This document shows positions 1 to 64,000 of a stretch of DNA of 64,000 bases, one piece after another. The translations under genes were made by a program, and so were the position numbers. How positions within the stretch are numbered: the first letter of the stretch is position 1; each line of letters starts with the position of its first letter. The notes under the pieces are model-generated. The model was not told where the DNA came from. It saw only the letters and a list, made by a program, of their open reading frames with translations, and searched no databases. Source of the DNA: Sipunculus nudus (Eukaryota; Annelida; Sipuncula; Golfingiida; Sipunculidae); contig CM049320.1 of assembly GCA_026874595.1 (NCBI GenBank), forward strand, positions 1,352,001 to 1,416,000. The letters run 5' to 3'.

Positions 1-489
1 AATTCTGAATATTATTCCTGAATATTATAACTGCTGAACAGAATAGTTTAGTACATAACATTTTGTAATATTGCCATCAACTTTTTTTCACTTATGCCTG
101 AATATTTTCTTTTAGATCTAACAGGATAACAGTGTTTTCTTCTGGTAAATCACACACAATTCCAATTTACTAACTATCGGTTATCTTTATCTTATGTGCA
201 AGGCTCAGTGCGATCTACAATTTTGCATCATGTGCACATGGTGTTAATCTTTTTTTTAAATAAATGTAGTAAATATTCTTTTGTAATTATATTTATAAAT
301 ACATGTAGGTAATATAAAATGTGTGCATTATGTAAGCAAATGAAGTATTTTAAGCAGTAACGGTAAATGCAAAGGCAATGTCAGCTAATTGGTAAGGATA
401 ATCTTACCATATCACCAAAGTAGCGGGTAAATTACAAACTGCACAAGTATCTGTCATCCACAATCACCACAGTACAAATATAGCATATC
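1..489. other. AT-rich DNA, nothing recognised
   Basis: No ORF with recognisable residues, no repeat seen elsewhere in the window. Confidence 0.5.
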
Positions 490-700
490 AAGGGGTAGGA
501 CGTCGCCTAGTGGTTACGGCTTTGGACATGGAAGTTGTAGGTCCCCACTTCGAACCCCGTTCAGTAGGGATGGTTAGAATCAGAAGTCAAGGAGAACCAC
601 TACAACCCTTCCCCTAGCAACACCGATTATAGAACCTTCATCGCCAGTGGAGAGAGCCGAGCGATTTTTACCACTCAGTACATTGAAAGAGACACAGGGT
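490..700 (+). repeat. tRNA-derived SINE
   Basis: CGCCTAGTGGTTACGG at about 505-522 is a polymerase III A box and ACTTCGAACCCC at 547-558 is a B box, spaced as in a tRNA head. The tail to about 700 is unrelated to tRNA and resembles SINE body sequence. Confidence 0.65.
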
Positions 701-839
701 TCAATTATTTGAAATAATCATGAATATTAAATTTCAGCACAGGATTCAACTAATACGTTTTTCCTTTCCATGTGCATGAAAAGGCAATTAAGCCCAATTA
801 TTATACCAAATAAAACCAGATTTCATTCACAGGGTCATT

Positions 840-2090
840 ATACTGACTTGAAACCCATATAAATGAATTTCTCGACCCCAAAAACCTAGAAATAGTGCAC
901 TTGCAATACATTCTAGGACAAATAACACCGCATATATTGATATTTCATAATCCAGCGGCCATCTTGTCCGCCATCTTGGATTTTGACCATGATATTCTGA
1001 ATTCCGCTTGGCCTCATATCTGGAAATACTGAGTTTGGTCTGGACTACTATTATTCAAAGTTTCATTCTTCTTTTATCTTTTACACAATTCTTTTATATA
1101 TGCAGCTTAACCGCTGACCTAATGGGAATATTACTCAACTCTTGTTATAAAAACAAATAATGAGTACCTGGAGAGGTTTTGAACCTCAACAATTGAATTT
1201 CTTGGCCCAAAAAACATATAAATAGAGTACTTGAAATGCTTTCTAGCGACATTATGACTCGAGTTATTGACATTTTTTAATCCGGCGGCCAAGATCCATC
1301 TTGGATTTTGGCCAAGATAATTTATTTTCAGCTTGGCCCTATATCTAAAATTCACCATTAAGCTCCAAAGAACAGTTTTGGAAACTTTCATGCTTCTTTC
1401 ATTTTTTGCACAATTCCTCCAAATATGGGGGCTTAACCGCTGGACTATAATCTTTTTAAATAAGCGAATTCTTGCCTTATAGGTGGGCCATGTTAAAGTC
1501 AGGTTATAAATCCATGTGTCAATCCAACCTGGAGTTTTCATCTGGAAACAAATTTGTGTGGATGGACGGATGAACAGACAGACAAAGAGGGTGATTACTA
1601 TAGGGCATCCACTTGTGATCCATAAACTCACCAGATTTTGGGACACTAGATGGAATTGCAGCTGAGAAACTGACATTATTGTTGTCATTTTACGGTAAAA
1701 AATATATAAAAATATTCGTAAAAATAAGAAAAAATACAGGTTGCGCCATCACGTTTCGAGTATACAAAACTAGTCATGGTCAATATTCAAGCCAAGTTTC
1801 ATGACAATCCATGCATTAATTATCAAGATATTGGAGGTTTTGAATCAAAGTTTTCATTATTATCGGGGGTTCTTACAAGCCCCATAGCTCGGAGGATATA
1901 GGTCACAGTGACCTAATTGCAGGTTTCCAAGGAAATTTTTTATTGACCTCTTTGGATGCTCACTAAGAAGTTTCTCGGCCCGGCAGTTACGATTTGTGCC
2001 TTGTTAACGGACGGCCGGACAGACGACTGACAAAGCGCTATTCCTATACCTCAGTTTACTCACAGTCAGCTAAGCTTAAAAAATCAGTAC
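840..2090 (+). repeat. Degraded pearl/Helentron-like dispersed repeat
   Basis: It contains the core-family tail AAATCCATGTGTCAATCCAAC, an ACAGACAG run, the GGTTGCGCCATC motif, CATAGCTCGGAGGATATAGG and the ACGG-rich end followed by CAGTCAGCTAAGCT. Each block recurs in the same order near 9.2-10.7 and 17.8-18.4 kb. The ORF at 1131-1688 (minus) is a shadow of this repeat. Confidence 0.65.
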
Positions 2091-3834
2091 AAGGTTTACA
2101 TTGATGTAGAAGACAATTTGTCTTAGATACTTCAGAAGTCACGTTCGCATCTATGGACGGTCGCATGCTTCACGTGATAATGCACTGTATTTCTTATTCG
2201 TTTTTCGTATTCGCTCTTCCTTTTCAGGAGCCCTGTCGAAGTTTGACTCGGACTAATTATACACAAAATTATTGTAAAATTAATGGCAACACATGTTTTA
2301 TTTTATCCATATATTTTACTTTGAGTGCTGGACATGATCATATTGCCCAATACAATGGTTCCTGGAGTAAATGGGCTTTACGGGCCATATTAACATAAAA
2401 CTATATACATGGAATATTGTATTCTGCTTAAAATATTAAGGTAACTGTCAATATTTCGTTCTATAGCTATTTGCTTAATAACACCAGTATAAAACCAGTG
2501 AAATGGAGAAAAAAATCCATTTTGCGCCGGGATGAATATATTAAAAGCATTGTACGCAGAAAAAACCTTTAAATGAATGTTGGTATTTAATCACTGGTTT
2601 TATCATGTAAACGGTTTTATAAAGTGGCACACTATTGAAGGTTTTGAAACCGTTAACAAACACACCTCAAGTTATGTATGCGGCTCATATGGTCGGGTTG
2701 TACTTAATAACATATTCACGTTTACTTGATATACCTTAGCTTTAACTTAGAGAGTGGGATTTTCCTGGTATCCAAAAAAAGCATGACAGTTCTTCCAGTT
2801 GCATCCGATGCTAATATATATGTGCACTCAAGCATGACCACTTGAACATGGAGGTATGTACAATACATCAATTTTTATACTACATGTATACCTTATATTA
2901 ATCATACCGGAGTCACTGTATTTGGTCTTTAACTGGTACACGGGCGTTTTTTTATATCTGGACAACACGCCAACATTTATGACTGTAATAAAACAGACTG
3001 GGGAGCGCCGTGTGTTTTATCTTCAAAGGCTATATATGACGTTATGACGTCTCCTTTAAATAGCTTTCCACATGGCACATGAATATAAATAAAACCAATG
3101 ACAGCTTTAGGTCAACACTAAAAAATGTCCGTGTTAACCGGGCTGAGAGCATAAACGTTTCTTTGTTGACATGTCACGAATCCATTCTCTCCTCGTAGAC
3201 ATTGAAACTTTTATTCTGATGTGTCACGAAAGAGCCTGAAGGATGTTTATATCTGTTAATTAAAAAAGGTTGTATTTTGCTGGTATTTTAAACTAAAGGT
3301 CATGTTGGGACAAGAAGGATATTGCTTGTAATATCCCTTACCGACCGAGAAGAGATACCATATTCAATCACAGTATTCAACATTTTTTAAAGTGTATATA
3401 TGGTCCGCATATTATGGTCAACCTCTCATGAATATAATACTAAAGAAATGGTTTCTCTGTGACCAGCCGTGACAAAGGTCATTCGTGTTATGTTCTGTCA
3501 CTTCATCAGGTTTTCATCTTTCTCCGCTTTTGACAGCAGGTGGGCGGTAATAGATGCTTTTCATGACCACTTTAGAGGGACCGTGACTTCAGGTTTCCCT
3601 CAGCTATACCTATCTCTGAATATTCGTTGTTCTTTTACTAAGTTTGGCCATGGTATATATTAACGTGTAGAATACCCCTATTTATGGAGTTATGAAACAG
3701 GTTTATAAGGGTTGGAGTTTACGTTTTGATAACACCGACGATGTTAGCCTCATCCGACTTAACACTTTGCCTTTCTTTTCTTTCGGGGTTGGTCATTTTT
3801 ATAGCTTTCCTCGGCTCCCTGGGGATAATAAAAC
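2091..3834. other. Unannotated AT-rich DNA
   Basis: Small ORFs (2153-2398, 2856-3047, 3469-3663, 3692-3907 on +) have no domain-like composition and no convincing splice context. I see no gene. Confidence 0.5.
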
Positions 3835-4025
3835 CCAAACAGGCACTGATAGTTATTCGTTCTACCTAACCTGCCGCCCATCCAGTACCCATTTACACCT
3901 GGGATGAGAGGTGTAGTTAAGTCTTTGGCTAGGAGTCTTATCGCAGACGGCCAGAACGGGACGCGAACCCATTACCTTGCGGTCAGATGTTCAGTGTCCT
4001 AATAATAACGCCATCACACAGCTAT
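3835..4025 (-). repeat. tRNA-derived SINE head, minus strand
   Basis: On the minus strand GGGTTCGCGTCCC (near 3957-3969) is a strong B box, preceded by an anticodon-arm-like ACATCTGACCGCAAGGT. The A box is degraded. Confidence 0.45.
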
Positions 4026-7000
4026 AAGATGAAAACGGTCAGTTGTAATTCTGAATCCGTGCAATTATAAAATTCGGTGTTTTTTTTAAGTCACGGACTG
4101 AAACCCACATTTATGCCTACTAGTTTTTAAATACTTGAATTATATTTAAATATATGTATAAATATAGATCATTTAAACATGAGTTCATGTATATGGGTAT
4201 GAGTTTGATTTCGCAAACATTCAGTCATCTTTTTTTAAAATTATTATACATATTTTGCCATATTTTCATTCATTAATCATTAATAATATTCATATTGCAT
4301 CAAATGTTTTATAGTTGAGTGCTATCAGTGCCTTTTTATGCTGACTGGTGAACGTTAATTACAAGCTTATAGAGTTTTAAAATATCCAATAAATATGCCC
4401 TGACCCGGCTTTTAATTACCTAACTCGTAACAATCTAAAAAAAGTGCATTATTACTCTAATTACCGTCTTCCAAGTAAATATGAAATATTAAACTTCTGA
4501 GCAGGACACTGACGCAAAGTTGTATAACTGCCTTGTAACCATAAAGGAATTTACTAATATTTTAATCTCGACATGTAGATAACGTCTTTTAAAACAACGA
4601 CTGTGACACGGCAACACGAGCCACATGAATTTTAAACCACAAAGGTGTTTTTTTTTATCTGTGATCTGTATTTTACGATTTATTTGTCATTTTCCACTGA
4701 GAGAAAACAGAACCGTAAATAGTCCAAGACCGCTGGTACAATATCGCACATAGTAATAAGCAAACTACGAAAGTCAGGCCGGAACCCGGTGATGTATACA
4801 CTGAACAATCGTTTTTATTTCGAAGATAAGCAGACGAAAAGCAGAAACCAAACAGAAAAGCTCCTGATACGCGTCTGTTAGTACATTAAAAACACTTACC
4901 TGATAATGATTCCACAGGTATATGGTTAATACATGTTTAATGATAGTGTTAACTATATCCGGAGTTTATCTCCAGAGCCGTGAAGCAGCAAAACCAATTC
5001 TCTATCGGTGATGCTCGTTGGAGGGCGGACCTTAACAGAAACAGTACACGCGCATCAACCTGTTGACATATAACTCTTTTTGAAACAACTGGTGCGTGAC
5101 CTGACCGAATTATACTCCAACGATAGTTGGTATATATAATTAAGTTTCCTCGTGACACAATAAACGGATTATGCATGTCATTTTACCAGACTTTAACCCA
5201 TTTTCTACCAAGTTTTTTTTAAAATAAAACAGCTGAGGGTGAACAGAGTCGTGTTTTGAGTTATCTTGTAGTCTATAATTAGCTTCATTACAGGAGGCAT
5301 TTGTATCGCAGACTCTAATGGAAAACTGAGGGATCGTATATCGTGAGGTCAAACCTTCTCTGCAGACCTAATACATAACGGACATACCTTTATAACCTTT
5401 ACAATCGGGGAATATTTATAAACAACACAAGTAATGATCTGGGGATGCTTGTTTAACGTATTAATATATAATCTATGGATATTCGTGCATTACGAAAGAT
5501 TGATAGCAATGTGTCTTGCAATTTGTATTAATAAAATATTTTTAGACTGAAAGATCTTTCAATGTGACGGAAAACAATTGTTGAAAAAAAAAAGAAAACA
5601 ATCTGCTGGTAGAGTGAAAGCAAACCTCTCTAGAAAATATAGAATAAATCCACTGTATGCTTTGTACTTATAACAAAACCCAATATCTGGGAATGGGGAC
5701 ACTGGGTAATTATAATTTACACTGTATGTCACTGTATGTATCACGGGCCAACAATGTATGAGGACAGAAAGGGAAGAATAGGGTTTTGTAATATACAGGT
5801 CTGTATTACATCACAGGCAGAAGAAGAGCCGTGGCGGATCAAGAAATTCGGAAACCGGGGGTGGGGGGGGGGGGGGGGGGGGAGGTAAGCGGTTGATGCA
5901 AGGTAGAAAGATGTTATATATATATATGTGACAGGACGGGTCAGACGTAATCACAATTACAGTAATTCTGTAAGCTTGGGACAAACAATGACTGTATTAT
6001 ATTACTCTGTAATTTGTCATGTTCTACTCATGTTATTATTCCTGTTGTAACGGTTTATATCAATCGTAATTTTGGTCCAAATTGATGGTATAGTGGCCCA
6101 GACTGAGGTATATGCCTTGGTTTGCTTCAGGTGGAGAGCGATTAGTCAAACGCGCTGCTGTTACCTTAGATTCGTCAACTTTGACCTCGCAATTAACTAA
6201 ATTTTATATGTATATCTGAAGCTTGATTATTCCTAGGTACCTAGATATTCGTTTTTTTTATATCCTGTAATGTTTAAACATAATTTCAGTTATCTCACGA
6301 ACTGTACCGTATGTTTGTTTAACCCGCTAATTAAAAAAAATAATGGCATGCGTCTTGTCTTGCCGCCAACATGATTAACCAACGTCACTTGGCAGCAAGT
6401 CAGTCAAAGTGTTGTGTTGCGTTTTTTAATATATGTGTATATATTTTCTGTATATTGAGATATTATTAGTAACAGTGTCGTGCAGTAGTTTCAGTAACGT
6501 AGAATTATTACAACTGTCGGATATTAACAATTGTATAATTATACTTTATTAATAGTAAATCTCGCATAGATTGGTGTTTTGAGTATATACGCTGATAATA
6601 AGATAAACCAACGACAGTTTTTATTGATTTAATGGTCAGCAACTAATATTCGTGGTCATCAACCAATATTCATGCTGAATTCTGTTACTTTTTGTACATA
6701 TCGTATGTTATTATATTTTGTGACTTGGCAGTGAGTCAGTCAAAATGTTATGTTGCGTTTTATAGGTATCGCAATGAAGGGAGTTCCACCAACGTGTTGT
6801 TGTAGTGCAGCCTACAAATGTTTATCATAATTATTAGATCCATTATTATATATGTTTTTACCTCAGCGTGGGCATTACTGTTGCACCGTGCCGTGTACCA
6901 AGAGATATACAACTATTATAATGTAAAATTAAGAATCTTCTGTTTGGTGCGCTGTTTCGAGCTGTTTTTGCCCTCTTCTCAAACTTCTGTATCAGTAATT

Positions 7001-7434
7001 TCTTCGGCTTGGTTGTGATATTTCGTCCGAGACGGACTGGGACATCGGGGAGCACCTCGGCCTTCGCATCCAGACAGACATCCGAAAACTCCCGCTCGTC
7101 TACTAGGATAGGCCAGGGATCTACCTATAGTCCTTTTGCACCTTGACAGGGTGCACTGACCATTCCTATGATGCCTTGCTGTAAGACTTCTTCTTTTATC
7201 TGCATCACAGAAACAACCCCTAAAACAATGTCCACTTGTTGTTACGTACGTTGTAATATAATTTGCGACTAGAGTATGAAATATCTTGAACCATTCTATA
7301 TTTCAAGGTCATGTGATAACCAGAATACGGGTAGTCGACGAGCGACTACGTGTATCCGCCTAAATCAGAGTGGAACGGGTGAAGTGAGGCATGGATTTAG
7401 TGGCAAGGAGAAATAGAGTGAGGTGTGTTGCATA
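4026..7434. other. Unannotated AT-rich DNA with a poly-G tract and a short direct repeat
   Basis: Poly-G lies at about 5860-5882. A ~38-bp block, ACTTGGCAG..AGTCAGTCAAA followed by TGTTGCGTTTT, occurs at 6388-6426 and again at 6722-6760, suggesting two degraded copies of one repeat. No gene recognised. Confidence 0.5.
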
Positions 7435-7890
7435 TTAGCATGGATGTCTGCAGTCGAAATGTGTATGTAGGTTGCGCCACCTACCACAAATCCAGAAAGC
7501 TGTCCAAGTTGTATACATATGCAAAATTTTAGGCAGAAAAGTCAAGCTACTACAGAGATGAGTGATTTTAGCCAACGGCAGACAAACAGACAGACGCTGT
7601 GCAAAAATGTTTACAGGTGGCCCCTCCTGTATAATAAAGAGCCATGTGAGATCTATACCCATTCAAAATTTTGGCCCAAACGGTCAAACGGTTCCCGAGA
7701 TATGAGCTTGGATGCCTGCAGCATAAACTAGAATGTAGGTTGCGCCAACTGTCATAAAATCAAGAAAGCTGTCCAGGATGTATAAAACTGCAAAATTCTA
7801 GGCAGACATGTAAAACCACTGCCGAGATATGGGTGATATTATCCCACGGCAGACAAACAGACGGACGCTGTGCAAAAACCGCTTAGTCAA
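7435..7890. repeat. Two copies of a ~275-bp dispersed repeat module
   Basis: The segments beginning GTAGGTTGCGCCA at about 7467 and 7736 share AGAAAGCTGTCCA, GCAAAATT, ACGGCAGACAAACAGAC and GACGCTGTGCAAAAA. They end in tetranucleotide-like ACAGAC runs. No coding content. Confidence 0.6.
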
Positions 7891-9511
7891 TTGCAGCTAA
7901 GATGTTCCTCAGGGTATAACCCAAACAACTGGAAGAAAAGTTACAAATGTGTCTTCATAATAATGGCAGCGGTATGCAGAATTTATTAAGAAACTGGGGA
8001 CCCATGGGTCTCGACGCTCAGCTGCATTTGTCTATAAGGACATATGTTTATGTGGTTTTCCAAAATATTGGTCATGTGATCAGTTTAAAGCCAACCTGTC
8101 TACCCCAACTGGAGTTATCATCCATAAAGTAATTTGTGAATGGATGGGCCCTGTTACCTTAACCTTTGACCTTGTGACCCCTAAATCAAATGGAAACTTC
8201 CCCTATTGGCAGGTGCACCAAATGTTGATGATGGAAGGATTGAATTGAAAAGTTTGGCTTAAAATGCATCCACAATCTTTCTAAAGTAGTGGGTCCTGCG
8301 ACCTTGACCTTTGATCTCATGAACCAGAATCAACAGTTCTTACTTTAGTGGTGGGCCATATATATGAATCAAGTTTGAAACCAATATTTCAAACCAAACT
8401 GGTGTTATCATCTGGAAACTAATATGTGGATAGATGGCCCCATGACCTTGATCTTGACCTTGTGACCCCAAAAATCCATAAGTAACTTCCACTATTGGCA
8501 GGTGAGCAACATCTAGAAGATAGAAGGTTTGGGACAGAAAGTTTGGCTAAAAATACATCAACAACCTTTTTAAAGAAGTGGGTCCTGTGACCTTGACCTT
8601 TGGCCTTATGACCCCAAAATCAAAAGGGTTCTTACATTATTGGCGGGTCTTATATAAGTCAAAATTGAATAATCCAAACTGGATTTATCATCCAGAAACA
8701 AATATGTGGACAGATGGGCCCCGGTGACCATGACCTTTGACCTTATGACCCCAAAATCAATCAGGTTCTTCCCCTATTGGCAGCTCAGCTATATGTGCAA
8801 GATGGAAGGTTTGGGATAAAAAGTTTGGTTTAAAATGCATCCACAATCTTTCATAAGAAGTGGGATCTGTGACCTTGACTTTTGACCGTTGGACCCCAAA
8901 ATCGACACGGTTTTTACTTTAGTAGTGAGTCATATATAAGTTAAGTTTGAAACCAATATGTCAAACTAAAATGCAGTTATCATTTGGAAACTAATTTGTG
9001 TACAGATGGTCCCTGTTACCTTGATTTTTGACCTTGTGACCCCAAATTCATTTATGCTCTCCCCATACTGGCAAGTAAGCTAAATACGCAAAATGGAAAG
9101 TTTAGGATGAAAAGCTTGGCTAAGAATTCAGCCATAATATTTTTAAATAAATGAGTCCTGTGACCTTGACCTTTGCCCTCGTGACCCCAAAATCATATAG
9201 GTTCTTGCTTTACTGGTGGGCCATACCTAAGTCAAGTTTGAAATCCATGTGTCAATACAACCTGGAGTTAACCTCTGGAAACAAATTTGTGTGGATGGAC
9301 GGATGGACAGACAGACAGCTAAACAGACAGACAGACAGGGTGATAACTTTATGGCATCCACTTGTGATCAATAAACACACCAGGTGTTGGGACACTAGAC
9401 AGGGGCGTAGCCAGATGGGGGCCGCAGGGGGCCATGCCCCTCCACCCCCCCCCCCCCTGTCGCATCCAGTATTCGCCGTCCTTTCGGAATGTCAGTTAAT
9501 CTAATAATAAT

Positions 9512-9517
9512 ATAGAC

Positions 9518-9565
<48 letters not shown>

Positions 9566-9571
9566 TATATT

Positions 9572-9615
<44 letters not shown>
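9512..9615. repeat. (AT)n microsatellite, interrupted
   Basis: Nearly pure TA dinucleotides with TATATT interruptions, inside the 9400-10418 insertion. A second tract is at 10286-10338. Confidence 0.9.
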
Positions 9616-9619
<4 letters not shown>

Positions 9620-9872
9620 TATATTTGCATTAAATTGCCTTTGCTATCAGTGGCGGATCCAGTGGGGGGCGCCTTCGGCGCGCGGCCCCCTGTTGAGCTG
9701 CAATATCTCTCATTTTATCAAATATCCCTATTTTCGTTATTAATTTTCGTTTTCACATTTTTCTTTATTAATTATCAATTAGATTTTATTAAAGTTATCT
9801 GGAGTTTATTACTTTCAAATTGATTAGTTGAGTATAAGGATATTTATGAACAGCTGCAGAACAACTGCAGAA

Positions 9873-9995
9873 CAACAGGCCCTGGTTTGGGTCGACCGTG
9901 AACAATCTCACGGCTCTGGTGATACCGGTACTCGAACTCGCGGTCTGTGCTCTTAGGAGTCCTGTACGTGTGCTGTCGAGACCACGGATCCCGGT
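9873..9995 (-). repeat. tRNA-derived SINE head, minus strand, inside a larger insertion
   Basis: The minus strand reads GGTCTCGACAGCACACG and then CGCGAGTTCGAGTACCGG, which resemble a tRNA-like D-arm and B box. It lies within the 9400-10418 element. Confidence 0.45.
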
Positions 9996-10279
9996 AAAAT
10001 GCAAAGTTTAACATAGCACCTCAACATATCAGTTTTTTCACTCCAACCACTACATTTAAAAAATAATATTTTGCAACTTTGCGCCATTGACTTCTTTAAA
10101 ATGACTGAAATTTTATATCCTAATTTTGAAGAAATATAAATATATAATATTGAACTTCTCTACAATTTTACTAACGTAAAGACTTAAGGAAACAGTTTTT
10201 CGGGAACAGGAAATCCTCATTTTTTTGGTGAAAATTGCCTCAAATTGTCCTCTTTACATTGCATATTAAAACAAATCCG

Positions 10280-10341
<62 letters not shown>

Positions 10342-10859
10342 GTTATATATACACGAATATATACCTGTTTTCATAGTGCCCATATTAGCGCCCTCCCTCA
10401 ATCCTGGCTACGCCACTGCTAGATGTAATTACAGCTGAGAAACTGACTGTTGTTGTCATTTTATAGTAAAAAAAATAGAAAAATATTCGTTTAAATAGCA
10501 AAAAATACAGGTGGCGCCACCACTATTTGGGAACAGACAAAACTAGTCATGGTCAATATTCAAGGCAAGATTCATGACAATTCATGCATTCATTATCAAG
10601 ATATTGGAGGTTTTGTATTATATTTTTGATTATTCTAGGGGGTACTTTCAAGCCCCATAGCTCGGAGGATATAGGTCACAGTGAGACAAAGTGCCATTTC
10701 TATACCTCAGTTGACTTACAGTCAGCTGAGCTAAAAAACAACGAATGAAAATAAATAAACTATGTATTACATAAATCTAATGATCAATCTAAAAAATGAG
10801 ATCAATAAAAATATTGTAAGTCCTACTGTATTCTAAATTCATTTTATTTGCACTTTTCA

Positions 10860-13105
10860 CCCATATTTGTCACGTAAGCTAGCAAAGATTAAAACATAAC
10901 GCCTATGAATTTCTCTTAGAGCGATACATCAAAACATGACCATGGAAAAGTTCAAGCCAGCTTGTATGTCTAAAATTGGAGAAAAAAAAACCATTGTGTG
11001 TTAGGTAAAAAGGATCACGACCAAACAACAGGTTAATGTCCTGTCGACAGTAGTGTGTAAATATATGATTTTAAAGATGCAACTAACTGATTTTTTGGTA
11101 TATCCTAGATTTGACAGTAAATGTTTATACCATATGAGTTTGGTGAGATTCTGGTGACATTTTGATCCACTCTTGATCAAGGGTTTGTCATTTTCGTCAT
11201 CAGCAAGAGGCACCGGGAGAGCACATTTCCCTCTCGTACCCGTCTGGTTCAGCCAGGTATGCCGGTTGCATACGTGATAGAGAACTGTGACCCACTGTTC
11301 CTGCAACCGATAAATCATGACAAAATTATACCTACAGAATACACATTGCTCACTATATATTCAGAATCGAATCTTCCAGTATTATTTCAGAATACGATTT
11401 TTCTGAAGTTGTAATAGAAGTTTATATTTCATAAGGTTCTTACTCACGGGTAACTTGCTGATACAATTTAATTTCCCCTTTCTTTGAGGCGTTCCTCATT
11501 TATCTCGCAACGCATTGCTCTGTGCCACAAATGGTTCCTTATCGATGGTATCCATGGCAAAATGTCCATGCATCCTTTCTCACTTCCAGGCTGCAGTTGT
11601 AATTAAGACAAATAGTGTTGTGGGTTTCCGAAAAAAATCATAAGTGCAACGTTTATAAGCTATCACATTTCAAACCCGTATATACACGAAAGCACACTAT
11701 ATATTCAATGTGCAAGAGCATTTTTTTTAGTTTCTCTCATCAGAAGCTGTCTACCATCTTTGTTACACATGCAGAAATAAAATATTGCAGACCACATTTA
11801 AAATAATATAGTAATCTTACAGCAATAAGCTTCTTTGTCAAGTTCTTACTGACGTGCCAGACAAACTCGTGAGTTATGTCTTTGAACCGTTCATTTTTTT
11901 CTGAAAACAAATATATAGAACATCCTAATATTGAGTAAAAGTTTAGTTAATTGCAAGTCAGTTTACAGTGTCTGCTTTATATTACGATGATTTGTTCTGT
12001 TTCAATAGGAGCTTTCTGTACAATCAGTGAAACCGATGTTAATAATATATATAATAATATTGAAACTAGGTAAGTGGAAATGGACAAAGATTATATTTCT
12101 TTGGACTAGATATTGCCGTGACAGATGTACGTACTCATAAGAGCTTTGATCTGAACATGAGAATCTGTCAGTATTTCATCGATCTTAACTCTCTTTGAGA
12201 CCTATGTGAATGTGTCAAAGAAACCGAATTTTTCCATGTTCGGGCTCCGTCCCGATGCTTGACGCACATCCACAACACGAACTGCCACGACTTTCTTGGA
12301 GTCCTGGTCCATCATAGAGTACGTGCTTTACTGCGCGTTGTGACCTGGGGAGTCGTTGCGGCCATCCCCTTCCAGCTGCATGCAGGTCTTCCCCTCAAAC
12401 AGTTCATCCTGCATGTTTTCCCAGTGTGCCTTCACAGCAGGGAAAACATACTGTCTCTGAATCCTGAAAGAATGATGTAAAAGACATGTAACACTAATAA
12501 AATGAATAATACTATCTATAAAGATGAAAATGAAGCGCCTGGTAAATAAATCACGCAGTTAAATATATTTTTTTTACTTTAATTGTAATACACAGAGCCC
12601 AACTCGCCTGTAAAATTACTTTCACCAACAAATCCAAGATTAAGGAATTTCGCCATCAGGGCAACCTTTGCATAATTGTTTCCAGACAGTACCAGGCAAG
12701 ATGTAATAAACAGGTTCCTCGCACACATTTTTTAAAACCTTGGCTGTGATGCCCAGCTGCCAACATGCTGCTTGTTCGCCTTGCATGTCCAGGTGACGTC
12801 AAGAGACGAGGCACCACATTTTCGGCAGGTCTTTCAAGTAGCCAGCTGAACCAACTCGACAATGCTGGTGATGTCCTCGTCGGCAACCAGAGTATCCTTT
12901 CTGAAAAAAGGACGTGAAATATGCTGTGAAGACCTACTCAAGCAGGTTAAACCTGATATCTCATCCAAAATTGAACATACACTTGTTTTATCAAACTAGG
13001 CACACGTGAACATGTAAAGTTGTACATTTGTTATCATTCATTAAAATACTATTACCCATTTGTTCTTCTTCATCACAGTCAACCAAGTCGTCCATCTGCT
13101 GTGGT
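10860..13105 (-). pseudogene. Decayed multi-exon DDE transposase gene (possibly Kolobok-like)
   Basis: Read on the minus strand, pieces in the right order match a transposase-like family common in aquatic animals. They are an acidic exon at 13056-13105 (DDLVDCDEEEQ); 12640-12900 with CRKCGASS and then LVLSGNNYAKVALMAKFLN; about 12120-12463 with RQYVFPAVKAHW, the hallmark GDGRNDSPGHNAQ and then EILTDSHVQIKALM; 11821-11900 with VWHVSKNLTKKL; about 11480-11590 with DILPWIPSIRNHLWH; 11001-11318 with VLYHVCNRHTWL; and about 10870-10975 with LELFHGHVLMYRSKR. Several pieces have good acceptor or donor signals. In-frame stops occur after VQLAT, after NAQ, after DTFT and in the last segment. GDGR...DSPG, TDSH and the DVWH-like box are plausible DDE-core landmarks. 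The order of motifs is secure; the superfamily name is a memory-based guess. Confidence 0.65.
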
Positions 13106-14739
13106 CTGAAAGCAACAATTGAACGCTTACATACGAAAAACGCAGCAGAGCAGTCATATGGTGCATGTAAAGCAATGGTTATGTGCTTACTACATATTTT
13201 ATCTTACACATTTCGACTGCATTGTCAAGTAAAAGTAATTAATTGGACACTACTGTCAAGGCAAGGTCAAAACGTCCATTGTGACATCAAATCAGTGTGG
13301 TAAAAAGCAGTTTATATTTTTCATCCTTTTCTCTGATATCCAGCTTCAAGCTTCTGTTTTAAATTGATAGGTTGCTGGGCTCAGCTAATGATGCGCCTGT
13401 CGCGTCTAGTCCCGCTGGATACGGATGTTCTGTTATCCTTGTGAATAGAGAAAGCATGCATTGTGAGGAGCCTACAGAACAGCCTGCCAATGATATCTAC
13501 CTTAAAACCATTATGCTGTGATAGGTTTGATTCAAAATGCCCTTTTTATCTAGGTTCATTGGATGAAACGATATTATGGAAGTCGTTTGTTTTTCCTAGG
13601 CTTAGAGATATGTAAAATATATTTAGCAACAGAGACAAATCTATAATTCGGTAGTCAAGGAACCGGTTCAAGTTTCTCCATGAATCTTAACCATATAAGC
13701 ATACTAATTATTTACTTGTTTTTTATTTTTTAGTTGAAACGTATAAATATACCTCATTGTTACATCCAGCAGAGTAATAAAGCGTTTGGTAATAAAGGAT
13801 AAAGTTCACCACCAGCAAGTGGACAGAAAGGTAATGAAAGCAAAGAAGAGCAGGCTACAGAAGAAAATTCGGACGTTTATGGACTTGGTCAGCCACCTGC
13901 GTGCTATCCACAACTGGTAAACTACAAATGCCTTCTATCAGCCCCTGGACAGAGTCAGCAAAGAAAGACGGCCGATCCAGCATATGCTGGAACCAACAGA
14001 TAGGCCAAAAAATGTACATCACATATTCGGATATTGGTCGCATTGGGAAAAACCATGGGTATGTGTCCAGTGACAGAAGTGCAAATAAATTTTACAAAAG
14101 TGAATCAAATACAGAGAGCTAAAATACCAAAAGAACATAGTGCCTGAGAGAGAATGTACGGACAGATGTTCCCTTTATATAGGAGTGAAGAATGTTGAAT
14201 CAAAATGTTAAAGCGGGGAGGTTAAAGATGAACTGTAACGATTTATTTCATTCGCTCACTGGATTCAGCATGAAGAGTTACCCTGCTGGGCAAAATGATA
14301 GTTTATTACAGTGAAGGTAACCATCTGAAGTAAAAGCCTTAAGAATATGAGCCTTGCTATGACACTGCACGGTGGCACCATCAGGGTTTTGACGTCAGTT
14401 TATGACGTCATAGTTACCTATTAAAATAAACACATTCACAAACAGACGGGATCTGATAGAAAATATGCCTGGACAAGGCGGTGTGAAAGTAGCCAATGGT
14501 CAAGGATACCTGTTCATACTGATGTATGGGTTGTGGTTCTCCTAATGCTTCCCATTGTTTGCTGAGGTATAGGTATGGCGTTTTGTCCAACATCCGTATG
14601 GCCGCCCGTCATCAGGGCACATATCATAACCGCTAACCCTAAATATTTGTAACTTAATTTACAGGTAGGTTTATAAAAATTCTCCCTAGAAACCGGAAAT
14701 TAGGTAACTGCGACTTATATCCTCAAAACTAGATATTTT
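13106..14739. other. Unannotated DNA upstream of the decayed DDE gene
   Basis: Two perfect TGACGTCA palindromes lie at 14390-14397 and 14403-14410. Overlapping ORFs at 13855-14122 on both strands show no recognised motif. Earlier exons of the minus-strand transposase could lie here, but I cannot support any. Confidence 0.4.
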
Positions 14740-15735
14740 TTTAGCACCGCAGGTGCAATAGTATTCCCAGACAATTACCCCCCCCCCCCCCCCCTTTTGA
14801 GAATTGGCCCACCATCTTCAGCAGCAAAAATTTCAGACTAATACTTGAACCACTCGGATTATATATGAGCGATTTTCACCGAAAGCAAACGTACGGATGG
14901 ACATCACAAATTGCAGATAGCACCACCAGTCATGAATACAAGATGAAGGTATACAAGATCAATGGACATGCGCAATTTCAGCCAAATCTGTCCTTTAGTT
15001 TAAAACTTATAATGCTCACAGTACTGTTAAGTGGCAATGATGGGGAATACAAAGGCACAAAAACAAGTAAAAGAATAACAGGTGGCGCCACCAGTTAAAC
15101 ACTATCTAAGATCTTTGGTCAAGTTGATTTTTGGATCAATCCATGCAAGATTTCTTGATATATTTAAGAATATGTGTGATTTTCCCCAAAATCGGACCTA
15201 TTCAAGGTCAAGGTCACTCTCCTAGTTAAAGGTCATGACCCCAATTTAAATATACATCATCCCATAAATCATGTCTACGTATATGCATAATATGAAAGAA
15301 ATCTGTCCATTAGCTTTTGACTTATAATGCTCACAGTACTGTTAAGTGGCTATGATGGGGAAAACAAAGGCACGAAAACAAGTAAAAAGAAAAACATATG
15401 GCGCCACCAGTTTCCGGTACATGACAACACAAGATCTATGGTCAAGTTGATTTTTGGACCAATCCTTGCATCCCTTATTGAGATACTAATAATTTTGTGT
15501 GATTTTCACCATATATGGAAATATTTAAGATCAAGACCACTTTGATAGGAAAGGTCATGATGGCAATGATGCGGTATTGATAAGCGCGAAAACAATCAAA
15601 GGACAGAAGGTGGCGCCACCTGTCTTCTGTGCTATCCAAGATCTTCAGTCTGTTTGATTTTTGGAGCAATCAAAATATTTTTTAGTTATCGCGGCGACCG
15701 ACTTTGTCTGGGGATACAATAATACAAAACCTCAA
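14740..15735 (+). repeat. Dispersed repeat with GGTGGCGCCACC motifs
   Basis: It begins GGCACCGCAGGTGC (inverted repeat), AGTATTCCCAGACA and a poly-C run, and ends near 15730 with GTCTGGGGATACAATAAT. Exact GGTGGCGCCACC occurs at 15081-15092 and 15609-15620, each ahead of an ATCCAAGATCTTTGGTCAA-like block. The 5' and 3' termini match those of the element at 47697-51012. Confidence 0.65.
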
Positions 15736-16069
15736 GTATCTTGATAATTGATGCATCGATTGCCATGATTCTTGCCTTGAATGTTGACCATCACTAATTT
15801 TCTCGGTTATCGAAAACTGGTTGCGCCACCTGTATTTTTTTTCGAATATTCACGATTTTGTTTACGTTTCTAGACCATTAAAATACAGCTCTTGTGTCAG
15901 TTTATCACCTGTGGTTTCTTCCTGTGTTCTGAAAATCCAGTGTGTTTATTGATTATGATTGGTTTCTTCAGTTCCAGAAGTGTTACTGACACAGACCGTA
16001 TGTCAGTAAATCTCATGTTGTTGTATTATTTAGTGTTCAGAGCACAGTCTTACGTTACAAATAATAAAT

Positions 16070-18410
16070 ATTTCTTGGCACCGCAGGTGCCATAGTTACC
16101 CCAGACAATTAATCCCCCCTTGGCCCCCCATCTTCAGCATATACTGAAACTTTGCAAGCGAATATAGTTTTTTTTATTCGATCTACCAACTTGAGAAACA
16201 ATATTTATCACCAAATATGGGGGCCAATACGGTGAATCACTCTTGAGAAAAGAGGATTAATTTATACTTAGAAAATGGTAAGGTAGGTGGCGCCATCTGT
16301 CTGGTTGGCGAGAAAACTCTCCAAGCTGGCTGAACATGCCAAATTGGAGACCTACACACTGAAGGACTCCTCAGATATGAGAAATTTTCACCTATGTACG
16401 GATGGACACCACAAAAAATGGCAGATGGCCCCACCAGTCTGAAGTAAAAGATGGAGCAGGTCAAGATCTATGGACATGCACAATTTTAGACCATTACAGC
16501 ACACCACTCCGAAGAAAAGAGCATAAATTTAATCGACGAAAACGAGTCCTGTGACCTTGACATTTGACCGTTCGACCACAAAATCGACATGGTTCTTACT
16601 ATAGTGGTGAGCCATATATAAATTAAGTTTGAAACCAATATTTCAAACCAAACTGGTGTTACCATTTTGAAAATAATATGTGGATTGATGACCCCTGTGA
16701 CCTTGACCTTGTGACCCCAAAATCCATAAGTTACTGCCACTATTGAGAGTCGAGCAACATCTGGAAGATAAAATGTTTGGGACAGAAAGTTTGGCTAAAA
16801 ATACATCAACAATATTTTTGAAGAAGTGGGTCCTGAGACCTTGACCTTTGGTCTTATGACCCCAAAATCAAAAGGGTTCTTACATTATTGGTGGGTCATA
16901 TATAAGTCAAAATTGAAACCAACATGTCAATCCAAACTGGAGTTATCATCCAGAAACAAATATGTGGACAGATGGGCCCCTGTGACGATGACCTTTGACC
17001 TTGTGACCCCGAAATCACTCAGTTTCTTCCCTATTGGCAGCTCAACTAAATGTACAAGATGGAAGGTTTTCGATGAAAAGTTTGATTTAAAATGCATCCA
17101 CAATCTTTCTAAATAAGTGGGTACTGTGACCTTGACCTTTGACCTCATGACCCCAAAATTGAACAGAATCTTCCCCTATTGGCAGGTAAGCAATATCTTG
17201 AAGATGGAAGGTTTGGGATGAAAAGTTTGGCTTCAAATGCATATGCATTATTTTTAAAGAAATGTGTCCTGTGACCATGATCTTGGACCGTTGGACCCCA
17301 AAATGGTGTAAGTCATATATAAGTTAAGTTTGAAACCAATATGTCAAACTAAACTGGAGTTATCATCTGTAAACTAATTTGTGAACAGGTGGCCCCTGTG
17401 ACCTTGACCTTTGACCTCTTGACCCCAAATTCATTTATGCATTATTTTTAAAGAAATGTGTCCTGTGACCATGATCTTGGACCGTTGGACCCCAAAATGG
17501 TGTAAGTCATATATAAGTTAAGTTTGAAACCAATATGTCAAACTAAACTGGAGTTATCATCTGTAAACTAATTTGTGAACAGGTGGCCCCTGTGACCTTG
17601 ACCTTTGACCTCTTGACCCCAAATTCATTTATGCTCTCCCCATACTGGCAAGTCAGCTAAATGTGCAAAATGGAAAGTTTGGGATGAAAAGCTTGGCTTA
17701 AAATGCAGCCATAATCATTTTAAAAAAAGTGAGTGCTGTGACTTTGACCTTATGACCCCAATATCAAATAGGTTCTTGCTTTAGTGGTGGGCCATATGTA
17801 AGCCAAGTTTGAAATCCATGTGTCAATACAACCTGGAGATATCATCAAACAAATTTGTGTGGATGGACGGATGGACAAACAGACAGCTAGACAAACAGAC
17901 AGACAGACAGCGTGATAACTATATGGCATCCACTTGTGATCAATAAACACACCAGGTTTTGGGACACTAGATGTAATTACAGCTGAGAAACTGACATGAT
18001 TGTTGTCAAATTATAGAAAAAAAATTAAATATTCGTTAAAATAAAAAAAATAAAATGAACGTGGCGCCATAACTTTTCGGGAACTGACAAAACTAGTCAT
18101 GGTCAATATTCAAGGCAAGATTCATGACAATCGATGCATTCATTATCAAGATATTGGAGGTTTTGTATTATATTTTTTATTATTCCGGGGGGGGGGGGGG
18201 TACTTTTAAGCCGCATAGCTCGGAGGATATAGGTCGCAGTTACCTACTTTCAGGTTTCCAAGATTTATTTTTGACCTCCCTGGATATTCACTTAGAGGTT
18301 TCTAGGTCCAGCAGTTACGATTTGTGCCCTGCTAACGGACGGACGACGGACAAAGCGCCATTCCTATACCTCAGTTGACTTACAGTCAGCTAAGCTAAAA
18401 AAATGATACA
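16070..18410 (+). repeat. Composite pearl-like repeat with core array
   Basis: It opens with TTGGCACCGCAGGTGCCATAG. The ~140-bp core modules run 16540-17830, and 17430-17640 is a near-exact tandem duplication of 17230-17430. Then come ACAGACAG, the CTAGA empty site, a poly-G run, an ACGG-rich stretch and CAGTCAGCTAAGCTA at 18380. A degraded reverse segment with GGTGGCGCCACC (18612-18623) follows to about 18770. Confidence 0.7.
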
Positions 18411-19611
18411 AAACCTCCAGTAACTTGATACAATTAATGCATGGATTGCAATGATTCTTACCTTGATTATTGACCATGACTAGTTTTGTCAGTTCTCGAA
18501 TATTCTGGCCGCCACCTGTATTTTTTTTCTTATTTGTACATTTTTTCATCCAGTGTCCAGAAACCTGGTGTGTTAATTGATTATGATAGGTTTCTTCAGT
18601 TCCTGAAGACTGGTGGCGCCACCTTTATTTTTTTTTATTTTATGCATTTTCCCTTTATTTTGAGACTGCAAAAGAATATTGATACAATCATCTGTCTGTC
18701 CGTCTGTTCGTCATACTGTATGTCCGTAAAATTTTTCAAAATTAATTATGCACTTTTATCATTGTAAATCCTTGTGATACGATACAAAATCCAAAATGTA
18801 GAAAATATCTATAATAAGGATGAATCAAATATATAAACATTCATATAGTTTATGCATCATCAATCCTGTGCCAAGGCAGCTGCCTAGAGTGGGTAACATA
18901 ACCTAGAGGGCTGCATAACTCACTGTACTGTCCAATTAACTTGATGTAAACAACACTTGACATGATTTCTAAAAATTTAAATAAAAGCTACTTTTTTACA
19001 ATCAAATCATTTGAAATTTCAGATTTTAAAAGATTAAATCCATATGTATACATACTGTGAAAATTAAATCCACATGCAGTGTATACAGGGAAAAACGTGC
19101 CGTGGCCAAATTTCGACAAAATTTAAGGTACTGATTTTATAGCTATGCTAAATTCCGATCTAATTTTGGGTATAAAATTAATCTTGATAAAAAAGTTAGG
19201 GTACATAGGGGGAATATGAGCACCTTAAGAATTTCAGCATGTTCTCGGTTTGATTGGAAGAAGATGGTCTCATAGAAAGGCAATATGACGAAAATACAGG
19301 ATTCTCTCAGGTTTGCATCAAAATAAGGACAAATCTTTTAATTTGAAATTGTGCCCATCTTACCCACTGTTTGGGTTATATGAGCATATGTGCTCATATT
19401 GCCCTGAAATGTTAAATATTCAGTTTACACTGTTGTTTTAGTTTTAAATAGTCTACTGTAGTATGTCCTTTTTCATAAAATTACAAATAAATGGATATAT
19501 AAGGAGGTATACTTTATCTTTATAAAAAAAACCCCAAGAAATAAAGGTCAGTTGCGGAATATTACTTCATTATTGGCCACGAAAGTGTCCTGTCTTTGTC
19601 CGCTACAGGAT

Positions 19612-20160
19612 TCCATGACCATAGATTAGCGTTTCTGTTGTCAGAGAATGCCTCTGTGACCATCGGGTACCATGACCATTGATCAGTTTCTGCTGAGTAT
19701 ACCTCTGTGACAATCGGGTAGCATGACCATAACTCGTAGATTAGAGTTTAGCTGTAAGAGTATGCCTCTGTGACCATCGGGTACCATGACCATAGATTAG
19801 AGTTTCTGCTGTTAGAGTATGCCTTTGTGACAATCGGGTACCATGACCATAGATTAGAGTTTCTGCTGTCAGAGTATGCCTTTGTGACCATCGGGTACGA
19901 TGACCATAGATTAGAGTTTCTGCTGTCAGAGTATGCCTTTGTGACCATCGCTACCATGACCATAGATTAGAGTTTCTGCTGTCAGAATATGCCTTTGTGA
20001 CCATCGGGTACCATGACCATAGACTAGAGTTTCTGCTGTCAGAGTATGCCTTTGTGACCATCGGGTACCATGACCACAGATTAGAGTTTCTGCTGTCAGA
20101 GTATGCCTGTGTCACCTTGGATAGCCTGGTCATAGATTAGACGTTCTGCCGGCAGTGTAT
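19612..20160. repeat. 57-bp minisatellite, about 9-10 copies
   Basis: The unit contains AGAGTTTCTGCTGTCAGAG, TATGCCTTTGTGACCATCGG and GTACCATGACCATAGATT. Because 57 is a multiple of three, 19-residue repeating ORFs stay open on both strands. These are by-products, not genes. Left copies are more diverged than central ones. An (AT)n and a poly-C tract follow. Confidence 0.85.
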
Positions 20161-21199
20161 GCCTGTCAGAGTATATATATATATATATATATACCGTCAT
20201 ACTGCCACCCCCCCCCCCCCCCAACCACCTACCCTTTGAGATAAATTTACGTCATTGATGAGGTATATACATGCACCTCGTAAAAATAAAATGCACAAAA
20301 AACAAGGAACGTTTTAAATATAAGCAACGCAGATTTAGGCCTACATATACTTATATATGTAGAATGTATTTTGTCCAATCTTTCATACAGATGAATGTGT
20401 ACGTGCATTTTCGGAGGATTAACTTTCCACAGGTAGAGTTCAAAGTGGGTTGAGTGCATTTCAGACATCTGCTGTACCGGTGCTATATAGACTTATATGA
20501 CAATATACCAATATTTATAATATGCTGATGTATTTTAAGGAAAAGATTTTCCATTTGAGACTTATCTTGAAATGACGACCTGTGTGTAAATAACCGAAAT
20601 ACGTAACCGTTAGACCTAGAAACTTCTAACTGTGCATCCAAGGAAGTCCTAGGCAAATCTACTTTGGAAAATGAAAGTAGGTTACCGTGACCTATTTATT
20701 TTCGAATAACCAGTCGAAAACATGATTATAAGCATCCAGGCAGTCCGGCAGGGCACATTACTTTACTGTTGCCCATATATTTTCAAACTTGACATCCAGG
20801 GAGGTCCTATTAAAATCTTCTTGGAAACCGTAAATAAGGTCAATGTCACCTATTTTCCGAGGACGATGGAAAAAAAATATGATTCTGATCACTTTGGAAG
20901 TTATGATTCCCATATGTTCATGGTCTTTATCAAATCATTTTAACCAGATCATAACATCAATAATTAATACAGGCGTCGATCAACTGTTTGTCAATTCAGC
21001 TGAGCGTCATAACCCATGGGCCACTTGTTTTGACATTTAACCTACCTGTTAAAGTAACAGGGTCCTTACTTATATTTCCACTGCCCCCAATAAATTTATT
21101 TCATATCTACCGCAGTCACTACCTGAATACCGATGTGTTGATGTGATTTTATTAAACCATTAATCAAAGCCATGAAAAGGCCGGGACTTTGCACTCAAG

Positions 21200-21206
<7 letters not shown>

Positions 21207-21266
<60 letters not shown>
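21207..21266. repeat. (AT)n microsatellite
   Basis: About 30 TA units. Similar tracts occur at 24711-24740, 34588-34618, 46029-46082, 56014-56050, 57391-57457 and 59007-59057. Confidence 0.9.
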
Positions 21267-21268
<2 letters not shown>

Positions 21269-22149
21269 CCACAAAAGAGGTACCAGTTCAACACAGATTG
21301 TGTCTCTAACAGACATTCTATTTCTCCTGAGCTTCATCGTTTTTTATAAACTCCCTTAAATTAAAAATTTAAGCGACTGTGAAAATAAACGATGCCATAT
21401 GTATATCTTTAACTTAAATATTTATATTCTTACCCTTTATTTACATATAAATTGCTTTTTCTGACTTTTCCCTGTGGCAAGGGAAATATGGGCACCCACT
21501 AATTCATATGCTCATATTACCCTATGTCATGCATGCTCATATTCCCCAAAGCGACACGTTTCACATTTATGTAAAAGTTAAATCATGTTACGATATATAC
21601 CTTCACTATAACCCTTAAAAACAAGCAATAAGACACTGTATGTGAGGGGTGATAATGTATATTTCAGTTGTAATGCATCTTATGTGCAAATTGAAGTTTT
21701 CAATATAAATCCACAATTTAGCAAAGTGGGCGTAAATTGGATTTAACGGAAATTTCATTCGCAAGTCTTAAAGCGCCTCAGCCTTTGCTATCATCAACCT
21801 CGTCCGTGCGTTTGCCACAAAAAAAAAAAAAAACAACAGAGGGCAGCACTTTAACGCTCTCAAAATATATTTATCCCGAGGTGCTCATATTTCCCGTATG
21901 CTCATATTACACCTATGTACCCATATCGGATCCCTGAAAAAAAGTCTCTAGCTTTATCAATTCTCATGTTAAGTGAGTAAATATATTTCCTTTTTATTAC
22001 AAAGTGCATTACGTTCGGGCCCATAACTTCAAGAAATTATATAATACTTACCTTATTATCTTCTATGTACATAGGAAATATATAGGGGAATATTCATATC
22101 CTATTCTTATCAAAAACAGGTAAGTGGTTTTAATATTAGGCAGTCTTGA

Positions 22150-23490
22150 AGTGTGATATTTGGTTTCAAAGGTAAATTGTGGGTGTTCCTTAATATCACT
22201 AAGGAACGAAGTCCTACTGACCCAATTTTCTGTAAGGTATAGCTTTTGTATCTCCTACTGTATGCCGAAATTCAGATTTGTAGGGCCACCGGTTTCAAAA
22301 CGCGCCAGTTTAACGGACGAACGGACGGACAGCCGACGGCAAAAAAATCACTATAGCCCAGCTGACTTATAGACAGCTGAGCTAAAAATTGATACAAAAG
22401 CCCCATTATCTTGATTATTTTTCTAATTTTTACGCATTTTTTCTCTCTATTTTCAAGTCTTTCAAGCATGCAGTCGTCCGTAATGGAGTACCAATTGTAA
22501 CCATCACCTAGAATTTTCTAATTTATATCCAGGGAGGTCCATGAAAATCTTCTAATTTATATCCAAGGAGGTCCATGAAAAATCTTCTAATCTATATCCA
22601 GGGAGGTCCATGAAAAATCTTCTAATTTATATCCAGGGAGGTCCATGAAAAATCTTCTAATTTATATCCAGGGAGGTCCATGAAAAATCTTCTAATTTAT
22701 ATCCAGGGAGGTCCATGAAAAATCTTCTAATTTATATCCAGGGAGGTCCATGAAAAATCTTCTAATTTATATCCAGGCAGGTCCATGAAAATCTTCTAAT
22801 TTATATCCAAGGAGGTCCATGAAAAATCTTCTAATTAAATCCAAGGAGGTCCATGAAAAATCTTCCAATTTATATCCAGGGAGGTCCATGAAAAATCTTC
22901 TAATTTATATCCAGGGAGGTCCATGAAAAATCTTCTAATTTATATCCAGGGAGGTCCATGAAAACCCTCCTTAGAAACCTGAATATTTTCTCTGTTACCT
23001 ATATCTTTCGCGCTATAGGGGTTGTAGGTACCCCTCAGTATAATTAAACATATGATACAAAACCTCCAGTTTTTGGAAACAACTAATACATTGATAACCA
23101 TGGTTCTTTGCATGCATATTCATCATGAACATCATGAAGTGTTTCATTAGTTCCTGCAGACAGGTGGTGCTGCCTGGATGTTGTTTTTTTTTAAATTATA
23201 CGCATTTTTTATTTTCATTTTTGAGACCTTCAAAGATTTGGTCGTTCGTTAACAGGGCAAAAATCGTTACCATTACACCTAGAATCTCCTAAATTGATAT
23301 CCAGGGAGGTCCATGAAAAATCTCCTTGGAACCCTTAAATCAAGTCTCTGTTACCCAGATCTTCCTCGATATGCTTCAGTTGAATTGATATACCACCTAC
23401 AAAATTTGGCATTCAGATGAAAAAAAATAATCCTTTTGTGAAGGTCTTACTAGTCAGCTGAGCGTCATGACCCATGGGTCACTTGTTTAC
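22150..23490. repeat. Dispersed repeat surrounding the 35-bp array
   Basis: ACGG-rich DNA and GACAGCTGAGCTAAAA at about 22371 end one copy. GTCAGCTGAGCGTCATGACC and GGGTCACTTGTTT at 23451-23486 are the inverse of the left terminus of the 2.4-kb unit. Confidence 0.55.
22516..22962. repeat. 35-bp tandem repeat, about 12-13 copies
   Basis: The unit is TATATCCAGGGAGGTCCATG followed by AAAAATCTTCTAATT. Central copies are identical or differ at one base. Single diverged monomers occur near 20797 and 23297 inside dispersed repeats, so the array expanded from one such block. Confidence 0.88.
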
Positions 23491-24589
23491 TTCTGAATTT
23501 GTAAATATGGTTTAATCTGCATACAATTATAATTTGTGTAATATGGTAATCAGTTTCCAAAAATATATATATGATATAATTCAAAGCGCATAAAATGTTT
23601 CAGATACAAAATACCGTATTTGACGTAATAAGCGCCCCGGGCGCTTCATAATTGGATTTTCCAAATATTTTTAATAACCAAATAACCCCCCCCCCCCCGG
23701 GTCTACTATGTACCAGTTCGGTCCCGTCTTACGATCCCCTGTCATTGACACCTTTCGTTTGACATCGCATCACGTTCGCGGTGATCCTGAGAAGAAAAAG
23801 AGCCAAAACGATGATTGTGTAAAAGTATGAAATTAATGATAACTGATCCAAACAATATATTCAGTGTACTCATCATCTTAACGCCAACATATTACACAAG
23901 AAAGGTATTTGAATATCATATACACCTACTGTTAACATATTCGTAGCTGATGCCATCTGCCGCTTATCACAGGACTGAAAATCCCATTAACGGATACAAA
24001 AAACCAAAACAAGCAATCATATTTTATTATAATTATTATTTAAATATCCCCTGAACCAACGCACTTTTATGTGTGTTACCATCTTTCACAAATCACAAAT
24101 GCCGATCGACGAACTTCGCGGGTCTTTGCTGACCCGTAAAGAGTAAATTAGCTGGTAACTATATAACTTTACCCAAGGTTTCAAGCGGCCGGTGCTAAAA
24201 AAAGACGAGAGTATTGGCGCCGGGCATTCAGTATATTCCGTGAATTTAATACGCGTATGTAGATTTTAAAAATACAAAGATCAAGTAATGACTGTTCCCC
24301 CTTCGTCGAACTTGACACGTCGAACTTGAGGCCCGCTACTATTTTTTTTGCATTCAGATTGTTGACAATTTATTTTCATAAAGACTGCCAATACGATTAA
24401 TGCAGAGACTAATAAAGGACACGCTCTTCGAGATCATTTTCATTGCTTACATTTGAAGATGAGAAAGATTGCCCGCCGACATTTTGAGCGTAATGTTTTT
24501 ATTTTCAGTAAGACCACCATGTTTAAACTGATATTCACTGTCGATCTGTTGTCTTGTTAGGTGTCACATCGTATTTTCCTCGCTTTTCT
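23491..24589. other. Unannotated DNA with a poly-C tract
   Basis: Poly-C at 23687-23698. No ORF or repeat relation recognised. Confidence 0.5.
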
Positions 24590-24705
24590 TTAATTTCCAA
24601 AATATTAACGCACAATGTTATATCCAGGGGATGCCGCACATGAGACGTAACAACTATTGATCTTAGAACTTGCGCGTAAGCAAATCAATCCCCTTGGCTC
24701 AAACA

Positions 24706-24742
<37 letters not shown>

Positions 24743-26200
24743 GGCAAGGTAGGTAGCGCCACCTGTCTGGTTGACGAGAAAACTCTCAAAGATGTACATG
24801 CCAAATTGGACACCAACACATTGAAGTACTCCTCAGATATCAGCAATTTTCATCTAAAACAAATATGCAGTTGGACGCAATGCCAAAACGATTGCAGATG
24901 GCGACACCAGTCTTGCGTACAAGATGAAGGAGTCCAAGATCAATAGATATGCACAATTTCAGGCCAATAGGCTAAATCACTCCTTAGAAAGGGGCATTAA
25001 TTTATTCTACTAAAAAAGGAAGGTAGGTGGCGCTTCTGTCTATTTTATGAGAAAACTTTCAAATATGGATGGACATGCCAAATTTCAGACAAATCCCTTG
25101 AACAACTCCGGAGATAAAAGCTATTTTCACCGAAAGCACATGTAAAGATGAACGCCACAGCAATACGATTGCAGATGGCGCACCCAGTCTTATGTACAAG
25201 ATGGAAGAGTCCAAGATCTATGGATATGCACAATTTCAGGCCAATAATGCAAAAAAACCCTCAGAAAAGGGCATTAATTTATTCTACAAAAACAGAAAGG
25301 TAGGTGGCGCCACCTGTCTGGTTTATAAGAAAAATGTTAAAGATGGATGAACATGCCGAATTTCAGACAAATACCTTGAACCACTCGGGAGATATAAGCA
25401 ATTTTCACCAAAAGCACATGTACAGATGGACGCCAAGGTAAACGATTGCAGATGGCACCACCAGTCTTGAAAACAAGATCAATATACATGTACAAATTCA
25501 GCCCAATCTGTCAATAAGTTTTAGACTTATAATGCTTACAGTACTGTCAATTGACAATGATGGGGTATTAAAAGGCACGAAAACAAGAGAAAGACAGAAG
25601 TTGGCGCCACCTGTCTTCCGCAAAAGACAGAGCTATCCAAGATCTTTGGTCAGTTTGATTTTTGGACCAATGCATGCATCCCTTATGGAGATATTTATGA
25701 TTTAGTTTGATTTTCACCCTATATGGCAATATTCAAGGTCAAGGCCTCTCTTATAGGAAAGGTCATGACCCCGATTTACATATACATGTACATAATCCCA
25801 TAACCCATGTCTATGTATATGCATAATATGAAAGAAATCTGTCCGATTGGGGTGTTAAATGGCACGAAAACAAGATAAGGATAACAGGTGGCGCCACCAG
25901 TTTCCTGTACACTATCCAAGATCTTAAGTCAAGTCATTTTTTTTATCAATTCTTGCAAGATTTCTTGAGATATTTAAGAATGTGTGTGATTTTCCTCCAA
26001 AATGGATATATTCAAGGTCAAGGTCACTCTCCTTGTAAAGGTCATGACCCCATTTCAATAAGGCTTTGTCCTCTCTCCCATATCTATGCACATGTCAAGT
26101 TTGGTAAGTTACGTAAAATATCTTTTGAGTTATCGCGTCCAAACGATTCTCCACGGCGGCGGCGGCGGCGGCGCAACCGTGCCTAAACCATAGTATCTCC
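24590..26200 (+). repeat. Dispersed repeat with four GCGCC-type palindromes and a (CGG)n end
   Basis: Repeated ~270-bp blocks contain AAGGTAGGTGGCGCCACCTG or variants (24745, 25020, 25300, 25600, 25885). The 3' end has GTTATCGCG, (GGC)n at 26153-26174 and CATAGTATC, as at 50930-51010. Exact GGTGGCGCCACC lies at 25303-25314 and 25887-25898. Confidence 0.65.
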
Positions 26201-27609
26201 AGGCTTGTCTTGCGATACAATTATTATGCGATCTAATAAAGACGACCAATATACAGTTCGAAGGGCAAGGGAAGACATCTCGACATCTGTCAAATCTGGA
26301 ATATCTCGCCAAATAGTGGTGTTTTAAGCAAATGCCAACACAAGATTGAGGTGGTCAAATAAGACCATCTAAGCTCATGCAGTAGTGATTCGTGGTTGGT
26401 CAACCGTTATCGGCCATTCTTACATCTCCCAAACTATCCAGCCAAATCGTCATATACAGAATTGATTCTAGAAACAAGCTCTCTTAACTTTGTTGAAATG
26501 GCTCGGATTAAGTGAATTTTGGTTGAGTTGTAGGAAATTGAACTTAATCATTTGGCTGTGTAAATGCCCGTTCACATTGAACCCTGCGCTGTGCCCCGTT
26601 AGGCTGTGCTGCAGAAAAATGTTGAGTACATGCAATAACACTGGGGTGTCCACGCTAAACGCCAGCGCTGCAAGCGCGGCGCAGCATTCGGTGTGGCGGC
26701 GTCTTAATCATACTTGCATATCAATATCAGAAATGGTAGAAGCTAAAAAATTCAAATGTTGGTAACATGATACATACTTGAAATTAAGGTTTTTGTGGCT
26801 TCCCCTGCATCGACATGTATTTTACTGACAAAAGGCTGGTAACTGTAGCCTCTTCCAGCCACTACATCAAATATGTTTTATAATGAAACTGTCAAGTAGT
26901 CTGTATGCACTAGGGAGATTACATATGATGAACATTTTTTAAGTTTTTCATCTTATAACACTATTATTATTGATAAGACCAATACACAGATGACTTCGTA
27001 TTAAAATTTTTATCAGTACAACAGTAATAGAAAATGTTCATCAGGTGCTGTTGTTTGATAGATTTCAGTTTAAAATTTGAAATGAGGCTGTCAACTTTAT
27101 GTTACCAGATGTATACCAATTAAATATATTTTTGAATGTTGTTTTATTTCTAAAGTCAGGAGTAATTGTTTGTACATACATACATTTCATAATGGTTTAT
27201 TTCATATACTGTTAGATAATGTAATCCATAGATTAAAGTATACATTGTACTGAGACATATAGTGTCCATAGACAAAAAACTTTTCTTCTGCAATTTCTAG
27301 CTTTTTTTTTCTTCGCATTTTTATTTCTCAAAACCAGTATATTTTGATTATTTAATTTTAACATGCAGATTATCACGAGGTAAATTTTAAAGTTGAAGGA
27401 AAAAAATTTCTGCCCAAATTTATCGTTTTTTTCCGAATAAAAATTGTTGTATGTTATCAACAAAATGTGACGATAGTTATTCCATAAATCAGTGATTGTT
27501 GTTCATTATATCTATGGACATAATCGTTCAATGTAACATTTATACAACTACAACATTTCTTTCAGGTATCAGTTCAATATTTTATTCATTTCTAATAAAT
27601 GTTAGAAGT
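26201..27609. other. Unannotated DNA
   Basis: Short ORFs at 26490-26765 (+) and 27233-27463 (-) lack recognisable features. A GC-rich patch near 26650-26705 contrasts with AT-rich surroundings. Confidence 0.45.
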
Positions 27610-28072
27610 GCCACATTAAAAGTGACCCATGGGTCAAGACGCTCAGCTGACTGGGAAGAAGTTCACAAAAGGAAATTTTATCATCTGAATGGTAGTATAT
27701 ACTCATACAACTGAAGCATCAAACAGATTAACCAACAGGCCAAGATTGTGTCTGTATTTATATATATCAAAAATAGAGAAAAAATGTGTAAAATTTAAAA
27801 AAAATACAGGTGGTTCCACCAGTCTGCAGAAACTAATATAACAAGTGACCCAGGGGTCATGACGCTCAGCTGACCAGGAAGACATTGACAAAAGTAATTT
27901 TATCATCTGAATGTCAAATTTGAATGAAATACTTTTTCCAAACTTGACCTTTTGTATAAAATCATCCAATATTCATTGGGGTACTATGGAGCTCTGTAGC
28001 ATGAAGGATATGGGTAACAGACACCTATTTTCAAGGTTTACAAGATGACTTTTCAGGGGTCTCCCAGCATGT
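27610..28072 (+). repeat. Short repeats with GTGACCCATGGGTCA termini
   Basis: Copies of AAGTGACCCATGGGTCA...GACGCTCAGCTGAC start near 27622 and 27842. They are followed by blocks (GGTAACAGACACCTATTTTCA, CTCCCAGCATGTCAA) also found at 41520-41780. Confidence 0.55.
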
Positions 28073-29216
28073 CAAAAAACAAGTGACCCATGGGTCATGA
28101 CGCTCAGCTGCCAAGCATGACCTGTGACATCATGGACTGAGATTCACAACTTCCAGTCAAATTTTGAAGAACCAATTTGCCAATTTGTTGAAAATTTTCT
28201 ATGACAACAGAAATATATATCACCTAAGTCTGGTTAAAACACAGTGAATTGATGGTCTGAGGAAAATGCATGATTGTTAAGCTATCAGGAACTATTCCAA
28301 CAGCTTGCTTGAAACCTGTCAGTCTCAAAAGGAACACCACAAAGGGCAAATATAAGATCAAAATATATAGCAAAAATCAAGGAAATACATGCAAGAATTA
28401 TTGAGAAACAGGTGCTTCTGTATGCATTTTTATTCAATACAAGCCAACTGTACTGCACTTTTATAAATGATGGTAATTTTTATTCAGAAATATTTGACCC
28501 AATCCTTTACAAGATTACATAAATATACATCCAACTGCATTCACTGTTCTTGAGATAATATGATCAAAAGGAATTAAAAGATGGTTGCCTGGTGGCCATA
28601 TTGGACTTCTGACAGGTTCTGAAATCAGACAACAAACATTCTCTAAATCGGACCAAACATTAATGAAAAATTACTGAAACTGCACTGAAGAAAGAATTTC
28701 TAATGTGGCTAACTGGCAGGCATAATGGATTTCTGACAAGTATGACATTTGATATCCCACATTCTCCAATAAGAGACCAAACTTGGGGCAAATTATCCAG
28801 TAATAAATGCCCAAAATAATTCAAAAGGCATGTCCAGGCCCTCATATCATATTTACAGATATGCAATTGTAAAAAGTGTAAGTCCAATATTTTTTATTAT
28901 CACTCTGCTTTTCAATGGGGTCAGCAGGGTAGGTAAACTGCCAAACCTGAAAGAAAAGAAATGCAGAAAGCATGACTAAGAGTCTTGAAATAAAACAAAA
29001 AGCCATCCTAAATCAAGGTACACATCCACATATTATGAGAACAAACACTTGCTTTTATATGTGGTGATATATATTAAAATATTCAGATATCTAGGAAACT
29101 AAGTCTATTGCTAGGATTCCATAAAATAAACTGCAAAATGTTCCCATCATCTTATAAATCAGTAGCTAAACCTTAATACTATACTCTCATAGTCTTATTG
29201 CCTGGCTGAAGCATTC
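28073..29216 (+). repeat. Left half of the 2.4-kb repeat unit split by the RAG1-like transposon
   Basis: It is nearly identical to 61141-62278, with small indels. It starts at ACAAGTGACCCATGGGTCA and continues as 40185-41450 on the other side of the transposon. Short ORFs here are mirrored in the other copy but show no known domain. Confidence 0.85.
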
Positions 29217-29220
29217 TGAC

Positions 29221-29232
29221 CACAGCGGTTAG
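29221..29232 (+). repeat. Left terminal inverted repeat, RSS-heptamer-like
   Basis: CACAGCGGTTAG starts directly after the TGAC duplication. CACAGCG matches the recombination-signal heptamer CACAGTG at six of seven positions. I see no ACAAAAACC-like nonamer at a 12- or 23-bp spacing. Confidence 0.85.
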
Positions 29233-29641
29233 TAATAGCCCTGTGTTGCATGTTTAATGCTACAGCTGGAGTTGCTGGTGTATCAGGTTCCCACTTGAGA
29301 CACCAACAGAGACTGGAGGCTGGTCTCCTAGCAACAGGGTGTTTCAAAATGGCCGCCATGCTTGACAACAGACTGACTCTGTTGATGTTAATGAGTGATG
29401 ATGTGATTCTATTTCACCCCACTGGTACTCAGAGACCATATGAGATGGTAATCCTATCTCTCTGGTCAGTGTGGTCCTAGCTTTCGAGAGGTCAAGACGT
29501 GTGTAGCTGTGTAGCGTTGTAGTGTTATCTGAGCTTTACATTGTGGGTGTGCCCCAGGGTCAAGTGAGGAACTTTTCTTTGGTTTGTTTTGGATTTATAT
29601 GACAGACTGACTTGGTGAGTACGCTTTTTGTGATTATAAGC

Positions 29642-30733
29642 ATGCCCAGTTCAGATTCGGAGGGAGAGTTATCTGATGCTTATGAGGACAGATATAGCAG
29701 GCTAGAGGCCAGTAAAGGCCAAGTTTCTAGCCAAGTATCTGCAGGCCCAAACAAAGGGCAACCTTTGGCAGATGAGGAGACCATCAGCAATCAACAATTG
29801 CTGCAATTAATAATGAGCCAACAGGAGGTTTTGAAAAAACAAAATGAAAAAATTGATGGGCTCATCAGCAAGCTCAGTGAAGGAAAGTCCCAACCAAGTA
29901 GAGCTAATGATATAGAGGAGGTGGCTGACATCATTGAGGACTTATCAGATGGAAATGATTCTGATTCAGAATCAGGATCAGGGCCTGAGGATTTCCTAGG
30001 TGAAATTGTTACTTCCCTAGAGGATAACGAAAAAGTAGGGCCTAAGTTAACAGAGAAATTGCTTAAGATTGCCACCAAATCTTGGGAGGGATTTACTGAC
30101 AGACAAAAAATGGAGGATAAGATAAAATCATATCCTAAACCTGAAAATTTTGAGGCCTACAAAGGCGTAAAAGTAAACCATGAGGTTTGGAGGCTAATGC
30201 CTGAAAAAAGGCAAAAGATTGATGTCAGAATTCAGAACAGTCAAAAAATGACTCAAGCTGCTTCTGTAGCGATTCTGCAAGTAATGGGCACCCTGTCAGA
30301 GTCCCTGAAATCCAAAGAATGGAATCCTGGTACCATAAAGGAATTAATTAGGAAATTGTCTGATGCGCTTATGCTCAGCAACCATGGCAGGCATGAACTG
30401 CATTTTGTCAGGAGAGAGTTGTGTAGACCTTTCTTGTCTCCTGAGGTTTCTCATCTTTGTTCTAAAGAAACCCCAATAACAGACAAACTGTTTGGGGATG
30501 ATATCCCAAAACAAGTGGAAGACATCCACAAAACAAACAAAGTCCAGGAACAGATTAGACCTAAGAAAAGGAAACAATTTGATTATCAGGGGGACTACAG
30601 GCCTCGCCAAAAACAGGCAAAAAACTGGGGGAGTGGGCCTCATCATCACAAAAAGAAACCACAGGGAAAGAAAGGCCAGTATCCAAAGAACAGGTACAAC
30701 AGTCAAACCAACTACGACCGCCAATTTTACTGA
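29642..30733 (+). CDS. DIRS gag-like ORF1 protein
   Basis: First ORF of the DIRS element, about 363 aa from the ATG at 29642; the frame is open from 29612. The N-terminus is Ser/Glu/Asp-rich and acidic. A Gln/Leu-rich helical stretch (LLQLIMSQQEVLKKQ) could form a coiled coil. The C-terminal 60 residues are very basic and rich in Lys, Arg, Gln and His, suiting nucleic-acid binding, but no CCHC zinc knuckle is visible. Position and composition match DIRS ORF1 (capsid-like), a poorly conserved protein, so the call rests mainly on context. It ends about 10 bp before the RT frame opens. Confidence 0.75.
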   Translation: MPSSDSEGELSDAYEDRYSRLEASKGQVSSQVSAGPNKGQPLADEETISNQQLLQLIMSQQEVLKKQNEKIDGLISKLSEGKSQPSRANDIEEVADIIEDLSDGNDSDSESGSGPEDFLGEIVTSLEDNEKVGPKLTEKLLKIATKSWEGFTDRQKMEDKIKSYPKPENFEAYKGVKVNHEVWRLMPEKRQKIDVRIQNSQKMTQAASVAILQVMGTLSESLKSKEWNPGTIKELIRKLSDALMLSNHGRHELHFVRRELCRPFLSPEVSHLCSKETPITDKLFGDDIPKQVEDIHKTNKVQEQIRPKKRKQFDYQGDYRPRQKQAKNWGSGPHHHKKKPQGKKGQYPKNRYNSQTNYDRQFY

Positions 30734-30744
30734 AATCGACCACG

Positions 30745-32829
30745 GTGGTAAGTAAAGATAATTCTCCCAAATCAGATAAAGCAGGAACTAGAAATACGCC
30801 ATTTAAGGCCGGCAGTATTTCTGAGTGTTATGATCAGTGGAAATTGATGACATCAGATCCTTATGTACTGAAAATAGTGAAAGAAGGTTATAAATTGGAA
30901 TTTGTAGAGAAACCAATACAGGGCAGAATACCATCCCAAATCAAATTCTCTGAGAAAGAAACTGAACTTATTGATAATGAGATTACATCCTTAATGCAGA
31001 TGGGGGTCATTGAAACAGCAGAACCTGAGACAGGCCAGTTTTTATCCAATATTTTTATTAGACCAAAGAAAGACGATGGGGTCAGGGTAATTTTAAATTT
31101 GAAAAAACTCAACTCTTTTTTGGAATACAAACATTTCAAAATGGAAAATTTGGATATGGCCTTAAGACTAATGTCTAAGGATTGTTACATGGCCTCGGTA
31201 GACTTGTAGAAGACATATTATTCGGTGAAGATTTTTGAGGCTCACAGAAAGTATTTGAGATTTATCTGGAAAGGGCAGCTTCTACAGTTCTGCTGCATGG
31301 CTATGGGACTGGCTCCCGCGCCCAGACTTTTCACAAAACTTACAAAAGTCATCATGAATTGGTTGAGGAAACAAGGTGTAATGTCTATAATTTACATTGA
31401 TGACACTTTTTTAACAGCTAGTTCATGGTCAGAATGTACTAAGTATGTCAGAATTACTATTGACATATTCACCAGGCTTGGGTTTACAGTAAATGGTGAA
31501 AAATCTGTAGTTACCCCTTCAACCAGACTAGATTTTCTTGGTTTTGTATTAGATTCGACCACAATGAGTGTTAAACTCACTGAGGGAAAGGCAAGGAAAT
31601 TAGAAAGTCTTTGCAATGATATACTAAATAAGAAAACTGTAAGAATACAATTAGTAGCACAGCTCGTTGGGAAAATGGTATCTTGTTTCCCAGCTGTCCC
31701 GATGGGCAAGTTGTTTTATAGACAACTTGATAGGGATAAGAATGAAGCCCTGAAACAGGCTGCTGGAGATTACAATGCTGGTATGGAGCTGTCAACCAGG
31801 GCCATAGCTGACATAGCATGGTGGGCAGATAATGTCCAGCATACCACAAAGCCTATCATCAGGAGGAAACCTGACCTGGTTATCAAAACCGACTCCAGCA
31901 AAAGGGGCTGGGGATACGTGGCCCCAGGCAGGTCAACGGGAGGTGAATGGTCGCCTGTTGAAGCACTATCATCAATCAATGTCCTCGAGGCCAAAGCAGT
32001 TCTGTTTGCTTTAAAGTGTTTCTGTCACTCATTGGAAAATATACATGTGCATATCATGATTGACAACACAACTGCAGTGGCTTATATTAACAATATGGGT
32101 GGTTCTAAATCACCAGAATGTAATGAAGTCGCCAGAGACATTTGGTTTTGGTGTAAAAGTAAAAGGATATGGCTGTCATGCTCTCATTTACCCGGCCATT
32201 TGAACAATGAGGCGGATTTTGAAAGTAGACATTTCAATGATGACACTGAGTGGTCATTACATGAATCAATCTTCCGCATGATGGTGGAAAGATTTGGAAT
32301 GATGGACATAGATCTGTTTGCCTCTAGATTAAACAAGAAAATTGACAAATATGTGGCATGGCGTCCGGACCCATTTGCTTTTGCTATAGATGCTCTGTCA
32401 TCTGTGATTAACTGGCAAGATTTTAATTTCTATGCTTTCCCACCTTTCAGCCTAATTCCAAGAGTGTTACAAAGGATAGAGAACGATCAAGCAACAGGTG
32501 TTCTGATAGTACCATACTGGACCGGGCAGCCTTGGTTTCCCCAGCTAATGCGTCTCATGTGCGAGAGGCCAGTATTGTTTACCCCACATCGTCACCTGCT
32601 GGGCCTCCAACACAAACCAGATGTCCTACATCCCCTTCACAGGAAAATGTACCTACTTGGAGTGAAATGCTCCGGGAATCCCTTAAAGAGAAAGGGATTC
32701 CACAACTTGCTACAGACTGCATTATACAGTCATGGAGACCCACAACGCAAAAACAGTACAGCACTTATTTTGCAAAATGGATTAGATTCGCTATTTCAGA
32801 AAACTATGACACATTTAATCCTAAAATAG
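30745..32829 (+). pseudogene. DIRS reverse transcriptase / RNase H, one internal stop
   Basis: One reading frame encodes the RT and RNase H domains and is broken only by a TAG at 31207-31209. There VDL-stop-KTYYSV replaces the usual VDLKDAYYSV-like motif A, so a Lys codon probably became the stop. RT motifs are MGLAPAPRLF and the catalytic YIDD (31393-31404). RNase H follows with KTDSS, an LEAKA helix, IDNTTAVAYINN and a PGHLNNEAD motif supplying the acidic and His residues. A tail with DIDLFASRLN and VPYWTGQPW is typical of DIRS polyproteins. No ATG is needed if the frame is reached by frameshift or reinitiation after the gag ORF; the first codon here is GTG. Its 3' end overlaps the recombinase frame by about 300 bp, a normal DIRS feature. 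Confidence 0.85.
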
Positions 32830-33629
32830 AACAGGTTTTGCATTTTTTGTCAGGTTTATATGAGACAGGTGCTAGTTACAGTGCATTGAACACTTGCAGA
32901 AGCACACTATCGTCTTTATTAATAATCAACTCGGGACAAAGTTCAGTCGGTCAACATCCGCTGGTGCAACGTTTTATGAAAGGGGTATTTCAGCAAAGGC
33001 CCACTTTACCCAGATACATGCAGACATGGGATGTATCTGTGGTACTGACTCTCTTAAAACAGTGGGCTCCAGTAAGGAAATTAACCTTAAAGAAATTGAC
33101 ATTGAAGCTGACAATGCTTCTGGCAATTCTGTCAGGACAACGGATTCAAACTTTACATTTACTTAATTTGGATTCTATGGAACTAGGAAGTTCCAAATGT
33201 ATTTTTATTGTGGACAAATTGATTAAACAATCCTCTCCAAGATATCATCTGAAACCTTTAATTTTTAAAGGTTATGCACCGGATAGACGCCTGTGTATTT
33301 TGACTGTAATTAAAGAATACTTATATAGAACTGTTAATATTAGAAAGAGTAGACAATTGTTGATTAGTTTTGTTTCACCTCATGATGGAGTAACAAAGGA
33401 TACTGTAGCTAGATGGCTTAAAGCAGTTATGAGGGAGGCAGGCATTGATACTAATATTTATAAAGCTCACAGTACAAGATCAGCCTCCACTTCCAAAGCA
33501 TCAAGAGCTCTGCCGATACAAGACATTTTGTCAGCAGGAGGTTGGAAATCTGAATCCACTTTCAGGAAATATTATCAATTACATGTTACAAAGTCTAACA
33601 GTTTTGAAAAGGCAGTATTACAAGAGTAA
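32532..33629 (+). CDS. DIRS tyrosine recombinase
   Basis: The ORF is intact, up to 365 aa, with no clear ATG near its opening because it overlaps the RT/RNase H frame. The N-terminal half (WRPTTQKQYSTYFAKW) resembles a core-binding SAM-like domain. The catalytic half shows the first Arg in LSGQRIQTLHL, the HxxR box in AHSTRSAS, GGWKSE, and the nucleophilic Tyr in FRKYY near 33567. The enzyme should integrate a circular DNA copy by site-specific recombination, replacing the DDE integrase of LTR elements. An AATAAA follows at 33722-33727, just before the internal complementary region. Confidence 0.88.
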   Translation: MVSPANASHVREASIVYPTSSPAGPPTQTRCPTSPSQENVPTWSEMLRESLKEKGIPQLATDCIIQSWRPTTQKQYSTYFAKWIRFAISENYDTFNPKIEQVLHFLSGLYETGASYSALNTCRSTLSSLLIINSGQSSVGQHPLVQRFMKGVFQQRPTLPRYMQTWDVSVVLTLLKQWAPVRKLTLKKLTLKLTMLLAILSGQRIQTLHLLNLDSMELGSSKCIFIVDKLIKQSSPRYHLKPLIFKGYAPDRRLCILTVIKEYLYRTVNIRKSRQLLISFVSPHDGVTKDTVARWLKAVMREAGIDTNIYKAHSTRSASTSKASRALPIQDILSAGGWKSESTFRKYYQLHVTKSNSFEKAVLQE

Positions 33630-33780
33630 TAGCTAGACTTTTGGTCATATGTCTAAGCTGCCAGATTTTATTTGTTTTGATGCATCTTTTTATACGTGCT
33701 TGTATATTGATTGTGAGGTACAATAAAGTAGAATGTACAGCATTCGTTTATGTTGTTTCATAAACATATACACTCTAAAG

Positions 33781-33902
33781 TCTCATATGGTCTCTGAGTA
33801 CCAGTGGGGTGAAATAGAATTAAGAAATTAAATGAGCCTTACCTGTAAGGTGAAATTTGATTAGGATTCTATTTCACACCACTGGTGCGAGGGGAACATA
33901 TG
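33781..33902. repeat. DIRS internal complementary region
   Basis: It carries the inverse of both element ends back to back: 33781-33820 matches 29406-29445 perfectly and 33818-33902 pairs with 34011-34095. It is thought to template completion of the ends during circle formation. The 85-bp arms separated by about 108 bp could also form a large hairpin. Confidence 0.88.
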
Positions 33903-34109
33903 CCCACCCAATTAGGGCTGTTTCCCCACCCTGATAATGATTTCATCATTATCTGTCTGTATATGTTTATTCAACGCTGAAGTCTGACCAGAGAGATAGG
34001 ATTACCATCTCATATGTTCCCCTCGCACCAGTGGTGTGAAATAGAATCCTAATCAAATTTCACCTTACAGGTAAGGCTCATTTAATTTCTTAATTAAATG
34101 GGGTATAAG

Positions 34110-34230
34110 TCTGTGGTATTTGCCTCCAGGGGTAATCCCATCAATCAGTCTGTCTGATAACCCTAAAGGTCATAGGGTTCAAGTCATACCGGTCACACAA
34201 TGTTGTGGTGTACTGTGTTGCTATGGGTAA
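34110..34230 (+). repeat. Possible tRNA-derived SINE fragment
   Basis: Directly after the DIRS end lies AGGGTTCAAGTCATACC, a good polymerase III B box. A candidate A box near 34120 is weak. It belongs to the leader of the RAG1-like transposon. It may instead be chance sequence. Confidence 0.3.
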
Positions 34231-34582
34231 AGGCGGGGGATAAGAATCCAGCTATTTGTAAGTTCATTTTTTGATGAATGCCATTTTTTATTCACTAATG
34301 TAAAATACCAATGGAAAGGTAAAGTTCTGATTAATTAATGAAAGTTGATAAATTCACTGTGTCAATTTTAATTTTTAAGATATGATACCCTATTATATGC
34401 ATGTGTGAGCCACATTGTGAGTGCATGTTCTAGGCTGGGCACTCTTACTCTTACAGATGGTGATGCTGTGCTTTTGTTATAACCATAATAATCATAAATA
34501 TTGACAACAGGAATCATATTTCTGTATTTGTTAACTTGGATTTGCTTTAAAAATTTTATTTATCAAAATTTTTATATTTTAT

Positions 34583-34624
<42 letters not shown>

Positions 34625-34658
34625 ATATAATATAAAGTTCATGGATCAAATTTAGTTC

Positions 34659-37600
34659 ATGGAGGGCACATTAGACTTTCATCTTCTTGCATTAGCTGAT
34701 CTTTGTAGAATTTGTGGGAACAAGGCCCAGTCTAAAGCTGAAAAGGTTAAATACAAGCCCATCCTGTGTGTAGATAATTTTCAAAGGATACTTGATACAT
34801 TTGAAATTGATATATCAACAGATCACTTGGATGTACACCCAAAACATATTTGCAGGCAGTGTTATTTTAAACTCTTCAATCAGAAAAGAGATTCTGCCCA
34901 TGCTGAAGACAGAGCAAACAAACTTAAAAATGATGCCCAAGAAATAAATACAAATTGGTTACCCCATAAAAGGGGAACAATACAAAATTGTTTCACATGC
35001 AAACAACATGTTGTAATGAAGAAAAAGGGAAGGCGTCCTACTCTCAAAAGAGGGGCTCCAAAAAGGATTCCAGATAATTTAAAATTTGACCACAGGTCAC
35101 TCAACATATTTGAAGGTGGAAGTGATGAAATCATGGTGCACAATGCCATAATTACTGGGTTAGATGACACACAAAAACAGTTTTTCCATTGTCCTTTATG
35201 TACAGAGGTTTATTCCACTAATTCTGTTGCTGGAGAATGTGGGCATTACTTTTGTTCACACTGTTTAAGTGCGGAGTTTTGTAATGCTCTAACTAATACA
35301 CTGCCATGTCCTGTATGTGGTGCGGATATAGATTACAGTAATGTGCACCATGCTGACAGCAGATTTAAGGAGCAGATTCTTGCTTTACAATTGCAATGTA
35401 AATTATGCAGTGCAGTGTCTACTACTAAAACACACGTGGCTCACACATGTCATTCTGATCAAGATCACACAGTAGCTGATCTAAATACTGAAAACAGTTT
35501 TGATGACATGGAAAATGCATGTAGTATCCCTCCGAGATCAAATTTTTCCCCTGTCACCCCAGTCTTTAAGCCAAGTATTACAAGTACACCACTAGAATCA
35601 CAAACTAGTAACCGTGTGCAAGTCTCAATGGCCATTCAAACCTCACCTGGCATAATGCCACTGACTGTTGAGCAGAGTGTAAATAAAAGTCTTCATGAAC
35701 CACCACTCAAGGAAGAACAGAAGCTTTACACCAAGTTGACCAAACGCTTGCTCAATTTCTCAACAGAAAAAGGTACTATTCGCTGCAAGAACAAACGTGG
35801 GCAGGTATGTGTTCTTTTTTTATAAGTGTTTGTTCTATGTTACATACAAAAAAACTTAATTTTCATTACAAAATCAGCATTTAAGTTCTGAACATTCATT
35901 CATTTTAAGAAATGTATGTTTTTAACTACTAACATGTAAGGACTCTACGCAAAATTGAAATGGAACTCCATTCTTTGATAAATATTAATGTTTGCTTATC
36001 TGCATTGTAGCCCATAATTCTGCATAAAACTGTTATTCCAAGGAAAGCATCAGTAAAAGCACCTTCACGTCTAATTAAGAGAAGGGCTGCTGCCATTGGA
36101 AAAATAAGGGCAGTGATGGCAGGGAAAGAAGGGGAATGCAGTGAAATTCAACAATCAGCTGAACTTAAAAAACTGAGTAGAGGGACGAGAGAGTCTGTGT
36201 GTTCAAGAGCTGGAATTGTTCATCGTGCACGGCTCAACAGATACACCAGTTTGGCAATGAAAACCAGTCTCGGTCTAAGCTGGCGTCAGATGCGAAAACA
36301 AAAAAGGTGAATCTCAAAAGCAAATCAAATTAATTCCTCCTTTGAATGTAAAAGTTTCTTTTTATATTTCATACATTTTTCTTTAAATATTAACCAGATA
36401 GTTTCAATGTTTTCTTTGTTCATTGTTTGTTGTTCTGTTTAACAAAGAAGATTAAAATTACAGGTTTCTTAAAGCTGCTGGAGTTAGCCTCGAGAACGAA
36501 CATGAAGAAAGAGCTGCCAAAGACAACATTATAAGTGATCATCTCAAGGGAGAACTGACTACATTAACTGAAAGAGATGAAAATAATCCAAACTGTGACC
36601 GGAATGGGCTTGTAGAAAAAAAAGTACCGTATGTGTATGTTAAGGATTTGAAAAAGTTTGTGGCTGAGCTCCTAAACAGATACAACAGGTAACAAGAATT
36701 TTTTTACGTTTAATTAATTGATTTATGGTAAACGTCTTCTTGATTTAATAAGTATGTTATTCTTGTAAAATATTAGGCAGCTATGCACAATTTATTAAAT
36801 ATGATATGATAGTCTGCTAAAAGAATTCACTAGATAAAATCAGTTAATAATTTGATATTTACAGCCAAGGAGTATTGATATGGAGGGATGGTAAAATGCC
36901 AGAGGATGAAGTATGGGTGAAAATTGGAGGGGATCATGGCGGAGGGAGTATGAAATATACACTGCAAGTCCTCAATATAAAGGAACCAAATTCTAAAACC
37001 AATACATTTGTTATTGGTTGTTTTGAGGCAAAAGATAACCATGAAAACCTTCGGCGAACCATATCGGTAATGAAACCTGGAATATCTCAGCTTGCCTCTA
37101 TGACTTGGAAGTAAGTAATGTTCATAACATTTAGTAAAACTGCAGATTTCAAGTTCCCAAATTTACATTTTCCTTCTCATGAAAAAGTATTTTCCACACA
37201 CACATTTTATTTATTTTCCAGTGGCAAAAGGACCAGAGTGTTTGTTCAAGGTGATTACGACTTCCTTTGCAAACTTTATGGCTTGTCTGGTCACAACGGT
37301 GAGAAAATTTATTTTTCTTGTGTGTATAAATGGTAACATATCCTTCTGCCTTTATTTATATTATTGATAAATATATAGAGGCCAGTCATTTATATATTTT
37401 TATTTTTGTTTACACAAGGTGTGTATCCGTGTTTGTGGTGCCTCATAAAGAAGCCGGATTTACAGGTCAAACGTTCACTTCGTGAACCTTCACAACAGCG
37501 CAAGTTGTCACAACTCAAGCAACACAATCTGTCATTTCAAAGGATGGGTAAAGGAAAAAAGTCCAAAGCATCACTGTTCAAGAATGTGATACATGCACCA

Positions 37601-39028
37601 TTATTAGACATCTACATCAGCCAGGTAAATACATGTGTCCATTTGACTTTTATTACAATATAGGTATAAATTTAAATATCATCCTTGTCAGCTGTGACTT
37701 ATTTTTAAATTTCTTCATCAGGTATCTCCACCGTATCTCCACATCCTGCTTGGTGTGGTGAAGAAGCACCACGACATGCTTGTGAAGGAATGTCATGAGA
37801 TTGATCTAGCGATTGCCAGAAAGTGGGCACAAGATGGTCACTCTGTAGAAGGCACATCCAAATATGATACATATGTACAGCAACTAACCACAATCAGCAG
37901 ACTGGATATCGAGGCTACTGATATTAGAGGGCAGTTGTTAGAGACACAAGGGCATGAAAACATCCCATTGGCCAGAATGCAGGCAAAACTAAAAAAGCTG
38001 GAGGGTCAGTTGGAAGAAATTGTAAGTGGCGATTCTCTATCCGGATGCATAAACTGTTGTAATTTATTTATCAAATGCCATGTTTATGCCATGTATATGC
38101 CAATAAATAAATAAAGATTTTTTTTATTCAGATCAGAAAAAAAAAACACCCTGGAGAAAACCTTGAAGTTGGATGTATATGCTGGACCTGTAGTCTCAAA
38201 TTTAGATGTAATCCTGCAACAGCATGCCATCAAGGTACAAGCCTACCATAGCCACAGTCTGGTTGGAAACCATTGTAATAAGTACCTCAAGGTAACAGTT
38301 TTTATGTTTCAGATTTTATTAAAAAAATTATATTTGTTTGCTCGTTTATAAATAAATAGAGGTATTAATTGAATACATCTCATATTTCTCTTCCAGAGGA
38401 ACGTTTACCAAGACCTCTGTGACCAGGTTGTCAAAAAAGTGGAATCTTTGACATCAGACATCCTGATAATAAACAGAGCTGCGAATGCAGCCTTCACCTT
38501 CCAGACTCTGAACAGGCGTTTTGCTGCGGTACACCAAGCAGTGTCTAGCGATGGAGTACTGGGAGAAAATGATTGTACCATAATTGGTAAGTAGTTTTCA
38601 CTATATTAAGACACACACACGCACACACACACACACATATACATATATTTATACATATATATATATATATAATGATAGATTGTATATAATAATAATAATG
38701 AATATAATCAATATTTCTTTTCACAGAGAAAAGGATCAATGCATACATGGGCTACTACAGAGGTCATTTCAATGAGCATGTCATACCAAAACAGCATTTC
38801 CTAGAGGATCACGTGGTGCCATGGATAAGAAGATGGGGGTTTGGTATGAGCCTGCATTCCGAACAAGGAGGAGAAGGAGTGCATGCCATGATGAACTGTC
38901 TGAAGCGAAATACCTGGGCAATGAAAAATCCACTGAACAGGATCATTTCTACGGTTAAAGAACAACACGCTATGTGTTCACCTGAACTACAGGCACAAGT
39001 GCCACCAGTTAAAAAGAGGAAACAATAA
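34659..39028 (+). CDS. RAG1-like transposase (RAG1 N-terminal zinc region + RING + DDE core), ten exons
   Basis: Exons: 34659-35804, 36011-36306, 36464-36688, 36865-37110, 37222-37298, 37419-37624, 37722-38021, 38132-38291, 38397-38586 and 38727-39028. All nine introns (97-206 bp) are GT-AG and all joins keep frame except at exon 8. The start is the first usable ATG; an in-frame TAG lies 6 bp upstream. The product is about 1048 aa, similar to vertebrate RAG1. Residues 16-68 hold CxxC...HPxxxCxxC as in the RAG1 N-terminus, followed by CFTC (111-114) and a KKKGRRP basic patch. A C3HC4 RING uses C178, C181, C194, H196, C199, C202, C217 and C220. The core has candidate acidic residues D579 (KIGGDHGGG), D649 (QGDYDF) and E994 or E998 (SEQGGEG), plus a PCLWC zinc pair. 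Expected role: DNA cleavage and strand transfer at the CACAGCG ends. Exon 8 carries a one-base frameshift, so this copy may be inactive. Similarity to N-RAG-TP is from memory. Confidence 0.85.
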
Positions 39029-39186
39029 TTCACCTTGTACACTAAATACGCAATACTGAGGAAGTTTTTTAAGAGATTAGGAACAAGCAACCATGGATTG
39101 GGACATGAGTATTTTGATCAAGTGTCTTTTGAAGTTTTAGTTATAAAAAATGTATCATCTTCCTCAATTATATATTCAGGTGGTAC

Positions 39187-39188
<2 letters not shown>

Positions 39189-39254
<66 letters not shown>
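39189..39254. repeat. (AT)n microsatellite in the RAG1-like 3' UTR
   Basis: About 33 TA units; a second tract lies at 39393-39445. Both are absent from the old copy at 51013-51535, so they expanded after the copies separated or were lost there. Confidence 0.9.
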
Positions 39255-39257
<3 letters not shown>

Positions 39258-39388
39258 CAACAGATGTTTGATCAGATTGACCTAGCAGATTAGGTATTTT
39301 TATCTGATTGAATGTATCAACTTTTTTATTCATATATTTATTCAGGTGGTATAGATATATCATTATATTGATTAATGAAATTATACAT

Positions 39389-39447
<59 letters not shown>

Positions 39448-39992
39448 CTGCAAAAGATAATTGATCAGATTTGACCTTGCTAACAAGATAATTTTTTTCT
39501 TATTTTGGTGAATATGCTTCCTGTGCATAATACTGTTATTTGAAATATAATAATCTGACAATTAATACAAAATATGTGTTAGTATTAACAACACCATCAA
39601 ATAGCGAACGAGCAATTTCCGCCGTAAGCCGTCTATAACTGCCTAAGTAGTGTAAATTAAGTGATTAAAACATGAAAATCTAAAATTGACAATATATTTT
39701 AGAAAGTGGTACATCATTAAATGATATATAAGGAACATGATATGTAAATATCAACATAAATAAAAATGGATAATCATGTTTTTGTATCAGTTATATTAAC
39801 TGTATTCATCATGTATTCTGCATAATTCAGTGCAAAACTCCTCTCTCTGATTCATGAGGGCTTCTATAAGCTTTTCTTGTAATCTCCCTTTCTCTGTGGA
39901 GTAGTCATGTCTAATTACACATTGAGCAGAATATAAGCTTTAGATTGATATGAAATATATGATGTTTTGAAGAAAGTGTTTAATATATATAC

Positions 39993-39998
39993 AATAAA
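39993..39998 (+). terminator. Polyadenylation signal AATAAA of the RAG1-like transposon
   Basis: An AATAAA lies about 180 bp before the right terminus and 965 bp after the stop codon. It is inside a segment also preserved in the diverged copy near 56.5 kb. The two (AT)n tracts between stop codon and signal probably inflate the 3' UTR. Confidence 0.45.
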
Positions 39999-40168
39999 AC
40001 GTCTGCAAAACCCAGGTCTTATCTCTTTGTTGTGAGGGTACAGTAGCCTGTGTACCTACACTGAAGCCACACTGATCTGGTAACATGATACACATGCTGG
40101 GCTTGGGATCTGCTGTGTGTACTCACAGCCACTGCACTGTACTAGTGACCCATTAAGTGTTCACCCAG

Positions 40169-40180
40169 CTAACCGCTGTG
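40169..40180 (-). repeat. Right terminal inverted repeat, RSS-heptamer-like
   Basis: CTAACCGCTGTG is the exact reverse complement of the left end and is followed by TGAC. Sequence identity with the left end stops after these 12 bases. Confidence 0.85.
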
Positions 40181-40184
40181 TGAC

Positions 40185-41450
40185 AACAGTGTTTTTGTTA
40201 TGAAGTAACGAGGTACTTATCACTGAGCCTTATCACTTAATAGGCTGATACAAAAGGGAGTCATATGTCACCAGTGTCACTCACAATTACAGCCACACAG
40301 GGAGATGTACCAGCTGGAGTGGGATGGTTATATATACAAGAAAAATAGAGATGGTCTATAAAATAATTGTGAACATCCCTGACCTATGACCTTGGCCTTT
40401 TGCCCATATATCAACTGGATTCTTTCTAAATGATGGGTAACTATTGACCACTTAAATCTGGTGTAATTACTTGGCAACCAATGGGTGAATAACTTTGACC
40501 TGCAACCTTTAACCTGCTGACCCCAAAATCAATAAGTTATTTATTCAAGCAAAAAGACCCATAAATACGAAGTTTGAGTCAAACTGAGTGATGCATAGAT
40601 GTGGCATATGTAAAAGACTGAAGGTTTGGGTTGAACAGTTACACTTGAAATATGCTCACGAGCATTTAGAACAATTAAATATTGTGACCTTGACCTTTGA
40701 CTTTTTGACCTCAACATCAATAGGCTTCTTCCCTTATTGGTAGGTAAGCCATATATGACAGATGGAAGGTACAGATTGAAAAGTTTGCCTGAAAATGACT
40801 CCACGCAAGAAGTGGGTGCTGTGAACTTGACCTTTGACCTCAAAATCAACAGGTCTTTTCCCCTATTGGCAGAGAAGCGATATCAGTGCTGGAAGGTTTG
40901 GAATGAAAAGTCTAGCTTGAAATGTGTCCACTACGGTTTCAAAGAAGTGGATCCTGTGACCCTGACCTTTGACCTTGTGACCTCAAAATCTATAGGATTC
41001 TTCTCCAACTTAGTAGGTGAGCTATATGTGAAAGATCAAAGAATTGGGATGAAAGGGTTGGCTTAAAATGCATCCACAGGCTTTTCAAAGAAGAGGCTCC
41101 TGTGACCTTGACCTTTGACCTTTTGACCTCAAAAAAATTATGGTTCTTCCCCTGTTGGTAGGTGAGCTGTATGTGAAAGATGGAAGGTTTGGGATGAAAA
41201 TTTTGTCTCAAAGAGTTATTCCTGGGGGGTGCAAACACACCCCATAACTTCGAGAATATAGGTCGCAGTGACCTAATTTCAGGTTTGCAAGGAGAATTTT
41301 TATAACCTCTAAGACTGCATAGGGTTCATGGCCATAGCCCCTACGGTTACGATTTGTGCCCTGCTAACGGATGGCCGGACGGACAGACGGAAGGACGCCG
41401 GACAAAGACCCATCGCTATAGCGCAGCATGACTGAAAGTCAGCTGAGCTA
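40185..41450 (+). repeat. Right half of the split 2.4-kb repeat unit
   Basis: It matches 62283-63558 at high identity. It holds five or six tandem ~145-bp modules with GTGACCTTGACCTTTGACC, then an ACGG/ACAG-rich stretch and the terminal GTCAGCTGAGCTAA. Together with 28073-29216 it makes one element interrupted at TGAC. Confidence 0.85.
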
Positions 41451-42760
41451 ATAAAATTCTAGGTCCAGTTATTATGATTTGTGCCCTGTTAACAGATGAC
41501 CAAATGTTTATTCTGGGGGGTATTTCAAAGCCGCATAGGATGAAGGATATGGGTAACAGAGATGTAATTTCAGGTGCACAAGGAGACTTTTCAGGGGCCT
41601 CCCAGCATATCAAGAAAGGAGATTCTAGGTCAAGTCATTATAATTTGTACTCTGTTAACAGATGACCAAATCTTTATTCTCGGAGCCATAGCATGAAGGA
41701 TATGGGTAACAGAGACCTTATTTCAGATTTCCAAAGAGACTTTCCAAAGGCCTCCCTGCATGTCAAGAAAGAAGATTCTAGGTCCAGTCATTATGATTTG
41801 TGCCCTGTTAATATATGACCAAATCTTTATTCTGGGGGGTACTTCAGAGCCCCATAGCTCACAGAATATGGGTAACAGGGACCTTATTTCGGGTTTCCAT
41901 GTAGACCTTATATGGGCTTCCCTGGAGGTGAGGACAGAAGATTCTAGGTCCAGTCATTATGATTTGTGCCCTGTTTACAGATGACCAAATGTTTAAAGAT
42001 CACAAAAGTAGAGAAAAAAAATCGTAAGAAATAAAAAAAATATAGCTGGCGCCACCAAGCTCCAGAAATTGATGAAACACTCCATGATCAATATCCATGC
42101 AAAGAATCATGGTGATTAATGCATTAGTTGTTCAGATACTTGAGCTTTAATATACTTGTATCAAATTTTTCATTATTCTAGGGGGTATTTTGGAACCACA
42201 CAGCTTAAAGGATATGGGTAACAGAGACCTAATTTCTGGTTCCCATGGAGACTTTTAATAGGTCTCTCAGTGTGTCAAGAATGAAGATTCTAGGTCCAGT
42301 CTTTACGATTTGTGCCCTGTTAACAGATTTTCACATTTTAAAGGTCTCAAAAATAGAAGAAAAAAAATTGTAAAAAATTGAAAAATACAGGTGGCGCCAC
42401 CAATCTGCAGGAACTGATGGAACATCTCATGATTAATATGTATGCCAAAAATTATGATCATCAGTGATATAGTTAATAAGATATTGAAGTTTTTGTATGA
42501 AATTTTAGACTATTCTTGGGGGTATCTTGGGGCCCCATAGCTCGAAGGATATGGGTAACAGAGACCTAATTTCTGGTTTCCAAGGAGATTTTTCATGGAC
42601 CTCTCAGAATGTCAAGTAACAAGTTTCTAGGTCCAGCGGTAACGATTTGTGCCAGGTTAACGGACGGGCGGGACAGACGGACGGACAGACAGACGGACTA
42701 CGAACAAAGGGTGATCGCTATAGCTCAGATGACTTACAGTCAGCTGAGCTAAAAATACAG
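41451..42760 (+). repeat. Tandem ~190-bp blocks and pearl-like 3' end
   Basis: TTCTAGGTCCAGTCATTATG with ATTTGTGCCCTGTTAACAG recurs at about 41455, 41625, 41775, 41943 and 42285. The unit ends with an ACGG/ACAG run and CAGTCAGCTGAGCTA (42738-42752). GGTGGCGCCACC is exact at 42390-42401. Confidence 0.65.
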
Positions 42761-42838
42761 TTTTTCCAACTAGAAATAAAATTTATACTTTTATATGGCT
42801 TTTCCGGTTTGAAAGTTTTGTATATTGGATGTGTGTGC

Positions 42839-42840
<2 letters not shown>

Positions 42841-42884
<44 letters not shown>

Positions 42885-43187
42885 GAGAGAGAGAGAGATC
42901 TGGGGATATCACAGAATGATCACCATGTGACCTCCGCTTGTAACATTGAGATATCACGGGGATATCTCAGAATGATCACCATGTGACCTCAGCATGTAAA
43001 ATATCTTTCACATTGTGAGATATATCCCCGTGATATCACAGAATGATCACAGTGTGACCTCAGCATGTTACATCACTGTGTCACCTGTACACGGTTACAA
43101 ATTCATGTGACAGTGAGATCACAACATCAGGTACGTGTAAGCTTATCTGTGATGTCGTTGTGATATCGGCATGTAACATTTCTGTGA

Positions 43188-43236
<49 letters not shown>
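42841..43236. repeat. (GA)n tracts flanking degenerate ATATCACAGAATGATCAC repeats
   Basis: (GA)n runs at 42841-42897 and 43193-43236 enclose at least three ~57-70-bp degenerate copies built from GATATCACAGAATGATCAC and CATGTGACCTCAGCATGTAA. Low complexity; no coding content. Confidence 0.7.
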
Positions 43237-43239
<3 letters not shown>

Positions 43240-43289
43240 ATGATGGAGTCGCAATATTATAACCATGTGACCTTTGCGTGTGAGATCAG

Positions 43290-46025
43290 TGTCACCAGTG
43301 TTTTTAGAGATGTGGGACTATGCACTGTGAGAGAAAGGATGGAGTCCGAGAAGGGAATTGGTTGGCCAAACAACATTTCCACACCCTTGAGAAAGGTGCT
43401 TCTGTTTGACACAAGTTTACTTTTTGTCACCGATAATTTTCTGCAGTGAAAAATACTTGTAGGCATGATGCTTAAGAAGTTTAAATGAGATTTGTCTGTG
43501 CATATGTACATACAACTACACTATAAAAGTGGACCACAAACAAATAACATCTATATAATTTAAAAGGTTTTGCCAATATAAATAGTAATCATTACGTGTA
43601 ATTAAGATATAAGGTGCCACCACAAACTTTGCAGTTCTATTGCAAATTTATTTAAAAATAATTGCCCATGCCAGTATGTTTTATATTGCTTGAAACCATA
43701 TTTTAAACAGCTAACATTAAAAAAGTCCATGCATACTGAATGTTGTAGGCATTGAGTGAAGAAGGCTTATCCACTTTGCTGATGGACAAGGCACCATGAT
43801 ACCCACCAACTTCACATTCCCCCTCCAAAGATTTGATTATGTTTTGCCGCCAGCATTCCGCTTCCGAACAGCATGGGTATGGAAGCTACAAGGGCTTTGT
43901 TTATGGACTAAATAACTTAGTATGCAACAAATAAGAAAGATCATCAGTGATCATCATTAAGAAGTTAACTTATAAAATAGTATCTAAGTGTTTCCTTTCT
44001 GGTCACTCTAGAAGTTATTCTAAAATAATACGAGCTCTTGACAATCTGAAATACTAAAATAAAATCCATGCCACTATCATGAAACATGGAGGAAACTCCT
44101 CAGTCTGTCCAAGGAGAGAAAGAGTGTGCTGGCAAAAACAGAAGAATCAGCAAGAAACAAAAAAAAAATACTTCCGAAAATTTAACATTTATTGAACGAC
44201 ATGGATCTGGCTAAAGAGGAAGGGAGAGACAACAAATCCTGTATGCAGAGGGCACCACTGGTATATTGATGCTTCCGCTGATTTAAGCTGACAATTCTAA
44301 ATCCCTTTTACAAGAATATCCGGTAAGTTCCTCATAATTTATTTAATCCAAATATACATGCCTGCTGGCCGGAGCTGCTTGACTCGAGTTTTTTCTAATA
44401 TGATAGCTTTGTAAGGTTCCTTTGTCTTCTGGTATGTTTTAGTTTTCTAATATGATAACTTTGTAAGGTTCCTTTGTCTTCTGGTATGTTTTAGTTTTCT
44501 AATAAGATACAGGTTCCTTTGTATTCTGGTATGTTTTAGTTTTCTAAAAAGATACAGGTTCCTTTGTCTTCTGGTATGTTTTAAGTCCCTGATTAGTGAC
44601 GTTCATATGATGCACACTGTAACACACCTTTCTCTTCATTATAGAATATATTTATAGACAATTAATTTTGATGTACCACGGTTATAACATTAGCCATTTT
44701 CATGTATTCAATGTGTCTTCTTAAGCTGATGTGTTTTTACAGTTTTCATTGAAAGGCCATTGAAATGTTTTTATATATGGTTGAAGATTCAACTGTCACT
44801 AAATTTAATTGTTATTTTTATAATGTTATTTCTAGAAGCATATAACATGGTTGCGTCAGTTGGCATAACTGTTACTGTTATAATACATAGCAATGCACCA
44901 TAAAGATTATGTATCATGAAATCGCCGTATGCTTCGTTCTATTGAGTCTTGTATCAGGATTCTGCAACAAGAAACGAAGTGTTTGATGGGTCACTAACAC
45001 CTTACATCGCAAGCATTGGACAACCCAACGCTTCAATCTTCTTTTAGGTTGTGCTCGGCAAACGCATGACCATTCCAACATTAAAACTTATGGATAAACT
45101 CATACTAGTGTTTATTTGTTATTATTTATTCTGAATTCCCACAGACTACAAATGCAGTTACAAGTTTCTTCAGAAAATGATATTTAACAAAAAAACGGAG
45201 GAAGCTGGAAAACTTCCTGCCAAACGTCTAAAGCTTCTGAAGCAGTGTGGTAATTAGTAAATTATTATAAATCTGAGTTTTCTGTTTTAAAATAGAGATA
45301 TTTTTCATTATATAGGCTATCAGAGTGATGATTTTTTACACGGCAAACTAACGGAGAAATGTCTTTATTGTTCTTTTATTGAACAGATCCTCTGAACCCC
45401 TTGGACTTCTGAATATTCAAAATGAGTGGTCAAAACACCACTTTCATAACATTGTCGTATAAAATATCAGTTCCTGAATCGCCTTGCAGTTATGTATTGC
45501 CTTGGTTGAATTGTCTCATACTGATTTCCAGTCAAGAACCAAACCCGTTTTCTATTTTTTGTATTGTTTTCATTTGGACAAACACACAGACCGACCCGCT
45601 CCCTGCCAAGCCTCAGTCTCATGACACCGAGAACTGATCAGTGTTAATTTTGTGCTTGGCAGGTAAGGACCGTTTTTACTAAACTCTTAAATCCTAACAT
45701 TTAACCAATTCGATACTTTCAGTTTTCAGTATCAGTATATCGTGTAAAGAGTTTATATTCCATATTCCATTTGAAACGCTATTGTGTAATTTATATTTAT
45801 TGTACTCGCATGACTATTTGCATTTATTGCATGTAATACACAATGGTATCTTTATGCATTTTCTCATGTATATGTTACCGAGTAACATGTCCACTACTTC
45901 AGTATAATTAATTGTAATTCGCACTTTAAATTAATTGTATATATACCATATATCATATTTATCATATGTTATTTATCACAGTGTCAATTTTATGCTTGGC
46001 AGGGTCTCCGGATTGGAGCACTCCA

Positions 46026-46085
<60 letters not shown>

Positions 46086-47090
46086 CTGAATGAACCGACT
46101 TTTATATATATATATCGCGGCCTTGCTATCGCTCACGCCGGGTGACCTGGGCTTTTGCCGGGAACACCCGTTACATATATATTCAAACAACTTAGTCTTG
46201 TGAATTTGCAACATATATACACACAGTTTATAACGTGTTTGATACATATAATTTCAGTTGGATAATGGTCTGATGGACAATATTTGACAACTATGTAATG
46301 AGTACTGATACTTACTGCTTATATATGTATATATACTTACTAGTTAATAATGTATATGAATATGCAACATACATACACACACCACGCACGCATGTATATA
46401 CTCGTGTTTTGAATATTTGATGGTAAACATGTTAGTCATACGCAATATATATATACAATCACATATTCCTATGCAATATTTTATATACTTTTTTACGTGT
46501 TTGAAGAGGTTTTTGCACAATAATCATATAATCTGTAGCCGCCAATATTTTTCATGACTATTTGATTTTGTTCATATGTGGCAACTTGGCCGCCTCCTAT
46601 TGTTGAAGGAACACCATGTTTCTTTCAGATAACACAAGTTTTAGATTCACAATTAGGTCACATGGGATTCAGATCTCAAAAAACAGTGTTTGAAACACCC
46701 GATATGACATTTGTGATCCCTCGTGATTAGATTTTGAAACCCTGAACACCAGGTTTCGAAACACCACATAGACAGTTTCGAAACAACTTTCTGTTAGTAT
46801 TCATGGGGTCACGAAACACCACATGCGGTGAAGCGACTCCTGTGCATGGGTTTTCAAATACCAAATTTAGAGTTTCCAAACCTGTCTGGAAACACCAATA
46901 GTGGTGAAGGCTGAGTCGCCACCACTTTTGGTGTTTCGGGACCATTTATTTCTAGCAGTATACGGTTGCCTTTTGTGACTCTGTAACCGAAATCGGGAAT
47001 GATCTGAGAGGGGATCAGCACAGAGAGGGGATCAGCGTTACCCGTTTAGAGGTTTCAGATCATCTGCTAGAAATGTGGCAAGAGTGTTCT
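43290..47090. other. Mostly unannotated DNA, repeat patches only
   Basis: Apart from the 44.4-kb tandem repeat and an (AT)n tract at 46029-46082, I see a cluster of GAAACACC-type strings at 46690-46945. One exon-like stretch near 45147-45257 follows a CCCACAG acceptor (TEEAGKLPAKRLKLLKQ) but has no partner exons I can identify. Confidence 0.4.
44385..44583. repeat. Tandem repeat of ~40-56 bp, four copies
   Basis: Each copy contains AGTTTTCTAATA, GATA and GGTTCCTTTGTCTTCTGG; the last two lack an internal CTTTGTAA segment. This looks like slippage or unequal exchange in otherwise unremarkable DNA. Confidence 0.75.
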
Positions 47091-47644
47091 GCCGATGTTG
47101 ATGTTCAGCAAAAGCAAGCAGGTCTGTTAATGATAATGTGTGGCTGGGAACCAAGACTTCCTCTTCATTTCTTCTGGTGACAAATTATCATCATTATATA
47201 GATGATCTGACCAACATGTTGCATCAAATCCATGATGCCGCAAGAGAGAAACTTCTAAAAGGAAGTGAAGGCAGAAAAAAATAATATGATCTACGGGAAT
47301 GTCTGGAAGGTAATAACCCTGCAGATCTTGTAATGATCCGGTATTTCAACAAAAGAAAGGGCTATTCGCAAAAAGTGGGATTGGCCATTTACTGTGATCC
47401 GATTGGTCACAGCCTTGATTACGAAGTTAATAAGGGGGCCTAAACTTCGACCACCGTAAGGATGTAGTAATACTCGACATTTCTGGGTCTGACACTGATC
47501 CTGAACTGTTTGGTGGGTAAGGTGTCTCTGCAAAGGATACATTAGATATACAGAAGACGAAAAAGAGCCAGCACTCTTTATTGACTCGAAGTGGTCGACA
47601 TTCCAGAAATCCTGTATACTTTTTCACTATACTGATCTCTGTCG
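47091..47644 (+). other. Possible decayed coding DNA of unknown origin
   Basis: Broken frames read HQIHDAAREKLLKGSEG and MIRYFNKRKGYSQKVG, then YCDPIGHSLDY, with a codon-like texture but several stops. It lies directly upstream of the RAG1-like CDS remnant yet does not match the intact gene. I do not recognise it. Confidence 0.3.
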
Positions 47645-47696
47645 CTCTGTGTTCACCTGAACTACATTGCCAGCAATCGAGAAGAGAAAACAACTA
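47645..47696 (+). pseudogene. Remnant of the RAG1-like gene, 3' end of CDS
   Basis: The sequence around TGTTCACCTGAACTAC and the following GAGAAGAGAAAACAA align with the last codons of the RAG1-like gene (near 38970-39027). The match is cut at the stop-codon region by the element starting near 47697. Confidence 0.6.
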
Positions 47697-50600
47697 GACA
47701 TTTCTTGGCACCGCAGGTGCCAGAGTATCCCCAGACATAATAGCCCCCCCCTCCCCTTCAAGAATAGACCCCCATTTTTAGCAGCATATACTGACACTTG
47801 GCATATTTATTGTTTCTTCCATCTAACAATCAACAATCTTGTGACCTTGATCTTTTTAAAGATGTGTCCTGTGACCTTGACCTTTGACCTCATGACCCAA
47901 ATTGATTTTGGGTCTTGCTTTTCCAATGGGACATATGCAAGTCAGGTTTGAAATCTATACATCAATAAAGCAGGAATTATCATCCAGAAACTAATTTTTG
48001 GACAGATGGCTCCTGTGACCTTCACCTTTGACCTTGTGACCTCAAAATTGATAGTGTTCTTCCTCTCTTGGCAGGAGAACTATATGTGCAAGATGAAAGT
48101 TCTGAGATGAAATGTTTGGCTGAAAATGCCTCCACATCTTTTTAAAGATGTGTCCTGTGACCTTGACCTTTGACCCCAAAATCAATTTTGGTCTTGCTTT
48201 TCCAATAGGACATAAACAAGTCAAGTTTGAAATCAATACATCAATAAAAGTAGGAATTATCATCCAGAAAAATAATTTTTGGACAGATGGCTCCTGTGAC
48301 CTTTATCTTTGACCTTGTGACCTCAAAAATTGAAAGGGGTCTTCCACTCTTGGCAGGTGAACTTTCTATGCAAGATGAAAGATCTGAGATGAATTGTTCG
48401 GCTAAAATGCATCCACAATCTTTTTAAAGAGGTTTCCTGTGACCTTGACCTTTTACCTCATGACCCCAGAATCAATTTTGGTCTTGCTTTTCCAATAGGA
48501 CATATACAAGTCAAGTTTGAAATCCATACATTATTAAAAGAAGATATTATCATCAAGAAACTAATTTTTGGACAGATGGCTCCTGTGACCTTCACCTTTG
48601 ACCTTGTGACCTCAAAATTTATAGGGTTCTTCCTCTCTTGGCAGGTGAACTATATGTGCAAGATGAAAGATCTGAGATGAAATGTTTAACTGAAAATGCA
48701 TCCACAATCTTTTTAAAGATGTGTCCTGTGACCTTGACCTTTGACCTCATGACCCCAAAATCAATTGGAGTCTTGCTTTTCCAATGGGACATATACAAGT
48801 CAAGTGTGAAATCCATACATCAATAAAAGAAGATATTATCATCCAGAAACTAATTTTTGGACAGATGGCTCCTGTGATCTTCACCTTTGACCTTGTGACC
48901 TCAAAATTTATAGTGTTCTTCCTGTCTTGGCAGGTGAACTATATGTGCAAGATGAAAGATCTGAGATGAAATATTTGGCTGAAAATACATCCACAACCTT
49001 TTTAAAGATGTGTCCTGTGACCTTGGCCTTTGACCTCATGACCCCAAAATCAATTTGGGTCTTGCTTTTCCAATGGGACATATACAAGTCAAGTTTGAAA
49101 TCCATACATCAATAAAAGCAGGAATTATCATCCAGGAACTAATTTTTGGACAGGTGGCTCCTGTGACCTTCACCTTTGACCTTGTGACCTCAAAACTGAT
49201 AGGGGTCTTCCTCTATTGGCAGATGACTTATATGTGCAAGATGAAAGGTCTGAGATGAAATGTTTGGCTGAAAATGCATCCACAATCTTTTTAAAGATGT
49301 GTCCTGTGACCTTGACCTTTGACCTCATGACCCCAAAATCAATTTTGGTCTTGCTTTTCCAATGGGACATAAACAAGTCAAGTTTGAAATCCATACATCA
49401 ATAAAAGAAGATATTATCATCCAGAAACTAATTTTTGGACTGATGACTCCTGTGACATTCACCTTTGACCTTGTGACCTCAAAAATTGATAGGGGTCTTC
49501 CAATCTTTGCAGGTGAACTTTAAAATACAAGTCAAGTTTGAAATCCATACATCAATAAAAGTAGGAATTATCATCCAGAAACTAATTTTTGGACAGATGG
49601 CTCCTGTGACCTTCACCTTTGACCTTAAGACCTCAACATTTATAGGGTTCTTCCTCTCTTGGCCGGTGAACTATATGTGCAAGATGAAAGATCTGAGATG
49701 AAATATTTGGCTGAAAATGCATCCACAATCTTTTTAAAGATGTGTCCTGTGACCTTGACCTTTGACCTCATGACCCCAAAAATCAATTTGGGTCTTGCTT
49801 TTCCAATGGGACATATACAAGTCAAGTTTGAAATCCATACATCAATAAAAGCAGGAATTATCATCCAGGAACTAATTTTTGGACAGATGGCTCCTGTGAC
49901 CTTCACCTTTGACCTTGTGATCTCAAAATTTATAGGGTTCTTCCTCTATTGGCAGATGACTTATATGTGCAAGATGAAAGGTCTGAGACGAAATGTTTGG
50001 CTGAAAATGCATCCACAATCTTTTTAAAGATGTGTCCTGTGACCTTGACCTTTGACCTCATGACCCCAAAATCAATTGGAGTTTTGCTTTTTCAATAGGA
50101 CATATATAAGTCAAGTATGAAATCCATACATCAATAAAAGCAGGAATTACCACCCAGAAACTCAATTTTGGACAGATAGCTCCTGTGGCCTTGACCTTTG
50201 ACCTTGTGACCCCAAAATTTATATGGATCATCCACTATTGGCAAGTGAGCTATATATTCAAGATGGAAGACCTAGGATGAAAGTTTGGCTTAAAATGCAT
50301 CCACAGTATCTTTTAAAATGCCAGTCCAGTGACCTTGACCTTTGACCTCATGACCCTAGAACCTATAGGGTTCTTACTTTAGTGGTGGGCCATACATAAG
50401 TCATGTTTGAAACCCATAAGACTATCAACACTGGAGATATCATAAGAGGTGTGTGATTTTCACCATATATGGCAATATTCAAGGTCAAGGCCACTATCAT
50501 AGGAAAGGTCATGACCCCAATTTAAATAAACATCATCCCATAACCCATACCTATGTATATGCATAATATAAAAGAAATCTGTCCATTAGTTTTTGACTTA

Positions 50601-51012
50601 TAATGCTCACAGTACTGTAAGGTGGCAATTTGGGGGTATTAAACGGCACGAAAACAAGTAAAGAATAATAGGTGGCACCACCAGTTTCTGAAATATGACA
50701 ACCCTATCCATGATCTTCCATCAACTTGATTTTGGGATAAATCCATGCAAGATTTCTTGAGATATAAAAGAATTTGTGTGATTTTCCCCAAAATTGGACC
50801 TATTCAAGGTCAAGGACACTCTCCTAGTAAAGGTCATGACCTCATTTTAAATAGGCGTCGTCCTCTTACCCATATCTATACATATACCAAGTTTGGTAAA
50901 GTTCCATGAAATATTTTTTGGGTTATCGCGCCAACAAGATTTATATGCGGCGGCGGCGGCGGGACCGGTATGAAAACATAGTATCCCCCGACTTTGTCTG
51001 GGGATACAATAA
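47697..51012 (+). mobile_element. Non-autonomous repeat element with GTATCCCCAGACA inverted ends and 289-bp core array
   Basis: It opens TTTCTTGGCACCGCAGGTGCC, then GTATCCCCAGACA, and closes with (GGC)n (50943-50960), then TGTCTGGGGATACAATAA. The GTATCCCCAGACA/TGTCTGGGGATAC pair is an exact 13-bp inverted repeat. The body (47850-50440) is an array of ~289-bp units, each a dimer of two related ~145-bp modules, one with CTTGACCTTTGACCTCATG and one with CTTCACCTTTGACCTTGTG. It interrupts the old RAG1-like copy at its stop codon, which fixes both ends within a few bases. The many small ORFs here are repeat shadows. Confidence 0.75.
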
Positions 51013-51535
51013 TTACCTGGTACAAAAAATATCAATACAGACTCTGATAGAGAAATACATTTAGAAGGGAGTAGATGTTACCAACAAACAACCATAGATT
51101 ATGACACGAGTATGTAACTCAGAAGTGACATTTAAATTTTTTGGTTATGACCGAATGTTTCAGCATCCATATATTCCAGCGGTACATTTATATATAAATC
51201 TATCAATTAATGCCCAAGGACACAGACACACAGAGACACACACATATAATCCCGACATGATTTATCAGATTAAACCTTGCATATGAGATATTTTGTTAAC
51301 TGATTTTGGTGAATATGCTACCATAATGTTGGTGTTTAAAATGTAATCGGACTAACAATTCAAAATATATGTTTGTATTAACGACACCACCAAATATTGA
51401 GGCAGCAAGTGTCTATAAGTAGTGTCAATTAAGTGAGTAAAACATGAATATACAATTGACATTACATTTTGGAAAATGGTACATCGTTTTATGATATATC
51501 AAGAAAATGATATGTATATTTTAACAAAAATATGT
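51013..51535 (+). pseudogene. Remnant of the RAG1-like transposon, 3' UTR part 1
   Basis: It aligns with 39027-39775 without the two (AT)n tracts. Shared strings include TTTTGGTGAATATGCT and GTATTAACRACACCA, and the ends agree with the gap left by the element at 47697-51012. Interspersed repeats replace the continuation from about 51540. Confidence 0.7.
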
Positions 51536-51539
51536 GAAA

Positions 51540-52620
51540 TATGGGTCATTACGCTCACCTGACTAGGAAGAGTTTCCGAAATTGAATTTTATCATCTGAA
51601 TGCCAAATTTTGTAGGTGGTATCCCAATTCAACTGTAGCAATAAAAGTTCTTCAAAATCAACAAGAAGAAAAGTCTCATGCTGATATGTCAAGCCATTTC
51701 CATGAAATCTAGCTGATCAAAAATGACCACTCACATGTTTTAAGGACATCCCTAGTTATCAAGACAGAAGTTTCTAGGTCCAACAATAAAGTGTTATACC
51801 GTGTCTGACTGTCTAGGTGCTAAAAATGTTTCTGGCCAGTAATTTAGGTCACCATGATCTAATTTCAGGTTTCCATGGACATTGCCCAAGATGTTTTGAC
51901 CAGTTGCACGCAAAACATAGAAAACCATGACCTAATTTTAGGTTTCGATGGTTATTCCCCAAGACTTCCTGGATATTACATAAGGACATTAAGGGCTAGC
52001 ATATACAATTTGTGCCCATCTGCTTTTCAGGGTGCTAAAAATTATATCTTTTGCCAAAAGTTCACATAATATAGGTCACCATGACCTTATTTCAGGTTTC
52101 CATGCAGATTTAACCAAGACCTGCCTGAATGTAATGTCAGAAGATACCAGGCCTAAGGGATACAATTTGTGCCCCGTCTGACTGACTGGGTGCTAAAAAT
52201 CATGTTTACAAATTCAAGTTCACAAAATATAGGTCACCATGACCTAATTTAAGGTTTCCAAGGAGATTTGACTAGAACCTCCCTTGATGTACAGTAAGAT
52301 ATTTATAGGTCTAACCAATACAATGCGTGTCTTGATAACGGACGAACTGCTTTAAAGATAAAAAAAACTCCATGATCTATATGCATGGAAAAAATCTTTG
52401 CAATCAATATACAAGTTTTTCCGATATTTGAGCTTTTGAACCAATTTTTTTCTATTATTCTGGGAGGTACTTTCGAGCCTCATAGCTCGGAGAATATAAG
52501 TCACAGTGACCTAGTTTCAGGTTTTCATGGAGCTTTTTTATGTACCTCTATTGCTTTTCAGTAAGAAGTTTCTAGGTCCAGTGGCTATGATTTGTGCCAG
52601 TGGCCAGGGATTTCGGTAAC
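51540..52620 (+). repeat. Degraded dispersed repeats, ~190-bp blocks
   Basis: Blocks with ATATAGGTCACCATGACCT, AATTTCAGGTTTCCATGG and a GGTCTAACAATACAATTTGTG-like string recur at about 51840, 52075 and 52225. They lie between two pieces of the old RAG1-like copy, so they arrived after it. Confidence 0.55.
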
Positions 52621-52879
52621 CCATAGGTACGGGTCCCTGACGCATGATTTTCACTAATGACGCATGAGCTTTAGGCCAAATGGGTCCCGCGGGACTCTTG
52701 AAATTATTACTTATTCAACAGTCATTTTATACTGTTGAACAGTCAGTATCCAGGCAGGTTCGATGGCTGTACGAATGCCCGTGATACGCGTGGTAGCCTT
52801 CCCATTGTAAACAAAAAAGTGAACCGTGGGCGATAAAGAAGCTCGCGCAATGCAGGCTGGGAACGAGGGCACCTAGTTC

Positions 52880-53640
52880 ATTTTGGTTCATTTTGGTTCT
52901 CATCTTTAACTCAATCTACAAAATGTAAGTTGCAAATATCCCAAAATAAATTAATTCGGTTTGTTCTCAACTTGCATCCTAGAACTCATTTGTATTATGA
53001 ACACTTTAATCAGTTGGGCTGGCTACCTGTTGCACAGAGAGTCGACCAGCTCAAACTAAACCATGTGTACAGAACGCTGAATGGCCAGGCTCCTGCATAC
53101 CTATGTAATAGTTTTACATGTACCTCTAATGGTCATACTCATGTTACTAGATCTAGTCATCATAGCCTTATCATCCCTCATCATAGTATCCATGGTAAAC
53201 ATAGCTATAGTGTAACAGGTGCTAAATTATGGAATAATCTTCCGGTAGATGTAGCAAACAACAGTCTATCAATTTCAGTTTTTAAGAAAAAAGTAAAAAA
53301 AGTATTATTTAACCAGATTCATGATCTCGAAATAAACGACTTTATATTTTATTAGTATCTCATATTCGTGCTATGGAATAAGTTTTTTAGATTTGTTATA
53401 TGTCGCAATATTTATTATTTTATAGTTTACACATAATGCTTTTACTCTCTTTCCGTCCGTATCTTGTATCATTTCATAGAGGACCACGATGGAAATAAGT
53501 TTTTTAACTTTTTCGAGTCATCCTCGATTTTATTCAGTATTGTATCACAGGTTTTATCAAATTGTGTATTTTTTATTTTCATATTACCATATGTATATTT
53601 TTTTTTGGTACCAGTTGATATTGTACTGAATTGGATCTAA
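52880..53640 (+). mobile_element. 5'-truncated non-LTR retrotransposon (LINE), RT C-terminal part
   Basis: An open frame from about 52909 to 53355 encodes the tail of a LINE ORF2. It has KLQISQNKLIRFVLNL, the LGWLPVAQRVDQLKL segment, YRTLNGQAPAYL, and AKLWNNLPVDV followed by a Phe/Lys-rich helix. These motifs are typical of the CR1/L2/Jockey side of non-LTR elements, after the RT palm. The 3' UTR extends to about 53640. Upstream RT and endonuclease are missing, as expected for abortive reverse transcription. Confidence 0.8.
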
Positions 53641-54425
53641 ATAAACTATACTATAGTTGCGCTTAAAATGAATATTAAAAGAGTAACCTTTTCATATCGT
53701 GCCGTATTTAGCGCATGAAACGGGCCGAGAAAAGTGAATTCAGGTGCAATTAACTGCCCCCGGCAGCGTTCGCGCAAGGGAAGCAGGGAACTTTTTCACT
53801 GCGTGCCGTTATGACCACTTATTTACTATAAAGTTTAAGTGAATGCAGGGTTTACGCTGGCGGTCAAAATCAGATAACGCGCCATGCAGTGTTTAATAGG
53901 CCAGCTCCGATGAACACGTCATAATCTGTGATTATAATTAAAAGGTTACACAAGTACATGATGGAACCAGGTGACAGTTGCGTGTCACAAACCACGTTCT
54001 TCAGAGCGCTGAAATGAGTTGGAAAAGCTGGAATTTGGGGATTGATTCCAGCAAAGAATAGCCGGTGACATTCCTTAACCTTGTTAAACTATTTCAAAGA
54101 AACTATATCGGTCTTTTTAATGTAATTAAGATTTTTGTCCGTCTATTTTAGGGGGGCTCTTGCATGTTGGAATAGCAGCTGTCAGTGCCGGTTGGTCATG
54201 TCACAAATATATTATTATTAATTATAAAACAATTTTCCGGACTTCATTGTTGATCAACCTGGTTAAATTTTAAACTAGCAGATTTATTTGTAAGCATTTG
54301 CATTTCTGTTTAATAAAATAAATTTGATTTCAGTTACTGAGAAGTTCATTCAATCAAAAGAGTATTTGGAATAAGCTTGTGTATTTTTTTCCTATCAGTA
54401 ATAACGAATATGTATATCTGCATGC
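53641..54425. other. Unannotated DNA between two LINE fragments
   Basis: No ORF or repeat recognised. Confidence 0.5.
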
Positions 54426-55830
54426 TTACAACAACAACAACAAAGTTTATTGTAGAAAGGCCTCATGGCCCAAAGTACAAATAACTTAAGTAACATATAA
54501 ATATACACAAGTTTGCCATCACTTTCTGCCAATATGTGCTTAATCATGTTAAAAGATATATATGTCATAGAAAAGAATTGCACTGATATACACAAATGAA
54601 AATATATATGTGTACAATTATCAATTATACATAAAATTACGGTATTCAGTGAATTTAATAATTTAAGTACTACTTTATGGAATATTATTTTCTGAAATGT
54701 TTTCCTGTCTTACTCTGTTTACCTGAAATAAATATACACCTAAATCATATTGTATCTTGTGATTCTGTGTTCTCAAAATCTGAATAAGCCCATATTTATT
54801 TTGTGGAAAATTCTGTATAAATGATAAAAATTTATTTCTTAAATCTTTATATCTGGAACACTTGAAAAGAATATGGGCCTCATCTTCAATTTCATCATTC
54901 TTACAAAATTTACAGAGTCTCATATTTACAGGAGTATTACTTCTTCTGCCTACTTCAATCTCAAAATCATGGTCACTTAGTCGAAATTTTGTTAAAACCT
55001 GTCTATAGATGTATGGGATATTATTTAAGTATCGTTCTGGTTCAATGCCTGATTTTACTTCACTATATATACTGAGTTTGGATTTTTCTTTAATTTCAGA
55101 TAACATCTCTTGCTGTCCGATATCCTTGACTCTTTGTAGAAACATATCAATGAACATTTTTTCATCACCAACTCCCTGTTCTAACCATGCATGGCCAAAT
55201 CCATACCTATTCAATAAATGCTTAATATAGCCTGGCCATGTAGGCTTACCCAGTTCATTTAACCGTTTTAAGGCATTATAACAAATAAAAGGATATATAG
55301 AATTTCCCATATTCAGTATTCTTAACCAATATTTTAGACATCTCTTAAAGTACATACAATGCAAAGGATATCTACCTCATTCAAGCAGAACTCCTGCATT
55401 AACTGTGCTTCTGCTAACACCCAGAATTTCTTTACAAAATCTTGATTGCACATTATCTATAATTGGTCTTGATAAGAATCCCCAAATTTCAGAACCATAT
55501 AATAATGCTGGTGCTACAACTTTATCAAATATATTCATTGTGATATCAGGAGACATTTTACCACATTTAGATTCACATTTTTTAACCATATTCAGGCCCT
55601 TCTGTGCTTGAAGTGTTAATAATTTCAGACAAGGATTCCAGGACAATGTAGAAGAAAATATTATTCCCAGATATTTATATTGGTTCACATTAGTTAATTG
55701 TTTTCCCTTGAAATACCATTTTTCATTATGTTTAATTATACTTGCCCTCTTAAAGACTACAGCTTTTGTTTTTTCTGCATTTACTTGCATACCCCAATGG
55801 TTACAAAAAAATTCTAACATAATGCTTACA
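54426..55830 (-). mobile_element. 5'-truncated non-LTR retrotransposon on the minus strand
   Basis: The element runs leftwards and ends, on the minus strand, in AATAAACTTTGTTGTTGTTGT (54429-54450 in + coordinates), a (TTG)n tail with its own polyadenylation-like signal. Sequence to the right of about 55830 is unrelated AT-rich DNA, so the 5' part is missing. Confidence 0.8.
54675..55820 (-). pseudogene. Reverse transcriptase C-terminal fragment of the minus-strand LINE
   Basis: One frame, interrupted by a single TGA near 55374, carries the end of a LINE RT. It shows VNAEKTKAVVF, YKYLGIIFSSTLSW, PALLYGSEIWGF and the later GKPTWPGYIKHLL region. Near the C-terminus is a CKFCKNDEIEDEAHILFKC motif, the CxxC...H...C zinc-like element found after the RT in several clades. 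The catalytic palm (FADD-type box) lies upstream of the truncation. Confidence 0.8.
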
Positions 55831-55997
55831 TATACCTTAAGAGTACAAATATGTTTTTTTAAAAGAAAATGTTGCCAAAGCCCTGTGTAAGATCCTATTG
55901 TTAATTAAATGGCTTAGAGCACAAATGATAATATATGACATTTTCTTAAGAACAAAGCAACCATAAAAAATGTTTTAAATTTATATCACAATTGGCA

Positions 55998-56053
<56 letters not shown>

Positions 56054-56349
56054 GAACTAGGTGCTATATAGCTTTCCTATGCCAGGACCATATGGACTCC
56101 TGAAATTTGTGCAGGACCCTTGACAATTTTGATAGGACCCTTTAAAATTTATACCCATGGGTCCAAAATTGTAGCCTAGCGAAACCCCTGAGTGGCTTTG
56201 ATTTATGCCCTGTTAACGGTCAGACTGACAGCTAGTCGGAAAGACGGACGACGAACAAAGAGTGATCGCTATAGCTCAGATGACTTTCAGTCAGCTGAGC
56301 TACAAATAGATTTTCATATTTTTAATGATCATATCAACTTTCTTCATCT

Positions 56350-56669
56350 TTTTTTTTTTTCAGCATTACTCGCTGAAAAATTCCTCTCTCTCAATCAGGA
56401 AGGCTTCTACCAGCATTTCTTGTATTCTCCCTCCGTCTGTGGAGTAGACATGTTAAGTTACACCTTGTGCAGAATATAAGCCTTATTTTGATGTAAAATA
56501 TGTGATATTTTTAAGAAAACTTTTTAATTTTTAATAGATACCTTAAAACGTCTGCAAACGCCACTGATCTGGTTACATGATATGTATGCTGGTTTGTGAT
56601 CTGTTGTGTGTGCTGGCTGCCAATGAGCTATACCAGTGACCAATTAATACTCCATCCAGGTAAGCTGTG
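56350..56669 (+). pseudogene. Remnant of the RAG1-like transposon, 3' terminus
   Basis: It aligns with 39830-40180: CTGTGGAGTAG, GCAGAATATAAGC, AAAACGTCTGCAAA and CACTGATCTGGT are shared. It ends in a degraded terminus CAGGTAAGCTGTG where the intact copy has CAGCTAACCGCTGTG. With 47645-47696 and 51013-51535 it forms one old copy, split by later insertions. Confidence 0.7.
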
Positions 56670-57388
56670 CTTTGTAAATATTCAAGTTTATTTTCTAATT
56701 TTAAATGACGAGGAAGCCGTTGATACAGCGATTGGCGACAACGTGAAATGCGCCTTATATAGATTGGGCAGAGGGTTAGGAGACATTTTCGTATTTCACG
56801 TGAGTTTATAGTTGCGCCAGTTATGGTTCACTTTGACTTTTTTTAACAGAGAATTGGTGTATTACCCAGTTGATTGAATAATAGGCATTAACCCTTGAAG
56901 ACAAGCTAAATATGCTCAAATAGAACGTATTTTTATTTTGTTTCATGAATGAATGGTTGAAAGTTTCAAAATGTGCTTATTTGTACAGCAGTGAATATAA
57001 AAAGTGTGTCCGATTCATTTCATACTAGTACACAGGAATGTGTTTTTTTTTATTATATGAGGGGTTCCTACCGACGTCAGAGAAGTCACCAGTTGCCCTA
57101 GCACTAAGCATTCTGAACCATGCTGGGGGGCACTGCTGGGCTGCCTACGGCCCTGTACTAGTCAGTGTATGCTTAGGCGAGGGTTATTCCGATCCCATTC
57201 AAGTTCATTCGTTTCCTGTCCACCAGATGGCATCAGGGTGGCATCAGGTGGATATTCAATAAATGAGTTCCCAAGCTGATCAAATTCATAAAGGAATATA
57301 TAATATGTATAAATGTATATGTACGTTGGTATGTGCATGTGTACGTATACGTGCACATGCATGTGTGTATGCACATGCATGTGTGTGC

Positions 57389-57460
<72 letters not shown>

Positions 57461-58440
57461 CACTAAGGATTAGTGTTACATGTTTAATAGAATTTTCACA
57501 TGGTTTAATTATAGCACTATTAGTTTGGACCTAGTGTTACATATGCAAATATTTGTCACTTGATGTTAATTTTGCATGCGGAAGAGATTTTCCATTAAGT
57601 ATTAGGTATTTGTTTGCATGTAGAAGTATTTTTCCACTACACCCTACACAATGTAGTCCTTGGCCCCCAGAGGGTGTATTGTGACAATAAAACATTCACC
57701 ATTTAAAGCATACTCGATGGCTTGCACGTCATCACTCTGTTGGTTTCTATCGGCAGGAAAAGCACAGTATCTTCTTAGTGCGATGTCTCAGTTCTGTGGT
57801 TGTTATATGAAGCTGCAGGGAGGTCATGGATGAAAGGTTACACTGGGGTCTCAAGGTTATTTATAGTTTTGTAATGTTATATATATATGTGTATGGACCC
57901 GGAAAGAACCATATGCCATCAGTTGGAAAAGAGTCAGGACATATTCAACCATAACAAAGAAATGTAATTTATGCAACAGGGAGAAATATTTCATCATATG
58001 TAGACCGGAACAGAGCCATTAAATAATAGAAGCGAAGTGACCTCCACATGTAAACACAGGGCAAAGCACCTGCTGTGTAACATCAAGTAATCCTACAAAT
58101 TCCAACCAAATACACACAATAGCTCCCTGGATCACGAAAACCTTAACGAACCAAGTAACCCAAGCTGAAACCAGCTAATTTAAACTGACTAAATTCACAC
58201 ACGTTCGTTTCAGTCTGTACCTGAGGAGTGTGCCAGCTGGTAAGCAGAACTCACGAAACAGTACTATAGTACATTATGAAATCAAACTAACTATACACAT
58301 AGTATGATATTATTGATGCTCCCCTGCACGGTAGAGCACTTTCACTGTGAGGTATTGAACCTTAATGTATTATATTGATTATAAATGATATATATGATTG
58401 ATAATTTGAAATTTGAAAAATATTGAGATATTATTGATAA
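56670..58440. other. Unannotated DNA with an (AT)n tract
   Basis: A long (AT)n tract at 57391-57457 is preceded by GTGCATGTGTACGTATACG-like purine/pyrimidine alternation that could adopt left-handed DNA. No gene recognised. Confidence 0.45.
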
Positions 58441-58693
58441 ATGGATAAAGAATATATAATTTATGTAATATGTAATGTTACGTTTATATATATATATATA
58501 GTAAATTTATATAATGAATTAAAATTTATACATACCGTACACAATGTATTACTAAAATGTTCATTTGAACTGAATCAGACCATGAATTTATTTCAGTGTT
58601 TGAGGGTGTGTGTGGTAAAAAGTATTGCATGTTCTGCATCATGCTGCTTCATAGTGTATCGTGCATACGTTTAGTGCATGACCCACACACTAA

Positions 58694-58696
<3 letters not shown>

Positions 58697-58740
<44 letters not shown>
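58697..58740. repeat. (AC)n microsatellite
   Basis: About 19 AC units followed by a short (AT)n. It directly precedes the foldback MITE. Confidence 0.9.
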
Positions 58741-58747
<7 letters not shown>

Positions 58748-58749
<2 letters not shown>

Positions 58750-58876
58750 ACACCACTTTCGCACCGTTGTACGGCACTCCTAAGAACGTTATGACTGGAG
58801 GGGTTGTACATTTAGCACCATGTTCAATCCCTCCAGTCATACCGTTTTGAAGGGTGCCGTACAACGGTACAAAACT
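58748..58876. mobile_element. Foldback MITE
   Basis: The arms CACCGTTGTACGGCAC...ATGACTGGAGGG and CCCTCCAGTCAT...GTGCCGTACAACGGTAC are inverted copies of about 42 bp around a ~26-bp centre. It sits right after an (AC)n/(AT)n tract. No internal coding capacity. Confidence 0.7.
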
Positions 58877-59002
58877 ATTTAGTCAACACGATGCTTACAA
58901 TCCCTTGATTCCTTATACATGATATATATATGTATACGCTCTGGTTATACCATCGAGCACTTTGCCATCAGTGCATTGCAAACAACCTAGAAAAAAAAAA
59001 CA

Positions 59003-59060
<58 letters not shown>

Positions 59061-59599
59061 AATAGTATCAAGTAGACAAGTGAACTTATCGAGGAGAGGG
59101 CGCTGACATTACCATCAGATTAGAATAAATTTATTAACCAGCTTTTTTCTATACTATTACAAACAGCATTTCCCTACATTGTCTCCTAGGCCTATGCTTA
59201 TGATTAGTGATTCAGGGAGGTTCAAAATATAACTTTAATATGAAAATAATTTCAAGGAGCGAGGACTACTACAATGCCGCAGATCCAGCAACCACTACTA
59301 GTCACCAGCGATTTCATGTGATGAAGCATCTGTCCCTGGCAAGAAGACGAACCAGTAGATGTGTTACTTTATTTTATTAAACACAATGTATTCAAAACCA
59401 TGAGAAAGAGTTGTGATGCACACGTTCTAAAAAGAGAGCCATAAGACCATAGAAAACCACCAACTGAACAATAGCAAAAGGCTCAGCCTAAACCAGCTTA
59501 TAAGCTAATCTGAAACTTCCAAATTTGATTTATACCAATATTGCTAAATCTAAAACTTGAGTCATAAATAGTTGAATACTGAGGAGAATATCAGGCTTT

Positions 59600-60175
59600 A
59601 CATGGTGTGGGATTCATTGCGTCAGTCACCCTATACAACGGTCTGGAAGCACTTCATCACAGTCTGAAAACCTTCTACTTGCGTCTCACAGCCATAGGTT
59701 CCTTATCTGTGTTGGTGGATGTTGTTACCAAAATCTTTGTGGAAGAACTGATGGAAGACTACCCCTACAAAAATTGGAAACAAAGCAGCCATAACAAACA
59801 TACAACAGGACGTGTTGTCATTCCTGCATAACATGCCATTTCTCACAATGAAGCAGCTGCTCATCAGGTAAGAAAATTCTACACTGTTCAAGGAGGAAGA
59901 CCAGAAAACTACCTTTAGACCTAAATGGTACCAAAGTGGCACCAGCTTTACTTCGGAAGTGAACAGGAAGCACCTTACTGTGACTGTTCAGATTACAGAA
60001 AAGCTTTTGTTTTAATTAGTAAGCAGTTTTTTGTGGTAATACAGAATGGCCACATGAAATGGACGGACCTGCAAGAAATGTACCGCAAAAGTCCTTATTT
60101 AAAACTTCAGCCTTTTTTTCTCAGTGGATCACACAAACTCTCTTCTAATACCTTAACAACCCAAGAACTACCCAA
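59600..60175 (+). pseudogene. Remnant of a SWIM zinc-finger, MULE-like transposase gene
   Basis: The first segment (59607-59831) reads YNGLEALHHSLKTFYLR and ends in NWKQSS, matching the helical region that precedes the SWIM finger in MULE-derived proteins. The second (59925-60191) has YFGSEQEAPYCDCSDYRKAF, then KQFFVVIQNG and YRKSPYLKL. This is a SWIM-type C-x-C...C-x-H finger in which the second half (usually PCKHFF) has become SKQFF. Frame changes and stops separate the parts. Downstream to about 60530 the frame is broken by many stops. Confidence 0.55.
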
Positions 60176-60189
60176 GAACTGCCCAACCT

Positions 60190-61140
60190 AAGCCGGTCAC
60201 AGGAGCACAAATATCCGAGGCATTTAGCGGTCCAAAGACAAGGAGTCAAGGACCTAGATGGAAAGAATCTGGCCGAGAGGCTGTACAGATGTACAGTGAA
60301 AGAAAAAATCTTCAGTCTTCACTGATGACCTTTTTTGTTACCTCATTCTTTGTGGGGATATCACAACAATTTAACTGGTGAACACAAAAGTTGAAGAACT
60401 AAAACTACAAACCAAAAGTGGAATGGTCAAAGGAGGAGGAATATTCCCTCTACATAGAACCCCACCTTATTCTAAGTCAGTCAGACGAAAGAACGTGAGG
60501 CCGATATAAGTGAGGAAGAAAAAGAAATGTAGAGGTATGTGATAGTTTACATAACCATAAACTCTATTTTTTTTTCACATTTTTTAGGAATTAGTTAATC
60601 AGTGATCGATATGCCTATTCTGCGGTTAATGTTTGGTTAACCGATCTTTTCAAATGAAAAGTACAAGCATAAATAAAATGAATATGATTATAATTAATAA
60701 TAAGAACTATATTAGGTCAGTTTCACAATTTCTGTCAAGCATGAAACTGTTGCAGATACTGTTATTTTTGTTTCTGTGCATTTTCCTTACATGCTACATG
60801 TCACATTATGTAAACATGCATTTAATCATTAAAATTACTTCCCAGACAATTGTTGTCAATTTGTTTTCCAGGCAATCTTTGTATGTCGAAGAAATTATGC
60901 AGAAAGGGAGGGAGAGGAAGTAGTCAACCATTCTTACGGGTACCGCGGATACACCAGCTAATACAATAGGCGAGGTTTATTGAAGATAACTGGTTGAGGT
61001 AACTGGTAGTAATTTAAGTTTGTGATACCCCATATAAATTTGACATTTTTCCAATTACTTCATGGATCACAATATGACATGACATGACATATTTACCAGC
61101 CGTGATACAGAGTGTGTGATACACACTATCCAAGGAGAGA
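60190..61140. other. Unannotated AT-rich DNA after the SWIM remnant
   Basis: The first 340 bp may still belong to the SWIM gene remnant. The ORF at 60633-60923 encodes a hydrophobic stretch (LLQILLFLFLCIFLTCYM) but has no other support. Confidence 0.4.
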
Positions 61141-63558
61141 CAAAAAACAAGTGACCCATGGTTCATGACGCTCAGCTGCCAAGCATGACTTGTGACATCA
61201 TGGACTGAGACTCACAATTCCAGTCAAATTTTGAAGAAATTTGTTGAAAATTTTCTATGACAACAGAAATATATATCACCTATGTCTGGTTAAAACACAG
61301 TGAATTGATGGTCTGAGGAAAATGCATGATTGTTAAGCTATCAGGAACTATTCCAACAGCTTGCTTCAAACCTGTCAGTCTCAAAAGGAACACCACAAAG
61401 GGCAAAATATAAGATCATAATATATAGCAAAAATCAAGGAAATACATGCAAGAATTATTGAGAAACAGGTGCTTCTGTATGAATTTTTATTCAATACAAG
61501 CCAACTATACTGCACTTTTATAAATAATGGTAATATTTATTCAGAAATATTTGACCCAATCCTTTACAAGATTACATAAATATACATCCAACTGCATTCA
61601 CTTTAACTGTTCTTGAGATAATATGATCAAAAGGAATTAAAAGATGGTTGCCTGGTGGCCATATTGGACTTCTGACAAGTCTGAAATCAAACAACAAACA
61701 TTCTCTAAATCGGACCAAACATTAAAGAAAATTACTGAAACTGCACTGAAGAAAGAATTTCTAAGGTGGCTAACTGGCAGACATAATGGATTTCTGACAA
61801 GTATGACATTTGATATCCCACATTCTCCAATAAGAGACCAAACTTGGGGCAAATTATCCAGTAATGAATGTCCAAAATAATTCAAAAGGCATGTCCAGGC
61901 CCTCATATCAGATTTATAGATATGCAATTGTAAAAAGTGTAAGTCCAATATTTTTTTATTATCACTCTGCTTTTCAATGGGGTCAGCAGGGTAGGTAAAC
62001 TGCCAAACCTGAAAGAAAAGAAATGCAGAAAGCATGACTAAGAGTCTTGAAATAAAACAAAAAGCCATCCTAAATCAAGGTACACATCCACATATTATGA
62101 GAACAAACACTTGCTTTTATATGTGGTGATATATATTAAAATATTCAGATATCTAGGAAACTAAGTTTATTGCTAGGATTCCATAAAATAAACTGCAAAA
62201 TGTTCCAATCATCTTATAAATCAGTAGCTAAACCTTAATACTGTACTCTCATAGTCTTAATGCCTGGCTGAAGCATTCTGACAACAGTGTTTTTGTTATG
62301 AAGTAACGAGGTACTGATCACTGAGCCTTATCACTTAATAGGCTGATACAAAAGGGAGTCATATGTCACCAGTGTCACTCACAATTACAGCCACACAGGG
62401 AGATGTACCAGCTGGAGTGGGATGGTTATATATACAAGAAAAAATAGAGATGGTCTATAAAATAAGTAATTATGAACATCCCTGACCTATGACCTTGGCC
62501 TTTTGCCCATATATCAACTGGATTCTTTCTAAATGATTGGTAACTACTAACCACTTAAATCTGGTGTAATTACTTGGCAACCAATGGGTGAATAACTGAC
62601 CTGCAACCTTTAACCTGCTGACCAGCTGACCCCAAAATCAATGTTATTTATTCAAGCAAAAAGACCCATAAATATGAAGTTTGAGTCAAACTGAGTGATG
62701 CATAGATGTGGCATATGTGAAAGACTGAAGGTTTGGGTTGAACAGTTACACTTGAAATATGCTCACAAGCATTTAGAACAATTAAATATTGTGACCTTGA
62801 CCTTTGACTTTTTGACCTCAACATCAATAGGCTTCTTCCCTTATTGGTAGGTAAGCCATATATGACAGATGGAAGGTACAGATTGAAAAGTTTGCCTGAA
62901 AATGACTCCACGCAAGAAGTGGGTGCTGTGAACTTGACCTTTGACCTCAAAATCAACAGGTCTTTTCCCCTGTTGGCAGAGAAGCGATATCAGTGCTGGA
63001 AGGTTTGGAATGAAAAGTCTAGCTTGAAATGTGTCAACAACCTTTTCAAAGAAGTGGATCCTGTGACCCTGACCTTTGACCGCGTGACCTCAAAATCTAT
63101 AGGATTCTTCTCCAACTTAGTAGGTGAGCTATATGTGAAAGATCAAAGAATTGGGATGAAAGGGTTGGCTTAAAATGCATCCACAGGCTTTTCAAAGAAG
63201 AGGCTCCTGTGACCTTGACCTTTGACCTTTGACCTAAAAAAAATTATGGTTCTTCCCCTGTTGGTAGGTGAGCTGTATGTGAAAGATGGAAGGTTTGGGA
63301 TGAAAATTTTGTCTCAAAGAGTTATTTCTGGGGGGTGCAAACACACCCCATAACTTCGAGAATATAGGTCGCAGTGACCTAATTTCAGGTTTGCAAGGAG
63401 ATCTTTTTATAACCTCTAAGACTGCATAGGGTTCATGGCCCTAGCCCCTACGGTTACGATTTGTGCCCTGCTAACGGACGGACGGTCGGACAGACGGAAG
63501 GACGACGGACAAAGACCCATCGCTATAGCCCAGCATGACTGAAAGTCAGCTGAGCTAA
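61141..63558 (+). repeat. Unsplit copy of the 2.4-kb repeat unit (empty target site)
   Basis: This copy is continuous over the point where the other is interrupted, giving the pre-insertion sequence with one TGAC at about 62279-62282. Its start (CGCTCAGCTG) and end (CAGCTGAGC) are inverted relative to each other, and its 3' part is the ~145-bp core array plus tetranucleotide runs. It is best read as a non-autonomous pearl/Helentron-like element, or else a segmental duplication. Confidence 0.8.
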
Positions 63559-63691
63559 AAACAAAAAAAAACAAAGAAACCAACCTAGTTATCATCTAAA
63601 CAATGAAAAAAAAAATCGACCTGTAGCAGGTAATTTTCGTTCTCCTACACCATGCAAGTTCCAGCAGCCTCCATCAAACCATCTACAAGAT

Positions 63692-63880
63692 TTGAATCAT
63701 CCGAATACTGCTAAATCTGAAACTTCCAATTTGATTTATCCCAATATTGCTCAATTTGAAACTTCCACTTTCATTTATCCAATTATTGCTAAATCTGAAA
63801 CTTCTTGTTTGAGTCATAAGCAGTTGAATGAAGAGGAGACGAATGTTGTTCCACTCCAGAAAAAAAAATCATCCTTCTAG
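63692..63880 (+). other. Small repeat-containing ORF, possible exon related to the 59.5-kb locus
   Basis: The 62-residue ORF holds about three 17-18-residue repeats of the form YPxIAxxETS followed by LSHKQLNEEE. The DNA resembles 59505-59585, which sits just before the SWIM transposase remnant. A more complete copy of that element may therefore start here and run off the window. No domain is recognised. Confidence 0.35.
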
Positions 63881-64000
63881 GTCACTAATACTTTGCTCTT
63901 AAAGAATTTCAAAATTAGTAGCGATTTTTATATTAAATTTGCAAACAAAGCAGTGTGTAAACACAGTGATTTAATCATTAATAAAGTTTTACAGAAGATA

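Follow-up and report, generated by a model that had tools for sequence, protein, structure and literature searches.

A Chapaev-superfamily transposon with a transposase of RAG1 layout in Sipunculus nudus

Results

We find that a 64,000-nucleotide stretch of Sipunculus nudus DNA (the window) carries, at positions 29221-40180, a cut-and-paste DNA transposon of the Chapaev superfamily with one ten-exon gene for a DDE transposase of RAG1 layout, a reading to which we assign a probability of roughly 0.94. The inverted ends are perfect over 12 bp (CACAGCGGTTAG at 29221-29232 on the plus strand, its complement at 40169-40180 on the minus strand, the left end recurring in L009 and L010, two sister copies), and the 4-bp target-site duplication TGAC lies at both flanks (29217-29220 and 40181-40184, unstranded). 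Ends and duplication had been proposed in a first-pass annotation of this DNA, and both are borne out. Scanning the window for 12-bp inverted pairs at a spacing of 500-20,000 bases whose 4-bp flanks match, we recovered this as the sole pair in the window starting with CAC, and no CAC-type pair of this kind arose in 40 Markov shuffles. Inverted pairs with a matching flank and without CAC are present elsewhere in the window. Both the 5'-CAC ... GTG-3' termini within inverted repeats and the length of the duplication (4 bp, with 3 to 4 bp expected) conform to the Chapaev superfamily.

A genome search for further copies with the same ends, which the first-pass annotation had suggested, turned up two more. 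The window family thereby counts three copies, nearly identical and each on a contig of its own; two of them retain both ends, and the second of these is flanked by CATT instead of TGAC. Using an end rule of CAC plus a 3-5-bp flank, we scanned 20 loci, seven of which (L010, L011, L040-L043, and L045) gave ends agreeing at 12 or more of 14 bases. The remaining 13, which include L044 (4-bp flank) and the single-exon paralogues, showed no end pair or only 10/14 pairs and were left uncounted. Across the copies in this genome with two located ends, the duplication was exactly 4 bp every time (8/8). A sister family (family 2) in the same genome has different ends, CACAGCAGTTAC rather than CACAGCGGTTAG, and copies that are 99.6-99.7% identical. 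Its gene model, from L040, has ten exons and is open throughout, encoding 1060 aa in the layout of the window protein; the type, phase and approximate position of its splice sites were prescribed, so its openness alone counts as a test. Because this sister family combines near-identical copies with an open 1060-aa model, we consider elements of this kind to have been recently mobile.

The window copy had been described as complete and well-preserved. Both ends are indeed kept, but the description left unmentioned a nested DIRS-type retrotransposon, foreign to the Chapaev element, and a gene that falls out of frame at exon 8. The nested element spans 29406-34095 on the plus strand (4.69 kb, 43% of the interval 29221-40180), and with it subtracted the Chapaev element measures about 6.27 kb. 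The left part of the Chapaev element (29221-29405, plus strand), ahead of the insertion, is 99.5-100% identical to L009 and L010. The insertion is missing in these two copies, where the empty site is visible; the DIRS element entered the window copy after the Chapaev copy had landed. ATT stands at both borders, so that one ATT copy is the target's. Profile matches to a reverse transcriptase (RVT_1, 1.3e-11) and a tyrosine recombinase (Phage_integrase, 2.7e-8) are over cut-off, and weaker matches to a Dam-type domain (1.9e-4) and RNase H (0.0059) are under cut-off. Together with its inverted termini and internal complementary region, these matches resemble the layout of DIRS-1-type retrotransposons, to which we take the nested element to belong, although this copy is interrupted by a stop codon in its reverse transcriptase frame (31207-31209).

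All ten predicted transposase exons lie on the plus strand. Exon 1 (34659-35804, aa 1-382) encodes a RAG1-type N-terminal zinc region (approximately aa 1-115) and a C3HC4 RING with a following zinc finger (approximately aa 175-265). The match to DUF1280 begins in exon 2 (36011-36306), which is followed by exon 3 (36464-36688), by exon 4 (36865-37110) with the first catalytic Asp, D579 (KIGGDHGGGS), and by exon 5 (37222-37298) with the second, D649 (QGDYDF). The C(2)C motif (C668 and C671) falls in exon 6 (37419-37624) and the LH motif (L738 and H739) in exon 7 (37722-38021). Exon 8 (38132-38291) lies one base off the exon 7 frame at an A10 run (38137-38146), exon 9 occupies 38397-38586, and exon 10 (38727-39028) carries the H(4)H motif, the catalytic Glu (SEQGGE), and the stop codon (39026-39028). 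The ten canonical exons give no single open frame, the phase-0 end of exon 7 meeting an exon 8 that is shifted by one base; in the sister family, exon 8 is in phase 0. The spliced gene of about 1048 codons proposed earlier can be read at that length only by skipping this offset. A weak in-frame AG deeper in exon 8 would, as a predicted splice, yield 1040 aa. As assembled, the window copy's own gene is probably not functional, in which case this copy would rely on enzyme from another copy. A Pfam scan of four other long frames in the window gave no match at E<=0.01.

We compared the core with known transposase families. DUF1280 (PF06918) matches the window transposase at 2.3e-21 and all 29 members of alignment A1, which comprises the window protein and 28 of 31 relatives (omitted were P0011, P0019, and P0024, of which two are long fusions and one is an odd model). 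With gapped rows skipped, the catalytic residues and motifs are nearly invariant: D579 (29/29) and D649 (28/29); C668 (29/29) and C671 (28/29); L738 and H739 (both 29/29); H972 (24/24) and H977 (23/23); and E994 and E998 (each 23/23). The named relatives come from gastropods (Nucella, Elysia) and Hydra, and so do not establish the molluscan identity proposed at first pass. The core alone showed no significant sequence match to vertebrate RAG1 alone, either in a profile-profile comparison (probability 1.8%, E 0.027) or in hmmsearch (2.6 bits); with two RAG1L proteins from the same genome added, the probability was 96%. The predicted core structure of a relative 36% identical to the window protein has the RAG1 fold, which the window core is predicted to share. 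The RAG1 fold and an N-terminal zinc/RING part are common to Chapaev and RAG1/RAGL, and hence non-diagnostic.

The element had been labeled a RAG1-like transposon with RSS-heptamer-like ends, which raises the alternative that it is directly related to the V(D)J recombinase, being either a RAG-like (RAGL) transposon or a Transib. The RAG1-type N-terminus, the RING, and the RAG1 fold favor this alternative, as do CAC ends sharing six of seven bases with the heptamer, CACAGTG. The heptamer label leans mainly on the CAC, present here and common to Chapaev, CACTA and Transib elements. Against membership, no match of the window protein to the RAG1 core (PF12940) was listed at E up to 10 (HMMER filters drop most matches above 0.1), and the window lies outside the 34 stretches of the genome that match PF12940. 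The duplications are of 4 bp instead of the 5 bp of RAG1, RAGL and Transib elements, the core clusters with DUF1280 proteins, and the window's ORF list, a list of frames only, contains no long RAG2-like frame. The PF12940 result and the duplication length led us to reject RAGL or Transib membership, which we regard as very improbable. The element is not what is commonly called a RAG1-like transposon, a name that implies a RAG1-family core and 5-bp duplications.

In exon 1, the paired cysteines known from the N-terminal part of RAG1 are present, as is a C3HC4 RING. No Chapa-named model came up in the Pfam scan, and the RAG1 N-terminus served as the yardstick instead. A family profile searched against PDB returned RAG1 as its top match (profile positions 6-111, E 4.5e-11), and a profile-profile comparison of residues 1-300 with RAG1 gave a probability of 98.8% (E 8e-17), in keeping with the resemblance claimed at first pass. 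For the window protein itself, RAG1_imp_bd scored 20.6 bits (cut-off 23.3), RING matches were at or below their cut-offs, and in single-sequence phmmer against PDB, RING matches crowded the list and the RAG1 N-terminus reached just E 0.012. The matches listed for exon 1 by fold search were RING and U-box proteins; Foldseek placed 1rmd only 15th among RING structures, and in VIA-align the RINGs after 1rmd scored 1.0 Z lower. A RAG1-type zinc region followed by a RING in the same protein, as in Chapaevs with Chapa and RING domains, is what we find, and with the DDE core in later exons the order is that of RAG1, as first noted.

Could exon 1 belong to another gene or element that lies beside a Chapaev core by chance? 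An intron does separate it from the core exons, the zf-C3HC4 RING matches at E<=0.001 in only 4 of 29 alignment members, and an alignment-based protein search (two proteins, one new) yielded an N-terminal-only protein, P0033. However, family 2 keeps the same exon order with stop-free exons, and the full-length relatives P0005 and P0028 combine the N-terminal part with the core. Moreover, in single-exon paralogues one stop-free frame runs from the zinc region through the RING into the beginning of the core: L012 (587 aa) covers query residues 1-547, and L013 (590 aa) starts near query residue 47 and includes the first catalytic Asp. Chance neighborhood is accordingly even less probable than RAGL membership; the zinc region, RING and core are, as far as reading frames can tell, parts of one protein, and their union in one gene was correctly called at first pass. 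Least probable of all is a domesticated host gene with retained transposon ends, which a long gene with conserved motifs might suggest, but which fits poorly with the spread of near-identical copies over three contigs, with the differing duplications around the two that retain both ends, and with frame offsets in all three (under the ten-exon model used).

Discussion

The window element is a well-preserved new member of Chapaev, and it adds no new link in antibody origins. We envisage that two transposase subunits would bring the CAC ends together and, by analogy with RAG1 and Transib, nick the DNA where CAC begins and cleave the flank by a hairpin route; staggered joining to the target would then produce the 4-bp duplication. 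The RING may act as a ubiquitin ligase and dimerizing module, as it does in RAG1. The window copy keeps both ends, and the enzyme mobilizing it would come from elsewhere.

Chapaevs with a Chapa domain and RING were already published (Kapitonov and Koonin, 2015; PMC4411706). They share with the window element a Chapaev core and a RAG1-like N-terminal zinc domain followed by a RING; the families here differ in having their own ends, a gene of ten exons and, within one genome, paralogues with a single exon. For molluscs and nemerteans, Martin et al. (2020; PMC7204232) describe RAGL transposons in which one protein likewise carries N-terminal zinc fingers, a RING dimerization domain (in molluscs) and a RAG1-type core. 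In that description RAGL has a RAG1-family core, 5-bp duplications and a RAG2L partner, none of which we find in the window, the partner having been sought in its ORF list. In canonical Transib proteins, according to PMC4411706, the core is the sole identifiable domain, whereas the window protein adds a zinc region and RING; Transib duplications are also of 5 bp, against 4 bp in the window element and its kin.

RING presence, read off the alignment, changed at least three times on a tree with 11 RING rows (seven Chapaev, four RAG1) and 13 without, some of whose RING-less gene models may be mis-predicted. Three changes are also given by one loss and two regains; losses alone need four. The tree took in rows with more than 330 aa of core; P0029 was dropped as too short. 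N-RAG-TP of Aplysia was reportedly described by Panchin and Moroz in 2008. It is presented in the relevant passages of PMC8355894 and PMC2996935 as a transposon with an N-terminal RAG1-like protein, said to be entirely N-terminal-like sequence; the window element, with a DDE core in later exons, is set apart from it by description only. Aplysia californica is included in the Chapaev tree of PMC4411706 and in the Chapaev species set of PMC4079192. We tentatively propose, at somewhat short of even odds, that the common ancestor which Chapaev shares with RAG1/RAGL already had the zinc region, RING and DDE core in this order in one protein, several lines losing the RING afterwards; that N-RAG-TP, rather than being an N-terminal-only transposon of its own, corresponds to the sizeable opening exon of a spliced Chapaev of this kind; and that RAG1 accordingly needs no fusion of N-RAG-TP with Transib. 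The bearing on whether the RAG1 N-terminus and core were joined in a transposon, raised at first pass, stands insofar as the architecture occurs in one protein, but the point was in print in 2015 (PMC4411706) and 2020 (PMC7204232).

The need for a fusion between an N-terminal-only transposon and Transib to make RAG1 is weakened, a view already published. What this genome offers is near-identical, recently mobile Chapaev families with the full RAG1 layout, including a family with independent insertions whose gene model is open. They are workable material for testing the role of the RAG1 N-terminal zinc/RING part in a transposase. True RAG1-like (RAG1L) genes reside at other loci of the same genome, making this host suited to a comparison of both lineages.

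Transposon ends and copies in the genome

The element at 29221-40180 begins with CACAGCGGTTAG at 29221-29232, has its complement at 40169-40180, and is flanked on both sides by TGAC, as the first-pass annotation had placed its inverted ends and duplication. Among 12-bp inverted pairs with a 4-bp matching flank and lying 500-20,000 bases apart, this is the sole CAC-starting pair in the window, and no such CAC pair occurred in 40 Markov shuffles. Because the window also contains flank-matched inverted pairs of other letters, this statistic is not strong by itself; copies elsewhere in the genome settle that the ends are real. Further inverted pairs with matching flanks were seen at 7453-13217 and 23460-28105, the latter giving several overlapping hits that suggest longer, partly palindromic arms.

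Of the 14 matches that a 247-bp probe around exon 4 gave in the genome (1.43 Gb, 153 contigs), three are 100% identical (the window and contigs C3 and C2) and 11 are 72-76% identical. A left-end probe matched the window, C3, C2 and one site at 80%. Besides the window, a right-end probe matched C2 and two sites that are more distant. The C2 copy carries both ends and the duplication CATT, unlike the TGAC of the window; the right end of the C3 copy was not found. In a sister Chapaev family (family 2), five copies of 6.08-6.13 kb have both ends (CACAGCAGTTAC) and 4-bp duplications, and a third kind is represented by one copy (ends CACGGCTGTTTCA; 4-bp duplication). In all eight copies with both ends, the window copy included, the longest matching flank was exactly 4; the search for ends permitted flanks of 3, 4 or 5, and 13 of the 20 loci it scanned gave no convincing ends. 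The insertions demonstrate a 4-bp stagger. In ungapped comparison the copies of family 1, to which the window copy belongs, are 99.7-99.8% identical and those of family 2 99.6-99.7%, indicating that both families moved recently.

The CAC ends, together with the DDE residues and the RAG1 fold of the core, point to a probable cut-and-paste mechanism in which a paired transposase acts on those ends. By analogy with RAG1 and Transib, a hairpin step may be involved, and the RING may act as a ligase.

A nested DIRS-type retrotransposon

The transposon is interrupted at 29406-34095 by a DIRS-type retrotransposon. It matches reverse transcriptase (1.3e-11) and tyrosine recombinase (2.7e-8) above cut-off, and RNase H and, weakly, a Dam-type domain below cut-off; its termini are inverted, and an internal stretch is complementary to the two outer ends. 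Its reverse transcriptase frame is broken by a stop at 31207-31209. In two sister copies the element is missing and the site is empty, so the DIRS element inserted into the window copy later. Elsewhere in the window, long frames at 52837-53352 (+) and 54678-55904 (-) resemble reverse transcriptase remnants by eye; neither had a Pfam match.

The transposase gene

The transposase gene (34659-39028, + strand) has ten exons and nine introns bounded by GT and AG, which bears out the single spliced gene proposed earlier except in its reading frame: exons 1-7 give 832 stop-free residues, and exons 8-10 are open, but one base off the frame delivered by exon 7. The offset sits at a run of ten A (38137-38146), which has ten A in the C3 copy and eight in the C2 copy, the latter also carrying a one-base insertion in exon 1. 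Exon 8 of family 2 begins in phase 0 and encodes a matching peptide, so the offset probably belongs to the window copy and not to the acceptor chosen for the model, barring use of a weak AG further along. The window gene is thus probably broken, or wrongly assembled in the homopolymer. Homology-guided splicing of L040, one family 2 copy, yields an open 1060-aa protein with nine GT-AG introns, which shares 552 identical residues with the window protein. The model took the kind, phase and approximate position of the splice sites as given, and its acceptor for the third intron is unsure; in tblastn, too, the exon pieces of L040 contain no stops.

The first-pass annotation joined the N-terminal part to the core. 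At the level of DNA this is answered by single-exon frames: a single-exon Chapaev group, ~40% identical, has the same domain order, with L012 holding a stop-free 587-aa frame spanning query residues 1-547 and L013 a stop-free 590-aa frame from about query residue 47 that includes the first catalytic Asp. The eight loci of this group (L012, L013 and L022-L027) each carry one or more frame breaks or stops, and a search for CAC ends with 3-5-bp flanks gave no convincing pair at any of them. Within the limits of DNA evidence, a single protein holds both the N-terminal part and the core.

A Chapaev transposase distinct from RAG1-like genes

In Pfam, the window protein matches DUF1280 (2.3e-21, residues 447-623), which passages of PMC3985635 identify as Chapaev transposase, in the same clade as RAG1. 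The RAG1-type organization first proposed holds in part: the RAG1 importin-binding N-terminal region (3.7e-4, below cut-off) and RING (near residues 178-220, at or below cut-offs) were matched, while no RAG1-core match was listed at E up to 10. A protein search recovered 31 relatives, 26 to 45% identical, from 7,999 scored candidates. In an alignment of the window protein with 28 of them (29 rows), matches at E<=0.001 were found in 29/29 rows for DUF1280, 8/29 for RAG1_imp_bd and 4/29 for the zf-C3HC4 RING. Near-invariant columns are D579, C668, L738 and H739 (each 29/29) and D649 and C671 (each 28/29), and toward the C-terminus a pair of His and a pair of Glu residues are present in all rows that have no gap at those positions. 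A further protein, P0033 (360 aa; 57 member sequences), is an N-RAG-TP-like product with the N-terminal zinc region and RING only.

Across the genome we found at least 32 DUF1280 matches and 34 stretches matching the RAG1 core (PF12940), some of them pieces of one gene and none inside the window. The best PF12940 match (E 1.1e-77) lies in the 997-aa open frame of locus L049. Two loci, L049 (contig C2, 3872900-3876400; open frame 997 aa) and L050 (contig C10, 30492900-30496600; 958 aa), match both the N-terminal profile and the RAG1 core; for L049 Pfam gave RAG1 core 1.6e-79, RAG1_imp_bd 8.8e-8 and a RING match slightly below cut-off. The RING of L050, and a C-terminal Cys/His motif in both, were read by eye. 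Judged by sequence, these and further PF12940 stretches are genuine RAG1-like genes. In a quick core tree, 29 Chapaev rows were divided from six RAG1/RAG1L rows by a branch with SH-aLRT 100, at a division where the program warns of long branches.

RING history and N-RAG-TP

That the zinc/RING region and the core were joined in a transposon agrees with the layout here, but is not new. Passages of Kapitonov & Koonin (2015, PMC4411706) describe Chapaevs with a RAG1-like N-terminal zinc domain followed by a RING, and passages of Martin et al. (2020, PMC7204232) describe molluscan RAGL transposons with N-terminal zinc fingers and a RING dimerisation domain, so the evolutionary inference was already in print. 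A literature search, with most subscription journals outside its coverage, found only PMC4411706 for a molluscan Chapaev with a RING finger and only the review PMC13428168 for a RAG1-like gastropod transposon.

In the tree rooted with RAG1, RING occurs on early side branches and in several places (relatives P0028, P0031 (Hydra), P0005 and P0004, and the window's clade). RING state requires a minimum of three changes, as with one loss and two regains; losses alone take four by our own count. An ancestral RING lost several times fits the tree, but stays a lead, given the very long branch that carries the root, the length of the P0028 row and the by-eye reading of RING states.

Exon 1 (382 codons) encodes the zinc region and RING without the core, and read as a single frame it would look like the N-RAG-TP of Aplysia, which passages of PMC8355894 describe as RAG1 N-terminal-like throughout. 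Set against that description, we hypothesize that N-RAG-TP may be the first exon of a spliced Chapaev.
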